Shown here piece after piece: positions 1 through 64,000 of a stretch of DNA of 64,000 bases; the stretch's first letter is position 1; each line of letters starts with the position of its first letter. Made by a program: the position numbers and the translations under genes. Under the pieces are notes generated by a model. The model ran no database searches. It saw only the letters and a list, made by a program, of their open reading frames with translations, and had not been told where the DNA came from. Source of the DNA: Marinobacter guineae (lineage in GTDB: Bacteria; Pseudomonadota; Gammaproteobacteria; Pseudomonadales; Oleiphilaceae). The DNA is taken from NCBI RefSeq assembly GCF_002744735.1, contig NZ_KZ319342.1:62001-126000 (forward strand). The letters are read 5' to 3'.

Positions 1-657
1 CAGAATCATCTGCGTCAGCTCGACTTTGTGTCGGTAGAGTGCATTAAACACTTCTCTCAACACTGACTCGCTGACTTCTGCACTTCGTTCCATGGTGTGG
101 CCGCCGTCAATCAGCACTTCGGGCTCCACAATGGGCACGATTCCCAGTGACTGGCAGATGGCCGCGTAGCGCGCCAGCACCTCGGCGTTCGCTTCTACAG
201 CCTGGCGTGAGGGCAGGGTATCGGAGATGTGGAATACATCCCGCCACTTGGCAAACCGGGCGCCCTGATTCTTGTAGATCTCCAGGCGGTCTTCAAGGCC
301 ATCCAGCCCAACAGTGATTTCGTCGCCGGGAGCGTTGATCAGGGGCTGCTTGCCCTTGTCCACCTTGATGCCCGGCACGATACCCTGGTTCGCAAGAAGC
401 TTTGCCATGGGCACATTGTCCAAGCTGGTCTGGCCCAGAGTCTCCTCGAACAGAATCACACCGCTGATGAACTCCCCAAGACCCGAGGCTGAAAAAATCA
501 GGCTTCGGTATTCCCGGCGTTTGTCTTCGCTGGATTCAACACCCACGGCCTTGAAGCGTTTGGCAATGGTGGGGTGGCTTTCATCCGCCGCCAGAATTCC
601 CTTGCCGGACTGAACCAGTTCCCGGACGGTGTCGTTGAGTTCTTCCTGAATAGTCAT
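1..657 (-). CDS. fda: class I fructose-bisphosphate aldolase (3' end outside window)
   Basis: Glycolytic/gluconeogenic aldolase that splits fructose-1,6-bisphosphate into two triose phosphates in the cytoplasm. I translated the minus strand directly: 219 codons are open to the window edge. The N-terminal motif GILAADES (residues 20-27) and the segment ARFAKWRDVF are hallmarks of the animal-type class I family. The reading stops just before the family's Schiff-base lysine motif (LLKPNM in characterised enzymes), so the catalytic lysine itself is not visible. The ATG is preceded by an AGGAGCTCACT ribosome-binding sequence, which fixes the start. It is transcribed divergently from the next gene across a 160-base spacer. 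Family assignment is secure; completeness cannot be judged. Confidence 0.93.
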   Translation of the reverse strand, partial: MTIQEELNDTVRELVQSGKGILAADESHPTIAKRFKAVGVESSEDKRREYRSLIFSASGLGEFISGVILFEETLGQTSLDNVPMAKLLANQGIVPGIKVDKGKQPLINAPGDEITVGLDGLEDRLEIYKNQGARFAKWRDVFHISDTLPSRQAVEANAEVLARYAAICQSLGIVPIVEPEVLIDGGHTMERSAEVSESVLREVFNALYRHKVELTQMIL

Positions 658-817
658 AGTGAGCTCCTGAATGATCCGTGACAGTCTGAATGTGCGTTCG
701 TTGTCTCTCATTGTAGACGCTGAATTGCGCTTCGAAATTTGATCTGGGATAAGGCAAAAACGGCTCTCGTGATTTAGGCTTCATTTAATAACAACAGGAA
801 AAAGGGAAGGCCTGAAT

Positions 818-2893
818 ATGAAAACCGTTGTCAGTGTCAGCCAGGGATCAGCCGAATACGATTACGATCTGGAAACCGAGTTTCTGGGGCAGCCTTTTAG
901 AATTATACGCATCGGCACGGACGGTGACCTGTCCCGGGCAGAAGCGGTGCTGGAATCGGTGCATTCCCAGGCAGATGCCATCGGCCTTAGCATGGTTCAC
1001 GACCACTACGAGGTGGGCCGGGAGCAACTTGAACACCCGGACACCGCGCGGCTGGAGGCCTGCGTTCCGGATAAGCCGGTGACAACCGGTGCGGGCCTTC
1101 GGGGGATCCTGCAGGAGTGGGCAGTCCGCCACACCCAGTCCGAGCTGGGGCATTTCTTTGATAATGCCCGGGTAGTGTTCATGAACGGCCAGGCCGGCTA
1201 TCGAATTGCCAAAGCACTGTCTGAACACACGGAAAACCTTTTCTTTGCCGACCCCTACACCGATTTTGGCGTGCCAAGGCTGCTGACCTCACTGAAACAG
1301 CTGGAAACCTACACATCGCTGACAGCGCCCATCATGTTTCACCCCCTGGCGGTCAAAAGCATCGAGACCGTCCTGCGCACACCGCTTTACCGTCTCGGAG
1401 AGAGGCTTGTTAAGGGTTCATTGCATCACGCCGTGTCAGAGGCCCATGTGATTGTGGCCGCCATTGGAGAACTGGAACATTTCACCCAGAAAGAACTGGA
1501 TGGCAAAACCGTGATCACGTCTCGCGTTACCGAGACATCTCTCGACTGGATGCGCTCCAGGAGGGTGGCCATGGTAGTGGACTACAGCCCCTGGCTGGAA
1601 GGCCGCCCAGTGGGGGTCAACGTAATGGAAGCGATGATCAGTGCGGCGCTCTCCCGGACACCGGAACAACTGGGGCCGGATGACTATCTGGATGTGATCC
1701 AGAGCCTGGGTATCGAGCCCCGGATTCTGTACCCGAATGGTTATCGCCGGGTAAACCGCTTCGCTTTTGTGATTCACCCGCTTTCGCAGCAATACCTCAC
1801 CAAAACCCCGCCCCTTGACTGGATTGCCAATGTATCGCCTCCGATGGTGATGAACCTTGTAGAGAAGGCCGTGGCCTACACGCCACCGTTCATCTACTCG
1901 AAGGTTTCAGGCATCAGGTCGCCGGACGGTGATGAAGTCGAGGGCTGGCTGATTACGGTCGGTGGCACTCCCAAGGAAATCATGGCCCACGGGCCCGAGT
2001 TTACCTACGCCAGGCTGTTGCAGGCGGCAAAGCTGGCGAAGAAGCTTGGTGCCCAGATCATGGGTTTGGGTGCGTTTACCAAGGTTGTGGGTGATGCCGG
2101 CATTACCGTGGCCAAACGCGCGCCGCTGCCGATCACAACCGGCAACAGCTACAGTGCCTCCGGCGCCCTTTGGGCCGCCCATGACGCCATGAAGAAAATA
2201 GGGCGGGTCAGTATCGGGCCCAGCGGTAAAGCCGCCGGTAAAGCCATGGTGGTGGGCGCCACGGGTGCTATCGGGTCCGTCTGTGCAAGGTTGCTGGCCA
2301 AGGCGGTGGATGAGGTCTACCTCGCGGCCCCGGAACCGGCGAAACTGCTCGCCCTGAAAGAGAGCATCGAACAGGAAACCCCGGGTGCCATCGTGCACGT
2401 TGCCGGCTCCGCAGAACGCGATCTGGCCCACATGGATATGATCGTGACCGCCACCTCCGGTGCCGGAAAACGCATCCTGGACATCATGAAAGTGAAGCCG
2501 GGTTGCGTGATCACAGACGTGGCCCGGCCCCTGGATATTCCGGCGGAAGATGTGGCGAAACGCCCGGATGTGCTGGTGATTGAATCCGGCGAAATCCAGC
2601 TGCCCGGCGAGGTGCGCATGAAAGACATCGGTCTGCCCAAAGGCATCGCCTATGCGTGTCTGGCGGAAACCATCGTGCTGGCCCTGGAAGCGCGGTTCGA
2701 GAATTTCACCCTGGGCCGTAACATCGAATGGGAAAAAGTAAGGGAGATCTACAAGCTGGGCCTGAAACACGGCATGAAGCTGGCCGCCATCTCCGGTGTG
2801 AATGGGGTCTTCACCGAGGAGGATTTCGAACGCGTGCGAGTTCTGGCGGCCAGCAAACAGGATCAGGCGGAGGGATCAAGCATGCCAGCGTAG
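818..2893 (+). CDS. large protein with C-terminal acyl-ACP-reductase-like module
   Basis: 691 residues. From about residue 314 to 670 the sequence follows cyanobacterial long-chain acyl-ACP reductase (AAR, about 340 residues): FAFVIHPLS at the module start, LGAFTKVVGDAGITVA, the substrate-site-like TTGNSYSASGALWAA, a Rossmann motif VVGATGAIGSVCARLL near 478-493, and YACLAETIVLALE. In the last, Cys614 aligns with the AAR cysteine that carries the acyl thioester, and LGRN follows as in AAR. This predicts NADPH-dependent reduction of fatty acyl thioesters to aldehydes, which would fit lipid or wax-ester metabolism; that role is inference. The first 310 residues have no family I recognise. The ATG has a GGAAGG site upstream. 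The stop region overlaps the convergent downstream gene by 31 bases. Annotation pipelines may label such proteins shikimate or generic dehydrogenase. Confidence 0.72.
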   Translation: MKTVVSVSQGSAEYDYDLETEFLGQPFRIIRIGTDGDLSRAEAVLESVHSQADAIGLSMVHDHYEVGREQLEHPDTARLEACVPDKPVTTGAGLRGILQEWAVRHTQSELGHFFDNARVVFMNGQAGYRIAKALSEHTENLFFADPYTDFGVPRLLTSLKQLETYTSLTAPIMFHPLAVKSIETVLRTPLYRLGERLVKGSLHHAVSEAHVIVAAIGELEHFTQKELDGKTVITSRVTETSLDWMRSRRVAMVVDYSPWLEGRPVGVNVMEAMISAALSRTPEQLGPDDYLDVIQSLGIEPRILYPNGYRRVNRFAFVIHPLSQQYLTKTPPLDWIANVSPPMVMNLVEKAVAYTPPFIYSKVSGIRSPDGDEVEGWLITVGGTPKEIMAHGPEFTYARLLQAAKLAKKLGAQIMGLGAFTKVVGDAGITVAKRAPLPITTGNSYSASGALWAAHDAMKKIGRVSIGPSGKAAGKAMVVGATGAIGSVCARLLAKAVDEVYLAAPEPAKLLALKESIEQETPGAIVHVAGSAERDLAHMDMIVTATSGAGKRILDIMKVKPGCVITDVARPLDIPAEDVAKRPDVLVIESGEIQLPGEVRMKDIGLPKGIAYACLAETIVLALEARFENFTLGRNIEWEKVREIYKLGLKHGMKLAAISGVNGVFTEEDFERVRVLAASKQDQAEGSSMPA

Positions 2894-4419
2894 CGCACGC
2901 CGCTGAGCATCGCCATTTCCCGGTGCCAGGTGGACAGGTCATCACTATCGAACTTGCTGAGGCTGTCGTGGCCGCAGGCCCGGGCCATGACTTTCATCAG
3001 GGAAACCGATGCCTCAAGGAAATTCTTAAGCTGCTTCGCTGACTGATCCACATTCAGCCTCTGGCGCAAATCCGCATTCTGGGTTGCGATGCCGGCGGGG
3101 CAATTGTTGGTGTTGCAGATCCGGGCAGCAACACAGCCGATGGACTGCATGGCGCTGTTGGCGAGAGCAATGCCGTCTGCGCCCAGGGCCAAGGCCTTTA
3201 CAAAGTCCACTGGCACCCGCAACCCGCCGGTCACAATCAGAGTAACCCGACCGCTGGCACCGTGGTTGTCGAGGCAGCGGCGCGCTCTCGCCAGAGCAGG
3301 GATGGTAGGCACACTGATGTGGTCACGGAAGATTTCCGGTGCGGCACCGGTTCCACCACCGCGCCCGTCCAGAATGATGTAATCGGATCCGGCATCCAGT
3401 GCGAACTGGATGTCCCGCTCAATGTGATTGGCGCTGAGTTTGAAACCCACCGGAATGCCGCCGGTCAGCTCCCGTACGTGTCCTGCGAAGCGCTGGAAAT
3501 CCTCAATGGAGCGCAGGTCCTCGAAGGTCGGTGGAGAAATGGCAGGCTCGCCCTCTGGAATATTCCGCACCTCAGAGATCTTGCCGGTGTTTTTGTTACC
3601 GGGCAGGTGTCCGCCGGTGCCGGTTTTGGCGCCCTGACCACCCTTGAAGTGGAAGGCCTGCACCTTCTTCAGGAGTTCTTCTTTGTAACCGAATTTGGCG
3701 CTGGCCAGCTCATAAAAATAACGGGAGTTCTCCTGCTGCTCTTCCGGCAGCATGCCGCCTTCGCCGGAACAGATGCCGGTGCCTGCCATTTCTGCCCCCC
3801 GGGCCAGGGCAATCTTGGCTTCCTCGGACAGTGCACCAAAGCTCATGTCTGACACAAACAGCGGCATACTCAGGGTCAGCGGTTTGCGCGCCTCCGGCCC
3901 GATCACCAGCTCCGTGGAGACATCGGCGTCGTCAGCAAGCGGTTTGTTGGCCATTTGTGCCACCATGATCTGCAGATCATCCCAGTGGGGCAGGGTATGG
4001 CGGGGTACACCCATGGCCGTGGTTGGTCCATGACGGCCCATACCGCTCAAACCTTCCCGGGCCAGTTGATGGATAAATTCGACGGTGGGCTCTTCTTTCG
4101 TCGGCTTTGCCTTCGGGGCTTCACCGGAATGATCCTTATCGCCTTTAGGGTCGGGCGCTTCCTTGCCAACCTGGTCGTCGCTGAACTGTTGATGGGTGCC
4201 GTCGCAATAGGGCGGGTTCCCGGTTTGCTTGCACTGGCACAGAACCGCCTCTTCATCCTTCTCGGCCTTGAAGACCTTTGGTTTGAAGCCCGTGTCTCCG
4301 TGGGAGCCGTCGCAGAACGGCTGGTTACCGGAACGGCCGCAAACACAGAAGGCGTATTCCTCTCCCTTCTTCAAGCTGACTTTCTTGGGTTTGTTGTCAG
4401 CGATCACCGGATTACTCAT
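2863..4419 (-). CDS. tandem CDGSH iron-sulfur domains fused to FMN-binding glutamate synthase-like domain
   Basis: 518 residues. The N-terminus carries two CDGSH-type [2Fe-2S] motifs, Cys25-x-Cys27 with CDGSH at 36-40 and Cys61-x-Cys63 with CDGTH at 72-76, then a charged linker (about 80-115). The rest matches the FMN-binding central domain of glutamate synthase large subunits: SMPLFVSDMSFGALS, GGQGAKTGTGGHLPG, IILDGRGGGTGAAP, and a cysteine cluster Cys429-x5-Cys435-x4-Cys440 (CVAARICNTNNC) typical of the [3Fe-4S] site. There is no amidotransferase domain, so glutamine-dependent glutamate synthesis is not expected. An FMN/Fe-S oxidoreductase fed by the CDGSH domains is a reasonable inference. 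The family exists as glutamate synthase-related proteins of unknown substrate. It overlaps convergently with the AAR-like gene. Confidence 0.88.
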   Translation of the reverse strand: MSNPVIADNKPKKVSLKKGEEYAFCVCGRSGNQPFCDGSHGDTGFKPKVFKAEKDEEAVLCQCKQTGNPPYCDGTHQQFSDDQVGKEAPDPKGDKDHSGEAPKAKPTKEEPTVEFIHQLAREGLSGMGRHGPTTAMGVPRHTLPHWDDLQIMVAQMANKPLADDADVSTELVIGPEARKPLTLSMPLFVSDMSFGALSEEAKIALARGAEMAGTGICSGEGGMLPEEQQENSRYFYELASAKFGYKEELLKKVQAFHFKGGQGAKTGTGGHLPGNKNTGKISEVRNIPEGEPAISPPTFEDLRSIEDFQRFAGHVRELTGGIPVGFKLSANHIERDIQFALDAGSDYIILDGRGGGTGAAPEIFRDHISVPTIPALARARRCLDNHGASGRVTLIVTGGLRVPVDFVKALALGADGIALANSAMQSIGCVAARICNTNNCPAGIATQNADLRQRLNVDQSAKQLKNFLEASVSLMKVMARACGHDSLSKFDSDDLSTWHREMAMLSGVRYAGMLDPSA

Positions 4420-4542
4420 AAGCGTGGCTCCTGTTCTTTCAAGTGCCAGAAAGTTCGTACAAGGGTGTACGGGCCCTTGGCAAAAATGGGCTACTTACAG
4501 GAATCCAGTGTGGTTGAGAGGCGCCGGCTCTGCCAGGGCCCT

Positions 4543-6732
4543 TCACGCGAGGCCGGCTTTCGCAGCCCGGGCAGCGTGCAGTTTCCGGTAGCTCTCAATC
4601 AGTCGCTGGTGCTTCTCCAGGCCTGCCAGCTGCATGTTGGTGGGCTCGAGGCCATGGAAGCGCACGGAGCCGTCCACGGAGCCTGTTACCGCCTCCATGG
4701 TTTGGTCTCCGAACATGCGCCGGAAATTAGTGATGTAGTCGTCCAGTTCAAGGTCGTCATCCTGGGTCACTTCCAGTACGGCATACATCGCGCGGTAGAA
4801 CAGGCCTCGCTCAACGGTGTTGTCGTTGAACTGGAGGAACATGTCGACGAACTCCAGGGCTTCCTCGTGCCACTGCAGTGCAAGGCAGATCAGGATCTTC
4901 AGCTCGAGGATGGTGAGCTGACCCCACACGGTGTTTTCGTCGAATTCCACCCCGATCAGGGTGATGATCGTCATGTAATTGTCGAGCTGGCTGGCTTCCA
5001 GGCGCTCCACCAGATCGGCCAGCTGTTCGTCGTTCAGGCGGTGCAGGTTGAGGATGTCTTCCCGGTAGTCCAGGGCCATGTTGGTGTTATCCATGATCAG
5101 GTCCTCAACCGGATACACCTCGGAATAGCCCGGTACCAGAATCCGGCAGACCGGCGCGCCCAGCTCCTCATAAACGGCCACGTACACTTCCTTGCCCATA
5201 TCCCGAAGGATACCGAAAAGGCACGCGGCTTCCTCCGCGTTGGTGCCGGAGAAATCCCACTCGCAGAAATCGTAATCGGATTTCGCGCTGAAGAAACGCC
5301 AGGACACCACGCCGGTGGAATCAATAAAGTGTTCCACGAAGTTGTTAGGCTCGGTGACCGCCAGGCTGTTGAATGTCGGCGGTGGCACGTCGTTCAGGCC
5401 TTCAAAGCTGCGGCCCTGCAGCAATTCGGTCAGGCTCCGCTCCAGCGCTACTTCAAAGCTTGGGTGGGCACCGAAGGAAGCGAACACGCCACCGGTTCTC
5501 GGGTTCATCAGGGTGACGCACATTACCGGGAACTGGCCGCCGAGGGAGGCATCCTTCACCAGCGTCGGGAAGCCCTGGGCTTCGAGGGCTTCGATACCCT
5601 CTAGAATGTTCGGGTATTTCTCAAGTACTTCCCGGGGCACGTCCGGCAAGGCAATTTCTTCTTCAATAATCCGTTTCTTCACCGCCCTCTCGAAAATCTC
5701 CGAGAGGCACTGAACCTCTGCCTCTTGCAGGGTGTTACCGGCACTCATTCCATTGCTGAGGAACAGGTTCTCGATCAGGTTGGAGGGGAAATACACCACC
5801 TCGCCGTCTGACTTGCGTACAAAGGGCAGGGAGACTATCCCGCGCTCGGTTTTGCCGGAGTTGGTATCGATCAGGTTGGAGCCGGACAGCTCGCCGTCCG
5901 GGTTGTAGATGGCCAGACAGTGGTCATCCAGGATGCCCTCAGGCAGTTCGTCATCGGGACCAGGCTTGAACCACTTTTCATTCGGATAGTGCACGAATTC
6001 GCTGTTGGCGATCTCTTCCCCGAAGAACTGATCATTGTAGAAAAAGTTGCAGTTCAGCCGCTCAATGAACTCGCCCAGGGCCGAACACAGGGCACTTTCC
6101 TTGGTGGCGCCCTTGCCGTTGGTAAAGCACATGGGCGAGGCCGCATCACGGATGTGCAGGGACCACACATGGGGCACGATGTTGCGCCAGGAGGCAATCT
6201 CGATCTTCATACCCAGATCCTGGAGAATCGCGGTCATGTTGGCGATAGTCTGCTCCAGGGGCAGGTCCTTGCCCTCAATAAAGGTCTGGGTGCCGCCTTC
6301 CGGTTGCGTCATCAGCAGGGCCTGGGCATCGGCATCCAGGTTCTCGACGGTCTCTATCTCGAAGGTTGGGCCGGTCTGCACCACTTTCTTTACAGTGCAC
6401 CGGTCAATGGAACGCAGAATGCCCTGCCGATCCTTGTCGGAGATGTCTTCCGGCAACTCCACAGAAATCTTGAAAATCTGGTTGTAACGGTTTTCCGGGT
6501 CCACGATGTTGTTCTGGGACAGGCGGATGTTCTCAGTGGGAATGTCCCGTGCCAGACAGTAAACCCGAACAAAATAGGCCGCACACAGCGCCGAGGACGC
6601 CAGGAAGTAGTCGAAAGGGCTGGGAGCGGAGCCATCGCCCTTGTAGCGGATAGGCTGGTCGGTCACGACAGTGAAATCATCAAACTTGGCTTCAAGCCTG
6701 AGGTTGTCGAGAAAGTTGACGTTGATTTCCAT
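4543..6732 (-). CDS. ycaO: OsmC domain-YcaO domain fusion protein
   Basis: 729 residues. Residues 1 to about 135 resemble OsmC/peroxiredoxin-like proteins (GDGSAPSPFDYFLASSALCA around 32-51 is the usual cysteine-bearing helix). The remainder is a YcaO protein with the ATP-binding region (GKGATKESALCSALGEFIER, then NGMSAGNT, ALERSLTELLQGR) and the long C-terminal extension of E. coli-type YcaO. E. coli YcaO is linked to RimO-dependent beta-methylthiolation of ribosomal protein S12. YcaO enzymes in general activate amide backbones with ATP. The OsmC-like N-terminus makes this copy about 140 residues longer than E. coli YcaO. No precursor-peptide gene or other azoline cluster gene is adjacent, so a ribosomal or housekeeping role is more likely than a RiPP role. 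Confidence 0.88.
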   Translation of the reverse strand: MEINVNFLDNLRLEAKFDDFTVVTDQPIRYKGDGSAPSPFDYFLASSALCAAYFVRVYCLARDIPTENIRLSQNNIVDPENRYNQIFKISVELPEDISDKDRQGILRSIDRCTVKKVVQTGPTFEIETVENLDADAQALLMTQPEGGTQTFIEGKDLPLEQTIANMTAILQDLGMKIEIASWRNIVPHVWSLHIRDAASPMCFTNGKGATKESALCSALGEFIERLNCNFFYNDQFFGEEIANSEFVHYPNEKWFKPGPDDELPEGILDDHCLAIYNPDGELSGSNLIDTNSGKTERGIVSLPFVRKSDGEVVYFPSNLIENLFLSNGMSAGNTLQEAEVQCLSEIFERAVKKRIIEEEIALPDVPREVLEKYPNILEGIEALEAQGFPTLVKDASLGGQFPVMCVTLMNPRTGGVFASFGAHPSFEVALERSLTELLQGRSFEGLNDVPPPTFNSLAVTEPNNFVEHFIDSTGVVSWRFFSAKSDYDFCEWDFSGTNAEEAACLFGILRDMGKEVYVAVYEELGAPVCRILVPGYSEVYPVEDLIMDNTNMALDYREDILNLHRLNDEQLADLVERLEASQLDNYMTIITLIGVEFDENTVWGQLTILELKILICLALQWHEEALEFVDMFLQFNDNTVERGLFYRAMYAVLEVTQDDDLELDDYITNFRRMFGDQTMEAVTGSVDGSVRFHGLEPTNMQLAGLEKHQRLIESYRKLHAARAAKAGLA

Positions 6733-6882
6733 TACAAAGGTACCCGGATTGGAGAATTTGGCGCGCCATTGAATTTAATGGCGGGCATTATCCAGTTTTT
6801 GCAGGCGTTCGTCTTGAGGGATTGTACGGGTGCTCATGTTCGGAGGCGAACCCGCGCCACAGTTCACGTTTTCATCACTTTT

Positions 6883-7365
6883 TCAGCCTGGCAGGTGTGC
6901 CAGTGGCAGCGGCGACTGGGGTTTAACCGTTTGAATCGCAAAATTGCTGCGAATATCCCGAACGCCCGGTAATTTGAGCAGTGTACCGGTCAGAAAATCT
7001 TCGTAAGCGCGTAGATCCGGAACCACAACCTGCAACAGGAAATCAGATTCTCCGGAAACAAGGTGGGCCATGACAACTTCCGGCAAAACACTGACTGCTT
7101 CGCGAAATGCTTCCGCTTCTTTCTCCCGGTGGCGTTCCACTTTGATGCCCACAAATACGGTAAGCCCCAAACCCACGTGCTCCTGGTCCAGAACCGCACT
7201 GTAGCCTTTTATAACACCGGATTCTTCAAGCAGGCGAACACGGCGTGAACAGGGGGATGGCGATAAACCGATGTCGCCCGCCAGGTCAATATTTGGCAGG
7301 CGGCCGTTGGTCTGAAGCGCCTCCAGAATTCTCCGGTCGAATCGATCAAACTTATAAGTTGGCAT
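6883..7365 (-). CDS. Lrp/AsnC family transcriptional regulator
   Basis: 160 residues, the usual length. An N-terminal winged helix-turn-helix (FDRRILEALQTNGRLPNIDLA then GLSPSPCSRRVRLLEESGVI, residues 6-49) is followed by the RAM ligand-sensing domain (VMAHLVSGESDFLLQVVVPD). Family members bind DNA as dimers or octamers and respond to amino acids. It is divergent from a LysE-type exporter across 132 bases, the classic arrangement of an Lrp-like regulator beside the amino-acid exporter it controls. The spacer contains an inverted repeat that could be the operator. The effector cannot be read from sequence. Confidence 0.93.
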   Translation of the reverse strand: MPTYKFDRFDRRILEALQTNGRLPNIDLAGDIGLSPSPCSRRVRLLEESGVIKGYSAVLDQEHVGLGLTVFVGIKVERHREKEAEAFREAVSVLPEVVMAHLVSGESDFLLQVVVPDLRAYEDFLTGTLLKLPGVRDIRSNFAIQTVKPQSPLPLAHLPG

Positions 7366-7379
7366 GATTGGCGTATCTT

Positions 7380-7406
7380 TTGGTGAAAATTGACTAAAAA
7401 CACCAA
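7380..7406. promoter_or_regulatory. inverted repeat, candidate Lrp operator
   Basis: TTGGTG and CACCAA are separated by 15 A/T-rich bases in the spacer between the Lrp-family gene and the LysE-family gene. Position and symmetry suit a regulator-binding site. Binding is inference. Confidence 0.4.
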
Positions 7407-7497
7407 TTTTAAATCATGTTGTGGTTGATAAAGCAACCCTTCACTAAAGGGGGGTGGGTATACTCTATGCGTTGATTTCAGGAAGAAAGGGGTAGAT

Positions 7498-8124
7498 ATG
7501 GGTGATCTTTTACTGTTTTTCATGGCCCTTTTGGCGATCTATCTTGCACCGGGACCGGACATGATTCTGGTGCTCGGTACCACGGTCAGTGAAGGTCCAA
7601 GGCACGCCATTGCCACCGCCGTGGGCCTTGCCGGCGCCAGATCTATCCATGTGTTGCTCGCTGCTGTGGGGCTTGCTGCTCTTTTTGCCTCACAACCCTG
7701 GACTTATCACACGGTTCGCTTGCTTGGTGCGGCCTATCTCTTTTACCTGGGCTGGCAGTTTCTCAGAAAGACCAGCAGCTTGCCTGCGCAAAGTGACCTC
7801 GCTACAGCTGGCGTGACAAAACCGGGTTACCTGGCGGCCTTCCGCCGGGGGCTTGCCACCAACCTGCTCAACCCGAAATCACTGATTTTCTGCTCTGTGT
7901 TGCTCCCCCAATTTATCCACCCCGAGCTTTCCGGGGTTGCAGGCCAGTTTGCAGTTCTGGCGCTGATTCTGGTATTGACCGGGTTTGCCTTTGATCTTGC
8001 CTACGCTCTGCTGGGCCGTGGCTTGTGGGCCCTTACCTCTGAAAGTGCCAGGTATCAGAAAGCCCAGAACAGCGTCTTTGCCCTGTTAATGATGGGTATT
8101 GGGGTGAAGGTCGCTCTCTCGTAG
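7498..8124 (+). CDS. LysE/RhtB family amino-acid exporter
   Basis: 208 residues with about six hydrophobic segments. The N-terminal motif APGPDMILVLGTTVSEGPRHA and the conserved LATNLLNPKSLIFCSVLLPQF in the middle are diagnostic of the LysE/RhtB translocator family, inner-membrane proton-driven exporters of amino acids or their derivatives. The ATG has AGAAAGGGG upstream. The divergent Lrp-family regulator probably controls it. The 3' end overlaps the convergent racemase gene by 39 bases, and the two functions (export and racemisation) may be related, though they are on opposite strands. Substrate unknown. Confidence 0.93.
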   Translation: MGDLLLFFMALLAIYLAPGPDMILVLGTTVSEGPRHAIATAVGLAGARSIHVLLAAVGLAALFASQPWTYHTVRLLGAAYLFYLGWQFLRKTSSLPAQSDLATAGVTKPGYLAAFRRGLATNLLNPKSLIFCSVLLPQFIHPELSGVAGQFAVLALILVLTGFAFDLAYALLGRGLWALTSESARYQKAQNSVFALLMMGIGVKVALS

Positions 8125-8805
8125 CGCCTGCTCAACCGCCTGAGCCGCATGAATCTCCGTTGTATCGTAAAGCGGCACGGAGGTATCCGCCTGCCGGATC
8201 AGCAAGCCGATTTCGGTACACCCCAGAATAACCGCCTGCGCACCGCGTTGGGAAAGCGAAGTGACAGTATCGAGATACGCTTCGCGGGACACCGGATCGA
8301 TTTCGCCACGGCAGAGTTCCTCGTAGATTACCCGATGAATCTCGTCGCGCTGTGCCTCTTCTGGTGTGATGACCTCAATGCCGGCTTCTTTCAGCCGATC
8401 GCGGTAAAACGCCTGCTCCATGGTAAAGCGCGTTCCCAGTAGGCCTACACGATGAATACCATCCCGGTTCAGCACCTTCGCTGTGGCATCGGCAATATGA
8501 AGCAACGGTATGTCGATAGCCTGTTCGATTTCGGGTGCCACCTTGTGCATGGTGTTCGTGCCAATTACCAGAAAATCCGCGCCCGCATTCTGCACTGACA
8601 AAGCAGCATCGGAGAGAATCCGGGCTGTTGCAGCCCAATCACCCGCGTGCTGAAGCGCCTCGATCTCCGCAAAATCGACACTGTAGAGCACTAGTGTCGC
8701 GGAATGCAGGCCGCCCAACCGGGCTTTTACGCCCTCGTTGATCAAGCGGTAATAGGTTTGGGTGGATTCCCAGCTCATACCGCCGAGAAGGCCAATCGTT
8801 TTCAT
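8086..8805 (-). CDS. aspartate/glutamate racemase family protein
   Basis: 239 residues. GLLGGMSWEST at the N-terminus, IGTNTMHKVA (81-90) and ILGCTEIGLLI (192-202) are signatures of the Asp/Glu racemase superfamily. One of the two usual catalytic cysteines is replaced by Thr83 while Cys195 is present. This asymmetric pair is that of E. coli YgeA (L-DER), an enzyme working on L-aspartate/L-glutamate in an atypical direction. The protein is therefore likely a YgeA-type racemase producing D-amino acids, for which Cys195 would be the general acid/base. The Na+/Ca2+ antiporter gene lies 14 bases upstream on the same strand, so the two may be cotranscribed. Confidence 0.88.
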   Translation of the reverse strand: MKTIGLLGGMSWESTQTYYRLINEGVKARLGGLHSATLVLYSVDFAEIEALQHAGDWAATARILSDAALSVQNAGADFLVIGTNTMHKVAPEIEQAIDIPLLHIADATAKVLNRDGIHRVGLLGTRFTMEQAFYRDRLKEAGIEVITPEEAQRDEIHRVIYEELCRGEIDPVSREAYLDTVTSLSQRGAQAVILGCTEIGLLIRQADTSVPLYDTTEIHAAQAVEQALRESDLHPNTHH

Positions 8806-8819
8806 GGGAGGTCTCCGTA

Positions 8820-9533
8820 TTATCCGCTCATCATCACTATGACTAATGCCACCGCATAAACCGTCAGTATCAATGCACTCTCAAACCCGATCCGGCCAAT
8901 GCCATAGAGTTGCCGTCGCACCATTCCCATCAGCAGTGTGGCTGTCATCAAAATGCTGATCAGCCCCCAGGTCATCTGTATTGGTGCAATGTCGTGATAG
9001 ATGGAACCACCCGGATAACCAACATCCGCTGAGGCTATCACCAGCATATTAAAGCAGTTGGTGCCGAATATGTTGCTCACAGCGAGAGTGAGTGCGCTCC
9101 TGCGAATGGCTGCAATGGTTGTGACCAGTTCGGGAGAGGATGTGGCAAGTGCAGTAAACAGGCCGCCGATCAGGGTGTCAGAGAGCCCGGTCTCATCACT
9201 GATGACCTTGGCGCCCTCCATCAGTATCCAGCCCGCGATGCCGGTCACTGCAGCCAGGCCGATGAAGCTGAGCCAGGCTTTGGGCAGGTTACCGTGAAGA
9301 TAGTGCCCTGGCTTGTCTGGAACCGTTTGGCGGGTGCGGCGGGGAAACCACATGGGTTTGTTGTCAGTAGTGCGAACCAGGTGCAGCCCGAACAGCGCCT
9401 CACCCAGCCCTGTTCGATCAGCCAGTTCATCTGCCACGCGGGCCAGCCGGCTGCCGGCAGTAACAATCACGACGGTAGCGATGCTAAAAGCAATAATGCT
9501 GATAGTCAGGGATGGAAACACACAGGCCCTCAC
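8820..9533 (-). CDS. Na+/Ca2+ exchanger-like protein with apparent internal deletion
   Basis: 237 residues against about 330 or more for intact CaCA-family exchangers. The N-terminal helix (VVIVTAGSRLARVADELADR, about 21-40) and GLGEALFG are normal, but the first alpha repeat and several membrane segments that should follow are absent. The sequence jumps directly to LHLVRTTDNKPMWFPRRTR, normally a loop after the first half. The second half is complete, with the alpha-2 repeat GLFTALATSSPELVTTIAA and NIFGTNCFN. Both alpha repeats form the ion site, so transport activity is doubtful. The join is in frame. Start GTG is uncertain. Family is certain; the deletion is judged from knowledge of the family's layout. 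Confidence 0.75.
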   Translation of the reverse strand: MRACVFPSLTISIIAFSIATVVIVTAGSRLARVADELADRTGLGEALFGLHLVRTTDNKPMWFPRRTRQTVPDKPGHYLHGNLPKAWLSFIGLAAVTGIAGWILMEGAKVISDETGLSDTLIGGLFTALATSSPELVTTIAAIRRSALTLAVSNIFGTNCFNMLVIASADVGYPGGSIYHDIAPIQMTWGLISILMTATLLMGMVRRQLYGIGRIGFESALILTVYAVALVIVMMSG

Positions 9534-9626
9534 GCTGCTGCTGTTACTTTCCTCACTGTAGTTCTTCTGGGCTAAGTGTCACTACCTTAAACCATGCCGC
9601 CGTAATCCATACTCGCCCGGTATCTC

Positions 9627-10913
9627 TTATCGCCACCACTTCAGAATCATCGGCTTGACAGTCATGCCATGGATGATGATCGAGAGCACAATAACAACCA
9701 GCGTAATGTGGATGAACTCGACGGAGAGCTCTTCCGGCAGGCCAACGACGATTGCGAACATCAGATAATAGATCGAGCCGATGCCGCGCACGCCGAACCA
9801 GCCGACGAGCATCTGCAGCCTTAGCGGTGCTCCGGAACCAAGCAGGCCGAGAAAAACGCTGACAGGGCGAACGATGACAAACAGGAACAGTGCCATGCCG
9901 ACGGCTCTGAAGCTCCAGGAGTCGATAAACAGCATTCCACCCAGCAACAGAACAAGCACCAGCTCTGAAAGCCGCTCCAGGGGTTCCTTGAACAGAAGGG
10001 AACCCTGGGAGATCTGGGGGCTCAGCTCTGGCTGCGGCCTTCCTGAGGGGTCCGGAAAGACCGATAACGGGTCAGCGTTATCGCCATGGGCGTTTTCACC
10101 CGCCAGTCTGAGTTCCGATTGCCGGAGGGAAATGGCCGCCACAAAAACCGCCAGAAAGCCCCAGGCATCGAGCACCAGGCAGATGCCGTAAACCACGCCT
10201 ATCAAGCCCAGCCCGAGGAAGTCGTCCAGCATTGGACGGTCACTGTCCATGAGGCGCTGCTTTTGAACAATCCGCGCCAGTACATGCCCCATCACCAGCC
10301 CGACAACCAGGGCAGATAGCGTTGCCCACACAACGTCCTTCAGAACCCAGGTGCCCAGCAGCTCAAAACTCGCAGGGGCGCTAATCAGGGCCATCCCCAG
10401 CATGACAAACGGAAAGGCACTGCCATCATTCATGCCGGCTTCACTGGTCAGGGTGAATCGTAAAGGATCTGTATCGCCGACGTGTCGAACCTGAACCTCC
10501 GTTGCCAGCACCGGATCGGTAGGTGCCAGAATGGCGCCCAGCAGAATGGCTGCGCCAAGAGGCAATGCCAGCACGTAATAAGCAAAAACTGCTGTCAGGG
10601 CAACACTGATCGTCATGGAGATAAAAGCAAGTCGGATGGGAACCCGCCATTTCTGCCAACGGAAGGGGACCGGCATTTTCATGCCGGCAATAAACAACGA
10701 CACCAACACCGCAACTTCGGCCAGCACTTCGAGCAAATGCGCCTGTTCCAGCGGGTTGAAATGAAAGGCACCAAACACCGTCGGTCCGAGGGCAACGCCC
10801 ACCGCCAGGTAGAGCAGGGTTGGTGTCAGATGGAAGCGCTGCAGAAGGGATGATCGCAAGCCGATCATGATCAACAGGCTTCCAATCAATACAAACCAGA
10901 TGGCGATGGTCAA
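9627..10913 (-). CDS. cation:proton antiporter (CPA1/NhaP type)
   Basis: 428 residues with about twelve hydrophobic segments. LLGAILAPTDPVLATEVQV and LTSEAGMNDGSAFPFVMLG match the conserved TM5-TM6 motifs of the Na+(K+)/H+ exchanger family (TDPV and the ND pair). A cytoplasmic hydrophilic stretch around residues 275-305 separates the last helices. The likely role is sodium or potassium extrusion for pH and salt homeostasis. The chosen start is TTG, because GGAGAG sits eight bases before it and no upstream ATG is in frame; the first ATG downstream would cut into the first helix. It lies 93 bases upstream of the damaged exchanger on the same strand. Confidence 0.9.
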   Translation of the reverse strand: MTIAIWFVLIGSLLIMIGLRSSLLQRFHLTPTLLYLAVGVALGPTVFGAFHFNPLEQAHLLEVLAEVAVLVSLFIAGMKMPVPFRWQKWRVPIRLAFISMTISVALTAVFAYYVLALPLGAAILLGAILAPTDPVLATEVQVRHVGDTDPLRFTLTSEAGMNDGSAFPFVMLGMALISAPASFELLGTWVLKDVVWATLSALVVGLVMGHVLARIVQKQRLMDSDRPMLDDFLGLGLIGVVYGICLVLDAWGFLAVFVAAISLRQSELRLAGENAHGDNADPLSVFPDPSGRPQPELSPQISQGSLLFKEPLERLSELVLVLLLGGMLFIDSWSFRAVGMALFLFVIVRPVSVFLGLLGSGAPLRLQMLVGWFGVRGIGSIYYLMFAIVVGLPEELSVEFIHITLVVIVLSIIIHGMTVKPMILKWWR

Positions 10914-11362
10914 AAAGGCTCTCCGATGCAGATCCGACAGTAAGGGATTTTGAATGGTGTTTGGTCGGGGCGCCAGAGTGACAGGCGCTCATCAAACCGA
11001 CGGGTTTCAGCTATTTCCACCGGGCTGCGGAGCAATGTGACAGACTTTTGATGCAACAACACGGAGGGACAAATACCTACGGCTCTGGTTTCTGGTGCTT
11101 AACTAACCAGTCCGGCCAGCTGCGATTTTCGGTATCAAATATAACACTGTGATTCCGCTGAATAGCGTGTATAACAATTCTCAGCCGTGAATACACGGTC
11201 TTTCCACAGGCGCAAACCAAGCGCATTCAGATAAACCTCTGTGCCCTCGAACAATAACTCGAACGCGCACAAGGCTTCCGAGAATGAGTACGTGTTGCTC
11301 ACTCCCATCAACCGGTCGCTACACACACCGTGTATGGCTGGTTTCAAATAGCAGGTTTTATT
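10914..11362. other. 449-base intergenic region
   Basis: Separates the antiporter from the DUF3494 lipoprotein; the genes are divergent, so both promoters should lie here. I see no RNA gene or strong repeat. A 70-codon minus-strand frame (about 11135-11347) has no recognisable features and is not called. Confidence 0.5.
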
Positions 11363-12841
11363 ATGGGTATTTTTAATAAATACTCCCGGTCGATCTTGGC
11401 CTTTTCCATTGCCCTCATGTCTGTATCTCTGGTTGCGTGTAACGATAGCAACAGCAGCAGTAGCAGCCTCAGCGATGATACCCCGGATCCGATCGCCTCA
11501 CTGGCGGTAACTTCCAGCGGGCCGGCCGATGACGCCACTGCCGTTGGCACCAACGTTAAGGTTGTTGCGGTTTTTAACAAGGCGATGAAGCCGGAAAGCC
11601 TCAACCAGAACAGCTTCACCCTGCAGGGCGAAGGTGAAACTGCAATTGTTGGTGCTGTCAGCTATAACGCTGACACCCAGACCGCCAAATTGGTACCTAA
11701 TAGTAGCCTGACGGCGAACACCGTTTATACCGCGACTATCAATACCACAGCTGAGGATGAATCCGGCGCCAACTTGCTGAAAAATGCGGCGTGGTTGTTC
11801 ACTACAGCGACGTCGGAGGATACAGAGGTGCCCACCGTCACTTCCAGCAATCCGGGAGATTCAGCAGGAGTTCCAGCAGTAGATGTGGCACTCAACACTA
11901 AAGTGACTGTCACTTTCAGTGAAGCGATTGATCCGGCTACATTGTCGAACAACTCGTTCAAGCTGAGCAAAAATTCGAACATCGCATTGGGTGTACCGGG
12001 CAGTTTGCGCTACGTAAACCCAACTACTGTGGTGTTTAGTCCTGAGACCAAACTGGACGTATCGACAGCCTATACGCTGACCCTTACTTCGGCCCTTACC
12101 GATCTTGCCGGCGAGAGCCTGGCACTTGTGACTATCGGGTTCACGACTGGGTCTGCTGTGTCGGCGAGCCCAGCCAAAGTGGACTTGGGTACCGCTGCAA
12201 ATTACGTGATCCTGGCTAAAACCGGTATTTCCACCACCGGTACCACCAGAATCACAGGCGACATTGCTGTCAGCCCCAAAGCTCGCACTGCGATAACCGG
12301 CTTCAGTGAAACACTGGCTCCTGATGGTACCTTCGCGACTTCGTCCCTGGTGACAGGCAATCTGTTTGCGGCGAACATGACCTCGCCGACACCCACAAAG
12401 TTAACCACCGCAGTCAGCAACATGGAAACGGCCTACACCAATGCGGCTGGCCGCGTTGATCCGGACTTTACCGAGCTTGGTGCCGGCGAAATTGGCGGCC
12501 TGACGCTGGATCCGGGTCTCTACAAGTGGGGTACCGGTGTGCTGGTTACCTCAGATGTCACGCTGAACGGCTCTCCAACCGACGTTTGGATTTTCCAGAT
12601 TGGCCAAAACCTGAAGCTGGAAGATGGCAAGGCGGTTGTACTGACCGGGGGCGCATTGCCTGAGAACGTGTTCTGGCAGGTTGCGGGCGAAGTCACCCTG
12701 CAGGCCGGTACCACCTTCAACGGCATTATTCTCGGCCAGACAGCCATTGTGGTGAAGTCAGGCGCCGTGATTAACGGCCGGGCACTGGCACAAACAGCCG
12801 TGACGCTGATCTCCAATGAAGTAAACAAGCCTGGTCAGTAA
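11363..12841 (+). CDS. lipoprotein with Big_5 Ig-like repeats and C-terminal DUF3494 (ice-binding-like) domain
   Basis: 492 residues from the ATG chosen here. The upstream ATG at 11330 would add 11 residues in front of the signal peptide. The N-terminus is a lipoprotein signal (MGIFNKYSRSILAF... ending VSLVAC with the lipobox cysteine), then a serine-rich linker. Two bacterial Ig-like Big_5 domains follow (NVKVVAVFNKAMKPESLNQN; TKVTVTFSEAIDPATLSNNS). From about residue 280 a DUF3494 beta-helix domain occupies the C-terminus (DLGTAANYVILAKTGISTTG, TLDPGLYKWGTGVLVTSDVT, DVWIFQIGQNLKLEDGKAV, GAVINGRALAQTAVTL). Some DUF3494 proteins bind ice; others are adhesins of unknown ligand. A cell-surface role in cold or ice adhesion is plausible. 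A strong hairpin terminator lies 50 bases after the stop. Confidence 0.87.
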   Translation: MGIFNKYSRSILAFSIALMSVSLVACNDSNSSSSSLSDDTPDPIASLAVTSSGPADDATAVGTNVKVVAVFNKAMKPESLNQNSFTLQGEGETAIVGAVSYNADTQTAKLVPNSSLTANTVYTATINTTAEDESGANLLKNAAWLFTTATSEDTEVPTVTSSNPGDSAGVPAVDVALNTKVTVTFSEAIDPATLSNNSFKLSKNSNIALGVPGSLRYVNPTTVVFSPETKLDVSTAYTLTLTSALTDLAGESLALVTIGFTTGSAVSASPAKVDLGTAANYVILAKTGISTTGTTRITGDIAVSPKARTAITGFSETLAPDGTFATSSLVTGNLFAANMTSPTPTKLTTAVSNMETAYTNAAGRVDPDFTELGAGEIGGLTLDPGLYKWGTGVLVTSDVTLNGSPTDVWIFQIGQNLKLEDGKAVVLTGGALPENVFWQVAGEVTLQAGTTFNGIILGQTAIVVKSGAVINGRALAQTAVTLISNEVNKPGQ

Positions 12842-12891
12842 GCTTCCAGATACTGCAGGAACCGGTCGCTGATCGAAGTCAGAGGCTGGAT

Positions 12892-12922
12892 AAAAAACCG
12901 CGACTCTGATCGCGGTTTTTTT
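12892..12922. terminator. intrinsic terminator, bidirectional form
   Basis: AAAAAACCGCGA and TCGCGGTTTTTT flank a seven-base loop, giving a stem of 12 pairs with a T-run on either strand. It ends the DUF3494 lipoprotein transcript. Confidence 0.88.
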
Positions 12923-13085
12923 ATGTCTGAATGCGGATACATCAGATTATGGCTATGCCTTTCAGGCAGCGGTTAAGTTTCGATTAAGGTTGGCCTGCCA
13001 AACTGTTGGCATCTGGTATAGGGACTGTGGCCTTTCCACAGTCCGGCCCCGATGGTCGCGGGCAACCTGTTTTACCTGAGGTGGT

Positions 13086-14714
13086 ATGAAACGTTTCTGG
13101 CAGAATCTGACCGTCATGAATAAATCGACACTGATTGTTCTGGTATCCATATTCCTGATGGCGTTCGGTAACCGTGCGTTCTTTTCGAACATAACCGAGG
13201 CCTATCCGCTGACTCTGGATAATGCCGCGTTTGTGATTTCCCTGGCCGTGGTTTTTGGCGCTGCCCTGATCGTGATTCTTTCTCTGGTGTGCTATCGCCA
13301 TACCACCAAGCCTGTATTGATCACGATCCTGATGCTGTCCTCCTTTGCCGCCTATTTCATGGACAGCTATAACACTGTGATCGATACCGACATGCTGCGT
13401 AACGTGGCGCAGACCAATGTGTCTGAAGCGTCGGATCTGATGTCAGGCAGGCTGGCGATGTACGTGATCCTGCTGGGCATTCTGCCGTCGTTGTTTGTGT
13501 ACCGCGTCCAACTCACAACGGGAACGGTTCGGCGGGATATTCTGTCAACCGTCAAACTGGCGTCAATCTCTCTGGGTGTTGGCGTGCTGATCGTCGTGGT
13601 CTTCAGTAATTTCTATGCCTCTTTTATCCGCGAGCATAAAATACTGAGGTATTACGCCAATCCGTCCTTTTACCTTGTCTCGACTTTCAAGTTTGCCAGT
13701 AACGCCATTGAAAGCAGCAGCCTGCCGTTCACAATGATCGCCGCCGATGCTCAGGCCGCGCCGGTGAAGCGCCCGCGTGAGCTGATTATTATGGTGGTTG
13801 GCGAGACCACAAGAGCGGACCGGTTTTCACTGAATGGCTATGAGCGTGAGACCAACCCCGAACTTGCGAAGGACAATGTCATCAGTTTCTCTGACTTCTG
13901 GTCCTGCGGAACCTCGACGGCTTCGTCCGTGCCCTGCATGTTTTCCGTGTATGGCCAGTCGGACTTCGATCAGAAAAAAGCCGGATCCACCGAAAACGCA
14001 CTGGATATTCTCGCTCGCACCGGCGTTAACGTGCTGTGGCTGGACAATAATTCCGACTCCAAGGGTGTGGCCGACCGGGTAACCTACCGTGATTTCAAGA
14101 CACCAGAGAACAATCCGGACTGCAATGATGGAGAGTGTCGGGACACCGGAATGCTGGCGGACCTGCAGCAGTACATTGACGCCCATCCGAAAGGAGACAT
14201 TCTGATCGTGCTGCACCAGATGGGCAATCACGGGCCAGCCTATTACAAGCGTTATCCCAAGGCGTTCGAAAAGTACACGCCGGTCTGCCAGACCAACCAG
14301 CTCGAGGACTGCAGCAAGGAAGCCATCAACAATGCCTACGACAACGCGACTCTGTACACCGACTTTTTCCTGTCAAAAGTGATTGATGAGCTCAGGCGTA
14401 ACACGGCTGAGTTTGAAACCGGGATGTTCTACCTGAGTGACCACGGTGAATCATTGGGTGAATTTGACGTGTACCTGCACGGCCTGCCGATGTTTATTGC
14501 GCCGGAGGCCCAGCGCCATGTTCCGGCGATCATGTGGTTCTCCGACAACTTTTCCGGCGTGAACGAGGAAGCCCTGCGCGCCAGCAAGGACCGAACCATG
14601 AGCCAGGACTGGGTATTCCATACGCTGCTGGGGCTGTTTGACGTGCGTGCCGATGTTTACAAGCCGAATCTCGATATCCTCAATGTCCCGGGAGCCGCAA
14701 AACAGGATCTGTAA
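13086..14714 (+). CDS. eptA: phosphoethanolamine transferase (EptA/MCR family)
   Basis: 542 residues. Five N-terminal membrane segments (to about residue 180) are followed by a periplasmic sulfatase-fold domain. MVVGETTRADRFSLNGYERE places the metal ligand at Glu240, and SCGTSTASSVPCMFS places the nucleophile at Thr278 between the disulfide pair Cys274/Cys284, by analogy with MCR-1 Thr285. YLSDHGESLGE and LHGLPMFIAP carry further zinc ligands. The family transfers phosphoethanolamine from phosphatidylethanolamine to lipid A, which lowers surface charge and polymyxin binding. GAGGTGGT precedes the ATG. No two-component system is adjacent. This is a chromosomal-type family member in a non-mobile context; I make no claim of clinical resistance. 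Confidence 0.92.
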   Translation: MKRFWQNLTVMNKSTLIVLVSIFLMAFGNRAFFSNITEAYPLTLDNAAFVISLAVVFGAALIVILSLVCYRHTTKPVLITILMLSSFAAYFMDSYNTVIDTDMLRNVAQTNVSEASDLMSGRLAMYVILLGILPSLFVYRVQLTTGTVRRDILSTVKLASISLGVGVLIVVVFSNFYASFIREHKILRYYANPSFYLVSTFKFASNAIESSSLPFTMIAADAQAAPVKRPRELIIMVVGETTRADRFSLNGYERETNPELAKDNVISFSDFWSCGTSTASSVPCMFSVYGQSDFDQKKAGSTENALDILARTGVNVLWLDNNSDSKGVADRVTYRDFKTPENNPDCNDGECRDTGMLADLQQYIDAHPKGDILIVLHQMGNHGPAYYKRYPKAFEKYTPVCQTNQLEDCSKEAINNAYDNATLYTDFFLSKVIDELRRNTAEFETGMFYLSDHGESLGEFDVYLHGLPMFIAPEAQRHVPAIMWFSDNFSGVNEEALRASKDRTMSQDWVFHTLLGLFDVRADVYKPNLDILNVPGAAKQDL

Positions 14715-14829
14715 ATGGGCAGAATCAAGAACCTCTGAGCGCTTTCTTTCTCCGGTTGTGGTTGAATAGATTTTGATCAGGCATTCAGTCGCGGATCAGC
14801 GCAACTGAACAATGACCGGAGCAACAATC

Positions 14830-15711
14830 ATGACTGAGGATGTGCTTTCCGGACTACTTCGCCGTATTCGCCTGCGCGGAGCCCTGTTTTTCAATGTTGA
14901 ATGTGTCGGAGCCTGGGTTACCGAGGCGCCTGCCTCCGTACTGATTTCCAGTGCCGTAATGCCGGCGTCCGAGCACATGATGGAATACCACGTTGTACTT
15001 GGCGGAACCTGTTGGGCCGGCATAACAGGGGAGCCACAGTTTCAAATGAATGCGGGGGACGTCATCCTCTTTCCCCACGGTGATCCCCACGTGATGTCCA
15101 GTGTCCCCGGGTTGCGTGCAGAGCCAGATCTTCCATTTCTGATGGCGAACCTGAGGAAGCGTGAAGGCTTGCCATTCATGGTTCGCCAGCAAGACGACCG
15201 GCACATTCAACCTGCAATACCTCGCCCCGAACCCTCATCCAATCCGCCGACCGCCACCTTGCTCTGTGGTTTTCTGGGTTGCGATCGCGGCCCGTTCAAC
15301 CCGTTGCTTTCCGCGCTGCCACGGGTCATCCATGCCCGTGCCAGTGAATTATCAGTAGACAGTTGGGCCGGTCAGCTCGGCAGGATCGCAGAAGCCGAGT
15401 CCCGGAACAGTCGACCCGGTGGTGAGGCCGTCCTCGAACGGATGAGCGAAATGATGTTCGTTGATCTGGTCCGGCTTTATCTAAGCTCCATGCCCAAAAA
15501 CCAGACCGGCTGGCTTTCCGCGTTGCGTGATCGGCATGTTGGCCGGGTCCTCACCCTGATGCACAGCCACCCGGCGGAAGCCTGGACGCTGGAAAAGCTC
15601 TCTGGCCATGCCGGCCTTTCGCGATCGGCGCTGCAGGACCGGTTTGCCGAACTGGTCGGCCAGCCACCAGCGATGTGGCGTCGTGAGAGGTCGGTTCAAC
15701 AGGTTCGGTAA
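14830..15711 (+). CDS. AraC-type regulator with cupin domain and shortened DNA-binding domain
   Basis: 293 residues from the ATG preceded by CCGGAGCAACAATC. Residues 1 to about 185 form an AraC-binding cupin domain (MEYHVVLGGTCWAGI; NAGDVILFPHGDPHVMSS). The first AraC helix-turn-helix is present (AWTLEKLSGHAGLSRSALQD), but after FAELVGQPP the protein goes straight to AMWRRERSVQQVR. In the family roughly 50 residues containing the second helix-turn-helix lie between the equivalent positions, and the normal C-terminus reads like PPATWRRE. The simplest reading is an in-frame deletion joining two PPA-like segments. With half the bipartite DNA-binding domain gone, normal regulation is unlikely. 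A SAM methyltransferase gene follows on the same strand. Confidence 0.78.
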   Translation: MTEDVLSGLLRRIRLRGALFFNVECVGAWVTEAPASVLISSAVMPASEHMMEYHVVLGGTCWAGITGEPQFQMNAGDVILFPHGDPHVMSSVPGLRAEPDLPFLMANLRKREGLPFMVRQQDDRHIQPAIPRPEPSSNPPTATLLCGFLGCDRGPFNPLLSALPRVIHARASELSVDSWAGQLGRIAEAESRNSRPGGEAVLERMSEMMFVDLVRLYLSSMPKNQTGWLSALRDRHVGRVLTLMHSHPAEAWTLEKLSGHAGLSRSALQDRFAELVGQPPAMWRRERSVQQVR

Positions 15712-15864
15712 TTCAGTCATTAACACCGGACGAATGATCATTCAGCCAGCAGGCTGATCCCCCCACTATAGAGCTGTCCGCTGCGCGCCCGGTTTCTGTA
15801 AAGGAAGGGTGTACGTACGCCGCTGCGGCATCTTCATACCTCTACTGAATCTGGGAGAAAGATT

Positions 15865-16938
15865 ATGGAAGCGATTCAAACATTCGATGAAAACAAGCTC
15901 AATGCCTTTGTGGGACAGGTTCTTGGTGACCTCGGTGGCGCTTACAGTGCTGCACTGGTCAGGATTGGCGATCAGCTCGGCCTGTATCGGGAACTGCAAA
16001 CTGGTGGGCCTGCAACCTCCACCGAACTTGCCAAGAGAACCGGCTATTCCGAGCGGTACCTGCGCGAATGGCTGGCCCACCATGCAGCCTCGAATTACCT
16101 GGATTACGACCGGTCCACCAAACGTTTCCGGTTGCCCCCGGAACAGGCGATGGTTTTCGCCGACGAGGACAGCCCGGTCTACATGATCGGAGGCTTTGAG
16201 AACGCCTATAGCACCTTTGAGAACGAGCCCAAGGTGAGGGAAGGCTTTCGGACGGGGGAGGGCGTCGCCTGGGGTGACCAGGCCCACTGCATGTTCTGCG
16301 CCGTTGCCAAGTTCTTCCGACCCGGTTACGTGCATAACCTTGTGCAGAGCTGGCTACCGGCCCTGGATGGCGTTGTCGAGAAACTGGAACGCGGAGCCAA
16401 GGTGGCCGATCTTGGCTGTGGCCATGGCCACTCCACGCTGTTGATGGCAGCTGCGTTTCCGAATTCGACATTTATCGGGTACGACTTCCATGGGGGCTCC
16501 ATTGACGCGGCCAACGCCCATCGTGACGAGCAGGGTGTGGATTCCGGCCGAGTGCGCTTTGAGCAGGCGACGGCGGGTGATTTCGAGGAAGGGGATTTTG
16601 ACCTGGTGACCTGTTTTGACGCCCTGCACGATATGGGAGATCCGGTCGGGACCGCCGCTCACGTCGTTGAGCAGCTCAAGCCGGACGGCACCTGGATGGT
16701 GGTTGAGCCTATGGCCGCCGATGAACTGAGCGATAACTTTAACCCGGTCGGTCGGTTGTTCTACGCGGCCTCAACGAGTATTTGCGTACCCACGGCTCTG
16801 GCGCAACAGACCGGCTTCGCTCTCGGTGCCCAGGCTGGAGAGCGCAAACTGACGGAAGTCATCAAAGATGGAGGTTTCAGCTCTGTGCGAAGGGCTTCCG
16901 AAACTCCGTTCAACATCGTTCTCGAAGCTCGACTTTGA
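15865..16938 (+). CDS. class I SAM-dependent methyltransferase with N-terminal winged helix
   Basis: 357 residues. The N-terminal 90 residues resemble the dimerisation/winged-helix part of small-molecule O-methyltransferases (ATSTELAKRTGYSERYLREW). The SAM site is KVADLGCGHGHSTLLMAAAF, followed by FIGYDFHGGSIDAA and a post-motif FDLVTCFDALHDMGDP. The layout is that of the Rv2258c-like group, whose substrates are mostly unknown. GGGAGAAAGATT before the ATG is a good ribosome-binding site. No biosynthetic neighbours hint at a substrate; the adjacent AraC regulator might once have controlled it. Confidence 0.88.
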   Translation: MEAIQTFDENKLNAFVGQVLGDLGGAYSAALVRIGDQLGLYRELQTGGPATSTELAKRTGYSERYLREWLAHHAASNYLDYDRSTKRFRLPPEQAMVFADEDSPVYMIGGFENAYSTFENEPKVREGFRTGEGVAWGDQAHCMFCAVAKFFRPGYVHNLVQSWLPALDGVVEKLERGAKVADLGCGHGHSTLLMAAAFPNSTFIGYDFHGGSIDAANAHRDEQGVDSGRVRFEQATAGDFEEGDFDLVTCFDALHDMGDPVGTAAHVVEQLKPDGTWMVVEPMAADELSDNFNPVGRLFYAASTSICVPTALAQQTGFALGAQAGERKLTEVIKDGGFSSVRRASETPFNIVLEARL

Positions 16939-16954
16939 GATTTGCGATGGGGCC

Positions 16955-16974
16955 CCGGGAGCAAAGGCTCCCGG
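16955..16974. other. GC-rich hairpin after the methyltransferase gene
   Basis: CCGGGAGC and GCTCCCGG with a four-base loop, 17 bases after the stop. There is no T-run on either side, so termination would be weak; it may stabilise the mRNA 3' end. Confidence 0.45.
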
Positions 16975-17048
16975 AGTCCGTTCACCAGCCTCTCTGAGTT
17001 GGAAAACGAATTCCCTGGCATCGTCGATTACAGCCGGCCAATTGACTC

Positions 17049-17537
17049 TTAAAGAGATGCCGGAGCCTTGTGGGCGGGGTGATGCGCGCTAATGTGCCGG
17101 AGAAACTCCATTGTCTCCTTCGATGAAATCTTCTTATCCCCGGCTTTCTTGGAACTTTCGGCACCAGTGAAGGAGACAATGTCTCCCAGGCTCACCATGC
17201 CGCAGAGCTGGTTATACTGATTTACAACGGGAAGGCGCCGCACCTCGTGAGCTTCCATCAACTGGAGCGCTTTCTGAATACTATCGTCCGGCCCGCAGCA
17301 ATAGAGTTCCCGATGGCTGGTAATATCCTCTCCGCGAATTTCCCATAAGGGTTTGTGCTGAATCGCGGCGCCCATGGAGATGTCCCGGTCGGTGATAATG
17401 CCAACTGGATGCTCCTGCTCATCTACCAGCGGAATGGCGCCGCAGTCATTGTTCCACATGAGCATGGCGATCTCCTGCAAGGAGTGTTGCGGGGAACAGC
17501 TGGCCACTTCGGTAACCATGATTTCTTTGACTTTCAT
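17049..17537 (-). CDS. tandem CBS-domain protein
   Basis: 162 residues. Two CBS motifs make up almost the whole protein: MKVKEIMVTEVASCSPQHSL with GAIPLVDEQEHPVGIITDRD, and SIQKALQLMEAHEVRRLPVV with GMVSLGDIVSF. Such stand-alone pairs bind adenine nucleotides or similar ligands as regulatory modules. The start is the ATG after AAGGAGGACATTCAA, an almost perfect Shine-Dalgarno. The 17 upstream codons of the open frame are not needed. The C-terminal tail is short and charged. No partner gene is adjacent, so the target is unknown. Confidence 0.9.
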   Translation of the reverse strand: MKVKEIMVTEVASCSPQHSLQEIAMLMWNNDCGAIPLVDEQEHPVGIITDRDISMGAAIQHKPLWEIRGEDITSHRELYCCGPDDSIQKALQLMEAHEVRRLPVVNQYNQLCGMVSLGDIVSFTGAESSKKAGDKKISSKETMEFLRHISAHHPAHKAPASL

Positions 17538-17797
17538 TTGAATGTCCTCCTTCCTGAGGTTTAGCGTTCCAATGAATGCCGTCAGCAATAGGCCCTTGCG
17601 ACATCGAATCCTGCAAACTTCATTGGGCTACCCATCCTGAAGGGCAGCGCCGGCTTCATCGATGATCCGGCGCATTCTTCAATGTGGGCTCTTGTTGGTT
17701 GATTGTCCAGAATGCACAATCAAAATGATCGCCCCTGGCCGCATCCATCTCCCGGAGGCCTTCGTCCTGGGCCACTGCCATGGTAAATAGGAAAGCT

Positions 17798-18169
17798 ATG
17801 GCGATAAGCAGCAACACCCCGGATCACCATTTTGCCATTACCCTAATTGCCCGGGCAGGTTATGGGGCCCGGGGTATTGTCTATCTGCTGGTCGGCGCAG
17901 TCGGGGTGGCACTCACGAGTGCCAGTGTTGCGCATGGAATCAAGGCGATGAAAACGCAGTTTAATCGCCACTTCAGTCTGCCTATGAAAATCAAAAATTG
18001 GGCCTACCCAATCTGCCGATTTGGCCTGGTCATCCGGGGACTGGTGTTCGTGATTGTCGGCGCCTTTTTTGTCATGGCGGTTTACCAGTTGGATCCCGAC
18101 GAGGCCGGTGGTATTACCGAGTTCTTCAATACGCTCCGCAGCCAGGTATTCGAGTCCGGGCGTGCGTAG
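17798..18169 (+). pseudogene. DUF1206 membrane protein remnant
   Basis: About 123 residues against about 270 in the family. DUF1206 proteins have three repeats of paired membrane helices. Here the start of repeat 1 (ARAGYGARGIVYLLVGAV) is joined directly to material typical of repeat 3 (GIKAMKTQFNRHFSL, FGLVIRGLVFVIVGAFFVMA, DPDEAGGITEFFNTLRSQVF). The protein then stops at FESGRA, where the family continues with a last helix. This suggests an in-frame internal deletion plus a 3' truncation. AGGAAAGCT precedes the chosen ATG; an in-frame ATG at 17780 is also possible. It may still be translated but is unlikely to be functional. Confidence 0.7.
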
Positions 18170-18203
18170 CAGTAGTCGCAACGCATAAACGGGGATCGCC
18201 AGA

Positions 18204-19316
18204 CTAGTCGATCCGGTTGAGGGAATTACGCCGATTCAGCCGCGACAATCCGGAAACCACGCCACTCAGCACGGCAATCGTGGGCCTCACGACAAGCCGC
18301 AATACCCAACTTCCGATGTACAGCGCCGGCAGAAGAATCAACAGCCAGCCCAGAAACTGCACCAGCCATACCGGATAGCCGAGCACCTCAGAAACTTCGG
18401 CGAGAACGTCATTGATGATACCGGGGTGGGATACCACGAAGTAACCAACGCCTATGATCGCCGGCCATTTGGCGTATCGGGCGCTGTTCATCAGCATCCG
18501 GCCGCTGTTGGCAACGCGAGTAGCGAGGGCGGCAGAGCGCGTACTTCTGGCTGCGCCTTTGGTGGAAACGGCGACAGTGCGGCCTACCCGCAATACCTTC
18601 AATGCACTGGCGAACACGAGGACATCCACTGAAGCCCAGCCAATGTCCGCTGCGGATACGCCTTCACCCGTGCGATGCTGGATCTCCAGGTTCCGGATTC
18701 CGCTGGCGAAGAACTGGTTGATGTTCTCCAGTACCCGTTCGGTCCGTACCCAGGTGACGTCGTCCTGGCCATTGACAACAAATTGTCCCAGGAAATCGTG
18801 GCCTTCTTCCTGAATGAAGCGCACCGCGTACCAGCCACGCTCCACCGGAAGCAGGGTGTCTGCTCCAGCGGTGGCTTTCTTTTCAGAAGACGTTCCGTTA
18901 CCGGTAAAGAAGTCCATAACACTCTGGTACTTATTAGCCGCCGTGTTCATCAGCTCGATCGTGCCAATGGGCCGGCCAAGGAAGTAGTAAATAGGCGGGA
19001 GGATGTTCTCGCCATAGAGCCGAAGGATGTCACGAAATTCTTCCTCTGGCCCGTAGAGTGGCATGATCTTGCGAGTCATTTCGGGATACCGGAGATACGC
19101 GGCACGGGCTTTCAGCAGGAGCAACTCGTCGTCCGCCATATCCAGCAAAGCGGCCTGAACCTCAAGGGGTTCCTTTTCGATGGCGGGGAACTCGCGGAGC
19201 GTATCTTCCGCCTGAATCCGGATCAGCCTCTCCTCAATAGGCATCGGGTTGGAACTGACCGTCGAAATGAGCGCGATCAGCAACGCCACACCAAGAATCA
19301 GGTAGAGTTTTTTCAC
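18204..19316 (-). CDS. conserved membrane protein of unknown function
   Basis: 370 residues from a GTG start (GGGG upstream). An N-terminal hydrophobic segment (LILGVALLIALISTV) looks like a signal anchor. A long soluble region with acidic helices follows (about 25-240), then hydrophobic segments near 290-310 and 320-350 and a basic C-terminal tail. I do not recognise a family. The soluble part contains FIQEEGHDFLGQFVVNGQ and TERVLENINQFFASG, without an obvious catalytic motif. Topology suggests a periplasm-facing domain anchored at both ends. Its 3' end lies 35 bases from the convergent DUF1206 remnant. Confidence 0.75.
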   Translation of the reverse strand: MKKLYLILGVALLIALISTVSSNPMPIEERLIRIQAEDTLREFPAIEKEPLEVQAALLDMADDELLLLKARAAYLRYPEMTRKIMPLYGPEEEFRDILRLYGENILPPIYYFLGRPIGTIELMNTAANKYQSVMDFFTGNGTSSEKKATAGADTLLPVERGWYAVRFIQEEGHDFLGQFVVNGQDDVTWVRTERVLENINQFFASGIRNLEIQHRTGEGVSAADIGWASVDVLVFASALKVLRVGRTVAVSTKGAARSTRSAALATRVANSGRMLMNSARYAKWPAIIGVGYFVVSHPGIINDVLAEVSEVLGYPVWLVQFLGWLLILLPALYIGSWVLRLVVRPTIAVLSGVVSGLSRLNRRNSLNRID

Positions 19317-19627
19317 AGTTTTACCCCGTGAGCGTTCCGGCTGCCCGTGTTGTTGGGCTCGTATAACTCATTGCGAAAAGCGAAATCGAAGTCGTGGAGC
19401 AAAAGACAGTGCACGGTTTATCTGCTTCGTCTGCCATGGGTGATATCGACGTTACCCTGCCGCGAAGTCCATGCCAAGTGCAGATTCCGGGAACGGATTT
19501 TTGTCCCGCGTATGGAGAGCGGCTAAGCTTCAGATAGCGTCTCCAATTGGTACCTGTCTGGAAAAGTCGAAGCCCGGCCCGATCGCTCTTCGGTTTGCTC
19601 TGCACGATGGGTTTACAGGAGTTGGTT
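19317..19627. other. 311-base intergenic region
   Basis: Divergent spacer between the membrane protein gene and the acetyltransferase gene. I see no RNA gene, repeat or recognisable operator here. Confidence 0.5.
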
Positions 19628-20164
19628 ATGGGCAGAAAAAAAGCTGAAAACGGGTTTGTCATAAGGGAGGCCCGCGAAGAAGACCTGCCGGTAATGGTCG
19701 GGTTCCTCGTCAAACTGGCCCTGCATGTCTCGGGGGAAGAACCGCTCGATCTCAGGGAGAGCGAACGCAAACGGCTTCTCAAGGCTTTGGGCTCCTCTTT
19801 GAAGGACCAGGATAAACACCTGGTGGTGGCAGAAAGTACCGATGCGGGACTGGTGGGGATGGGCTACGTTTATGTTTGGCGTAGCCAGGGCATCTGGGCG
19901 CGAACTGAGCCGGTAGAGTTCAGGTCGGGCATGATTGACGATGTCTGGGTTGAGCCCGAATTCCGGAAACGCGGTATCTTTAAAGCTCTGCTCCGGGATT
20001 TGGTGGCTTTTGCGGAGAGCCACAACGTTTCAGAGCTGATTCTCGAATATTCCGCCTCTAACGAAGAGGCCAGGGCAGCGTGGACCAAATTGGGTTTCAG
20101 ACCGACAGGCATTCGTGCCGCGGCTTTTACCTCAACGGTGAAGCAATCCCTGGCGAAGCGGTAA
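19628..20164 (+). CDS. GNAT family N-acetyltransferase
   Basis: 178 residues from the ATG with CAGGAG upstream; the open frame extends 27 codons further without support. GNAT features: FVIREAREEDLPVMVGFLVK at the start, then DDVWVEPEFRKRGIFKALLR (acetyl-CoA pyrophosphate-binding motif A) and SASNEEARAAWTKLGFRPTG near the end. It transfers an acetyl group to an amine of unknown identity. The next gene, 22 bases downstream on the same strand, is a histone-deacetylase-family hydrolase, so the pair may add and remove acetyl groups on the same type of substrate, for example a polyamine or protein lysine. That link is inference from position. Confidence 0.88.
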   Translation: MGRKKAENGFVIREAREEDLPVMVGFLVKLALHVSGEEPLDLRESERKRLLKALGSSLKDQDKHLVVAESTDAGLVGMGYVYVWRSQGIWARTEPVEFRSGMIDDVWVEPEFRKRGIFKALLRDLVAFAESHNVSELILEYSASNEEARAAWTKLGFRPTGIRAAAFTSTVKQSLAKR

Positions 20165-20186
20165 TGACGAAGCAAGGGAAACTCTC

Positions 20187-21296
20187 ATGATCGGTGATCG
20201 CAGTGTGCATGTGTTTTATGATGAGGTAATGCTCGGACACAATCCCGAGGTGGATCTGCCGTTCATGCCCAGCAGAGTGGAAAAGCGCGTCAGGTCGATC
20301 CTCAAGGGGCTGGATTTCAAATGGAGCTATCCGGAACATCCGGGTCGGCTGACTGCAATCAAGGAGTACCTGGATGAACATCCGATAAAGGGTGTTCAGT
20401 TCAGGACCGGAGCCGCCCCTGCAACCTACAACCAGCTGGCGCGAGTACACACGGCAGCCTACCTGGACCACATCTTTTCACTGGCGGGCAAGCGTGCCTG
20501 GCTCGACAAGGATACAACAGCCGTTTCACCGGAAAGCATTAACGCGGCCACCGCAGCGGCTGGCAATGCGATTGCCGCAGTAGAAAGTGTCGTGAACGGT
20601 GAATGCCAAAGCGCGTTCGCCCTGGTACGCCCTCCCGGGCATCACGCCGAGCCGGTGCGGGCGCGGGGTTTCTGTCTTCTAAACAACGTTGCCGTAGCAG
20701 CCGCCCATGCCCAGGCCAAACTGGGCTGTGAACGTATCCTGCTCATTGACTGGGACGCCCACCACGGCAACGGCACCCAGGATATTTTCTGGGCCGAGCC
20801 GGATGTGCTGTTCTTTGACACCCACTGCGCGGCGCCATTTTATCCGGGTTCGGGCCACATCGAGGAGATAGGTGATGGCCTCGGCGAAGGGTATACCATC
20901 AATGTTCCGCTACCGGAAACCGCTGGCGACATCGCCTTTGAGAAAGTCTTCCGCAACATTCTGATGCCGGCTGCCGATTACTTTAAACCAGATCTTGTGC
21001 TGGTCTCGGCGGGATTCGACCCACACCGTAACGATATGGCACTGAACCTGACCTATGACGGCTTCAGGATGATCACACGGATCGTTCAGGACATCTCCGA
21101 AAAGCACTGTGAAGGACGACTGGCACTGGTTCTTGAAGGCGGTTACAGCCTGACGGCGCTCTCTGAAGGGGTGCATGCGGTGCTTGAGACGCTGGCCGGC
21201 GGCGACGTACCGGAAGTTCGGGAAATGGGCGTCAGAGAAGCGGAAGAAGCGACGGAATTCCACCGCTCTGCTTTCAGCGATGAGGAAGAAGAGTAA
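20187..21296 (+). CDS. histone deacetylase family protein (class II-like deacetylase)
   Basis: 369 residues, full length. Zinc-hydrolase motifs are intact: ALVRPPGHHAEPVRARGFCL (active-site His-His pair), ILLIDWDAHHGNGTQDIFW (Asp/His zinc ligands), SAGFDPHRND and LEGGYSLTALSEGV. Bacterial members include acetylpolyamine amidohydrolases and protein deacetylases. Early residues LDFKWSYPEHPGRLTAIKEYL are typical of the group. AAGGGA precedes the ATG. It sits just behind an N-acetyltransferase gene, probably in one operon. The acidic C-terminus (SDEEEE) is unusual but not informative. Confidence 0.92.
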   Translation: MIGDRSVHVFYDEVMLGHNPEVDLPFMPSRVEKRVRSILKGLDFKWSYPEHPGRLTAIKEYLDEHPIKGVQFRTGAAPATYNQLARVHTAAYLDHIFSLAGKRAWLDKDTTAVSPESINAATAAAGNAIAAVESVVNGECQSAFALVRPPGHHAEPVRARGFCLLNNVAVAAAHAQAKLGCERILLIDWDAHHGNGTQDIFWAEPDVLFFDTHCAAPFYPGSGHIEEIGDGLGEGYTINVPLPETAGDIAFEKVFRNILMPAADYFKPDLVLVSAGFDPHRNDMALNLTYDGFRMITRIVQDISEKHCEGRLALVLEGGYSLTALSEGVHAVLETLAGGDVPEVREMGVREAEEATEFHRSAFSDEEEE

Positions 21297-21339
21297 CCTC
21301 AGGCTGTCAGTTAATTGTGCGAATCAGTCCGGCCTGAAC

Positions 21340-21630
21340 TCACAGGATCTTTGCTCTTTCCTCACGACACTCATAGGAGCCCATTTCAAATTCCCGGCAA
21401 ATCCAGGGACGATTCTCATAAATGGTACACATGAACGTTTGTCGATCTAAAGCAGAGCACCAACCATCTTCTAAACGCAACATTGTTTCGCCACCCCATT
21501 TATCGTAAGCAATATGCTGCTCAGGAACACCTGTGTCACTAATAATCATGACTTCTAAACGGCAGCAACACGCCTGGCAATTCGAACAGGAAATCTCAGG
21601 GTCGGTTACGTTTTCAACAGGAATGGTCAT
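21340..21630 (-). CDS. YkgJ family cysteine-cluster protein
   Basis: 96 residues from the ATG. The open frame begins 23 codons earlier at a TTG with no ribosome-binding site. ISCSNCQACCCRLEV near the N-terminus and the later cysteines in GWCSALDRQTFMCTIYENRPWICREFE match the YkgJ (Fe-S/zinc cluster) family of small proteins of unknown role. Cysteine count and spacing are consistent with an intact family member. It is convergent with the deacetylase gene, 43 bases away. Confidence 0.85.
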   Translation of the reverse strand: MTIPVENVTDPEISCSNCQACCCRLEVMIISDTGVPEQHIAYDKWGGETMLRLEDGWCSALDRQTFMCTIYENRPWICREFEMGSYECREERAKIL

Positions 21631-21858
21631 AAATATATAATCAAGCTCAGTTGCAATATCATACGGGACACTAGGTTTGCTCGCCGGTAAAAAACCCAAA
21701 GTACACGATTCTGGCGTAAGTGCCAGAGCAAGGTTTTAATTGTGACGCTGCGCCGCCTGACCCGCAGCTCAACAAAACAGCAGCCAGCAGCAACTGTGAT
21801 AGAGTGAAACCAACACGAACGGAAAATGAGACTGTAATGACGTGTCCTATTTGTAGGG

Positions 21859-23091
21859 ATGAATCTGGCCATGGTTGATCGCGAGGAATCGGCCCGCGCC
21901 TTGTCTTCGCATTTGCGGGGTACGAGTCAGCTGGTTACGGAGGCGGTTAGCGGCGTGGTGGACACGGTTGAGGCCATGCATCGCAACATTTCCGGCCTCG
22001 CCCCGATTGTCGGCGCTTCCCGTGAAGGCCGGACCCGGGGAATTACCGGCCTGGTGTACCGCAGCGTACGGGTAATCTCACGGGCTGCGGGCGTTGGTAT
22101 CGATGCGGGCCTGGAACAGGTCGCGCCCCTACTGAAATATCAGGGGGTGTCACGTAAGCGCGAAAGAGCGCTGGCGACCCTTAATGGAGTTCTGGGCGAT
22201 TACCTGGTCGCCACTGATAACCCGCTGGCAATCCCCATGTGCTTCCGCAAGGAAGGACATGCCCTGCAACCTGACCGGGAGTCACTGAAAGCCGCCTTTC
22301 CCGAGCCCTCAACCCGCCTTCTGGTGATGGTCCACGGCCTGTGCATGAACGATCTGATGTGGCAGCGCGGCGACCACAATCACGGAGACGAGCTGGCCCT
22401 ATCTCTCGGTTATACCCCATTGTATCTGCACTACAACAGCGGCCGGCACATATCTACCAACGGCCGGGAGTTCGCCGATCTGCTCGAACGGCTGGTCCAG
22501 GAATGGCCGGTCCCGGTGGATGAGCTGGTCATTCTCGGCCACAGTATGGGGGGGCTGCTTTCCCGCAGTGCATGCCATTACGGCAGGGCTGCAGGTCACA
22601 CCTGGCCGGACCGCCTGAGCAAACTGGTTTTTCTCGGCACACCACATCACGGCTCTCCACTGGAACGTATCGGAAATCGGGTGGATACCCTTGCCGGCGC
22701 CAGCCCATACGTTGCACCTATCGGGCGGGTGGGGAAAATTCGCAGTGCTGGCGTAAAAGACCTTCGTTACGGCAACATTCTTGATGAAGATTGGGAAGCC
22801 TTTGAACCCGAGCACCCTCATGACGCCCGGACAGCTGTCATGCTCCCACCGGGCACCGATTGTTTTGCAATTGCCGCAACGACGCAGTCCAGGGCTGACG
22901 TCGCGGGGGTCTATACTGGCGGGGACGGTCTGGTGCCCGTCATGAGCGCGCTGGGCCTGCACGGTGATGAAAAACGGGCCTTGCCGATTCCGGCGTCCCA
23001 CCAAAGCGTGTTCTACGGGGTCAATCATTTTGATCTGCTCGACAGCGCGGAGGTCTACGAGCGGATCCACGGTTGGCTGGCCTACCACTGA
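21859..23091 (+). CDS. alpha/beta hydrolase (lipase-like)
   Basis: 410 residues. An N-terminal 130-residue helical region precedes the hydrolase fold: LLVMVHGLCMNDLMWQRG (oxyanion-hole HG motif), then ELVILGHSMGGLLSRSACHY with the nucleophile elbow GHSMGG. LVFLGTPHHGSPLERIGN follows, as in PGAP1/lipase-type enzymes. VNHFDLLDSAEVYERIHGWL near the end probably supplies the catalytic histidine. A carboxylic-ester hydrolase is predicted; no signal peptide is seen. Two starts are possible, this ATG and another four codons later. The APP1-type phosphatase gene follows 43 bases on, so a lipid-related pair is likely. Confidence 0.87.
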   Translation: MNLAMVDREESARALSSHLRGTSQLVTEAVSGVVDTVEAMHRNISGLAPIVGASREGRTRGITGLVYRSVRVISRAAGVGIDAGLEQVAPLLKYQGVSRKRERALATLNGVLGDYLVATDNPLAIPMCFRKEGHALQPDRESLKAAFPEPSTRLLVMVHGLCMNDLMWQRGDHNHGDELALSLGYTPLYLHYNSGRHISTNGREFADLLERLVQEWPVPVDELVILGHSMGGLLSRSACHYGRAAGHTWPDRLSKLVFLGTPHHGSPLERIGNRVDTLAGASPYVAPIGRVGKIRSAGVKDLRYGNILDEDWEAFEPEHPHDARTAVMLPPGTDCFAIAATTQSRADVAGVYTGGDGLVPVMSALGLHGDEKRALPIPASHQSVFYGVNHFDLLDSAEVYERIHGWLAYH

Positions 23092-23134
23092 ATAACGTGG
23101 GTTCAGTATTCTCTTCCCGCTGAAAGAGGGTTTG

Positions 23135-24259
23135 ATGTCGTTTCAGAGTCGTTTGCACCGTTATGCACGGTCTCTTCGTCGGGGCCTCCACATCCTGGCA
23201 GCCCCTGTAAAGGGCGACAGTGGTCGGGGCGGGCTGTTTATCCAGGCCTATCGGGGTTACGGCTCCAGCAACCGGTTGTTCCTGATGGGGCGGGTTTTCC
23301 GGCAACCGGGTTTCGGGGCATCATGGCGGGAGGACCTACTGCGCCGGGACATCATCGACCTGATCCGCAGACTGCTGCGCAAGCCTATCGTCGGAGCCCG
23401 CGTCCGAATACGTTACAAGGACACCAATACCGTCGTTCACACAGACCGGCACGGCTTCTTCCGTGTCGATATGGAGCTGGGCACCATGCCGTCGGATGTG
23501 TCCTGGCATGAGATGGAACTGTCGCTGGACAGTCCCGCCGACGAGCGTGCAACCACTATTGGCGAGTTCTATACCCCGCTGTCCCGCGCCCGTTACGGCG
23601 TGATCAGCGATATTGACGATACTGTGGTTTACACCGGCGTCGCCAACACCGCCATGATGATGTGGCGCCTGTTTGCCCAGGGTGCCGAGAGTCGTATGGT
23701 TTTTCCCGGTGTGCCGGCCCTGTATCAGGCATTCCATGCCGGCCGCGATGATGACGAAGGAAACCCCCTGTTTTATGTTTCCCGGGCCCCCTGGAGCATC
23801 TATCAGGTGCTGGTGGAGGTTTTTCGCCGCAACCGGATCCCACATGGGCCGATCCTGATCCTGCGGGAGTGGGGAATGAAGCGTGGCAGTCTGCTGCCGC
23901 GAAGGGCCAAGGATCATAAGCTCGATGCGATTCGCCATATCCTCGGGATGTACCCTGACATGCGGTTTATTCTGGTCGGTGATTCCGGACAACGAGACCC
24001 TGAGGTATACAACCGCATTTTGCGGGAACACCCCGGCCGTATACTCGGTATTTACATCCGCGACGTCAGCAACACGCAGGAGCGCTCGGAGGCTATCGAC
24101 AGGCTTGCCCTTGAAACCCGTGAGGCGGGCTGTGACCTGATACTGGCGGCCGACAATGTGGCGATGGCGGAGCATGCGGCCAGTGAGGGGCTCATTGCCG
24201 ACTGTGCTGTGAATGCGGTGCGTGAGGAGCAGGCCCGCTCCGAGCTGGACGACGCCTGA
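23135..24259 (+). CDS. APP1-type phosphatidate phosphatase (DUF2183)
   Basis: 374 residues. The catalytic domain starts at YGVISDIDDTVVYTGVA, where DIDDT is the HAD-type DxDxT motif of the APP1 family (phosphatidate phosphatase in yeast actin patches). Further family blocks are FYVSRAPWSIYQVLVEVF, HKLDAIRHILGMYPDMRFIL and VGDSGQRDPEVYNRI. Residues 65-125 carry a carboxypeptidase-regulatory-like beta segment (KPIVGARVRIRYKDTNTVVH), common in these proteins. AGAGGG precedes the ATG. Paired with the upstream lipase-like gene it could act in phospholipid turnover; the substrate is inferred only. Confidence 0.88.
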   Translation: MSFQSRLHRYARSLRRGLHILAAPVKGDSGRGGLFIQAYRGYGSSNRLFLMGRVFRQPGFGASWREDLLRRDIIDLIRRLLRKPIVGARVRIRYKDTNTVVHTDRHGFFRVDMELGTMPSDVSWHEMELSLDSPADERATTIGEFYTPLSRARYGVISDIDDTVVYTGVANTAMMMWRLFAQGAESRMVFPGVPALYQAFHAGRDDDEGNPLFYVSRAPWSIYQVLVEVFRRNRIPHGPILILREWGMKRGSLLPRRAKDHKLDAIRHILGMYPDMRFILVGDSGQRDPEVYNRILREHPGRILGIYIRDVSNTQERSEAIDRLALETREAGCDLILAADNVAMAEHAASEGLIADCAVNAVREEQARSELDDA

Positions 24260-24456
24260 TTCTGTTGCCGCCCGGCCAGTGCTGAAGCGGATCTTCTCCG
24301 CGAGGGACTGTTTCGGGACCCGCTATTTGTGTTGGTTAACGCACAGACCCACGTTTGATTCCTGGACATCATTATTTATTGACGACTCCAAATTCTGCGG
24401 TTTTGAGTTTCCGTCCTAGGATTCCACTCGATGGCGACAGGGCCAGGGAGAGAACG

Positions 24457-24621
24457 ATGAATAGGGATAGCATTGAAGTTAACTGGAAAGAGTCCGAGGG
24501 CAAGCTGACTAATGACCGGCTTGACACGATTGCCGCCAAACGGGACCAGTTGGAGAGTGAAATTCAGCAGGCCCGCGGTATTATAAAACACGCAGCCGAA
24601 AACAATGCCCACGTTCGATGA
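24457..24621 (+). CDS. short CsbD-like protein
   Basis: 54 residues behind AGGGAGAGAACG. It resembles the CsbD stress-protein family (MNRDSIEVNWKESEGKLTND then LDTIAAKRDQLESEIQQARG), but the usual stretch of about seven residues between NWKxxxGK and GKLT is missing, and the C-terminus (HAAENNAHVR) departs from the family. Its last 17 bases overlap the DUF3135 gene. It is possibly a variant or a shortened copy; the function of CsbD proteins is unknown beyond stress induction. Confidence 0.6.
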   Translation: MNRDSIEVNWKESEGKLTNDRLDTIAAKRDQLESEIQQARGIIKHAAENNAHVR

Positions 24622-24931
24622 GCTCAGGGAGCTGGCCCAGCGTGACCCGGAAGGCTTTGAGAGATTACGCGCGGCATTGATTGAGGACTGTATTCGCCGC
24701 AGCTCGGTGTGCAATCAACGCCGATTGCGGGGCCTCCAGTTTGTGATCGAAGCCCGGCGCCAGGTAGCCGGCAGTCCCATGAAGGCACTACTGGATATTC
24801 AGGCTATGATGTACGACTCGTTGCTCGGTCTGCAACAGGCACTGCTTTTTCAGAAGCGCCCCTCTGAGCCCCCGGCACCGACAAGCGCACGAGTCCTCCA
24901 CTTCCGACGGTCCCAGTCCTCTCCGGATTAG
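24605..24931 (+). CDS. DUF3135 family protein
   Basis: 108 residues. MPTFDELRELAQRDPEGFER, QRRLRGLQFVIEARRQVAG and SPMKALLDIQAMMYDSLLGL follow the DUF3135 family, small all-helical proteins of marine gammaproteobacteria with unknown function. The C-terminal 25 residues are proline- and serine-rich and probably disordered. The start overlaps the CsbD-like gene, suggesting translational coupling. Confidence 0.82.
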   Translation: MPTFDELRELAQRDPEGFERLRAALIEDCIRRSSVCNQRRLRGLQFVIEARRQVAGSPMKALLDIQAMMYDSLLGLQQALLFQKRPSEPPAPTSARVLHFRRSQSSPD

Positions 24932-25085
24932 TGGTTTCAGGCAACCGTATCCCCCGCGCTGTCTGTCCAATTTGGTACAGCATGGGGCCAGTCACAACAG
25001 AACATTAAAGCTTGACTGGGATGATGCGGCACAATAACATGTATTTTAGATAATCTTTAAATGTCGAAAAAAGAGGGGCACTTCT

Positions 25086-25247
25086 ATGGCACTGTCATTC
25101 CTGAATATCTTTAAGAGAGACGACACAAAAACCGAGTCCACACGGGCGCAAGAGGCCGATTCAAAAGCGAATGCCGAGGCGAGCCGGGACGACTCTCCCA
25201 AGAAGGGCAAACATGGTGAAGGTACTTGCTGCGGTTCCTGCTCGTAA
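25086..25247 (+). CDS. CCGSCS motif protein
   Basis: A 53-residue protein found by direct translation. The N-terminus is MALSFLNIFKRDD, the middle is highly charged and probably disordered, and the C-terminus ends with GTCCGSCS. This terminal motif defines a small family of uncharacterised proteobacterial proteins. The three cysteines at the extreme C-terminus suggest metal binding or a redox handle; this is inference. AGAGGGG lies seven bases before the ATG. A GC-rich hairpin follows the gene. Confidence 0.8.
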   Translation: MALSFLNIFKRDDTKTESTRAQEADSKANAEASRDDSPKKGKHGEGTCCGSCS

Positions 25248-25273
25248 CCGGGGGCATGCATTCTTCTGATGCT

Positions 25274-25555
25274 TTATAAAACACCCCGGAGAGCCGATCC
25301 GGGGCAGTTCACTCTCATTGGATTTTCAAAAAGCTGACCTGCCAGTCCACTGAATTTCTCCATCGGCAGGGGCGTGGAAAAGTAATGCCCGTGAGCGAAG
25401 TCGCAACCGGCCTCCTTAAGCAAGGCTATCTGTTCCGCGGTTTCCACGCCTTTCCCAATTACCTGAATTCCAAGCTTATGGGCCATTGCGATAATGGATT
25501 CGGCGATAGTCTGGCCCCCCGGAATCGGGATTATCGCGCTGAACGGATTGTGTCA
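25274..25555 (-). pseudogene. C-terminal fragment of an EAL-domain protein
   Basis: The minus strand encodes about 90 residues that match the last part of an EAL cyclic-di-GMP phosphodiesterase: IAESIIAMAHKLGIQVIGKG, then VETAEQIALLKEAGCDFAHG and HYFSTPLPMEKFSGLAGQLF. The EAL signature, metal ligands and all upstream domains are missing. Upstream of about 25555 the frame is closed by stops, and related-looking residues appear in another frame. This is a dead remnant. Confidence 0.75.
25284..25304. other. GC-rich hairpin
   Basis: CCCCGGA and TCCGGGG with a seven-base loop between the CCGSCS gene and the EAL remnant. There is no clear T-run, so it is only a possible terminator or mRNA-end structure. 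Confidence 0.4.
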
Positions 25556-25695
25556 GGGCTTTGTGAATTTTGCTGTTGAACCGGTTCAGATCCGCAATAT
25601 CACCCGGGGATGCCAATACCCTGGCCGGCTGGCCTGTTGCCGACGCTCAGGGCTATGCGGCTTGATCCGGCGCTTTTACTGCGGGATGGATAACA

Positions 25696-26445
<750 letters not shown>

Positions 26446-26458
26446 GATGCCCATGGCC

Positions 26459-27220
26459 TCATTGTGTCTCTGTGGTGCCCAGATAGGCTTCCTGAACTTT
26501 GGGGTGGCCCTTGATGTTCGAGGGGTGGTCCTCAACAATGACATGCCCCTGTGACAGCACGCTGATTCGGTCAGCCAGGCTGAACACTACGTGCATATCA
26601 TGTTCAATCACTACGAACGTAATTTCGTGGGCCTCATTGATGGTTTTCAGCAAATCAATGGTGTTGTTGGTGTCAGCCCGAGCCATGCCAGCCGTGGGCT
26701 CATCGAGTAGCAGCAATTTGGGCTTCTGGACCAGGCACATTGCCATCTCCAGCCTCCGCTTGTTGCCACGGGACATGGCAGACGCCGTATGATGACGTTC
26801 ATCAATTAATCCCACATCCTGCAGTATTTTCTCGGCCTGCTCGCGTATGGTGGTTTCCTTCGCCAGTGACTTGAAGGGCGAGAGGTGGAAGGCACCGTCG
26901 CGATGAGCGAAGGCCGGGATCATCACATTTTCCAGAATGCTTAACTCGGAAAACACCTCCGGTGTCTGGAACACACGGCTGATGCCGGCCTGATTAATCT
27001 GGTAGGGTTCCAGACCCAGAAGGCTGCTATTGTTGAAATCGACCGTGCCACTGTCTGGCACCAGCTTGCCGATAAAGCAGTTAAGCAGCGTGGACTTGCC
27101 CGCGCCGTTGGGTCCGATAATGGCGTGGACGGTGTTTTGCTGAACCGACAGATTGACATCATCCAGCGCCAGAAGACCGCCAAACCGCTTGTTTACGCCT
27201 TTCACTTCGAGTATCCCCAC
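26459..27220 (-). CDS. livG: branched-chain amino-acid-type ABC transporter ATPase (LivG-like)
   Basis: 253 residues. Walker A AIIGPNGAGKSTLLNCFIGK and Walker B KLLLLDEPTAGMARADTNN are intact. The signature region reads SRGNKRRLEMAMCL instead of the usual SYGxQR form, a variation seen in some LivG-like groups. GISRVFQTPEVFSELSILEN is the LivG Q-loop region. The gene starts two bases after the LivM-like stop and ends about 13 bases before the LivF-like start, so translation is probably coupled. Confidence 0.92.
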   Translation of the reverse strand: MGILEVKGVNKRFGGLLALDDVNLSVQQNTVHAIIGPNGAGKSTLLNCFIGKLVPDSGTVDFNNSSLLGLEPYQINQAGISRVFQTPEVFSELSILENVMIPAFAHRDGAFHLSPFKSLAKETTIREQAEKILQDVGLIDERHHTASAMSRGNKRRLEMAMCLVQKPKLLLLDEPTAGMARADTNNTIDLLKTINEAHEITFVVIEHDMHVVFSLADRISVLSQGHVIVEDHPSNIKGHPKVQEAYLGTTETQ

Positions 27221-27222
27221 GA

Positions 27223-28458
27223 CTACGACTCCCTCGTGTTGACGGAACCGGGCGACGATTTCTCAGACGACACATCGTCATCCGAGGGACGGTCGTCACT
27301 CCGGTGTGAAGCGGTTTTGCGGGCCTGTGTTAACCGCGTAATCAGGTTCATGATCCGGCCAGCCCCTTCCACCAGACCGCCCGGCAGAAAGATCACCACC
27401 AGCATGAAGATCAACCCCAGTGAGATGTGCCAGCCACTACCCAAAAATGGTGAGACCACGGCAACAAGTACATCCGCCACCCCATCAGGTAATGCCGAGA
27501 ACCAGTCCTGGATCACCGAGTCATTGATGCGACTGAAGATGTTCTCAAAATACTTGATGATGCCGGCCCCAAGCACCGGTCCAATCAACGTCCCGACGCC
27601 CCCCATAATGGTCATCAGCACCACCTCGCCCGAGGCAGTCCACTGCATGCGTTCGGCCCCGGCGAGCGGGTCCATGCAGACCAGTAAGGCGCCCGCCAGG
27701 CCTGCGTACATTCCGGAGATGACAAACGCCGTCAGTGTGTAGGGGCGGGAGTTGAAGCCTGTGTAGTTGAGCCGGGTCTGGTTACTTTTGACCGCCCGCA
27801 GAATCATGCCGAACGGCGACCGGAATATGCGCAACGACAGGTAGAACATGCCAATCAAAACCAGCGCGCTGACATAAAACCCGACGTTAAACTGCAAATC
27901 CATCCCGAGAAACGGCACCACCGCCGTATCCCCCATCTCAAGCCCAAACAGGGATGGTGAGGCCAACTGGCCACCTTCACTGGCATTATCCAGAATGCGG
28001 GGATCCTCCAGATCAAGTTGCAGCCCGGTTTCGCCGTTGGTGATGGGTGTCAGTACCGAGTACGCCAGGTTGTAGGACATCTGAGCGAACGCCAGCGTCA
28101 GGATAGAAAAGTAGATCCCGGACCGCCGCAACGAGATAAACCCGATCAACAAGGCAAACAGGCCCGACACCACCACGGAAAAAAGGATGGCAGGCACAAT
28201 GTTGATGCTGAGCAGTTTTAACATCCAGAGCGCGGAATAGCTGCCGACGCCCAAAAATGCCGCATGGCCAAACGACAGATAACCGGTCAGTCCAAACAGG
28301 ATGTTGAAGCCAATGGCGAAGATGCCGTAGATGGCGAAACGCTGCATCAGATCCGGGTAACCTGCGCCCAGCGGCGCCATGAGCAGCGGCGTGGCCAGCA
28401 CGAAAACGGTGAACAGGACCATCAGAGCCCTATCGCTTGTACGTAGTTTTTTCAGCAT
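27223..28458 (-). CDS. livM: branched-chain amino-acid-type ABC permease (LivM-like)
   Basis: 411 residues, about ten hydrophobic segments. [20 protein letters not shown] and [20 protein letters not shown] are family signatures of LivM permeases. A charged, serine-rich cytoplasmic tail of about 40 residues ([18 protein letters not shown]) is longer than usual. It forms the heterodimeric membrane channel with the LivH-like protein encoded four bases upstream. Substrate cannot be assigned from sequence; LIV-type, urea-type and short-chain amide systems share this layout. Confidence 0.92.
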
Positions 28459-28462
28459 GGCA

Positions 28463-29497
28463 TCAAGTCTCCATTACGCCTTTGCGCCCCATGAGTCCAC
28501 GGGGACGAGTCAGCAGAATAATGACTGCCACCAGGTAAATGATGACCTGATCAATGGAGAACCCGAACAGGAAGTCCTTCACCTCCGGCATGGAGGCGAA
28601 ACTCTGCAGGATGCCAAGCAGGAAACCCGCCGCCACCGCACCGGTCAGAGATCCCATACCGCCTACGACCACGACCACAAAACACAGAACCAGAAAGTCC
28701 ATGCCCATGTGATAGTTCGGCGACAGGATCGGGGTGTACATCACGCCTGCCAAACCAGTCACCACGGCAGCCAGGCCAAACATCGCCGTAAACCGTTTGT
28801 CGATGTTGATGCCCAGCAAACCAACAGTTTCCCGGTCTGCCATACCAGCCCGCACCACCATGCCAAAGGTGGTGTAGCGCAAGAAGGCGAAAATCCCGCC
28901 GATAACCACAGCCGCAAACAGGAAGTAAACCAGTCGCCAAATCGGATAGATCACGGAATTTTCCGCCATACCGATTAACGCCCCAACATCAATGGAGCCT
29001 ACAAACGCTTCTGGCGCAGGCTGGGGGATGGGGTTGGCACCGTATACGGATTTGATCACTTCCTGCAGCACAATGGCCAACCCGAAGGTAACCAGTATCT
29101 GATCGGCATGAGGCCGTTTATAGAAGTGCTTGATCAGGCCACGCTCCATCACGATGCCAATCAGTAACATCACTGGAATGGCAAACAGAATGGACCAGAA
29201 CACGGAGTAGTCGATCATCGTCGCGCCAAAATCGCCAAACCACAGCTCGACGTAGGGGACCTGAATCTCCAGTGGCGTGCCCCAGGGGCTCAGTTCGGTT
29301 TCGGAAAGTGTGACTCTTTTGAATGAAAGTAGGTTGTTGAAAGTGACGGTACAGAACGCGCCAATCATGAAAAGTGCGCCGTGGGCGAAGTTCACCACAC
29401 CCAAGGTGCCGAATATCAAGGTCAGTCCCAGCGCAATCAGGGCATAGGCACTGCCTTTATCCAGCCCATTCAGTATTTGCAGAAGGATGGCATCCAT
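28463..29497 (-). CDS. livH: branched-chain amino-acid-type ABC permease (LivH-like)
   Basis: 344 residues with about eight membrane segments. [20 protein letters not shown] and [20 protein letters not shown] at the N-terminus, and [20 protein letters not shown] near the end, are characteristic of LivH. An insertion of about 35 residues after the second helix ([20 protein letters not shown]) sits in the periplasmic or cytoplasmic loop and is longer than in E. coli LivH. It lies downstream of the binding-protein gene, separated by 124 bases that include a hairpin. Confidence 0.92.
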
Positions 29498-29563
29498 CGG
29501 TATTTACCTTGTCTGATAACAGGCGCCTGCAGTGCAACAGGCATATCCAGATCTGACTGACGG

Positions 29564-29594
29564 AGGTGCATCAACCGGGGCGGCCAATGCACCT
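29564..29594 (-). promoter_or_regulatory. intercistronic hairpin between binding-protein and permease genes
   Basis: AGGTGCAT and ATGCACCT flank a 15-base loop. Hairpins here are common in ABC operons and protect the abundant binding-protein mRNA or reduce read-through. There is no T-run, so full termination is unlikely. Confidence 0.45.
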
Positions 29595-29621
29595 CACATC
29601 AGAGGTAGCCAAGTGCCGTGA

Positions 29622-30965
29622 TCAGGCTCCTGGATTACACTTACCGAGTGAACCACCCGCAAACATAGGATGATTGGGGTCATAAGTGACTTTGTCTGCA
29701 GAAGTCACATTAACCACTTCCAGCAAATCGAACTCAGAGGTTGGGTTCGCTTTACCGCGAACCACGAGCACATCTTTGAAGCACTGATGGTCGTCGGCGC
29801 GGTACAGGGTCTTGCCGTTGCCCAGTCCGTCAAACTCAAACCCTTCGAGAGCTTCAGCGATGGCACAGGGGTTAAAGCTACCTGCCCGTTCGGCCGCATC
29901 AGCGTAGAGCAGAGTTTGTACGTAACAGGTATGGGCTGCCTGTGACGGGGGCTGGCCATACTCTTTGCCATAGGAGGCGACAAACGCCTTGGAGCCTTCG
30001 TCCTGCAGAGACCAGTGCCAGTTGGTGGAACCGAAAATACCTTTGACGTTTTCACCGGCACCACGGGCCATGAGACGGGAATACAGCGGTACCACAATTT
30101 CAAATTGCTTGCCGTTGACCATCTTCTCGCGCAAACCGAACTGAACCGCGTTGGTCAGTGAGTTCACCATGTTAGAACCGTAGTGATTCAGGATCAGCAC
30201 ATCGGCACCCGAGTTGGTAACCGGAGCAATATAGGATGAGAAGTCGGTCGCGGACAGTGGCGTCCGGACAGCATTCACTGTCTCCCACCCGAGTTCTTCC
30301 GTCGCGGCAATCATGGACTGCTCCTGAGTCCAGCCCCAGGTGTAATCCGCCGTCAGGTGATAGGCTTTGCGGTCGTTTCCATAGTGTTCCGACAGCACAG
30401 GCGCAAGGGCCGCTGCGGACATATAGGCGTTGAAAAAGTGCCGAAAGCCGTTGGCTTTCTTGTCCTTGCCAGTGGTGTCGTTGGAGTGGGTGAGGCCGGC
30501 CATAAAGATCACACCGGCATCCTGACATAACGACTGCACAGCAACTGCTACCCCGGAAGAAGACCCCCCGGTGATCATGATGGCGCCGTCTTTTTCAATC
30601 ATCGCCCTGGCAGACGCACGAGCGGCATCCGATTTGGTTTGGGTATCGCCCGTTACGTATTCGACTTTGCGGCCGAGAATACCGGTGCCTTTGAGCATTT
30701 GTGATGAAAACGTGCCCAGCATGCCACCGTCGCCTTCGCCATTGAGATGCTTTACGGCGAGTTTGTAGGCGCGTAATTCATCGGCACCCTCATCCGCGTA
30801 AGGGCCGGATTGAGGAACGTTGAACCCGAGCACCACACTGCCTTTACCTGGTTCATTCGTGTAAGCACTGGCGGCTCTGGAAAAGATCGTTGGGGCAACA
30901 AGTCCAGCGCCTAGAACAGCACTGCCTTGAAGGAACTTGCGGCGGTTCAGATAATAATTAGACAT
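29622..30965 (-). CDS. ABC transporter substrate-binding protein, LIV type, Tat signal
   Basis: 447 residues from the ATG preceded by CAGGGAGAAAGAT; 24 further upstream codons are not supported. The N-terminus NRRKFLQGSAVLGAGLVAP is a twin-arginine signal ending near AASA, so the protein is exported folded. The mature part has the periplasmic binding-protein type 1 fold (VVLGFNVPQSGPYADEGADE; AIMITGGSSSGVAVAVQSLC; ADVLILNHYGSNMVNSL). It captures the ligand for the downstream permease genes. The ligand is not predictable; amino acids, amides and alcohol-pathway signals are all handled by relatives. Confidence 0.9.
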   Translation of the reverse strand: MSNYYLNRRKFLQGSAVLGAGLVAPTIFSRAASAYTNEPGKGSVVLGFNVPQSGPYADEGADELRAYKLAVKHLNGEGDGGMLGTFSSQMLKGTGILGRKVEYVTGDTQTKSDAARASARAMIEKDGAIMITGGSSSGVAVAVQSLCQDAGVIFMAGLTHSNDTTGKDKKANGFRHFFNAYMSAAALAPVLSEHYGNDRKAYHLTADYTWGWTQEQSMIAATEELGWETVNAVRTPLSATDFSSYIAPVTNSGADVLILNHYGSNMVNSLTNAVQFGLREKMVNGKQFEIVVPLYSRLMARGAGENVKGIFGSTNWHWSLQDEGSKAFVASYGKEYGQPPSQAAHTCYVQTLLYADAAERAGSFNPCAIAEALEGFEFDGLGNGKTLYRADDHQCFKDVLVVRGKANPTSEFDLLEVVNVTSADKVTYDPNHPMFAGGSLGKCNPGA

Positions 30966-31139
30966 ATCTTTCTCCCTGAATTGTTCTTGTTTTATGGTCG
31001 CTGAACACCAGTGATTGTTTTTTGAGCAGGTGTCCACACAACCCTAACCTTCCAGACGTCAAGCGATTAAGCAATAAAAATTCACCCAAGGTACCACTAA
31101 TGTCTAATGTGAGATGTCTGACGCATCGGGGGTCAGATC

Positions 31140-31236
31140 TTGGCGCCTAAACCTGGGTCCAGAAAGGGGGAATATTGCGAGACCGGCCACAAGAAACCCG
31201 GAAAAGCCAGCAGGGCAAGGGCGTAATGGAAGTCGG
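31140..31236 (-). pseudogene. degraded copy of a small membrane-protein gene
   Basis: The minus strand reads HYALALLAFPGFLVAGLAI in one frame, closely resembling SLYTLALLVFLGFAGFLLAG of the intact small protein at 34885-35097. The flanking nucleotides (CCGGCCA.AAGAAA.CCGG..AA and CCAGCAGGGC.AG on the plus strand) also agree. No start codon or remaining frame is present. The rest of the 31.0-31.4 kb interval holds no gene I can support. Confidence 0.5.
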
Positions 31237-31378
31237 CTGCGACGGATAAATGATAATTAACGGTGACTCGTTCAGATCTTCGGGCTGAGGGCGATGGGGC
31301 CTAATCTGGCGGTCTTTTAAAGAGGGCATTCGGGCTAGCGCGGTCGGGCAAAAACCTGGGGCCAGCCCCATCAGGATG

Positions 31379-31771
31379 TCAGTTCCGGTTCTTCAGGACG
31401 GTATAAATCTGGAATGCCGCCCCATCCTGCGTCGAGTTTTCCACCAAGTCCTCAAGTAGTTCGAGTACCCGCTTCTCGTCGTTGCTGCGAAGACCGGGCC
31501 AATACACATAGGGCACCAGATCCGGGTTGCTGATGAAGAAAAGGGCAGTTTCTTCCGGCTTGTTGGCGATGTCTCCGCGCAGGCCGACGGTGAAACGGCG
31601 GTCCTCGCTACCTCTCAGCGTCACCAGAAGAGAATTGTCCCGTTCAATGAACCGGGTTTCCTCGACAGAAATGGGCTCCTCAAGGTCGGGCACTGATGTG
31701 ATGTAGTATTGAAAGCCAAGAAAAACCAGCAACACGACAAGCAGTGCCGCCAGGGCAATGGATTTGATCAT
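31379..31771 (-). CDS. small membrane-anchored protein of unknown function
   Basis: 130 residues from the ATG of MIKSIALAALLVVLLVFLGF, a single N-terminal membrane anchor or uncleaved signal. The soluble remainder (RFIERDNSLLVTLRGSEDRR, FFISNPDLVPYVYWPGLRSN) is not a family I know. A truncated paralogue beginning with the same MIKSIAL segment, and sharing the upstream GGCGTAT-containing flank, lies at 34716-34865. Start choice rests on that paralogy; the ribosome-binding site is weak. Confidence 0.62.
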   Translation of the reverse strand: MIKSIALAALLVVLLVFLGFQYYITSVPDLEEPISVEETRFIERDNSLLVTLRGSEDRRFTVGLRGDIANKPEETALFFISNPDLVPYVYWPGLRSNDEKRVLELLEDLVENSTQDGAAFQIYTVLKNRN

Positions 31772-31923
31772 TAAAAGGATTCCAGGGCCGGTCAAACTGA
31801 AGGCGTATAGTAACCCCCGCCCCGGATGAATTGACACCGAAGCGATAAAAATCGGGTTTTTGGCCCGGTTCTGCGACGAAGCTCTGGCCGATGATCAGCT
31901 ATCTGGCCTTACCCCAGGCTCAA

Positions 31924-32352
31924 TTACTCGACAGTGATCGTGATCTGCTCAGAGACGACGGGCTGACTGTGCGGCACATGGGCGTAATTGCCGAGCAACA
32001 ACTGCAAGGTGTGCTTGCCGGGTGGCAGTGTAATCTCTGTTTCTGTCTGCCCGCCGCCGAAATGCTTGATCTGATCGGTGGCCGGAAGCGGCTGGCTCAG
32101 ATCGGACGGTACACCGGTATCGATCAACAAATGGTGATGGCCGGTACCCTCTTTCTCGACGCCCGCTGGCGCGACGCCCATATTCCGAAGACCAAACACG
32201 ACTTTGAAGGTTTCCCCAACCGTTGCACCATCGGATGGCTGAACGAAGTACAGTTCGGCATTTGCCGGGGCATCCGACATTTTGCTCTCTGCGAACACGG
32301 CGACTGGTGCGATCAACAAAGCTGAAAATAGGGTAATTGCGATCCTGTTCAT
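31924..32352 (-). CDS. DUF4399 periplasmic protein
   Basis: 142 residues. A signal peptide (MNRIAITLFSALLIAPVAVF ending AFA) is followed by a DUF4399 domain: ELYFVQPSDGATVGETFKVV, GTGHHHLLIDTGVP and LPPGKHTLQLLLGNYAHVPH. The histidine-rich GHHHLLID element is the family hallmark and could bind metal. Function is unknown; such proteins are common in marine gammaproteobacteria. Confidence 0.87.
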   Translation of the reverse strand: MNRIAITLFSALLIAPVAVFAESKMSDAPANAELYFVQPSDGATVGETFKVVFGLRNMGVAPAGVEKEGTGHHHLLIDTGVPSDLSQPLPATDQIKHFGGGQTETEITLPPGKHTLQLLLGNYAHVPHSQPVVSEQITITVE

Positions 32353-32430
32353 CTCATTTCCTCCCTGGTGTTTGCCATAGGTGAGTATAGTTGAGGAAAT
32401 GGAGTTTTAACGGCCGGAATTATGTGGTCT

Positions 32431-32784
32431 TCAATCAACTGGAATTGGCGGTGCAGATAGGGCGAACCCGGCGACGGTGGAGTAGAGCATGCGCCCGCCT
32501 GGCTCATCAACAAAGGGCCGGGTCAAAACGTGGTTCACCCAATTTTTGCTATTCACCCAAGGCCCGTAGTGGCGACCAGGCGTTCGCTGCAGCCCGGCCT
32601 GCAAAGACAGGAGGTGCCCCAGCGTGATGCGCTCCACGCCCTGATGGATAACAATCAAGGTGTGCAGGCGCTCAAGACGCGCTGCTTCGCTCTTTACTGC
32701 CGTCTGCCAATCGCTGGTTTCTGCGTGACACAGTAGAGGAGCAAATAGCAGCAGAGCCCGCGTCCAATTAGAAAACCGTTGCAT
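32431..32784 (-). pseudogene. serine hydrolase (beta-lactamase family) remnant lacking the active site
   Basis: 117 residues. A signal peptide (ALLLFAPLLCHA) and the start of a class C-type serine hydrolase (ARLERLHTLIVIHQG) are joined directly to ERITLGHLLSLQAGLQRTPG. In intact relatives about 50-60 residues lie between, containing the catalytic SxxK motif. The protein then breaks off after EPGGRMLYST with an unrelated tail. Loss of the nucleophile and of the C-terminal half means it cannot be an active enzyme. The join is in frame. Confidence 0.7.
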
Positions 32785-32876
32785 ATTTTTCCGGGTTCCG
32801 AATGTTTGTATGTAGGGTAACAGTTTCCATCATTTAGCTACTTTACGTCGGGACATCCCTAGGGGCTCACGATGTC

Positions 32877-32900
32877 AATAAATCCGGGTGTCCCGGTTTT
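32877..32900 (+). repeat. copy a of the TCTGTCCCGGTTT-type repeat
   Basis: Diverged copy (AATAAATCCGGGTGTCCCGGTTTT) of the intergenic motif that recurs through 32-48 kb. It lies just beyond the stop of the serine hydrolase gene. Confidence 0.5.
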
Positions 32901-32911
32901 ACTGGTCTATC

Positions 32912-34231
32912 TCAATCCTTGTTCATCAAATACTCCGCCACCGCCTGATAAGCCGGCAATGAGGTAGGGTCTATCTGGCTGTTGCTGGCCGTTGGGTAAG
33001 AGGCGAAGCGAACCAGCACCATGTTGGCGGTTGGGTCTATGTAGATGGTTTGGCCGTGTACGCCCCTTGCCGCATAGGCCCCATGGGAATTGTGGAAGTT
33101 CCACCACATGCTGCGGTAGCTGCCGCCGGGGAGGGTGGTGTAGCCGGCTTTGGCGAAGGCCTCCTTGTCGCCGCCTGCCTGTATGGTGTCTGCCACAGCT
33201 TCGGAGAATAGTTGGCGGCCGTTGAAGTGGCCTTTGTCCAGCATAACCAGGCCGACTCGGCCAAGGTCTCGCAGACCGGCACTCAGGCCGCCGCCGGCGA
33301 AGGGGGTGCCCTTGGAATCCACGGTCATGTAGGCGTCTTGCTCCGTGCCGGTCGGTTGCCACAGGCGTTCGGACAGCAGGTGCGCGACGTTCTGGCCGCT
33401 TACGCGCGAGATGATCCAGCCCAGAGCGTCGGAATTGATGGTGCGATAACCGAAGGCGACTCCGTGTTCGCCGTTTTGCTCCACGGTTTGCAGGTACTCG
33501 AAGTAGCCATCCGGCCCGCTGTAATCGGCGGGTTTGGGCAGTGGGCTGGCGGCGGCCGAGTATTGCCAGATATCAGCGTTGGGGTCGGCGTAATTTTCGC
33601 TGTAATCCAGCGCGGTGGTCATGTCCATCACCTGGCGCACGGTGGCGCTGCCGAAAGCGCTGTTTGCAAGCTCTGGAATGATGCTGGCCACTTTAGCCTG
33701 GCCGTCCAGTTCGCCCTCGGCCACCAGAATTTCAGCCAGTAAGCCGGTGAGGGACTTGGTCATGGACATGGCGGCGTGTTTGCCAGTTTCGTTCAGGCAG
33801 CCGTTGTAGTGCTCATACACTATCCTGCCGTTGTGCAGAATCAGCAGCCCGTCGGTGTAGTTGGCGGCCAATGATTCTTGCCAGGTCATGGGGGTATCGC
33901 TACCCATCGGCGTGAATGTGATCTTGTCGATTCCGGTATCAGTTGCGTAGGGCAGGGCGTTGGGTGCGCCAATTCCCCGGCTCACCTGGGTGGTGGGCAG
34001 CAGCTCGCGGATGTGGCACACCGTCCAGCGCAGTTTCGGGAAGCTGAAGTAGTTGCTTTGTGGTTGGGTGATGAGCTTGTCGGGTGGTGGTGGAAAGCCG
34101 GTCATCCATTGCAAGGCATTCGGATCCGACGCTTCGGCGTTGAGTGGTGCGTTGGTTTGGTTGCTTGCGAACGCGCCGGTGCTGGTCAGTGTCAGTAACA
34201 CCAGGGCATAAATACGGATGAGGCTGGGCAT
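32912..34231 (-). CDS. serine hydrolase, class C beta-lactamase-related
   Basis: 439 residues with a signal peptide (LVLLTLTSTGAFA). The catalytic SxxK tetrad is SMTK in KHAAMSMTKSLTGLLAEIL (near 155), the tyrosine motif is in FGYRTINSDALGWIISRVSG, and the third box is HGQ in YAARGVHGQTIYIDPTANMV. These are the features of the EstB/6-aminohexanoate-dimer-hydrolase-like esterases rather than true beta-lactamases. A periplasmic esterase or amidase of unknown substrate is predicted. In contrast to the remnant downstream of it on the same strand, this copy looks complete. Confidence 0.88.
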   Translation of the reverse strand: MPSLIRIYALVLLTLTSTGAFASNQTNAPLNAEASDPNALQWMTGFPPPPDKLITQPQSNYFSFPKLRWTVCHIRELLPTTQVSRGIGAPNALPYATDTGIDKITFTPMGSDTPMTWQESLAANYTDGLLILHNGRIVYEHYNGCLNETGKHAAMSMTKSLTGLLAEILVAEGELDGQAKVASIIPELANSAFGSATVRQVMDMTTALDYSENYADPNADIWQYSAAASPLPKPADYSGPDGYFEYLQTVEQNGEHGVAFGYRTINSDALGWIISRVSGQNVAHLLSERLWQPTGTEQDAYMTVDSKGTPFAGGGLSAGLRDLGRVGLVMLDKGHFNGRQLFSEAVADTIQAGGDKEAFAKAGYTTLPGGSYRSMWWNFHNSHGAYAARGVHGQTIYIDPTANMVLVRFASYPTASNSQIDPTSLPAYQAVAEYLMNKD

Positions 34232-34252
34232 GGTGAAGCTCCTTGCGAACCG

Positions 34253-34674
34253 TTAAGGGGCGTTTCTCTCGGACGGATCCGTTTTGAAATCTCTTACCAG
34301 CTGGTGGGGATCAATTCTTTCTCGATGCTCGCTGGCGGCCTGAGCCCACCAAACCAATTGATTAAACGTTCGGCCAAAATAATCAAACCAGGATGCTTGA
34401 TCTTCTCCCTCCTGCGCCGATCCATTCTCTGCAAAGACCTCTTGTGCCTTGGGCACATGTATCATCGCAGAAACCGGCAGACAGCCCAGCTCTGAAAGAA
34501 ACGTACGCATCCCAACCGCTGCACGCATTCCACCCCACTGGCCTGCTGAATAGGTAACGATCGCACTCGGCTTGTAGGAAAACAAAGAGCTGCCTGCGCT
34601 ATTCGAACACCGAGGCGAGCCGGCTTTGGAGGTGTGCTATCGCGTACAGTGCCGAGGAAAACAAGAAACTTCAT
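34253..34674 (-). pseudogene. NADPH-dependent FMN reductase-like gene with frameshifting deletion
   Basis: The first 28 codons (MKFLVFLGTVRDSTPPKPAR, LGVRIAQA) match the N-terminus of the flavodoxin-like reductase family. The next frame continues as SSLFSYKPSAIVTYSAGQWG, then GMRAAVGMRTFLSELGCLPV, and runs to a normal C-terminus. Roughly 70 family residues between the two parts are missing, and the join near 34590 changes frame, so the protein cannot be made. Both halves are otherwise well preserved, which points to a recent deletion. Confidence 0.78.
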
Positions 34675-34715
34675 CTGCAACTCCATATTTTTACAAAAAT
34701 AGACTTGATCGCAAC

Positions 34716-34865
34716 CTAGGCGTAACCCTTCGGGCGCGTTAGCCCTGATACAGAAGGGCCGGGAGTAGCAGGGTAGTGGTTAGCCAGAGTGGTAGGTGCA
34801 TGGTGGTCTCTTTGTTCTTTCCAGACGCAAAGTAGCAGTGCCACCAGGGCAATGGACTTGATCAT
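34716..34865 (-). pseudogene. truncated paralogue of the MIKSIAL membrane protein
   Basis: Starts MIKSIALVALLLC like the gene at 31379-31771, with a related upstream flank, but after about 12 codons the sequence is unrelated. A second tiny frame here (minus, about 34743-34802) reads MHLPLWLTTTLLLLPALLYQ and could be the start of another lost gene. Neither is likely to be functional. Confidence 0.45.
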
Positions 34866-34884
34866 CAAGTGGGTTTCAAACAGG

Positions 34885-35097
34885 TCATAAAGGAGGCGTA
34901 TGGTGACGCTGGCCCCGGACGTATTCACCCCGAAGTGATGAGAATTCAGGTTTAGGCTGAGGAATTACATTGTTTTCTGAGGTGGTGATCTCGATATTGT
35001 TCACCAGGATTTGAGCGCCGGCCAGAAGAAATCCGGCAAATCCGAGAAAAACCAGCAGGGCGAGTGTGTATAACGAACGGGGAAATGTGGAAGTCAT
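34885..35097 (-). CDS. small membrane protein
   Basis: 70 residues. One hydrophobic segment (LYTLALLVFLGFAGFLLAGA) follows a short basic N-terminus; the rest is polar with no known domain. A degraded relative lies at 31140-31236. It may itself be shortened, because the tail is rich in low-complexity polar residues. Coding status is uncertain. Confidence 0.4.
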   Translation of the reverse strand: MTSTFPRSLYTLALLVFLGFAGFLLAGAQILVNNIEITTSENNVIPQPKPEFSSLRGEYVRGQRHHTPPL

Positions 35098-35110
35098 AAC
35101 ACATACCAGG

Positions 35111-35130
35111 TACTAAACCTGTCCCGGTTG
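35111..35130 (+). repeat. copy b of the TCTGTCCCGGTTT-type repeat
   Basis: TACTAAACCTGTCCCGGTTG in the spacer upstream of the small membrane-protein gene. Confidence 0.55.
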
Positions 35131-35371
35131 TTGATGAGAAAAACGGCCTGCGCTTGGGGCGAGGCCGGTGCAAAAGGGCACTGCGGGTCCGTAGCCATAT
35201 TGCCAATAGAGGGGCCATTAATGACCCCAATCCTCAATTCAGATTACGCCTCGTCCGTGCGGCGCATGATGTGACGTCCTGTCCAGGCAGCTCCGTCGCC
35301 TCATCTGAACCCACAATAAGCTATATGCTTTGTCCGCTCTGTTCGTTATCGCACTGACGGTGGAAAGATGC

Positions 35372-35662
35372 CTATGACTCGGATTCGTAACTGATCAGAT
35401 CCACATCTGCTGCTTCGGCACGCAGAGGAACCAAATCCTGATATGCGGCGGAGTTGTGCCATTTATCCACGGTTTCCGGGTCCGGGAAGCGAATAACAAC
35501 GGTGTCCGTGTGGGGGTGTTGCCCGCTAAGTACTTTCGCTCGCGTGCCTCGAAGCACAAGTTCAGCACCCCAGGGCTCCAGTGTTTCTGGAACCCGACTC
35601 CGGTATTCCGCCCATTTGTCTGGGTCTTTTACGGTGATTTGGCCGATTACGTAGGCTGTCAT
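35372..35662 (-). CDS. DUF1330 family protein (intact copy)
   Basis: 96 residues, the standard size. MTAYVIGQITVKDPDKWAEY, VPETLEPWGAELVLRGTRAK and VVIRFPDPETVDKWHNSAAY follow the DUF1330 (EthD-like, dimeric ferredoxin-like) family, whose enzymatic role is unknown. The start is the ATG six codons into the open frame, matching the family start. A second copy at 46147-46287 is identical in layout but lacks 49 internal residues. Confidence 0.88.
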   Translation of the reverse strand: MTAYVIGQITVKDPDKWAEYRSRVPETLEPWGAELVLRGTRAKVLSGQHPHTDTVVIRFPDPETVDKWHNSAAYQDLVPLRAEAADVDLISYESES

Positions 35663-35747
35663 TATCGTTCTCCCGCTCACTCATTCAGGGCATTGCAGCA
35701 ATTTTTGCAAACTCTTCAGCTCACTTCGGGTTAAAAAATCCGGGTTA

Positions 35748-35767
35748 TAATAAATCCGTCCCGGTTA
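35748..35767 (+). repeat. copy c of the TCTGTCCCGGTTT-type repeat
   Basis: ATAATAAATCCGTCCCGGTT, about 50 bases beyond the stop of the DinB gene and upstream of the DUF1330 gene. Confidence 0.6.
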
Positions 35768-35818
35768 TCTTCCACTTCGCCGCAGAGGCATTCGCCTTTC
35801 ATCCTCACTGGGCACTCG

Positions 35819-36361
35819 TTAGTCCTGAGTCTGGTCTGGAATCAGAGCCAAAAGATCCGTCACCCCAATATCTACGCCCGCCTGTGATAGTAGCGTAGAA
35901 ACTTGTCCCCGGTGGTGGGTTTGGTGATTGAAAAAGTGGAGAAGCAAACTGGAAAACCGCCGGTGTGCGGGAACCCCTTTTGTGTTGTGGTAACGGAGCA
36001 CCACCTTCAAGTCATCATCCGATAACGCTTCAACCCCGTCGATGATCTGCCGGTCCAACCACGCTCTTTGCTCGGACAATGCTGCGAAGTCTTCAATCAG
36101 GATTTGGTTCAGGCTGGTAGGGTCGGGGAGATCCGCTACTTCACCTAAAGAGTCGCTTAAAGCTGGATGGCTCGCAAAACGTTTGAGCCAGATGGTGTCG
36201 CCAACAAGGATATGGTTGAGCGTACCGAGAATGGAACCGAAGAACGCGCCACGGTCTCTGGCCAACTCGGCAGGATCAAGCCCGCCGGCAGCCTCGTAGA
36301 TCTTTGCGTTCATCCAGTGATTGTAGGCGGCCATTAACTCAAAGTGTTCTCTCAGACTCAT
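35819..36361 (-). CDS. DinB family protein
   Basis: 180 residues from the ATG six codons into the frame. The four-helix DinB/YfiT-like fold is indicated by MAAYNHWMNAKIYEAAGGLD, LGTLNHILVGDTIWLKRFAS and LLLHFFNHQTHHRGQVSTLL, supplying the three histidines that bind a metal. Members act as metal-dependent, thiol-dependent transferases or are of unknown role. The last 26 codons reappear, diverged, fused to a ChaB N-terminus at 40425-40625. Confidence 0.88.
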   Translation of the reverse strand: MSLREHFELMAAYNHWMNAKIYEAAGGLDPAELARDRGAFFGSILGTLNHILVGDTIWLKRFASHPALSDSLGEVADLPDPTSLNQILIEDFAALSEQRAWLDRQIIDGVEALSDDDLKVVLRYHNTKGVPAHRRFSSLLLHFFNHQTHHRGQVSTLLSQAGVDIGVTDLLALIPDQTQD

Positions 36362-36456
36362 TGTCTTCGCCCTATTCAAAGTCTTTATGCTGAGATTTCA
36401 GGTCTCAGGAAACAACAAAACGTACCAGTAATATAAAGCGCCAACCGCTTTATTTC

Positions 36457-37206
36457 CTAGGGCCTCCATCGCATGGGGTGAGTCTGTTTCAGGACACCGT
36501 TCTCGTCCCAGTCGTTCCAGCCAGTAAATGGAATGGATGCCTCACTAAAAAGTCCGGGCAGCCGTTCCGCCCACGCGGTTTTGTTCTGTTCCAGCTGCTC
36601 CCTGAACACAGACTCATCCTGGTAACGAATACCACCACCCTGAATGCCATAGCTGACCTGGGGCGCCAGCACATCAAACCCCACGTAATAAAGCGAGGAA
36701 TGCATCGGCCACAGCCATTCCACCATATTGCCAGCGCGGCCGAAGGGCATGAACGCCTGTTCTGGAGACCCAGTGGTGACAGAACACATGGCTTTCTTGT
36801 CCTGGAAATGCCCCCGGTTGTAACGTCGGCTCCCGGAGTAGAGCCCGCCGTAAACCAGGACCCGCTCAAACCAACCCTTGAGAATTGCCGGCTGCGCATG
36901 CCACCACAACGGAAACTGGAAAATCACAAGGTCGGCCCATTCCAGGCGACTGATTTCCCGCTGAACCTCAGGCGCCAGTGAACCTCGCTCAAAGTGGGCA
37001 CGCTGTTCGGTCAACGGTGCGAAATAGTTTCCATCAACCCGCTCGGCATAGTGGCCGGCACGTTCAACCGGATCGAACCCCTCCCGATAGAGATCATCCA
37101 GTTCGACGGTGTGCCCGGCGGCCTGGAGGGACTCTTTCGCCACATCAGCCAGCCCTCCGTTGAACGACTCGCGCTCCGGGTGTGCGAAGACAATCAACAC
37201 ATTCAT
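36457..37206 (-). CDS. NAD(P)H dehydrogenase (quinone), flavodoxin-like fold
   Basis: 249 residues. VLIVFAHPERESFNGGLADV at the N-terminus, WADLVIFQFPLWWHAQPAIL in the centre and MCSVTTGSPEQAF are typical of the NQO/KefF-like flavoprotein family, which reduces quinones with FAD or FMN and NAD(P)H. It is divergent from a LysR regulator 90 bases away, a common pairing where the regulator responds to electrophiles or quinones. The gene appears intact. Confidence 0.9.
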   Translation of the reverse strand: MNVLIVFAHPERESFNGGLADVAKESLQAAGHTVELDDLYREGFDPVERAGHYAERVDGNYFAPLTEQRAHFERGSLAPEVQREISRLEWADLVIFQFPLWWHAQPAILKGWFERVLVYGGLYSGSRRYNRGHFQDKKAMCSVTTGSPEQAFMPFGRAGNMVEWLWPMHSSLYYVGFDVLAPQVSYGIQGGGIRYQDESVFREQLEQNKTAWAERLPGLFSEASIPFTGWNDWDENGVLKQTHPMRWRP

Positions 37207-37295
37207 GGCCCATCACTCCTTTTGCATTCATCTGGCGATAGCCTAAGCTGTTCCCAGGCACACATAAATTCCCAATCTTTAAGAACTAAGCTTGC

Positions 37296-38192
37296 ATGAA
37301 TGAACAACAAATCCGATGGGATGATCTGCAGATCGTATCGGCCATTGCCGACACGGGCACGCTCTCAGGAGCTGGCAGGCGACTGGGAATAAGTCATGCG
37401 ACGGTCTTCCGTCGGCTCACCAATCTGGAAAATCAGCTGGGAGTAGTGCTGTTTGAACGGTCGCGCACGGGATACACGCCAAGCGCCGCCGGAGAAGACC
37501 TTTTCGCAGTCGCGAGAAGGGTTCAAGCGGATATCACCGGCGTTGAACGCCGGCTTGCAGGAAAGGATCTCAAGCTCTCCGGAACCCTCAGAGTCACCAC
37601 AACCGACACCCTGTTTGCGGGCCTGCTGGCCACACCGTTCGAAAAGTTTCGCGCGGACTACCCGGATATCAAGCTGGAAGTCGTTATCTCAAACCAGGTG
37701 CACAGCTTGAGCAAGCGGGAGGCGGACATCGCCATTCGCCCCACCGGGAAACCTCCGGAAACCCTTGTTGGCCGGAGGGTTGGTGTAATCCGGCAGAGCG
37801 TCTATGGGCAACGGCATCATTGGCAGCACGAGCGGGTGCCCTTAGACACGTTAACGGGGCACCAGTGGATTGGCCCGGACAATCATATGGGCAACCGAGC
37901 CCTCGAAACCTGGATGGCCCGGAAGGGGTTAAACGAGTTCTGCAATTACCGTGTCGACTCCATGCTGGGCATGCAAACCGCCGCGCAATCCGGTGCCGCA
38001 GTGGCGGTGCTACCAGACTACCTGGGGAACTCCGATCCTGAGCTCTGCCGCCTGACCGACCCTATTGAGGAACTGGACATTCCTCTCTGGATTCTCACCC
38101 ATCCTGATCTCAAACGCGTGAAAAGAATCCGGGCGTTTACTCAGGTCATCGGTGAGGAATTGAGGCAAGCGCTGGTTAATGCGCCGGTTTAA
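37296..38192 (+). CDS. LysR family transcriptional regulator
   Basis: 298 residues, standard length. The N-terminal winged helix-turn-helix is clear (LQIVSAIADTGTLSGAGRRL, GISHATVFRRLTNLENQLGV), followed by the periplasmic-binding-like effector domain (FEKFRADYPDIKLEVVISNQ). It probably regulates the divergent flavoprotein gene and itself. The end of the gene overlaps the convergent ChaB gene by four bases. Confidence 0.93.
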   Translation: MNEQQIRWDDLQIVSAIADTGTLSGAGRRLGISHATVFRRLTNLENQLGVVLFERSRTGYTPSAAGEDLFAVARRVQADITGVERRLAGKDLKLSGTLRVTTTDTLFAGLLATPFEKFRADYPDIKLEVVISNQVHSLSKREADIAIRPTGKPPETLVGRRVGVIRQSVYGQRHHWQHERVPLDTLTGHQWIGPDNHMGNRALETWMARKGLNEFCNYRVDSMLGMQTAAQSGAAVAVLPDYLGNSDPELCRLTDPIEELDIPLWILTHPDLKRVKRIRAFTQVIGEELRQALVNAPV

Positions 38193-38413
38193 TCCTTCAC
38201 CCATTTATCACCCTCCTTGTGATACTCCTGTTTTACCGCTGCCCACGCAACCTTGTGGGCCGTCTCTTCCCGGCCTGAGTTGCCACGGCGATCTTCAGGA
38301 TCGCTGTATTCATCCCAGGCGGAATTGAACGCCTTGCGATAGATCTCCTGGGCATGGGCCGGCAAATTGTTGCGTACACTGGCTGGTAATTCCGAATTGC
38401 TATTGTATGGCAT
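38189..38413 (-). CDS. ChaB family protein, copy 1
   Basis: 74 residues. MPYNSNSELPASVRNNLPAH, AQEIYRKAFNSAWDEYSD and AHKVAWAAVKQEYHK are ChaB-family hallmarks (small acidic/basic proteins once named cation transport regulators). It is nearly identical to the copy at 41986-42216; both have the leader GAGGCGAGACCC before the ATG. A third, chimeric copy lies at 40425-40625. It sits directly behind a CPBP protease fragment, as copy 2 does. Confidence 0.88.
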   Translation of the reverse strand: MPYNSNSELPASVRNNLPAHAQEIYRKAFNSAWDEYSDPEDRRGNSGREETAHKVAWAAVKQEYHKEGDKWVKD

Positions 38414-38430
38414 GGGTCTCGCCTCCAAAA

Positions 38431-38655
38431 TTCGAGCAGAGAGGGGAATACAAACAATATGAAGGGGAGCAGGGGAGTGATGGGAGAATCCAGCCACCTG
38501 AATTGAAACAAGCCGGCACCAAAACCCACAGACACTGCTATGATCGCGAATATTGGTACCAGTGCCCAGGCCTTTAACGGTGCCTGCAAAGGGGAGGTCA
38601 GAAAGTTCTGGCCAAGGTTGTTACCGAAGTACTTTCCGGGCTTTTCGCGAAACAT
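38431..38655 (-). pseudogene. CPBP protease N-terminal fragment, copy 1
   Basis: 75 codons (NNLGQNFLTSPLQAPLKAWA, LVPIFAIIAVSVGFGAGLFQ, to FVFPSLLE) match the first part of the intact CPBP protease at 47072-47611. The homology stops exactly before the catalytic glutamates, where the ChaB leader begins. About 105 C-terminal residues are gone. The 5' flank matches that of the intact gene, including the TCTGTCCCGGTTT-type repeat. Confidence 0.8.
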
Positions 38656-38671
38656 AAAGTTGTGACTCTAC

Positions 38672-38692
38672 AAAAAAGTCTGTCCCGGTTAT
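38672..38692 (+). repeat. copy d of the TCTGTCCCGGTTT-type repeat
   Basis: AAAAAAGTCTGTCCCGGTTA, about 17 bases before the start of CPBP fragment 1, the same relative position as in the other CPBP copies. Confidence 0.65.
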
Positions 38693-38705
38693 TTAAAGAC
38701 CGTTC

Positions 38706-40328
38706 CTACACTTTCACCCGGAACTGCCCAATCAACTCTTGCAGCGTAGAGGCCATGCGGGCCAGTTCCTGGCCTGCCTGGGACGTCTGATTGGCACCTG
38801 AGGCGTTCTGTTTCCCCTTGTCGCTGATCAGGATCAGATTATGATTCATATCTTCGGCCACCGTACTCTGTTCCTCTGCCGCCGTTGCGATCTGGCTGCT
38901 CATTTGATCGATTTGTGACACCGATTCCACAATGGTCGTCAACGAAGAGCTCGCGAGAGAAGACTGATCAACTACGGATCTGGCCTGCTCCCGGCTCTGA
39001 CTCATTGCCTGTGCCGCATTGCGCGAACCTGTCTGAAGCTTTTCTATGATCTGGTTGATCTCTGCGGTAGAGGCCTGAGTGCGACCAGCCAGAGTTCTCA
39101 CCTCGTCCGCCACTACAGCGAACCCGCGGCCCTGCTCACCAGCGCGGGCTGCCTCGATTGCCGCATTTAACGCGAGCAGGTTGGTCTGTTCTGCGATGCT
39201 TTTGATCACATCCAGCACAGTGTTTATGTTGGCGCTGTCGCGTTCAACCTGGGTCATGACTTCCGAGGCTCTTTCAATCTGCACAGCCAGCTGCCCGATT
39301 TCCTGTACCGCCTGCTCCATAACCCTGTGGCCTTTTTCAGCCTCGTCATTTGCATCGTTTGCAGCCGTGGATGTATTACCAACACTCTCAGCAACTTCTC
39401 TTACTGTGGCGCTCATTTCGTTCATCGCCGTTGCCAACTGGTCGGTTTCGGACTGCTGCTGCTGAATATTGGCGCTAGTTTGTGCTGTTACCGTTGATAC
39501 CTCTTCCGCTGCTGTGGAAAGCTGGGTCGTTGTGCCATTAATCTGTGAAATCATCTCAAGTAGCCGTTGCTGCATGGATTGCAAACCTCGCATGAGGTCA
39601 CCGATTTCATCCCGGCGGGTCACCTCGATGGAGGAGGTAAGGTCGCCTTCTGCCACCCGCTGCAACTCGACCATAACCTTGGGCAGGCAGGCCAATACCC
39701 GTGATACGAGCAGGTAGACCAAACCAACGCCAAGGAGCACGATGATGGAACCGATAACGATAGTGCGCCCGGTTGATACGGCCGACATCTGCTGATTTGA
39801 CAGGGCAGCGACAGTGTTCTGATCAACCGTTTCAAGAAAACTATCGACCTCCTTCGACATTTTTGCGGCGACCTCATCAAATTGCGCCATCATCTGGTTT
39901 CCGCCGGACGGGCCCTCGTCAACATAGGCCTGGGCCATCTGTTTTCCGATGTCGTAATAGGCATTAAAAACCGGCAGCATCTCCCGATAACGCTCCGCAT
40001 GCTCACTATCAAGCAGGATGAGATCATCGATCAGTATTCTGAATTTTTCGGCGTTATTCGCGGCCTGATCAAAACCGTCATTCAACCCGTCACGACCGCG
40101 CGTGGCGCTGATGTCGGTCAGCCACTGCTGTACCTGAACCACCGACAGCTTTAACTCATGGGCTTTGTTGAGAACAGGGATTTTGTTTTCAGCGAGCTCG
40201 GTGGATTGGTTCCCAATGGCCATGTTGCCCATGATGATTGCGCCGCTCTCAATCACGACAACGGCGGCCAACAGGACAGTTAATACTAAAAAACGGATCC
40301 GGAGTGTCTTGTTTTGATAGGAGCTCAT
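38706..40328 (-). CDS. methyl-accepting chemotaxis protein
   Basis: 540 residues from the ATG with AGGGA upstream; 24 further codons are open but unsupported. The first membrane segment ([20 protein letters not shown]) and a second ([20 protein letters not shown]) enclose a periplasmic four-helix sensor of about 150 residues. A HAMP domain follows ([20 protein letters not shown]), then the long coiled coil with the signalling hairpin ([40 protein letters not shown]). The ligand is unknown. It is flanked by broken small genes but is itself intact. Confidence 0.93.
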
Positions 40329-40424
40329 ATTCAACAGTTCCCTGTAATATTTATTTTTCAGAGGGGCCATGCTTTCCGCCGCTACATCAGCAGGGCTCAA
40401 GAAAGCGGCTAACTGTGTTATCGA

Positions 40425-40625
40425 CTATTTCATGTCCACCTTTAGCTGAAAGGGTATGACAGAAACCAGGACAGATTGATTTATGTCTGGAATCGGAGCC
40501 AGAAGATCCGCCACCCCAATATCCACGCGCGTCTGTGAAAGGAACGTGGAAACCTGCCCACGGTGATTGGCTGGCAAATTGTTTCGCACACTTGCTGGTA
40601 CTTCGGAATTGCTGTTGGATGGCAT
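40425..40625 (-). pseudogene. chimeric ChaB N-terminus-DinB C-terminus reading frame
   Basis: 66 codons. Residues 1-19 (MPSNSNSEVPASVRNNLPA) match ChaB, including its GAGGCGAGACC leader. Residues 20-48 (NHRGQVSTFLSQTRVDIGVA, DLLAPIPDINQ) match the last part of the DinB protein encoded at 35819-36361. The join is in frame. The remaining codons run into flanking sequence. This is best explained by a deletion that removed the rest of ChaB and most of DinB from a former adjacent pair. It may be translated but has no expected function. Confidence 0.75.
40462..40484 (-). repeat. copy e of the TCTGTCCCGGTTT-type repeat, inverted
   Basis: Reads ATAAATCAATCTGTCCTGGTTTC on the minus strand, immediately after the DinB-derived segment. 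It is the only clear copy in the opposite orientation. Confidence 0.55.
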
Positions 40626-40635
40626 CGGTCTCGCC

Positions 40636-41220
40636 TCAGTTGCTGTGATTCCGGCCATGACGCAACTCGACGACGAGACGCGGCGGACTGCTCAGTTCGC
40701 GGACCCGATAGCGATTCGGCGACTCGACACCGAAGACCCATGTCACCACCGCCTCGAAGTCGCAGGTCAGCTCCAGCTCGGAGAGCACGGGCAGGTTTGG
40801 CATACGCTCACGATCGGCGACCGTCGGCTGTCCCTCCTCGGTGTGCGCATTCACCGGGTACATCCGGACCTCCAGCCAGCCATCACCGGCCAGGTCCGTA
40901 ACCTCGCCGGAGCCGCACTTGCGAACGGGTTGGTCTATGTACTCAGTGTGATACCCCGGAACCCGCTCATCGAACTCAAAAACGACCTGGTCGAAGCCTT
41001 CATGGGTGCCGGTACGGACAACGACAAGACTCGCAGCGGGCAGATCGGGTCGCGGCTGGTCGATTATGCCCGCTGTCCACTCTGGCGCAGGAACGGCACT
41101 CCGCTCGTCATCGACCTGAGGCGAGTGGGCTTTCTCGGTCACCGCACGGCCGCAGCCGGCTACTGCGAGACAGACGGTGATGATTGCCGCCTGATGTCGC
41201 ATCCGGCGAACCTTGTCCAT
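40636..41220 (-). CDS. lipoprotein with AMIN-like domain
   Basis: 194 residues from the chosen ATG; ATGs at 41256 and 41202 are alternatives. The lipobox is LAVAGC after a short hydrophobic segment. The C-terminal domain (SLVVVRTGTHEGFDQVVFEF, DGWLEVRMYPVNAH, RYRVRELSSPPRLVVELRHG) resembles AMIN-like beta-sandwich domains found in envelope proteins that bind glycan or pack against other envelope components. An outer-membrane lipoprotein of unknown function is likely. Confidence 0.72.
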   Translation of the reverse strand: MDKVRRMRHQAAIITVCLAVAGCGRAVTEKAHSPQVDDERSAVPAPEWTAGIIDQPRPDLPAASLVVVRTGTHEGFDQVVFEFDERVPGYHTEYIDQPVRKCGSGEVTDLAGDGWLEVRMYPVNAHTEEGQPTVADRERMPNLPVLSELELTCDFEAVVTWVFGVESPNRYRVRELSSPPRLVVELRHGRNHSN

Positions 41221-41252
41221 AATTCGCGGGCTCGTCAGGGTGCGATTGTGGA

Positions 41253-41453
41253 TCATGATCCTGCCTGAATGGGTGGACACGGCATGGTGCCGTAAGAACA
41301 GAAAACACAGCAGTCACCCGGTTTGGGTTTCAGCAAACGGCCGCAGGATTCACACTTGTAGAAGTACTGGCAGCTATCCTTGGGCATTGATTCCGTTTTC
41401 CGGTGGCTACAATGTGGGCATGTGAGGGTGGATTCCAGAATGATCTTAGCCAT
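41253..41453 (-). CDS. GDCCVxC domain-containing protein
   Basis: 66 residues. Two zinc-ribbon-like cysteine pairs (LTCPHCSHRK; YKCESCGRLL) precede KPGDCCVFCSYGTMPCPPIQ, the motif defining the GDCCVxC family. Some members are selenoproteins with U in place of a cysteine; here all positions are cysteine. A heavy-metal or redox role has been suggested only by context in other genomes. It lies 33 bases upstream of the AMIN-like lipoprotein gene on the same strand. Confidence 0.85.
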   Translation of the reverse strand: MAKIILESTLTCPHCSHRKTESMPKDSCQYFYKCESCGRLLKPKPGDCCVFCSYGTMPCPPIQAGS

Positions 41454-41607
41454 AACCGTGAACTCCTTTCAGCCCGAAGGCCGTGCCAGCGCCCGCTCCA
41501 GGGAAGAGAGACTCTCCGAAGTCTGAATGACTGGAACCACCGTCACTAAACGATATCATTTGAGCACGGGCGCTTAAAGATTGCCGATAACCCCAGAAGG
41601 AAACACC

Positions 41608-41931
41608 ATGTCGTACACGAGAAAATATACACCCGAAACACTCAGCCGTGACGAGCTGGACCAGACCACGGGCCCAATGGTGATCGAATTCGGTACCAAC
41701 TGGTGCGGGTTCTGCCAGGGTGCGCAGGCAGATATCAAAGCGGCGATGGACAATCACCCAGACGTTCCGCATGTGAAGGTCGAGGATGGCAAAGGCCGCA
41801 GGTTGGGGCGGACGTTCGGCGTTAAGCTCTGGCCGTCTCTGATTTTTTTGAAGGAGGGTAAAGAAATGGCGCGGGTAGTCCGCCCGGAAAACAGCAAAGA
41901 CATCGAAGGCGCGCTACGAAAAATTGAATGA
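41608..41931 (+). CDS. thioredoxin family protein, copy 1
   Basis: 107 residues with GAAGGAAACACC before the ATG. The active-site segment is VIEFGTNWCGFCQGAQADI, a CGFC variant of the thioredoxin CxxC, followed by a normal fold (GRRLGRTFGVKLWPSLIFLK). A cytoplasmic thiol-disulfide oxidoreductase is predicted. The copy at 43230-43553 differs at about 15 of 107 residues, and the two share about 60 bases of upstream sequence, so this is a relatively recent duplication. Confidence 0.9.
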   Translation: MSYTRKYTPETLSRDELDQTTGPMVIEFGTNWCGFCQGAQADIKAAMDNHPDVPHVKVEDGKGRRLGRTFGVKLWPSLIFLKEGKEMARVVRPENSKDIEGALRKIE

Positions 41932-41985
41932 GGCCTGCGCCGGTTTTACGAGACCCTCAGAACGCAAAACCGTCGTTGTTTATCC

Positions 41986-42216
41986 TCAGGATTTAATCTT
42001 CACCCACTTGTCGGCTTCCTTGTGATATTCCTCTTTCACCGCTGCCCAGGCCACTTTATGAGCGGTCTCTTCCCGGCCGGAATGGCCCCGGCGATCTTTG
42101 GGATCGCTGTATTCATCCCAGGCGGAATTGAACGCTTTGCGATAAATCTCCTGGGCATGGGCCGGCAAATTGTTGCGTACACTGGCTGGTAGTTCCGAAT
42201 TGCTATTGTATGGCAT
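41986..42216 (-). CDS. ChaB family protein, copy 2
   Basis: 76 residues, differing from copy 1 at a handful of positions and at the C-terminus (WVKIKS). The upstream leader is the same GAGGCGAGACCC. It follows a CPBP fragment on the same strand, repeating the CPBP-ChaB arrangement of copy 1. Intact by length. Confidence 0.88.
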   Translation of the reverse strand: MPYNSNSELPASVRNNLPAHAQEIYRKAFNSAWDEYSDPKDRRGHSGREETAHKVAWAAVKEEYHKEADKWVKIKS

Positions 42217-42286
42217 GGGTCTCGCCTCCAAAAACGGGTCCGTCAGTAACAGGCTAGCATCTGGTAGCGCGGGACAGGGCAAAAGG

Positions 42287-42479
42287 TTACAACTCCAGCA
42301 CAAGATTTCTGCCACCAAGAAAAAGCACCCAAACCGTTACCGCCGCCCAGTGAATGATCACCGGAACCCAGATAGACCGGCAGAGCACATAGGCGTAGCC
42401 ACAGGTAAGCCCCATAGCGCCTACGATAACCAGAACGTTTGCCGAGGTTGTTAGCGAGGTGCTTTTCGTTTAAAGCCAC
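42287..42479 (-). pseudogene. CPBP protease with large internal deletion, copy 2
   Basis: The 5' end encodes KHLANNLGK, matching the N-terminal KYLSNNLGQ of the intact protease at 47072-47611. The sequence then jumps, out of frame, to the C-terminal segment VIVGAMGLTCGYAYVLCRS and WVPVIIHWAAVTVWVLFLGG, ending at the normal stop. Roughly 115 residues are lost, including the catalytic glutamates. The start of this remnant overlaps the end of the methyltransferase-like gene by 10 bases. Confidence 0.78.
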
Positions 42480-42934
42480 CGCCGAACGCGTCGCTCATAA
42501 TCCCGGAAAGCTTCGCCGAAGCTATCCCGCAGGGCGCGTTCCTCCGGTTCGATCTGGAATCGGTTCATATAAAGCACAAAGAAAATCACCCCGATCAAAG
42601 CCCAGGCGGACGCCAGGAAAACGCCCCAGGCCAGCAGCCAAAACCCGAACCCCACATACATTGGATTGCGGGAGTAGCGGTAAACACCCGAGCTGACCAG
42701 CGTAGAACTTGCTTCTGGCTTGCGCGGGTCTACCGTTGTTTTCGAACGTCGAAAGGAAATCACCCCAGCCACAGGGAATAGAGTGCCCAGAACAAACACG
42801 ACCGCTGCTGCCACGCGAAGCATTTCGCCAGCTTCAATGCGCGGGCCTGAGTTTGCGATGACCCACATAAGCAACCACACGATCAGCACCAGAGCGAGGG
42901 GTGGAATGCGTTTTTCCAGCATGTGCGGTTTCAC
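42470..42934 (-). CDS. isoprenylcysteine carboxyl methyltransferase family protein
   Basis: 154 residues with about four membrane helices. STLVSSGVYRYSRNPMYVGF and the C-terminal EEx2LxxxFGExFxxYxxRVRRWL pattern (EPEERALRDSFGEAFRDYER) are signatures of the ICMT/phosphatidylethanolamine methyltransferase-like family of integral membrane methyltransferases. The substrate in bacteria is usually unknown. The gene appears full length. Confidence 0.88.
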   Translation of the reverse strand: MKPHMLEKRIPPLALVLIVWLLMWVIANSGPRIEAGEMLRVAAAVVFVLGTLFPVAGVISFRRSKTTVDPRKPEASSTLVSSGVYRYSRNPMYVGFGFWLLAWGVFLASAWALIGVIFFVLYMNRFQIEPEERALRDSFGEAFRDYERRVRRWL

Positions 42935-42940
42935 GAGCTC

Positions 42941-43050
42941 CTAAGCCTCAACAAAATCCAGAATCTCCTTCACCAGCTCATCAGGCTTCTCCTCAATAAC
43001 GAGGTGGCCTGCATCATCAATCACACGAAGAACCGTCCTTGCTACTCCTG
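42941..43050 (-). pseudogene. C-terminal fragment of an alpha/beta hydrolase
   Basis: About 35 codons, GVARTVLRVIDDAGHLVIEE then KPDELVKEILDFVEA and a stop, look like the extreme C-terminus of an alpha/beta hydrolase with the catalytic histidine in AGHLV. The upstream sequence to about 43140 has residues of this sort in other frames but no open reading frame. It abuts the upstream flank of thioredoxin copy 2. Confidence 0.55.
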
Positions 43051-43229
43051 CGATTGATGCCGCCAGACTGGCTGTGCTGCTTTTCAGGGGCCGATTGGCC
43101 GTCAATGCACAAACGAACATAGGGAATAGCCTTGCGCCGGGCCTCCGGAGTCTGGATGACTGAAACCATTAAACGTTATCATTCGAGCGAGGACGCTCAA
43201 AGTTTGTTGTAACCCAACAAGGAAATGCC

Positions 43230-43553
43230 ATGTCGTACACCAACCAATATACACCTGAAACCCTAAGCCGTGACGAGCTTGACCAGACCGCTGGCCCAAT
43301 GGTGATCGAATTCGGAACCAACTGGTGCGGGTTCTGCCAGGGGGCACAGGCGGATATCAGGGCGGCAATGGATAAACACCCGGACGTTCGGCATGTGAAG
43401 GTTGAGGATGGCAAAGGCCGCAGGTTGGGGCGGACGTTTGGCGTCAAGCTTTGGCCGACTCTGATTTTTCTGAGGAACGGGGAGGAAATGGCTCGATTGG
43501 TGCGTCCGGAAAGCAGCAACAACATCGAAGGTGCGCTGCGGAAAATTCAATGA
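43230..43553 (+). CDS. thioredoxin family protein, copy 2
   Basis: 107 residues with CAAGGAAATGCC before the ATG. It has the same CGFC active site and fold as copy 1 (TNWCGFCQGAQADIRAAMDK; GRRLGRTFGVKLWPTLIFLR). Substitutions are mostly conservative, so both copies are probably functional. The duplicated segment includes an upstream stretch with TGACTG.AACCA and AAACG.TATCATT.GAGC. Confidence 0.9.
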   Translation: MSYTNQYTPETLSRDELDQTAGPMVIEFGTNWCGFCQGAQADIRAAMDKHPDVRHVKVEDGKGRRLGRTFGVKLWPTLIFLRNGEEMARLVRPESSNNIEGALRKIQ

Positions 43554-43577
43554 GCCCGGCGCTGGTAATTTCAGCTG

Positions 43578-43600
43578 AAAATAAGTCTGTCCCGGTTTCT
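43578..43600 (+). repeat. copy f of the TCTGTCCCGGTTT-type repeat
   Basis: AAAATAAGTCTGTCCCGGTT followed by TCTGGTAGCGCGG; the latter 13-mer also occurs at about 42250, near CPBP fragment 2. Confidence 0.65.
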
Positions 43601-43612
43601 GGTAGCGCGGAT

Positions 43613-44602
43613 TCAATCGATGGGCGTCCCGGGGATGTTTTTCAGAAGTTCGGCATTTGTGGGGTACTTCTCAAGCAGCTCCACCAGCTTTTTTGTGCCC
43701 TCTAGCGGTTTGAGACCGCTAAGCGCCCGGCGCAACGCTCTTATTTTGTCTAAATCTTTCGGATCTAACAGCAGCTCTTCACGGCGTGTACTGCTTTTCG
43801 AAATGTCCAGCGCGGGGAAGATTCGCTGATTCGCAACGTCTCTTGATAAAACCAGCTCCATGTTCCCCGTGCCCTTAAATTCCTCAAATATAACCTGGTC
43901 CATACGGCTGCCGGTATCAACCAGAACGGTTGCCAAAATCGTAAGCGAGCCGCCATTCTCGAGGTTTCGTGCAGAGCCAAACAACCTCCGCGGGATCTCC
44001 ATCGCTCGAGCATCAATCCCGCCAGACATAGTACGACCGCTGCTCTTTCGCTCCGCATTGTGAACACGCGCAAGCCTCGTGAGAGAATCAATCACAATCA
44101 TGACATTGTGACCCTCGCCAGCTTGTTGGCGAGCGATATCAAGAAGCTCATCGGCAACGCGAGCGTGATGAGCATAGCTTTCATCCGAAGAAGAAGCGTG
44201 TACCTCAGCCGGGACGCTACGCTTGAAATCAGTGACCTCTTCGGGTCGCTCATCTATCAATAACGCGTAAAGTTTAATCTCGGGATACGCCTTTCCCACC
44301 GCCTGGCAAATATCTTTTAAAATCGTCGATTTTCCAGACCCCGGCGGTGCAACTATCAAACCTCGCTGCCCCATTCCAATCGGCGTGATCAAATCCATCG
44401 CGCGCACCGTGAGTTTTTCTGAACCTAACTCCAAGCGAATCCCCGGCGTTGGATTGATAGCCACACCGTTTAAAAAACGTTTTTGTGGATCAGCCTCACC
44501 TTCAACCTCAACCTCAACCTCAACCATAGCTTCGGCTTCCTTAGCCACTGGTTTAGCGTCTTTATTTGGTTTCCGGGTTAAACCTAATGTCTTTCTCGTC
44601 AT
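43613..44602 (-). CDS. Rho-type ATPase lacking the N-terminal RNA-binding domain
   Basis: 329 residues from the ATG chosen; the frame extends 39 codons upstream without support. From about residue 44 it is a complete Rho motor domain: [20 protein letters not shown], Walker A PPGSGKST (86-93), [14 protein letters not shown], Walker [19 protein letters not shown]-loop region [20 protein letters not shown], and R-loop [20 protein letters not shown]. The roughly 130-residue N-terminal helical/OB-fold domain that captures RNA in normal Rho is replaced by 43 residues containing a VEVEVEVE repeat coded by an AACCTC-type hexanucleotide run. It may be a second, specialised Rho or a parasite-borne Rho-like helicase. 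The gene is AT-richer than its neighbours and lies among mobile-looking material. Confidence 0.85.
44503..44525. repeat. AACCTC hexanucleotide microsatellite inside the Rho-like gene
   Basis: Four tandem units (CAACCTCAACCTCAACCTCAA on the plus strand) encode alternating Val-Glu. Slippage would add or remove VE pairs without changing frame. Confidence 0.75.
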
Positions 44603-44822
44603 AGCTGTTTGATAGCTCTTGTTTGATAGATATTTTTCGAAATGGGCTGATAACACCAAAAAAAAAGAAGCCCTAACAGATTGCTGAAGATCATTTTCGA
44701 CAAAGTCAGCCCAAGGCAAAAGGAAAGACCTGACCCCGATGTTTCCTGCCCTGACCTTGGCGGCGGCAAACTGTTACCATCTTCCGCCCCCAGTGACCAT
44801 TTTCCGACTCAAGGCTGATTAG

Positions 44823-45236
44823 ATGAGCATCGTTATGCGTTATTTCTTTCGATTTTTGCGCCTGGTACTGACCCCTGTGATCTTGCTGATGGAGAAGCTT
44901 ACCACGCCCAAGGCACTGTCCCGGTCAGCAGAAGATCAGGCTGCAGTTGATAGCGGCTGCAAGGATCTGGCTCTGTACCAGTTTCAGGCCTGCCCATTCT
45001 GCGTAAAAGTGCGGAAAGAAATTGCCCGGCTGGGCCTGAACATCGAATTACGAGACGCCCGGAATGATAAAGGCCATCGCGCCGAACTGGAAAATGGCGG
45101 CGGGCGAATCAAAGTGCCCTGCCTGCGCGTTACGCATAGCGATGGAAAGCAGGAGTGGCTGTATGAGTCCGGAGAAATCAATCAGTGGCTGAGAGAGAGA
45201 TTTGACCCGTCTGTCGAAGACGCAACCAACGCCTGA
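44823..45236 (+). CDS. glutaredoxin-like protein with N-terminal membrane segment
   Basis: 137 residues. A hydrophobic N-terminus (RYFFRFLRLVLTPVILLMEK) is followed by a glutaredoxin domain: LALYQFQACPFCVKVRKEIA with a CPFC active site, IKVPCLRV (cis-proline region) and EWLYESGEINQWLRERF. A membrane-attached dithiol glutaredoxin is predicted. The gene is intact. Confidence 0.9.
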   Translation: MSIVMRYFFRFLRLVLTPVILLMEKLTTPKALSRSAEDQAAVDSGCKDLALYQFQACPFCVKVRKEIARLGLNIELRDARNDKGHRAELENGGGRIKVPCLRVTHSDGKQEWLYESGEINQWLRERFDPSVEDATNA

Positions 45237-45265
45237 GCGGTCGAGACTGACTTGGAGTGCTTCCT

Positions 45266-45558
45266 CTATTCCAGCCTTTACGTGTCCCGACGCCAGTATG
45301 TTTCGCGGTATCAGGATGCCCCTGGAAAAGGCCTCTTCCAGCAGCGACGGGAACACGAACAATAATGGGGAGCAGGGGAGTGATTGCCGAATTTAACCAC
45401 CCGAATTTAAATAAACCGGCGCCCAAACCAGCGGATATCGCTATGATTACAAAAACCGGCACCAGTACCCAGGCCTTTAACGGCGCCTGAAAAGGGGAGG
45501 TCAGAATACTTTAGCCAAGGTTGTTACCGAGGTACTTTCCAGGCTTTGCTGAAATCAT
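45266..45558 (-). pseudogene. CPBP protease copy 3, with stop, frameshift and 3' deletion
   Basis: Starts like the intact gene at 47072-47611 (KPGKYLGNNLG) but a TAA replaces the next glutamine codon. The frame then continues SPFQAPLKAWVLVPVFVII, shifts at LLPII, and continues in another frame as FVFPSLLEEAFSRGILIPRN, then ILASGHVKAG, before homology ends. Three independent lesions mark it as long dead. Confidence 0.82.
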
Positions 45559-45573
45559 AAGGTCGCGGATTCA

Positions 45574-45595
45574 CAAAATAAATCTGTCCCGGTGT
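45574..45595 (+). repeat. copy g of the TCTGTCCCGGTTT-type repeat
   Basis: CAAAATAAATCTGTCCCGGTG, 16 bases before the ATG of CPBP copy 3. Confidence 0.65.
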
Positions 45596-45602
45596 TCCGG
45601 TC

Positions 45603-46082
45603 TCATTTTTTATGTAGCGCCCTGTAACGTTCCTCGAGTTCGGCACGAATAGCACGGCGCTCCTTACCGTTAGCAAACCGCCGAATCTGATCATCGGTGC
45701 GTGGAACCAGCTGCGGCACGGCGACGGCTTTGCCGTTGTCATCAACCGCCACCATGGTAAAAAAGCAGCTGTTGCTATGGCGGACCAACTTGTCCCGGAT
45801 GTTCTCGGTGACCACTTTGATGCCGATTTCCATGGAAGTACGGCCGGTGTAGTTCACACTGGCCAGAAAGGTGACCAGCTCGCCCACGTGGATGGGTTGG
45901 AGGAACATCACCTGGTCGACGGACAGGGTAACGACATACGTCCCCGCGTAACGGCTGGCGCAGGCGTAGGCGACTTCATCCAGATACTTCAGCAGGGTGC
46001 CGCCGTGCACATTGCCGGAAAAATTGGCTTTGTCCGGCGTCATCAGGACGGTCATGCTCAGGCTTGTTGAATTGTTTTCCAT
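45603..46082 (-). CDS. acyl-CoA thioesterase (YciA-like hotdog fold)
   Basis: 159 residues. MTVLMTPDKANFSGNVHGGT with the catalytic-site NVHGGTLLKYLDEVAY, VTLSVDQVMFLQPIHVGELV and TSMEIGIKVVTENI are typical of the YciA/BFIT single-hotdog acyl-CoA thioesterases, hexamers that hydrolyse medium- and long-chain acyl-CoA in the cytoplasm. The gene appears intact. It lies between CPBP copy 3 and the deleted DUF1330 copy. Confidence 0.9.
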   Translation of the reverse strand: MENNSTSLSMTVLMTPDKANFSGNVHGGTLLKYLDEVAYACASRYAGTYVVTLSVDQVMFLQPIHVGELVTFLASVNYTGRTSMEIGIKVVTENIRDKLVRHSNSCFFTMVAVDDNGKAVAVPQLVPRTDDQIRRFANGKERRAIRAELEERYRALHKK

Positions 46083-46146
46083 GGCGCTTCTCTGGTGGTT
46101 TGTTATCCAGTATAGGCGCCAGGGTGCTGGCAGGTGGCAGTACTTA

Positions 46147-46287
46147 TTAATCGGCCTCGAAAGTCACCAGATCTACATCCGCTGCCTGGGTGCGTAACGG
46201 CACCAGCGTTTCCGGCACCAGCCTGCGGTATTCCGCCCATTTGTCCGGGTCTTTCACGGTGATGTTGCCGATAACGTAGGCTGTCAT
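46147..46287 (-). pseudogene. DUF1330 protein with a 49-residue internal deletion
   Basis: 46 codons, in frame from ATG to stop. The first 28 residues (MTAYVIGNITVKDPDKWAEY, RRLVPETL) align with the intact copy at 35372-35662. Residue 29 onwards (VPLRTQAADVDLVTFEAD) aligns with its C-terminus. The missing 147 bases in the intact copy are bounded by ACACTGGAG and GATTTGGTT, which share TGG, and the join here reads ACGCTGGTG. The core of the fold is lost, so the product should be inactive. Confidence 0.85.
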
Positions 46288-46384
46288 TGGCGGTCTCCTG
46301 TTATCGAGTGGGTGAGAGGTCGGGTTAAATCGGATGGCAGCTGACTGCCAGGGACCAGTTCGGCCAATTGACTCTGGCTGGCTA

Positions 46385-46402
46385 ATGGGTGTCCCGGTTT
46401 CG
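46385..46402 (+). repeat. copy h of the TCTGTCCCGGTTT-type repeat, partial
   Basis: ATGGGTGTCCCGGTTTCG keeps only the GTCCCGGTTT core. It lies in a 186-base spacer with no other feature seen. Confidence 0.4.
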
Positions 46403-46473
46403 ATAAAGGTTCTTGGATAACCTTCGGGCTTTTCACCAATGATGGCAGGCTGCTGATAACTGCCTAAATCAGA

Positions 46474-47049
46474 TCAAGACTGGCTCCTGCGCTCGCACAG
46501 CTCTCTTGGTGCCCGTTCAATCTTTTGTGTGTCCGATATTTTCCCGGCCACGGGTATTATCAAAAAGCCCGTCCCGGCGAAGGCTGTCGATTGGCTGATG
46601 CGGCCCTGGCCAGAGGCATCCAGCCCAAGGACCGTCTTACTGGTCACCACACCAATGAAGGGATTGCCAGGCTCCCGGGCGCCGGAGGCGATGTATTCGC
46701 GCTTCAGCTCAAGCAGACCGGCCTTGAACTCGAACTCTTCTCCCTCCTGGAATCGGGAATGTGTGAGCACGACACCGTCTGAAATTGCAGAGGCGATCAA
46801 GCTGTTGCCATTGCCTTTCTGAATGAGGACTGCCTCCGGCCTTGTTTCTGAAGTATACCCGTCTGGCCAAAGGATGGAGGTCAAACACACGGGTGCTGAG
46901 CCGTCCGATGGGTTGCTGCAGTTCCTGTAACAACCGACAAATGCCTCCAGGTTGGGTGATTGCGCGAATCCGGTGTCGTTTTCCGTTACTTCTGTGGAGG
47001 CGCAGCCCGCAAACAACAGGGACAGTGTTATTAGAACGGCTTGTTTCAT
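46474..47049 (-). CDS. lipoprotein of unknown function
   Basis: 191 residues from MKQAVLITLSLLFAGCASTE, a lipoprotein signal with lipobox LFAGC. The mature part has a CYRNCSNPSDGSAPVC cysteine-rich segment and a beta-rich remainder with no family I recognise. The start overlaps no other gene; the CPBP protease gene ends 22 bases upstream on the same strand. Confidence 0.7.
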   Translation of the reverse strand: MKQAVLITLSLLFAGCASTEVTENDTGFAQSPNLEAFVGCYRNCSNPSDGSAPVCLTSILWPDGYTSETRPEAVLIQKGNGNSLIASAISDGVVLTHSRFQEGEEFEFKAGLLELKREYIASGAREPGNPFIGVVTSKTVLGLDASGQGRISQSTAFAGTGFLIIPVAGKISDTQKIERAPRELCERRSQS

Positions 47050-47071
47050 TTCCACGCCAATCTCCGAGGGG

Positions 47072-47611
47072 TTACAACTCCAGCACCAGATTTCTGCCAC
47101 CAAGAAAAAGCACCCAAACCGTTACCGTAGCCCAGTGAATGATCACCGGCACCCAGATAGACCGGGAAAGCACATAAGCGTAGCCACAGGTAATACCCAT
47201 AGCGCCTACGATAACCAGAAACCACGGATTCAGGAACAGAGAAATAGCCGTGGGGTTGAACGCCAGTGCATTGAACGGATGCCACACAACGAAGACCAGT
47301 GTGCTGATGGCCACACTCCAGGCGGCCTTTACGTGCCCCGACGCCAGTATGTTTCGCGGTATCAGTACGCCCCTGAAGAAGGCCTCTTCGAGCAGCGACG
47401 GGAACACAAACAACAGGATGGGTAGCACGGGTGTGATCGGCGAATCCAGCCACCCGAATTGAAATAAACCGGCGCCGAAACCGACAGACACCGCTACGAT
47501 TGCGAACACGGGTACCAGTGCCCAGGCATTCAGCGGGGCCTGAAAAGGGGAGGCCAGAAAGCTCTGGCCGAGGTTGTTACTGAGGTACTTTCCAGGGTTT
47601 GCTGACATCAT
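47072..47611 (-). CDS. CPBP family intramembrane metalloprotease, intact copy
   Basis: 179 residues with about five membrane segments. The catalytic EExxxR motif is in FPSLLEEAFFRGVLIPRNIL, the second-motif histidine in STLVFVVWHPFNALAF, and the third in VPVIIHWATVTVWVLFLGG. This is the CAAX-prenyl-protease-2/bacteriocin-processing (CPBP, Abi) family. Bacterial members often confer bacteriocin self-immunity or act in stress signalling; the role here is unknown. It is the only one of four copies in the window that is complete. The repeat copy i lies just before its ATG. Confidence 0.9.
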   Translation of the reverse strand: MMSANPGKYLSNNLGQSFLASPFQAPLNAWALVPVFAIVAVSVGFGAGLFQFGWLDSPITPVLPILLFVFPSLLEEAFFRGVLIPRNILASGHVKAAWSVAISTLVFVVWHPFNALAFNPTAISLFLNPWFLVIVGAMGITCGYAYVLSRSIWVPVIIHWATVTVWVLFLGGRNLVLEL

Positions 47612-47625
47612 AGGGTTGCGAATTC

Positions 47626-47650
47626 AAAAAATAGAGCTGTCCCTGTTTTA
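47626..47650 (+). repeat. copy i of the TCTGTCCCGGTTT-type repeat
   Basis: AAAAAATAGAGCTGTCCCTG then TTTTA, about 15 bases before the ATG of the intact CPBP gene. Confidence 0.55.
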
Positions 47651-47672
47651 CCGTTCTCGTTAATTCAGCGCA

Positions 47673-48341
47673 TTATGCCTCGCCAAGACTCTTGATGATG
47701 TAGCTACCAAGTTGCCGGGTGTTTAACGGATTGCCATTGCTGTTTAACAGGCTCAGATTGAGCGCTTTGGCCAGTTCCCGTAGCGCAGGCTTGGCCGGAA
47801 CCAATAGCTTTCCTTCTTGCTCAACCTCTATGCTGCCATTCTCTATCTCGCGGACGATATAGCCCTCGAAAGACACCTCTCGCAACGTCTTCAGGTCGCT
47901 TCGCGGCCGTCCCTTTTGTACAATCCGGCTGAGAGGCAAACCTTGCTTGCCAGAACGTACAGGAGAGAGCAGTTGAATCGCCTCATTAATCGGAGCATTC
48001 AGGAGTGTCTCGATCTGCATGTCCTCTGTGTTGATCTGAAGAATAATGATTCGGTCAACAAGATCGAGAGAGCTCGGATTAAAAGAGACGTGTCCTCCAG
48101 TCCCGACTCTGGCCGTAGTCTTGACGGAGATCCGTTCGCCGTCACCACTTACTACGTCATAACCTTTCTGGTTGACCTCAGTTGCCATCTGCCCGTTGGT
48201 GATCAACGCAGCGTACAACTCACCAATCCGACCGCAAAGGTGGCGTAACTCAGTTGGCGGTACGCCCCAGCTCAGCTCCCGCTCAAACCAAGCCATCGCT
48301 TCACCAAGGGACTGGATGAGCTGCATTTGTGTTAGTGCCAT
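47673..48341 (-). CDS. hypothetical protein, possible nuclease-like domain
   Basis: 222 residues. The N-terminal helix (LIQSLGEAMAWFERELSWGV) is followed by ATEVNQKGYDVVSGDGERIS and VKTTARVG. A Glu, a following Asp and a VK pair with this spacing recall the PD-(D/E)xK nuclease core, and the arrangement resembles the DUF6998-like group; the assignment is tentative. The C-terminus (NTRQLGSYIIKSLGEA) forms a small separate helical domain. The gene lies between a truncated IS3 orfB and the CPBP gene and may have arrived with mobile DNA. Confidence 0.6.
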   Translation of the reverse strand: MALTQMQLIQSLGEAMAWFERELSWGVPPTELRHLCGRIGELYAALITNGQMATEVNQKGYDVVSGDGERISVKTTARVGTGGHVSFNPSSLDLVDRIIILQINTEDMQIETLLNAPINEAIQLLSPVRSGKQGLPLSRIVQKGRPRSDLKTLREVSFEGYIVREIENGSIEVEQEGKLLVPAKPALRELAKALNLSLLNSNGNPLNTRQLGSYIIKSLGEA

Positions 48342-49059
48342 AGATACTCAGTTACTAGCGTCAAAAAATAAACCTGTCCCGGTTTCTCGGTATGTCTCGG
48401 CTTCTCGGTACACTGTCCTGGGCGGTTCATGCTGTGCCGTACCCGGTACTGATTCAGCAGAGCCTGGGTCTTGTGAGCGCGATATTCGATACCACGATCC
48501 GTATGGAACAATAGGCCTGAGGCCGGTCTACGGCTTGCGAAGGCCTCTCGGAGAGTTGCCCTGGCAAAATCTGCGCTCAGATTCTCACCTAGTCGCCAAC
48601 TGATGATGCGTCGGGAATACAGATCCAACACCACCGCCAGGAACACGTATTTCTTACCCAGCTTGATGTAGGTGACATCGCTGCTCCATTGCAGATTCGC
48701 TGCGGCCGGTTTGTCGGGCTCCAGTCGATGATTCGGCAGGGCTTTCAGGTCTTCCCTGAGCTTCCTCATTCGGCGATATACGCGAGCAACACGGGCTTTC
48801 ATTCCCCATTCCCGCATGACCCTCGCAACCCGATTCTCACCCACAATCAGGCCCTCTTTACGAAGAGCCTGATAGACTCTGGGGCTGCCATAACGGCCCT
48901 TACTGCCGTCATAGACTCTGCGGATCTTCAAGAGCAAATCAGCATTCTCAGCAGCTCTCTGGCCGGGCTTGCGGTTTGCCCAGGCGTAGTAGCCAGACCG
49001 CGAGATGTTCAGGTGACGACACAGCGCCTTTACTCCGTGCTGTCCCCGGTGTTTCCAGA
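48332..49059 (-). pseudogene. IS3-family transposase orfB, missing the last catalytic residue
   Basis: Read by frameshift from orfA: FVWKHRGQHGVKALCRHLNI, then the HTH_21-like GRYGSPRVYQALRKEGLIVG. The integrase core has the first two catalytic aspartates (WSSDVTYIKLGKKYVFLAVV; FHTDRGIEY). After RVRHSMNRPGQCTEK the sequence no longer matches; the family continues DNAxxESF with the catalytic glutamate. The frame then reads through unrelated sequence and repeat copy j. The transposase is inactive. Confidence 0.82.
48363..48388 (+). repeat. copy j of the TCTGTCCCGGTTT-type repeat
   Basis: AAAAAATAAACCTGTCCCGGTTTCTC. It sits exactly where the truncated IS3 orfB loses homology, i.e. at a deletion junction. 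Confidence 0.65.
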
Positions 49060-49445
49060 CGAATCTGAACGCTTCCGTCGTTCCTCTGCCTGAAAACGTT
49101 GAAACTTTTTTAGGATGTCATTTTCCTCCTGAAGCTCCGCTATCCGGCGTTTCAGACGATTGATCTCATCCCGTTCCTTCAACAGCTCTTTGGCACCCGC
49201 TGGTGCTTTCTTGACCCGCTTCATGGCGAACTTCCCTTCCCGGTATTCCTTTCGCCAGCGTGACAGCATGAAGGGGTGAATATCCAGCGCCTCGGCCACC
49301 CCTTTTACACTTCGGTGGGGCAGGTAGCTCCACTCCACCGCTTTGACTTTGAACTCAATGCTGTACCTTTGGGTCTTCTTCCCCGTGTTCATTGCAGGCA
49401 TCGTTCTTCTCCTGTTGAGGAGTTATCGATGCGTGTCTACTGAAG
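48412..49445 (-). mobile_element. IS3-family insertion sequence, 3'-truncated
   Basis: Contains orfA and the frameshifted orfB of an IS3-family element reading leftwards. The upstream end lies inside a broken attC site near 49445-49455, so the element inserted into the integron array. The downstream end is missing: orfB stops matching at about 48412, next to repeat copy j. Boundaries are approximate because I could not identify both terminal inverted repeats. Confidence 0.75.
49030..49392 (-). CDS. IS3-family transposase orfA
   Basis: 120 residues. A helix-turn-helix typical of IS3 OrfA (EFKVKAVEWSYLPHRSVKGV, AEALDIHPFMLSRWRKEYRE) is followed by a leucine-zipper coiled coil (LLKERDEINRLKRRIAELQE). 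An A6G run (plus-strand CTTTTTT around 49105) near codon 97 is a standard slippery site for the -1 frameshift that makes the OrfAB transposase. The start is the second ATG. Confidence 0.85.
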   Translation of the reverse strand: MNTGKKTQRYSIEFKVKAVEWSYLPHRSVKGVAEALDIHPFMLSRWRKEYREGKFAMKRVKKAPAGAKELLKERDEINRLKRRIAELQEENDILKKFQRFQAEERRKRSDSSGNTGDSTE

Positions 49446-49455
49446 TGGGGGAAGT

Positions 49456-49484
49456 CCTGCGTCCCGTTGACCGCCTTGTTGTGC
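49456..49484 (-). repeat. attC site 7, half left by IS insertion
   Basis: Minus strand reads GCACAACAAGGCGGTCAACG then GGACGCA, the R'' end of an attC, before IS sequence begins. The heptamer GCACAAC is complementary to the GTTGTGC that opens this cassette (site 1), as the cassette model requires. Confidence 0.75.
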
Positions 49485-49485
49485 G

Positions 49486-49971
49486 TCATTTTCGATACTC
49501 CTCCATGATTTCCCTCAGCCTCTCCTTGTACTCCATCTCGATATCCGGCCCGCACCTACCTACCTGGTCTTCAAAAATCGGATTCAATGCTGTCTGGTAA
49601 TAGCCCCCATTCGAATCAATCGACTGAATCGTGTACTCGGTGCGCCATTCCCACATATTTTTACTTGGCACAAAGGTAAAGTCGGTGCCTTTGCCCCAAC
49701 GTGCCATGTTTTCTTCCGATCCATCCAAATTTCTGAATTTACAATAAAAGTACGAACCTTCATCAGGTTGTGACTCGGCAGCCTCGGGGGGTCTTTGGTT
49801 CACACTAGTACATTCAGCTTGGCTGATTCCGAACTCTTCGCAACAGCTAATTTGGCTCGTTTGGTCTGAGTGGGCGAGGCATACCCTCAGATCCATATTG
49901 TCCACCGATGCCAAAGCCAACGGGAGGTAAAACAAGAAAACGATGAACAATGGCAGTGTTATTCGTAACAC
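49486..49971 (-). CDS. integron cassette gene G: secreted protein of unknown function
   Basis: 161 residues. A signal peptide (LPLFIVFLFYLPLALA) leads a mature region with several cysteines (VCLAHSDQTSQISCCEEFG; YFYCKFRNLDGSE; VGRCGPDIEMEYKE) and no known domain. Codon use and composition are AT-richer than the flanking chromosome. It begins 44 bases after the cassette boundary, and its own attC is the one broken by the IS. Confidence 0.7.
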   Translation of the reverse strand: MLRITLPLFIVFLFYLPLALASVDNMDLRVCLAHSDQTSQISCCEEFGISQAECTSVNQRPPEAAESQPDEGSYFYCKFRNLDGSEENMARWGKGTDFTFVPSKNMWEWRTEYTIQSIDSNGGYYQTALNPIFEDQVGRCGPDIEMEYKERLREIMEEYRK

Positions 49972-50014
49972 CCAAAAGGCTCCTTCCTATTGTTTTGCTC
50001 AATGTAGCTGTAAC

Positions 50015-50086
50015 GCACAACGCTTTGCTCACCGGTAAATTAAGAGCGCAGCGAGTAATTTATCCGTGTGCAGCAACTTGTTATGC
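50015..50086 (-). repeat. attC site 1 (end of cassette F)
   Basis: 72 bases, bounded on the plus strand by GCACAAC and GTTATGC with imperfect internal symmetry (GCTCACCGGTAAATT.AGAGCGCAGCGAG). On the minus strand R'' is GCATAAC and R' is GTTGTGC. The internal sequence closely resembles site 3. Confidence 0.85.
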
Positions 50087-50115
50087 ATTTTCTAGATCAA
50101 GTTTACTTTTGGCAT

Positions 50116-50763
50116 TTAGAAAAGGCTACTACCGTTTTTAGTCTTGAAATACAGCAGGCCATTATATTTCTTCTCAATTAAAATATTCTCTTCATATTTA
50201 CGACTGTGAGAGTAATTAACCTTAAGAACAAATTCCTGCTCCCCTACAAACTTAAAATTATGATCTGGTACTTTTGGCGTTTTATCTTCGCGAGATGTCG
50301 GCTGGTAAACAAAATAATTTTCATCATCACTCTGTCGGCAAAAAATTATTAGGCTCGCTTGCTTTCCTGATTCAAGAGTAACTTTATCATCCACTCTATT
50401 GCCTTCTACATTCCACCATAACTGACCAACACTCTCGCCAGTGCTCTTCAGGAATAAATGGGCTCTACAATCCCTGGCTGGATGCTTGTCAAACGTCAAC
50501 CCTTTTCTAAAACCGGGATGGATTCGCAATCCTAGTATTCGTGACTCTCGTAAATTGATGCCAAACCAGCCTACTTTATTGGTAAAGGTCAAGCTATTTT
50601 GCTTGAACCCTCTACCCACTCCCCCTGAGCCAGATCCATTCCTTTGTAACTTCGGTTGCTTAATAAAAAAATCGAGCCATAGACCAATCAAGGCACTAAA
50701 AATGGCGCCAATTAAAATAGATGTTGGATCTAGACTCGAAAGAAAATTGCTAACCAAATCCAT
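50116..50763 (-). CDS. integron cassette gene F: membrane-anchored protein of unknown function
   Basis: 215 residues. One N-terminal membrane helix (SILIGAIFSALIGLWLDFFI) anchors a beta-rich soluble domain (NKVGWFGINLRESRILGLRI; CRAHLFLKSTGESVGQLWWN). No family is recognised. The C-terminus is lysine-rich (IEKKYNGLLYFKTKNG). AT-rich composition fits a foreign cassette. There is no promoter-like spacing before it, so expression probably depends on upstream transcription. Confidence 0.72.
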   Translation of the reverse strand: MDLVSNFLSSLDPTSILIGAIFSALIGLWLDFFIKQPKLQRNGSGSGGVGRGFKQNSLTFTNKVGWFGINLRESRILGLRIHPGFRKGLTFDKHPARDCRAHLFLKSTGESVGQLWWNVEGNRVDDKVTLESGKQASLIIFCRQSDDENYFVYQPTSREDKTPKVPDHNFKFVGEQEFVLKVNYSHSRKYEENILIEKKYNGLLYFKTKNGSSLF

Positions 50764-50809
50764 GTAGCATCCTAATATTTAAAGATTGTGATTACAGCGA
50801 ATCCCTACT

Positions 50810-50887
50810 GCATAACTCTTAGCCTCAGCGGCCGATTTGGAGGCGCACCGCGCCGGAAAGGCGGTCCGATGCAGCCCCTTGTTAGGC
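50810..50887 (-). repeat. attC site 2 (end of cassette E)
   Basis: 78 bases bounded on the plus strand by GCATAAC and GTTAGGC, with a long imperfect palindrome (GGAGGCGCACCGCGCC...GGCGGTCCGATGC). On the minus strand R'' is GCCTAAC and R' is GTTATGC. Confidence 0.85.
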
Positions 50888-50891
50888 CTGT

Positions 50892-51572
50892 TCACAACAA
50901 GCTCCCAGCGTTCCTGCTCAACTCCGTTATTTGCTTATGGCAATGGTTTAGAAATGGAACTATTTCTAGCTCTTTACCATGAAATTTTATTCGAGTATTG
51001 GTCGTGACGAGTGTGGTTCCAGAGTGCCTCACTACATTTGCGTTGCCGTCCCCATCTATGAAAACGTCATCCTGACGAACGCCGTTAAAGTAGTTACCTA
51101 CCATCATCACATTTCGTCCACCCTCTATCCGGGCAAAACCCTTCTGCTCAACAACGGTATTCTCTTGAGACTCTGTTTTCGACAAACTGTTATGCTTTGC
51201 GTCGTTTGTCAGTGAGCATAAATCAACAACCCAGTTATCTTTAGATTTGAAAGGCTGAATGCTCTCTAACAAATCGTATATTTTTGGCTCGTCCTCCTTT
51301 AACGGCGGCAAATTCCGCTTAACACTATTGTTAAAATGATTTTCCCTCTGACCATATGGAAAATACACTTTTTCCGAAAGGTTACCGTTTTTAGGCTTAG
51401 TTTTTAGCTTAATAACAATATCTTGAGCCAAGTAGTCCAACACGCTCCTCAAATTCTCCAACGTGTTTTTTAGTAATATTCTATTCAACTCACCGTCTGA
51501 TATAGATTCTTCAACGCCTTCGATCTGATCAGTACAGTGCACGAGAAGCTGTCTAATATCATCATTATGCAT
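50892..51572 (-). CDS. integron cassette gene E: protein of unknown function
   Basis: 226 residues from the ATG after GAGCGAGGGAGTGTGT; an in-frame ATG 18 bases earlier touches the cassette boundary. The N-terminal half is helical (LKNTLENLRSVLDYLAQDIV) with a segment SLTNDAKHNSLSKTESQEN. The C-terminal half is beta-rich (RNVMMVGNYFNGVRQDDVFI). It resembles short uncharacterised cassette proteins in which an HxxN-type helical domain is linked to a beta sheet, but I cannot name a family. Confidence 0.72.
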   Translation of the reverse strand: MHNDDIRQLLVHCTDQIEGVEESISDGELNRILLKNTLENLRSVLDYLAQDIVIKLKTKPKNGNLSEKVYFPYGQRENHFNNSVKRNLPPLKEDEPKIYDLLESIQPFKSKDNWVVDLCSLTNDAKHNSLSKTESQENTVVEQKGFARIEGGRNVMMVGNYFNGVRQDDVFIDGDGNANVVRHSGTTLVTTNTRIKFHGKELEIVPFLNHCHKQITELSRNAGSLL

Positions 51573-51591
51573 ACACACTCCCTCGCTCATA

Positions 51592-51661
51592 GTCTAACGC
51601 CGCGCTCACCGGCAAATTGGAGCGCAGCAGAGATTTGTCCGAGTGCAGCGCCTTGTTAGGC
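51592..51661 (-). repeat. attC site 3 (end of cassette D)
   Basis: 70 bases bounded on the plus strand by GTCTAAC and GTTAGGC. On the minus strand R'' is GCCTAAC, matching the GTTAGGC that opens cassette D, and R' is GTTAGAC. Confidence 0.88.
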
Positions 51662-52783
51662 ATTTTCTCTCCGGTAAACTGAGCTTAGAGCCCGCTTTGC
51701 TTCACCTTCATATCGTGACAATCCTCGAATTTTCCAGAAATAGTTAAGTATCGGATCATTTTCACAAACAGGGAAAAGTCTATCCTCAAAATTGGGCGGT
51801 ACCATCTTCAGAATTTCGGAAGTTACCTCAACTACACAGCAAAGATAACTTGCCATTTGGTTCTTCGCTTGCCCCCATCCGACATGCCCAAACCACGCAT
51901 TTTGATGATCTGGGCGACATTCTGGAAAGCAATCTGGCTTCACAACTTCATGTGAATAGACGGCATTCTTTGGACACCGGAAGAAGAATAGTCTACTGGA
52001 GCCAAGGTCCTGAACTGGTTTACATATTGCGCAGCCGCTTGCATCAATATCAATTGAGTTTGATGCAAACCATAATGCAACTTGAAGATTATCAGTTAAA
52101 TCCAGACCAACACTGGGCAATCCATAGTGTTGTGCAAGACCCAATCCGAATGGTATAAATCTTGGTCCAGACTGCAACCGATTTGTGCTTTCAGAGAACC
52201 TAACGAACTCTTCGCTGGTGAGTTCATCCTTCATATCCACAGAGATATCATGTAGCAGAATTCTGGCTTGTGACTCCCAAAGGCAATTTAGAAAGAGCTC
52301 GGAATATCCTTTCCGGATCCCACTCGCCAAGAATGATGGTTCCACGTGATCTATTGAACCGAAAAGAAGATGTTTTTCCTCGTCGGACCGAGAAAGGCTA
52401 TATGTCGATGTTTGTCCACGGGCAAGTATTTCGTGTTGAGGAGAGTATTTTTTTACATCGGCGAACAGATTATTGAGCTCCGAAATATCCCTAACTCGAA
52501 ACACTGGGACTCGCCTATAAGGTACACGCATCTCTCCCACGATTTCACCAGAAAAGCCACAGGGATAAAAAGGCATCGACGAGCTTTTCCCATAGGGAAC
52601 TCCAAACTTATAAACATTTTCCGAGAAAACTCTACCATACTGGTCGTCGAGCACTGGAGATTCCAAAGTGTTGGCAGCAATGTCTAGATTTCCGAATTGA
52701 CTAACTTCATTCCGAATAGGGTAGACGTTATATAGTCCAGGATATGTTAAAAGCTTATCCTTGACATCTAATGAAGCGATCAT
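51656..52783 (-). CDS. integron cassette gene D2: FRG-domain protein
   Basis: 375 residues. The FRG signature is present: ILARGQTSTYSLSRSDEEK (the R-G-Q box) around residues 119-137, and LAQHYGLPSVGLDLTDNLQV then ALWFAS around 218-244. The FRG domain is found in proteins near phage-defence and toxin genes and is thought to be an enzymatic or nucleotide-binding fold, but its reaction is not established. The start codon overlaps the stop of gene D1 by four bases, so the two are translationally coupled and travel as one cassette. This makes a two-component system likely. Confidence 0.78.
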   Translation of the reverse strand: MIASLDVKDKLLTYPGLYNVYPIRNEVSQFGNLDIAANTLESPVLDDQYGRVFSENVYKFGVPYGKSSSMPFYPCGFSGEIVGEMRVPYRRVPVFRVRDISELNNLFADVKKYSPQHEILARGQTSTYSLSRSDEEKHLLFGSIDHVEPSFLASGIRKGYSELFLNCLWESQARILLHDISVDMKDELTSEEFVRFSESTNRLQSGPRFIPFGLGLAQHYGLPSVGLDLTDNLQVALWFASNSIDIDASGCAICKPVQDLGSSRLFFFRCPKNAVYSHEVVKPDCFPECRPDHQNAWFGHVGWGQAKNQMASYLCCVVEVTSEILKMVPPNFEDRLFPVCENDPILNYFWKIRGLSRYEGEAKRALSSVYRRENA

Positions 52784-53358
52784 GTGACAATTATCCCCGT
52801 ATTCTCGATCTGTGGAAAACCGTAGCTATTGAACACCCACATCTGCACGAAATACGAGAAAGCTGTAGATGCGTTCGCATTGAGGAAAAACCCCGCTCCA
52901 TACTTCTGTTGCAATTCAAAGTATTCTCTAAATTCATTTGCAGTTGAAATGACCTCGTTATGAAATTCCGAGAAAACTGAAATCACTAAATCAATGTATG
53001 AATCCATCGCTGTCACTATGATTTTTCTATCATTTACATCTAGAGAGATACTACTTTTTTTGTGTCCACTCACTAGAATAGAGTTAACAAAATCGACCTC
53101 TTTGTCACCGACCTCTGATTTGTATACATCGATACAATCGTTTTCAATCCGTGTATTAACCATCAGAAAATTGAGGATTTGTAGATAGCCGCAATCAATT
53201 AGGTGACGGAATATCTGCTCGTCATTGACATACAAAACCATACTTGATGGTTGAATTGGATCGTAATCCGTTCCTAGTTTCCGAACCAGCTTCACGAATC
53301 CGAGAGAAGGTATTCTCGAGTTAAAGTGTTTACAAAAGTCCTTGTAGGAATCTTCCAC
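52780..53358 (-). CDS. integron cassette gene D1: partner of the FRG-domain protein
   Basis: 192 residues from a GTG with GGAG eight bases before it. The open frame extends further but would cross the cassette boundary, so it is rejected. There are no recognised domains. The sequence is mixed alpha/beta with YVNDEQIFRHLIDCGYLQIL and ISLDVNDRKIIVTAMDSYID, and a hydrophobic C-terminus (STAFSYFVQMWVFNSYGFPQ). Because it is coupled to the FRG gene it could be its antitoxin, sensor or cofactor; this is inference only. Confidence 0.65.
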   Translation of the reverse strand: MEDSYKDFCKHFNSRIPSLGFVKLVRKLGTDYDPIQPSSMVLYVNDEQIFRHLIDCGYLQILNFLMVNTRIENDCIDVYKSEVGDKEVDFVNSILVSGHKKSSISLDVNDRKIIVTAMDSYIDLVISVFSEFHNEVISTANEFREYFELQQKYGAGFFLNANASTAFSYFVQMWVFNSYGFPQIENTGIIVT

Positions 53359-53375
53359 TGACAATACTCCAATCT

Positions 53376-53454
53376 GCCTAACGCTGAAACTTCGCGGCAA
53401 TTTTGGAACCGCGAAGCGGTGGAAAAATTGTCCGGCAACAGTGCATTGTTATGT
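53376..53454 (-). repeat. attC site 4 (end of cassette C)
   Basis: 79 bases bounded on the plus strand by GCCTAAC and GTTATGT, with internal symmetry (CTTCGCGGCAATTTT / AAAAATTGTCCGGCAAC, GAACCGCGAAGCGG). On the minus strand R'' is ACATAAC and R' is GTTAGGC. Confidence 0.85.
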
Positions 53455-53700
53455 ATTGTCATACCCGATGTAAGCATCTGCACCATCGAAACCATGAGCT
53501 AAGGACTGCGCCTGCTCTTTGCTTACGTGAAACTGCTTTACATCGCCATTTTCGTCAGTGACTTTCAGGTAGATTTGGTGGTCACCAAAGTAGTTACTTA
53601 CGTACACTTCAAATGTTGTTGAAGCCTCTGACTTGTTGGCCTTACCGCTCTCTGTGTCGACCGGGTAAAGCTCTTCTTCTGCATACATGGTAGTGGCCAT
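53449..53700 (-). CDS. integron cassette gene C: small acidic protein
   Basis: 83 residues, acidic, without membrane or signal segments. STTFEVYVSNYFGDHQIYLK suggests a beta-strand core. The C-terminal VSKEQAQSLAHGFDG resembles LNKEQARELAHQILQ in cassette protein A. No known family. The stop lies inside the R'' end of site 4, which is usual for compact cassettes. Confidence 0.7.
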   Translation of the reverse strand: MATTMYAEEELYPVDTESGKANKSEASTTFEVYVSNYFGDHQIYLKVTDENGDVKQFHVSKEQAQSLAHGFDGADAYIGYDNT

Positions 53701-53732
53701 CTGCTCTCCTTAATTGCTGAGGCAATATTCAT

Positions 53733-53816
53733 ACATAACGCCCGCAGCATGCGCGGCTTTGGAATGGAGGCGAAGCCGCAATGGAAAAGGCGTCGCCGTG
53801 CCTGCGATGGTTAGAT
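53733..53816 (-). repeat. attC site 5 (end of cassette B)
   Basis: 84 bases bounded on the plus strand by ACATAAC and GTTAGAT, with a long imperfect palindrome (GCGGCTTTGGAATGGAGGCG.AGCCGC). On the minus strand R'' is ATCTAAC and R' is GTTATGT. Confidence 0.85.
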
Positions 53817-54338
53817 TTTATCGGCAAAGCGCTGAAAGTCTGTGTTTATCTCTCGGATTTTTGCCTCGTCATCGGCAAGTTTTTGCTTTCCGTTATACCG
53901 GAAATGGTAACCAATGAGTTCATAGGCCCACTTTGCATCAACATAGGCCAAGAACAACCCCCGTTTAATTGTTTGAGGATCATATTCCCCTGATAGCCTT
54001 TGATTAAACGTCGCAATGTGTCCGTAAATCGAGTTGATGCTGAGGCGCTGATCACCAGTTATATGGAGACAGATTTCTGGATAGTACTGAGTATAGACTG
54101 GGTGAGTAATCGCATGAGGCCATATGGTTGCTCGAGGTGCATCATCTGCGTTGATGCTCTTTGCACAACGCTCCATGGATGTCTCTAAGTGTGCTTGTAG
54201 ATCTTTGAGCTCAGAATTCAGCGCCCCCACGAGTTTTCGATTCTTGAGGTGGCTTCTCAGCAGCTCTGATCCTTGGCCAAGCAGCCAGCCTACGACTACC
54301 CCCAATAACGTCACCGTGGATTTACTCAGTTCTTCCAT
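53811..54338 (-). CDS. integron cassette gene B: membrane-anchored helical protein
   Basis: 175 residues. The N-terminal TVTLLGVVVGWLLGQGSELL is a membrane anchor; the next 40 residues form a likely coiled coil (LVGALNSELKDLQAHLETSM). The soluble remainder is helical (GEYDPQTIKRGLFLAYVDAK, LADDEAKIREINTDFQRFA). Small membrane-anchored coiled-coil proteins of this type are frequent in cassettes; function unknown. Confidence 0.7.
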   Translation of the reverse strand: MEELSKSTVTLLGVVVGWLLGQGSELLRSHLKNRKLVGALNSELKDLQAHLETSMERCAKSINADDAPRATIWPHAITHPVYTQYYPEICLHITGDQRLSINSIYGHIATFNQRLSGEYDPQTIKRGLFLAYVDAKWAYELIGYHFRYNGKQKLADDEAKIREINTDFQRFADKI

Positions 54339-54351
54339 GCCTCACCTGTAA

Positions 54352-54456
54352 ATCTAACGCCAAGATTCAGCGGCGGCCTTTGCGCAGCGAAGCGGAGAAA
54401 AGGCCGTCCGGTGGAGGCCCATCAGGGCCGTAACGAACTGGAATGACTGGTTATAT
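54352..54456 (-). repeat. attC site 6 (end of cassette A)
   Basis: 105 bases, the longest here, bounded on the plus strand by ATCTAAC and GTTATAT, with internal complementarity (GGCCTTTGCGCAGCGAAGCG / GAGAAAAGGCCGTCCG). On the minus strand R'' is ATATAAC and R' is GTTAGAT. Confidence 0.82.
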
Positions 54457-54705
54457 TTGGTCATCATCAACAGCCTGAAGTATCTGATGGGCGAGTTCTC
54501 TGGCCTGCTCTTTGTTCAGCGAGACCGGGAGTGCTTGGTAGGAAAGCAAGCTCTTGGCAACGACCTTTAAACCTACGCCTTTCTCTCCATTATCGAGAGC
54601 CAATCTCACAACATCGATTCGTTGTTTGAGCGGTCCTTTTCGTAGGGCCTCAACCTCCACCAGTTTGCCGACTTTCTGGCCTCTGTAGAGGCTGAAAATG
54701 CCCAT
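54451..54705 (-). CDS. integron cassette gene A: small protein of unknown function
   Basis: 84 residues. MGIFSLYRGQKVGKLVEVEA then QRIDVVRLALDNGEKGVGLK, ending VSLNKEQARELAHQILQAVD. The end shares a KEQAxxLAH motif with cassette protein C. AGGGAGAGATC precedes the ATG. It is the first cassette in reading order, so it is the one nearest to any lost integrase end. Confidence 0.7.
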   Translation of the reverse strand: MGIFSLYRGQKVGKLVEVEALRKGPLKQRIDVVRLALDNGEKGVGLKVVAKSLLSYQALPVSLNKEQARELAHQILQAVDDDQI

Positions 54706-54721
54706 GATCTCTCCCTAGAAA

Positions 54722-54728
54722 ATATAAC
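54722..54728 (-). other. 5' boundary of cassette A (attI-side or attC-remnant core)
   Basis: The minus strand reads GTTATAT 16 bases before the start of gene A. It is exactly complementary to R'' (ATATAAC) of site 6, so it marks the cassette start. No integrase or recognisable attI follows on the right. Confidence 0.7.
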
Positions 54729-55079
54729 AGTTAATTCAACGACAAATGACATCTATCCAACCGCGCCTATTTCCGCCCCTTCTAAATGTCATCTATCAAA
54801 TTTCCTCTGGTTCCCAGAGAACTGCAGGCTTCAGAAAATCGCTCTCTCGGAAATAAGCGCCAATGGTCGGATTTTCCAAGGTCATCTGTTCGCTTATTTC
54901 CAGTTTGCATTTATCGACTATTCCATACTTTTCATAGAGTTGTAAGAAAGCCGCTCTAAAAAATTGAAGTATTGCGACATTTGTCGTCTATTTCCACAAT
55001 TTTTCAAAACCCAAAAACAAAAAGGCCCGAAGTTCTCACTCCAGGCCTTCTCGTCATTCATTCATTGCAGTCAATCACC
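54729..55079. other. 351-base region between the cassette array and nrdJb
   Basis: No gene is seen. Short imperfect repeats related to ATGTCATCTATC occur three times (near 54745, 54785 and, as TTTGTCGTCTATT, 54980). The nrdJ terminator lies at the right end. The region could hold a decayed attI, but I cannot show this. Confidence 0.4.
55022..55054 (-). terminator. intrinsic terminator of the nrdJab operon
   Basis: On the minus strand AAGGCC and GGCCTT pair around a loop and are followed by TTTTGTTTTTG. It sits about 30 bases after the nrdJb stop. Confidence 0.7.
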
Positions 55080-55778
55080 TCAACCGCACTTGCTATCGCC
55101 GCAGGACAGGCACGTCGCACAGCCGTCCATTACGATCACCGCCTTGGTGCTGCACTTGCCACACATGGTGGCGTTGGGCGGGTAGTCGTCGGCTTTTTCG
55201 TCGTTCGTCGCCGTGCTGTGGCTGGCTTCAAACTCGGCACGCTTTTCGGCGAGAATGCGCTTGGTGGTTTCGCTCATTTCCTCGCTTTCCAGCAGGCCGA
55301 TGGCCTTCAGGTGCTTCTCTATCACGGCGCCGATTTCAGCCACCAGGGAGGGCATGAACACGCCGCCTTTCTTGAAGTAGCCGCCGTTGGGGTCGTACAC
55401 GCTGCGCAGCTCTTCCACCAGGAAGGTCACGTCGCCACCCTTGCGGAATACCGCAGAGATGACGCGGGTGAGGGCGATGACCCACTGGAAGTGTTCCATC
55501 GACTTGGAGTTGATGAACACTTCGTACGGCTGCCGGCTTTCGTGGTCGGTGCCTTCGTTGAGCAGGATGTCGTTGATGGTGATGTACATCGCGTGCTCGG
55601 CGATCGGCGGTTTGATCTTGTAGGTGGTGCCCAGGAGGAAGTCCGGCCGTTCGATGTATTCGTTCATCTGAACGGGCTTGGTTTCCGCCTTCACCGGTGG
55701 CTGGTGTTCGGTGGTTACTTCGGGGTCGGCTTTCTTGACGCGGTAGCCGACGATTTTGTTGGTGATTTTAACTGTCAT
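55080..55778 (-). CDS. nrdJb: class II ribonucleotide reductase, NrdJb subunit
   Basis: 232 residues. The TSCPD-type domain (SKSMEHFQWVIALTRVISAV, FLVEELRSVYDPNGGYFKKG) is followed by a cysteine-rich C-terminal tail (MCGKCSTKAVIVMDGCATCL, SCGDSKCG). The family keeps redox-active cysteines there that re-reduce the active site. In Pseudomonas-type split enzymes NrdJb is needed with NrdJa for activity. It starts 27 bases after nrdJa on the same strand. Confidence 0.92.
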   Translation of the reverse strand: MTVKITNKIVGYRVKKADPEVTTEHQPPVKAETKPVQMNEYIERPDFLLGTTYKIKPPIAEHAMYITINDILLNEGTDHESRQPYEVFINSKSMEHFQWVIALTRVISAVFRKGGDVTFLVEELRSVYDPNGGYFKKGGVFMPSLVAEIGAVIEKHLKAIGLLESEEMSETTKRILAEKRAEFEASHSTATNDEKADDYPPNATMCGKCSTKAVIVMDGCATCLSCGDSKCG

Positions 55779-55805
55779 GTTCGTTGTCCTGTGTCGGTTC
55801 CCGGA

Positions 55806-57944
55806 TCAATACTTTCCGTAGGTGCCTTCTTTAAGCGCGTCAAACAGGTTGGCGGCGTTGTGGATTTCGCCGTCGTACTCTACCTGCTCGTTGCCCTTGA
55901 GGGTTACCTTGCTGCCGTCGTCGAGGGTGAACTCGTACAGCGTGTTTTCCAGATCCTTCTCTTTTACCAGTACGCCCTGGAAGGCTTCCGGGTTGAAACG
56001 GAAGGTGGTGCAACCCTTCAGGCCCTTGTCGTAGGCGTACAGGTAGATGCCTTTGAAGGCCTGATAGTCGAAGTCTGTCGGAACGTTTGCGGTTTTGGAA
56101 ATCGAGGAATCCACCCACTTCTGGGCTGCAGCCTGGATGTCCACGTGCTGGGCCGGCGATACGTCATCGGAGGTGGTGAAGTAGGCCGGCAGCTTCTTGT
56201 CTTCCTCTTCGGAGAACGGCATGGCGCCCGGGTTCACCAGATGGCGGTAGGCCAGCAGTTCGAAGGAGAAGACGTCGACTTTTTCCTTGGTCTTGCGGCC
56301 TTCGCGGATGATGTTGCGCGCGTAGTGGTGCGAGAAGCTCGGCTCGATGCCGTTACTGGCGTTGTTGGCCAGTGACAGGCTGATGGTGCCGGTGGGCGCG
56401 ATGGAGGTGTGATGGGTGAAGCGGCCACCTTTCTCGGCCAGCTCTTCCACCAGCTTCGGCTCTACGTTGGCAATCTGCTGCATGTAGCGGCTGTATTTGG
56501 CGTGCAGGATGCGGCCCTTGATCTTGTCGCCCAGCTTGTAGCCGTCTTCAGACAGCTGCGGGCACTTGCCCAGCATTTTCGGGGTAACTTCAAACTCGTC
56601 GTCCATGATCGGCGCAACGCCTTTTTCCTCGGCCAGAACGAGGGACTGGCGCCAGCCTTCCACGGCCATTTCACGCACCACTTCTTCGGTGAACTGTACG
56701 GACTCTTCAGAACCGTACGGCATGCGCAGCATGGCGAGGGTGGAACCCAGGCCCAGGATGCCCATGCCGTGGCGGCGCTTGTAGGTAATTTCGTGGCGCT
56801 GCTCGGCTAGCGGCAGGCCGTTGATCTCTACCACGTTGTCCAGCATGCGGGTGAAGATGGCCACCACCTTGCGGTATTTCTCGTAGTTGAAGCTGGCTTT
56901 ATCGGTAAACGGGTAGTCCACGAACTTGGTCAGGTTCACGGAGCCCAACAGGCAGCTGCCATACGGGGGCAGGGGCTGTTCACCGCAGGGGTTGGTGGCG
57001 CGGATGTCTTCGCAGAACCAGTTGTTGTTCATCTGGTTGACCTTGTCGATCAGGATGAACCCTGGCTCGGCGTAGTCGTAGGTGCTGGTCATGATGGTGT
57101 CCCAGATGAACTGGGCTTTCAGGGTGCGGTAGATGCGGCAGGCAACCTTGCCTTCTTCGTTGATCACGTAGCCCTTCTGCACCGGAAAATCACGGTAAAC
57201 GAACTGGCTTGCGTCGTTCAGATCCAGTTCCTCATCTTCCGCTTCCTTCTGTGTGACGGGGAAGGAGAGGTGCCAGTCGGAATCGTTGCGCACGGCTTCG
57301 ATAAAGTCTTCGGTGATCAGCAGCGAGAGGTTGAACTGGCGCAGGCGGCCGTCCTCGCGCTTGGCCTGGATGAAGTCGATGACATCCGGGTGGTGCACGT
57401 CGAAAGTGGCCATCTGGGCGCCGCGGCGGCCACCGGCGGAAGACACGGTGAAGCACATGCGGTCGAAGATATCCATGAACGACAGCGGGCCGGAGGTGGT
57501 GGCACCGGCGCCGGCGACGTATGCGCCTTTCGGGCGCAGGGTGGAGAACTCATAACCGATACCACAGCCTGCCTTGAGGGTAAGGCCGGCTTCGTGGTTC
57601 TTTTCCAGGATGTCGTTCATGGAATCTTGAACGGTGCCGGAAACGGTGCAGTTAATGGTGGAGGTGGCCGGCTTGTGGGCTTCGGCACCGGCATTGGAGG
57701 TAATCCGGCCGGCGGGAATGGCGCCGTGCTGCAATGCCCAGATGAAGTTCTTCATGTGCTGGGTGCGTACGGATTTGTTTTCCACCTCGGCAAGGGCTTT
57801 GGCAACACGTTCGTAGGTTGCGTTGATGTCCTTGTCTACGGGCTCGCCGGTCTTGGTCTTCAGCTGGTATTTGCTGTGCCAGATGTCGATCGAGGCTTCC
57901 TGCATCGGAATTGTTGTAACCACTGCCTGCGCCTTAGCGTTCAT
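55806..57944 (-). CDS. nrdJa: class II (adenosylcobalamin-dependent) ribonucleotide reductase, NrdJa subunit
   Basis: 712 residues from the ATG after AGAGGGCGGCA; the open frame runs 60 codons further upstream through the operator region and is not used. Catalytic motifs: STINCTVSGTVQDSMND, GCGIGYEFSTLRPKG, ATNPCGEQPLPPYGSCLLGS and TGTISLSLANNASNGIEPSF. It reduces ribonucleotides to deoxyribonucleotides with B12, with or without oxygen, using NrdJb encoded downstream. The split arrangement is as in Pseudomonas aeruginosa. Two NrdR-box-like palindromes lie in the promoter. Confidence 0.95.
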   Translation of the reverse strand: MNAKAQAVVTTIPMQEASIDIWHSKYQLKTKTGEPVDKDINATYERVAKALAEVENKSVRTQHMKNFIWALQHGAIPAGRITSNAGAEAHKPATSTINCTVSGTVQDSMNDILEKNHEAGLTLKAGCGIGYEFSTLRPKGAYVAGAGATTSGPLSFMDIFDRMCFTVSSAGGRRGAQMATFDVHHPDVIDFIQAKREDGRLRQFNLSLLITEDFIEAVRNDSDWHLSFPVTQKEAEDEELDLNDASQFVYRDFPVQKGYVINEEGKVACRIYRTLKAQFIWDTIMTSTYDYAEPGFILIDKVNQMNNNWFCEDIRATNPCGEQPLPPYGSCLLGSVNLTKFVDYPFTDKASFNYEKYRKVVAIFTRMLDNVVEINGLPLAEQRHEITYKRRHGMGILGLGSTLAMLRMPYGSEESVQFTEEVVREMAVEGWRQSLVLAEEKGVAPIMDDEFEVTPKMLGKCPQLSEDGYKLGDKIKGRILHAKYSRYMQQIANVEPKLVEELAEKGGRFTHHTSIAPTGTISLSLANNASNGIEPSFSHHYARNIIREGRKTKEKVDVFSFELLAYRHLVNPGAMPFSEEEDKKLPAYFTTSDDVSPAQHVDIQAAAQKWVDSSISKTANVPTDFDYQAFKGIYLYAYDKGLKGCTTFRFNPEAFQGVLVKEKDLENTLYEFTLDDGSKVTLKGNEQVEYDGEIHNAANLFDALKEGTYGKY

Positions 57945-58055
57945 TGCCGCCCTCTGTCTTCCTGTATGTCTTCTTTTAATGGCGCCATGCCTTGTGTCGG
58001 CGGCGCCATACCCCTTGAAAATCGTGCCTTCGGGCCTAGGCCCTGTTTTCTTTTT

Positions 58056-58071
58056 AACCACTATATATGGG
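58056..58071. promoter_or_regulatory. NrdR-box-like palindrome 1
   Basis: AACCACTATATATGGG resembles the ACACWATATAKTGTGT-type NrdR box. It lies downstream of the predicted start point of nrdJ transcription. Confidence 0.6.
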
Positions 58072-58085
58072 TTGAAACTGAGATG

Positions 58086-58113
58086 AGTATAACAGGATAT
58101 AGTGTTCTGTGAA
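58086..58113 (-). promoter_or_regulatory. nrdJ promoter with NrdR-box-like palindrome 2 in its spacer
   Basis: On the minus strand TTCACA (-35) and TATACT (-10) are 16 bases apart. The spacer is GAACACTATATCCTGT, an NrdR-box-like palindrome. A repressor bound there would block RNA polymerase directly. Confidence 0.65.
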
Positions 58114-58220
58114 TAAGAACGCAACTATTGATAGGCGCTTCCGGGCAAAGAAAATCAATCAAAACCGGCTTGAAAAGGGGAAATTTTTTCTAAAACAGAG
58201 CTTTGGGCGAAAAGGTTCAA

Positions 58221-58240
58221 AACCACTACATCTTGTGGTT
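58221..58240. promoter_or_regulatory. 20-base palindrome upstream of nrdJ and the DUF6160 gene
   Basis: AACCACTACATCTTGTGGTT is an imperfect palindrome, partly similar to the NrdR boxes, about 110 bases upstream of the nrdJ promoter. The divergent DUF6160 gene starts 155 bases on the other side, so either gene could be the target. Confidence 0.4.
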
Positions 58241-58394
58241 CAAAAACTGATCAGACCCTAGAAGATTAGAGAAGTCATATAAATTGTGACACCTGCACGT
58301 ACCCGGTCTGAACGTGTCGCTAAAGTACTGATGTGGTGTCGAAAACGGCAGTGGCCCACAGGATGTGACTAAGACTAAAAACAAGGAAACAATA

Positions 58395-59204
58395 ATGAAA
58401 GGCCTGAAACCTACCTTGCTAGCGCTCTGCGTTGCGGGTGTTCCACCTGCAGCGGTAGCCGAGATCCGAAGTCTGGATGATTCGGCGATGGGTATGATCA
58501 CCGGCCAGGCCGGTGTGACTATTGAGCTGGAAACCAAGCTGAATATCGATCGCTTCATCTATACCGATGAAGGGTCGCTGGAGGTTAACAATATCTTCGT
58601 GGGAGGTGCCAACCGCACAGACATGTTCTCCGAGATGAATCTGAACCTGAACGGGCAAGCCAATGACCGACTGGATAATATCCGGATCAACATTGATATT
58701 GCCCAGGACGGTGATGCCATAATCAATCTCCTGCCGATCACGTTCAACGCCGTGGATTTTCGTATGAGCACGGGCGCCTGGAACCTGACTGGTACCGGAG
58801 GCAGCACAACCATTATTGATAACTTCAATATGGATATGCTGATTGGTTCCGGCACCATCCGGATTGATACCGCGACGGACAAACTCAATCTGCTCACGGA
58901 TATTGCGATTGACGACATGGATTTCGATGTGCCGTTTCTAGCACTGGGCATCCGGGATCTTGAATTGACCGGGGCAGATTATGATCTGTCTGCACCGCAG
59001 CCGCTGAGGGTGTTCGCGAATGTGGATCTGGATATCTACAAGGCCAGCAACGCGGCCGGTGCCGAAGTCCTGGCGGTGGATCTGGAAACGTTCGAGGCGG
59101 ACATGAGAATCGGTGGGGTGCTGATTGGTGGCATATCCATTGGCTCGGTCGCGCTGGATAACCTGGCAATATCCAATACCGCCATGCGTATCTACGGCCA
59201 CTGA
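58395..59204 (+). CDS. DUF6160-type secreted protein
   Basis: 269 residues from the ATG after ACAAGGAAACAATA. A signal peptide (LLALCVAGVPPAAVA) is followed by RSLDDSAMGMITGQAGVTIE, the conserved start of DUF6160 proteins. The rest is repetitive beta-structure rich in Asp and Asn (NLNLNGQANDRLDNIRINID, GSGTIRIDTATDKLNLLTDI). Members resemble surface or pilus-associated proteins such as FilA. It is flanked downstream by a strong terminator. Confidence 0.78.
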   Translation: MKGLKPTLLALCVAGVPPAAVAEIRSLDDSAMGMITGQAGVTIELETKLNIDRFIYTDEGSLEVNNIFVGGANRTDMFSEMNLNLNGQANDRLDNIRINIDIAQDGDAIINLLPITFNAVDFRMSTGAWNLTGTGGSTTIIDNFNMDMLIGSGTIRIDTATDKLNLLTDIAIDDMDFDVPFLALGIRDLELTGADYDLSAPQPLRVFANVDLDIYKASNAAGAEVLAVDLETFEADMRIGGVLIGGISIGSVALDNLAISNTAMRIYGH

Positions 59205-59230
59205 GCGATTTCAGCCACGAAGCGAAACGG

Positions 59231-59259
59231 AAACGGGGCCAGACAAGGCCCCGTTTTTT
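59231..59259 (+). terminator. intrinsic terminator
   Basis: AAACGGGGCC and GGCCCCGTTT pair around AGACAA and run into TTTTT, 27 bases after the DUF6160 stop. The A-rich left arm allows use from the minus strand as well. Confidence 0.9.
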
Positions 59260-59283
59260 AGCGTACGGCAAGTGCCAGTCTGG

Positions 59284-60078
59284 CTAGCCCAGCAACAGGC
59301 TGTCGTCGTCCACTTCCAGCCCTCGCTGTTTCTCGAACAGGCCGAGCAGGTCTTTCACTTCCAGGCCTTCGCGGTCTCTGCCTTCGATATCAAATACCAC
59401 CTGGCCCTGGTGCAGCATCACCGTTCGGTCGCCGACTTCCAGTGCCTGTTTCATGCTGTGGGTCACCATTAGGGCGGTGAGTTTCTGCTCGTCGATGATC
59501 TTGGTGGTGAGCTCCAGCACGAAGGCGGCGGTTTTTGGGTCCAGTGCCGCGGTGTGTTCGTCCAGCAGCAGGATGGCGGAAGGCGTGAGGCTGGCCATCA
59601 GCAGGCTCACGGCCTGGCGCTGGCCGCCGGAGAGCAGGCCCATTTTGTCGCCCAGGCGTTTTTCCAGGCCCAGGTTCAGAGACGAGAGGCTGTCCCGGAA
59701 CTGCTCCATGTATTGTTTCTTCACGGCAGCACTCAGGCCCCGGCGTTGGCCGCGCTTGATAGCGAGGGCCAGGTTTTCCTCGATGGTGAGGCCTTCACAG
59801 GTGCCGGCCAGCGGGTCTTGGAACACCCGGGCAACGCGGCCCGCCCGTTTGTGGGTGGACAGTTTGGTAACATCCAGGTTGTCCACGATGATCTGGCCGC
59901 TGTCGACCAGCACTTCGCCGGCCAGGGCATTCAGGAAGGTGGATTTGCCCGCGCCGTTACTGCCAATCACGGTGACAAATTCGCCCTGGTTGACGGTGAG
60001 GCTCATACCCCGGAGTGCGGGGTTTTCCAGCGGTGTGCCTTTGCCGAAGGTCAGCCGGAGATCGGTTGCAGTGATCAT
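59284..60078 (-). CDS. ABC transporter ATP-binding protein (ABC_sub_bind-type importer)
   Basis: 264 residues. Walker A VIGSNGAGKSTFLNALAG, signature LLSGGQRQAVSLLMA and Walker B SAILLLDEHTAALDPKTAAF are intact, the last having H where many ATPases have P. The partner permease gene ends 9 bases upstream and the binding-protein gene precedes that. The trio matches the layout of the TrpXYZ-like/ABC_sub_bind importers; some members import aromatic amino acids. The substrate is unassigned here. Confidence 0.9.
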   Translation of the reverse strand: MITATDLRLTFGKGTPLENPALRGMSLTVNQGEFVTVIGSNGAGKSTFLNALAGEVLVDSGQIIVDNLDVTKLSTHKRAGRVARVFQDPLAGTCEGLTIEENLALAIKRGQRRGLSAAVKKQYMEQFRDSLSSLNLGLEKRLGDKMGLLSGGQRQAVSLLMASLTPSAILLLDEHTAALDPKTAAFVLELTTKIIDEQKLTALMVTHSMKQALEVGDRTVMLHQGQVVFDIEGRDREGLEVKDLLGLFEKQRGLEVDDDSLLLG

Positions 60079-60087
60079 ATTGTCTCC

Positions 60088-60990
60088 TCAGGCCTTGCTG
60101 CGGGTGAATTTGCTGACTACGGTGTTGCGCACGCCTGGCAATACGATGGCCAGGGTCACGAGCACGGCGGTAATCAGGTTCAGATCCTGGGCCTGCAGCC
60201 CCAGCATGTCGGCGTTCAGGGCGAAGGCAATGGCCAGGCGGTAGATAATGGCACCCACTACGCAGGCAATCAGCGCCCGGAGCACGGAGGAGGGGGTAAT
60301 GACCGCCTCGCCACCAATCAGGGAGGCCAGGCCGATCACAATCACGCCCACACCCATGGTGACATCGGCGGCACCCTGGCTCTGGGCGAACAGGGCGCCA
60401 GCCAGGCCCACCAGGCCGTTGGAGAGGGCCACGCCGAGGATGATCATGGCGCCGGTGGCAATGCCCTGGGCCCGAGCCATGCGGGCGTTGGCACCGGTGG
60501 CGCGCATGGCGAGACCGGTTTCCGATTTCATGAACCGCCACAGCAGCACCAGGGAAATGGTGATCACGATGACAAACAGCACCACGGGTACCTGGTGATA
60601 GGCCAGGCCCAGGTCATACCAGGGTGTGAGTACGGTTTCCTCGGTAAGCAACGCCACGTTCGGGCGGCCCATGATGCGCAGGTTGATGGAGTAAAGCGCG
60701 ATCATGGTGAGGATGGAGGCCAGAAGGTTCAGGATCTTCAGCTTCACGTTCAGGATAGCGGTTACCGCGCCTGCGGCCATGCCGGCCAGTATTGCCGCGC
60801 CGGTGGCCAGCCACGGGTCCACTCCGTCGATAATCAGGACCGCCGCCACGGCGGCGCCCAGCGGGAAGCTGCCGTCCACGGTGAGGTCGGGAAAATCCAG
60901 GACGCGGAAGGAAATGTAGATGCCAAAGGCCACAAGGCCGTATATCAGGCCGGTTTCAACGGCGCCGTAGAAGGCAATGTCACTCAACAT
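60088..60990 (-). CDS. ABC transporter permease (ABC_sub_bind-type importer)
   Basis: 300 residues with about nine membrane segments. VETGLIYGLVAFGIYISFRV, VLDFPDLTVDGSFPLGAAVA and GVALSNGLVGLAGALFAQSQ follow the permeases paired with PF04392 binding proteins. It forms a homodimeric channel. A GC-rich hairpin lies between it and the upstream binding-protein gene. Confidence 0.9.
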   Translation of the reverse strand: MLSDIAFYGAVETGLIYGLVAFGIYISFRVLDFPDLTVDGSFPLGAAVAAVLIIDGVDPWLATGAAILAGMAAGAVTAILNVKLKILNLLASILTMIALYSINLRIMGRPNVALLTEETVLTPWYDLGLAYHQVPVVLFVIVITISLVLLWRFMKSETGLAMRATGANARMARAQGIATGAMIILGVALSNGLVGLAGALFAQSQGAADVTMGVGVIVIGLASLIGGEAVITPSSVLRALIACVVGAIIYRLAIAFALNADMLGLQAQDLNLITAVLVTLAIVLPGVRNTVVSKFTRSKA

Positions 60991-61012
60991 GGTCGGGTAT
61001 CACCATTAATGA

Positions 61013-61044
61013 AAACGGGCGGCCCCTTGTGAGGGCCGCCCGTT
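61013..61044 (-). promoter_or_regulatory. intercistronic hairpin after the binding-protein gene
   Basis: AACGGGCGGCCC and GGGCCGCCCGTT with a seven- to eight-base loop, followed on the minus strand by TTTTCATT. It can act as a partial terminator, giving more binding protein than permease. Confidence 0.65.
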
Positions 61045-61055
61045 GGGTTCAGGGG

Positions 61056-62030
61056 TTACTTGGCGCTGTCGATGACTTGCTCGGCTTCTGCAATCAGCTC
61101 GTCAGACAGGGTGATGCCCATGCGCTCGCCGGCAGCCGGGTTCACGAACAGGTCCAGCTTTTCCATGGTTTCCACCGGCATGTCGCCAGGGTTTTTGCCT
61201 TCCAGCACCCTGGCCACCATCATGCCGGTCTGGCGACCGTGATCGTAGTAGTCAAAGCCCAGGGCGGCGACAGCGCCGCGCTCAACGGTGGCGGTGTCAG
61301 CGGCGAAAACCGGGATGTCCGCGCGCTCACCAACGGCAATCACGGCTTCTGCCGCGCTGATCACGGTGTTGTCGGTGGTCAGGTAAATGGCGTCGGCCTT
61401 GCCCACCAGGGAGCGGGCGGCGCCCAGTACTTCGGAGGTTTTGGTGGCGGCGGCTTTTTCCAGGGTCAGGCCGCGGGCTTTCAGACGCTCTTCCAGCAGG
61501 TTAACCAGAGACACAGCGTTGGCTTCGCCCGGGTTATAGACGGTGCCGATGCGCTTGGCATCCGGCATGACGCGCAGGAGCATGTCCAGGTGTTTGTCGA
61601 TGGGCAGCATGTCGCTTACGCCGCTGATGTTGGCGCCAGGGGCTTCCAGGCTCTGAACCAGCTTGGCGCCGACTGGGTCGGTAACCGCCGAAAACACCAC
61701 GGGGATGTTACGGGCTGCTGCGGCAACGGTCTGGGCCGAAGGCGTGGCGATGGCAACAATTACATCCGGCTGCTCGCCGATGAACTTGCGGGCAATCTGG
61801 GAGGCGATGGCGGCATTGCCCTGGGCACTCTCGTGCATGATGGTGAGGTTTTCGCCTTCCTTATAGCCGCGTTCGGCGAGCTCGTCTTTTACGCCCTGGT
61901 AGACGGCGTCCAGTGCCGGATGCTCTACAATTTGTGTTATGGCTACAACGCGGGGTTCCTGTGCCTGAGCGAGGGTTGCCATTGCCAGTAGGGTGGCACC
62001 AATCAGTGTGCGCAAGGTTCTCTTGGCCAT
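61056..62030 (-). CDS. ABC transporter substrate-binding protein (PF04392 type)
   Basis: 324 residues from the ATG after CGGAGATGGGCAT; 24 upstream codons are not used. The signal peptide is TLIGATLLAMATLAQAQ. The mature protein follows the ABC_sub_bind family: VVAITQIVEHPALDAVYQGV, QPDVIVAIATPSAQTVAAAA, VVFSAVTDPVGAKLVQSLEA and GVSDMLPIDKHLDMLLRVMP. It is periplasmic and feeds the downstream permease and ATPase. Ligands of this family include tryptophan and tyrosine in some bacteria; the ligand here is unknown. Confidence 0.92.
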   Translation of the reverse strand: MAKRTLRTLIGATLLAMATLAQAQEPRVVAITQIVEHPALDAVYQGVKDELAERGYKEGENLTIMHESAQGNAAIASQIARKFIGEQPDVIVAIATPSAQTVAAAARNIPVVFSAVTDPVGAKLVQSLEAPGANISGVSDMLPIDKHLDMLLRVMPDAKRIGTVYNPGEANAVSLVNLLEERLKARGLTLEKAAATKTSEVLGAARSLVGKADAIYLTTDNTVISAAEAVIAVGERADIPVFAADTATVERGAVAALGFDYYDHGRQTGMMVARVLEGKNPGDMPVETMEKLDLFVNPAAGERMGITLSDELIAEAEQVIDSAK

Positions 62031-62294
62031 ATGCCCATCTCCGGGTAGGTTAACTGGTTTGTTTTGATTCGGTTGTGCTTGAAAAGGGCGAAAGTTTACC
62101 ACAGGCGTCGGGTTTGAGGGCTACAGAAAAGACGGTAGACCCGATCCCGATATGGCAAATGTGGTGAAAATAGATGCAGTTAGGAATAATTTTGGTTGTA
62201 TCACGTTTTGACGGCGCAGCTTGTGTTGAAATACCCTACGAAAGTCTAATAATAAGCCATCTATAACTCGAATAACGAAAAACAAGGAAGGTCC

Positions 62295-63962
62295 ATGGAC
62301 ACAACTAACAAACTTCCCCTGGATATGGTCTACCACTGGGAGAAAACCAAGGCGAACTCCCTTTACATGACCCAGCCCGTCGGCGGCGGCAAAGTCGAAG
62401 AGTTCACCTGGGGCCGGGCAGTGGATGAGGCTCGGCGCATGGCGTCGTATCTGAAATCCCTGAACCTGCCGGAGAAAAGCCGCATTGGCCTGATCTCCAA
62501 GAACTGCGCCCATTGGATCATGACCGATTGGGCCATCTGGATGGCTGGCCATGTTTCCGTACCGCTGTATCCCACCCTGAACTCAGAGACTGTTAACTAC
62601 ATCCTGAACCATGCCGAGTGCGATGTTCTGTTCGTTGGCAAACTGGACGACTGGGACATGATGAGGCCAGGTGTGCCGGAATCCGTGCGTTGCATTTCAT
62701 ACCCGCTGAGCCCGCCCAACGATTTTGAAACCTGGGACGACATCGTTGCCAAGTATCCGCCGCTGGAAGAGAACGTTCACCGGGATGCAGACGAGCTGGC
62801 CACCATCGTGTATACCTCCGGCAGTACCGGCAAGCCCAAGGGCGTGATGCTGAGCTTTGGCAATATGGCCTTTGCTGCGGAAGGTGGCATGGAAGTGCTG
62901 GGTGTTGGCTCCGAGGAGCGCATGCTCTCATATCTGCCGCTGGCTCACGTATTTGAGCGGACCTTTGTGGAACTGGCTTCGCTTTATGCCGGCTTCCACC
63001 TCTTTTTTGCCGAATCGCTGGAGACTTTCGTCGAGGATTTGAGGCGCGCCCAGCCCACGCTCTTCCTGTCTGTGCCGCGGCTGTGGGTGAAATTCCAGCA
63101 TGGTGTGCTCCAGAAGCTGCCGAAGAAGAAGCTGGATCGGTTGCTCAAGATTCCGGTTGTGAACAAGCTGATCAAGAAGAAGATCCTGAAGGGCCTTGGC
63201 CTGGACAAGGTCAAGTTGGCCGGAAGCGGGTCTGCGCCGCTTGCCAGCGATGTGCTGGAGTGGTATCGCAACCTTGGCCTCGAGCTGCTGGAAGGCTATG
63301 GCATGTCTGAGAACTTTGCCTACTCCCACATGAGCAAGCCTGGCCGATCCCGGATCGGTTACGTGGGTGAATCCTTGCCCGGAGTAGAGACCAGGATCAG
63401 CCCGGAAGGCGAGATCCAGATCAAGAGCCCGGCCACGATGATGGGGTACTACAAGGATGAGGAAAAAACCCGCGAAGCGTTCACTGAAGACGGTTTCCTG
63501 AAAACCGGTGACAAGGGTGAGATCGATGAAATGGGCCGCCTGAAGATCACTGGCCGCATCAAGGAAATTTTCAAAACCAGCAAGGGAAAGTACATTGCTC
63601 CGGCGCCTATCGAGAATCGCCTGATGTCCCACGATGCAATCGAAATGGTGTGTGTATCCGGGGCCAACCAGACCCAGCCCCATGCGCTGGTGATGCTGGG
63701 TGAGACAGTCCGGCCGAAGATGGCGGATGAGGCCTTTAGAAAGGAAATCGAGGAAAGTTTCAAGCAGCTGATCGCCGATGTGAACAAGACGGTGGATCCC
63801 CACGAGCAGCTGGCTTTCATTACCGTGGTCAGCGATGAATGGTCCATAGAGAACAGCTTTCTGACCCCGACCATGAAGCTCAAACGTAATGTGGTTGAGG
63901 ATGCCTACCAGGAGAAAGTGGAAAACTGGTATGCCCAGCGTCGGCCTGTGATCTGGCAGTAA
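62295..63962 (+). CDS. AMP-dependent long-chain acyl-CoA synthetase-like protein
   Basis: 555 residues. The adenylate motif TIVYTSGSTGKPKGVMLSFG, LSYLPLAHVFERTFVE, LELLEGYGMSENFAYSH (A5 motif), FLKTGDKGEIDEMGRLKITG and IKEIFKTSKGKYIAPAPIEN are all present, so the enzyme should activate a carboxylic acid to acyl-AMP and then acyl-CoA. The VFERT and GKYIAP motifs place it with bacterial long-chain fatty acyl-CoA synthetases. It may act with lipid enzymes elsewhere. AACAAGGAAGGTCC precedes the ATG. It is divergent from the ABC importer with a 264-base spacer. Confidence 0.9.
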   Translation: MDTTNKLPLDMVYHWEKTKANSLYMTQPVGGGKVEEFTWGRAVDEARRMASYLKSLNLPEKSRIGLISKNCAHWIMTDWAIWMAGHVSVPLYPTLNSETVNYILNHAECDVLFVGKLDDWDMMRPGVPESVRCISYPLSPPNDFETWDDIVAKYPPLEENVHRDADELATIVYTSGSTGKPKGVMLSFGNMAFAAEGGMEVLGVGSEERMLSYLPLAHVFERTFVELASLYAGFHLFFAESLETFVEDLRRAQPTLFLSVPRLWVKFQHGVLQKLPKKKLDRLLKIPVVNKLIKKKILKGLGLDKVKLAGSGSAPLASDVLEWYRNLGLELLEGYGMSENFAYSHMSKPGRSRIGYVGESLPGVETRISPEGEIQIKSPATMMGYYKDEEKTREAFTEDGFLKTGDKGEIDEMGRLKITGRIKEIFKTSKGKYIAPAPIENRLMSHDAIEMVCVSGANQTQPHALVMLGETVRPKMADEAFRKEIEESFKQLIADVNKTVDPHEQLAFITVVSDEWSIENSFLTPTMKLKRNVVEDAYQEKVENWYAQRRPVIWQ

Positions 63963-64000
63963 TGTCTGCCCTTGATTGAAATGGTGTGATCAGGCCCGGC

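Follow-up and report, generated by a model that had tools for sequence, protein, structure and literature searches.

How did a small gene in Marinobacter guineae come to lose its whole middle while its two ends stayed joined in one open frame? The question is raised by a 46-aa open reading frame at 46147..46287 (minus strand) of the window, by which we mean the whole 64,000-nucleotide stretch of DNA that was analysed. A preliminary description, made from the letters of the window, had set this frame against an intact DUF1330 gene at 35372..35662 (minus strand, 96 aa), read the difference as a deletion scar, and put forward a microhomology of three bases at its edges.

The short DUF1330 copy and its intact relatives

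The observation of a gapped DUF1330 copy is confirmed. Remnant and paralogue are separated by one gap of 147 nt, or 49 codons, and their nucleotide alignment runs ungapped on both sides of it, with 85% of nucleotides identical in the 100 nt that precede the gap, so that the coordinates of both copies, the size of the gap and the alignment outside it all hold as previously described. The start codon, an upstream AGGAGA and the stop codon are retained in the short copy. With the Pfam profile DUF1330 (PF07045) the paralogue scores 90.4 bits, whereas the remnant scores 23.3 bits, above the curated cut-off of 23, yet with a match that covers profile positions 1-27 only and thus falls short of the full domain of ~94 positions; the short copy was not among the matches listed in a six-frame search of the genome for DUF1330. 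The 46-aa ORF is a remnant of the DUF1330 family and no working member of it. The intact gene has sequence relatives of known structure in 3lo3 (E 2.9e-14) and 2fiu (E 1.4e-11), DUF1330 proteins that are full length, unlike the 46-aa product, with which a PDB sequence search gave no match up to E 1. In a literature search on DUF1330 structure, DUF1330 was absent from titles and abstracts.

The genes fall into two sister types, A (GQIT...ISYE) and B (GNIT...VTFE), and the window carries one copy of each. The intact paralogue is of type A, and the remnant is of type B on both sides of the join, with GNIT at its N-terminal end and RTQAADVDLVTFEAD at its C-terminal end. A search of 124 Marinobacter genomes (G000 being that of the window) with a 201-bp query made up of the remnant plus flanks found nine other genomes in which the spacing of the two halves exceeds that in the window by exactly 147 nt, namely G023 (BW6), G131, G139, G079 (M. 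maroccanus N4), G096, G009 (M. flavimaris), G104 (EhC06), G130 and G058, and found the joined short form in the window's genome only (1 of 124). These orthologues are full-length by translation and alignment, and they are adjoined by the same thioesterase gene that lies downstream of the remnant (45603..46082, minus strand; Pfam 4HBT, 71.2 bits), which served as the anchor for finding orthologues of the locus. The flanks of the remnant share 94-97% identity with the G023 orthologue. The closest relative is G139, which has the highest identity to the window in the core YcaO gene (89%) and is its sister in the thioesterase tree (98/95), a tree of 480 columns in which 9 of the 14 inner branches are weakly supported; the part of the thioesterase gene that G139 retains is 97% identical to that of the window.

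Since the corresponding locus in these relatives holds an intact gene, the comparison of genomes places the short form as a derived deletion, and we consider its polarity settled. The scar is therefore better supported than it was by the paralogue, and when the breakpoints are aligned with the orthologues the gap again measures exactly 147 nt. A naturally short subfamily can be ruled out: although the copies represent two sister types, no full orthologue of either type lacks the segment, and five aligned type A genes of relatives are full-length as well.

A direct repeat at the breakpoints

In G139 the gap is bounded by two perfect copies of a 10-bp sequence, CGCTGGTGCC, which stand at offsets 79 and 226 of the gene, 147 apart; among the direct repeats of the G139 gene taken with 100 bp on each side, this one is the longest. 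At the join in the window (46199..46208, minus strand), where 147 nt are lost relative to the intact orthologues, one copy of the repeat is retained and no bases have been added. The edge repeat in other orthologues is shorter, with CGCTGGT (7 bp) in G023 and TGGT (4 bp) in G131. An automatic reading of the junction between G000 and G023 gave 0 bp, with its best split outside the repeat, and the 7 bp is taken from the alignment; junction rows of low score (23-29 of 40) were left out, these being G142 against G131, G014 against G139, and the second copy of G079 against G131 and G139.

The earlier reading that the edges share only TGG is true of the paralogue and untrue of the orthologues. It was taken from the paralogue, a diverged copy in which the repeat has itself been lost, and because the paralogue has no direct repeat of at least 7 bp within the gene, TGG was all that could be seen there; a microhomology of 3 bp gives way to the 10 bp of the nearest orthologue. 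A microhomology-sized deletion is thus upheld as a mechanism in kind and corrected in the length of the repeat. For the ancestor, 10 bp would be the best estimate because G139 is nearest to the window in both YcaO and the thioesterase tree, and 4 bp is the floor that the other orthologues allow; all 10 bp occur in G139 alone.

Possession of a repeat of at least 10 bp is not in itself rare, as a direct repeat of this length or more turns up in 4.25% of the sequences when the 291-bp gene is dinucleotide-shuffled 400 times. The position of CGCTGGTGCC at the breakpoints exceeds chance, because only a fraction of 0.000147 of the 74,760 junction positions at the G139 locus (deletion lengths 60-299) lie in a repeat of at least 10 bp. 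The locus shows the features by which a deletion between short direct repeats is recognized, with a repeat at both edges in the undeleted relative, one copy kept, and outgroups that show the deletion to be derived. We consider it highly probable that the remnant is what is left of a full-length type B DUF1330 gene after a single 147-bp deletion between short direct repeats. The ancestor would have been a full-length type B gene carrying CGCTGGTGCC, or part thereof, at two places, and a single deletion of 147 bp between them would have left one copy at the join. The likeliest route would be RecA-independent strand slippage during replication, and single-strand annealing after a break could have produced the same scar. 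Slippage assisted by a hairpin is unsupported, as the folding of the intervening DNA is unremarkable and would not promote it (z 0.22).

Such events have been described elsewhere. A report on Haloquadratum walsbyi lists repeat-mediated deletions with repeats of 10-19 bp in 16 cases and 7-9 bp in 11, and gives deletion, not insertion, as the change in 10 of 11 decidable cases (PMC3119063). As described there, a direct repeat is found at both ends in the intact relative and one copy is left in the other; unlike that study, which compared strains of one archaeal species, ours spans different bacterial species of one genus, so the repeat can be reconstructed only from a sister species. RecA-independent recombination in E. 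coli K12 is likewise reported to delete sequence between short direct repeats, in experiments that used a genomic island and a plasmid, whereas the window records one natural event (PMC5426353). The H. walsbyi precedent is close (PMC3119063). The change in the window is ordinary gene erosion by deletion between short direct repeats, and as a single event it matters little, being one more natural case of its kind. It does carry a caution, as the use of a paralogue to read the breakpoints made the repeat look shorter than it is (3 bp, as opposed to up to 10).

Loss of the gene in other species and the fate of the product

The thioesterase gene was found in 43 of the 124 genomes, and all 18 matches of at least 87% identity, including partial ones in G139 and G015, were inspected. 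Beside this close thioesterase, the type B DUF1330 gene is intact in nine of the 18, which are the same nine genomes named above, and is reduced to a remnant in five (G000, G007, G142, which is M. vulgaris F01, G014, and G015, where it lies near a contig end). Three have none beside the thioesterase (G064 and G029 without any match, G010 with a type A gene only), and in G074 a DUF1330 copy of 83% identity lies ~3.8 kb away. Because several lineages have lost it separately, the type B gene appears to be dispensable in the genus.

The scars differ in how much sequence their edges share. In G142, 303 bp were lost with 0 shared bases, in G014 345 bp with at most 1, and from the second G079 copy, which is decayed, 228 bp with 2-3, and G139 has a deletion of its own, of 97 bp with 2 shared bases, that took the start of the thioesterase gene. 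At least 4 bp were involved in two of six scars. Short repeats explain the window's deletion well, but they are not a general rule at the locus, since the other measured junctions show little or no microhomology (0-3 bp). With intact relatives available, the independent erosion of this one small gene in several Marinobacter species allows deletions driven by repeats to be set beside repeat-free ones at a single locus. In G079 (L093) the type B copies stand in tandem, one intact at 9817-10101 and one reduced to fragments at 10427-10455 through a different internal deletion.

The scar in G007 lies at the same right-hand repeat and can be read either as a deletion of 139 bp through CTGG or as one of 147 bp together with an 8-bp duplication. 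Under the second reading, one 147-bp deletion could have reached both G007 and the window's genome through exchange of the DUF1330-thioesterase segment, with G007 later gaining a tandem duplication of 8 bp (CTGGTGCC twice). G007 does read ACGCTGGTGCC and then directly CTGGTGCCGTTACGC, and the segment is 95% identical between G007 and the window as against 83% for the core YcaO gene, which makes exchange between species likely. The thioesterase tree, however, puts G007 with G142 and G064 (97/93) and the window with the intact G139, and an independent deletion of 139 bp through CTGG explains G007 equally well, so we regard a shared deletion as unlikely. Exchange of the segment as such is a separate matter, and sequence divergence suggests that it has probably taken place between species: synonymous divergence from the window is 0.22-0.29 in the thioesterase gene (G007, G014, G142, G064, G010, G023, G131 and G079) and 0.72-1.08 in YcaO for the five computed (G131, G023, G079, G142 and G064), and YcaO identity is 81-83% in G007, G014 and G010. 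The thioesterase divergence of G139 was not used, as its value came from a second, diverged thioesterase gene.

The frame of the remnant stayed open because 147 is divisible by three, and a 46-aa peptide may still be made. For the paralogue, AlphaFold2 predicts the elements E3-11 H14-31 E34-41 E52-59 H62-69 H72-84 E85-94 (mean pLDDT 78.5), and the missing residues, ~28-76, correspond to strands 2 and 3 and helix 2, together with the end of helix 1 and the opening part of helix 3. The model of the 46-aa product, made from a shallow alignment of 7 sequences, has a mean pLDDT of 59 and a pTM of 0.32. Without beta2, beta3 and alpha2 the product would probably not attain the DUF1330 fold, and because the deletion takes these elements out of the predicted fold the product is probably dead. 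The remnant would then probably be a pseudogene that has lost its function and whose frame is open by chance.

Retention of the 46-aa product as a selected, functional mini-protein seems very unlikely to us, even though the frame has been kept along with the start codon, AGGAGA and stop, and only 4 of the 46 codons (two of them silently) differ from G139 apart from the stop. One third of deletions are in frame by chance, the short form occurs in a single genome of the 124, the gene has been lost altogether in neighbouring lineages, and the product is poorly modelled with two central strands and a helix gone. The species is represented by one genome, and an assembly error or a deletion during culture might be suspected; we give this hardly any credence, as a 10-bp repeat is not normally collapsed by short-read assemblers and the ORF is far from either end of its 232-kb contig. 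Recombination or gene conversion between the paralogues, to which the presence of two DUF1330 copies 10.5 kb apart on the same strand and of chimeric gene fragments elsewhere in the window might point, has next to no chance of being the origin of the short copy and is rejected, as the sequence to the left and right of the join is of type B (at least 94% DNA identity to type B orthologues, against 80-85% to the type A paralogue) and gene order and neighbouring genes likewise correspond to the type B locus.

The reshuffled locus and the integron array

The 147-bp deletion lies in a region of wider rearrangement. Compared with eleven related loci (L080, L082, L086, L087, L092, L093 and L198-L202), the window at ~31-48 kb holds the same small genes in different orders and with broken copies, near the ribonucleotide reductase gene. 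The repertoire comprises DUF1330, thioesterase, CPBP, ChaB, thioredoxin, a Rho-like ATPase and others, in part as fused and broken copies, and some stretches of the locus are 94-96% identical between species as against 81-83% for the core gene. Chimeric or truncated copies lie at 38188-38690, 40485-40637, 45274-45604 and 42285-42435, including further CPBP pieces. The start of CPBP is fused to ChaB between positions 38430 and 38431, and the start of ChaB to the end of DinB between 40565 and 40566; at most a few bases are shared at these two junctions, a weak reading given paralogue references that are 10-20% diverged. The Rho-like ATPase (368 aa, 43613-44719, minus strand) matches Pfam ATP-synt_ab and other ATPase families, with no N-terminal RNA-binding domain detected by Pfam. 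G139 and G142 have copies at shuffled positions that are 92-94% identical to it.

An intergenic motif of 24 bp, GAAAACCGGGACAGATYTATTTTC, is clustered in this region. The 4.46 Mb genome has 25 matches at up to 3 mismatches (reversed control, 0), of which 22 fall in two clusters, seven at 35747-48383 of the window and 15 at G000 C1:1.27-1.355 Mb, and the motif occurs in 100 of the 124 genomes at up to 2 mismatches, with a control of 0 in each genome. One copy of the clustered motif, ACCGGGACAGATYTATTTT, lies just downstream of the thioesterase gene (45575..45593, minus strand). A REP element of a Y1 transposase was ruled out as the source of the motif, as the genome has no Y1_Tnp gene. The window gave no hits to Rfam at gathering scores and none in tRNA scans, and literature searches for the motif strings GGGACAGATTTATTTT and GACAGATCTATTTT, for GGGACAGAT together with integron and cassette, and for Marinobacter with superintegron found nothing. 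It is conceivable, if rather doubtful, that genes are shuffled at the locus upstream of ribonucleotide reductase in an array separate from the integron system, with GAAAACCGGGACAGATYTATTTTC marking the boundaries of units and deletions such as that of 147 bp arising as a by-product.

At 49.4-54.5 kb the window carries a genuine array of integron cassettes with attC sites, and the DUF1330-thioesterase pair lies outside it. The attC core pattern is matched only at 50.0-51.7 kb, plus once at 11.6 kb, and within 35-48 kb there is no similarity to the attC-bearing stretches of the array. An identity of the pair as an integron cassette was rejected, as no attC was detected beside it, although a divergent attC could have gone undetected. 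The motif is joined to an apparent attC half at 12980-13090 of L198 (G064) and at 13640-13740 of L082 (G010). No integrase was seen adjoining the cassette array region (49400-54950). An integron integrase with a strong score (427 bits) is encoded on a different contig, at G000 C6:4471-5406, and the stretches just before it resemble the window at 54725-54755 and 54916-54951.
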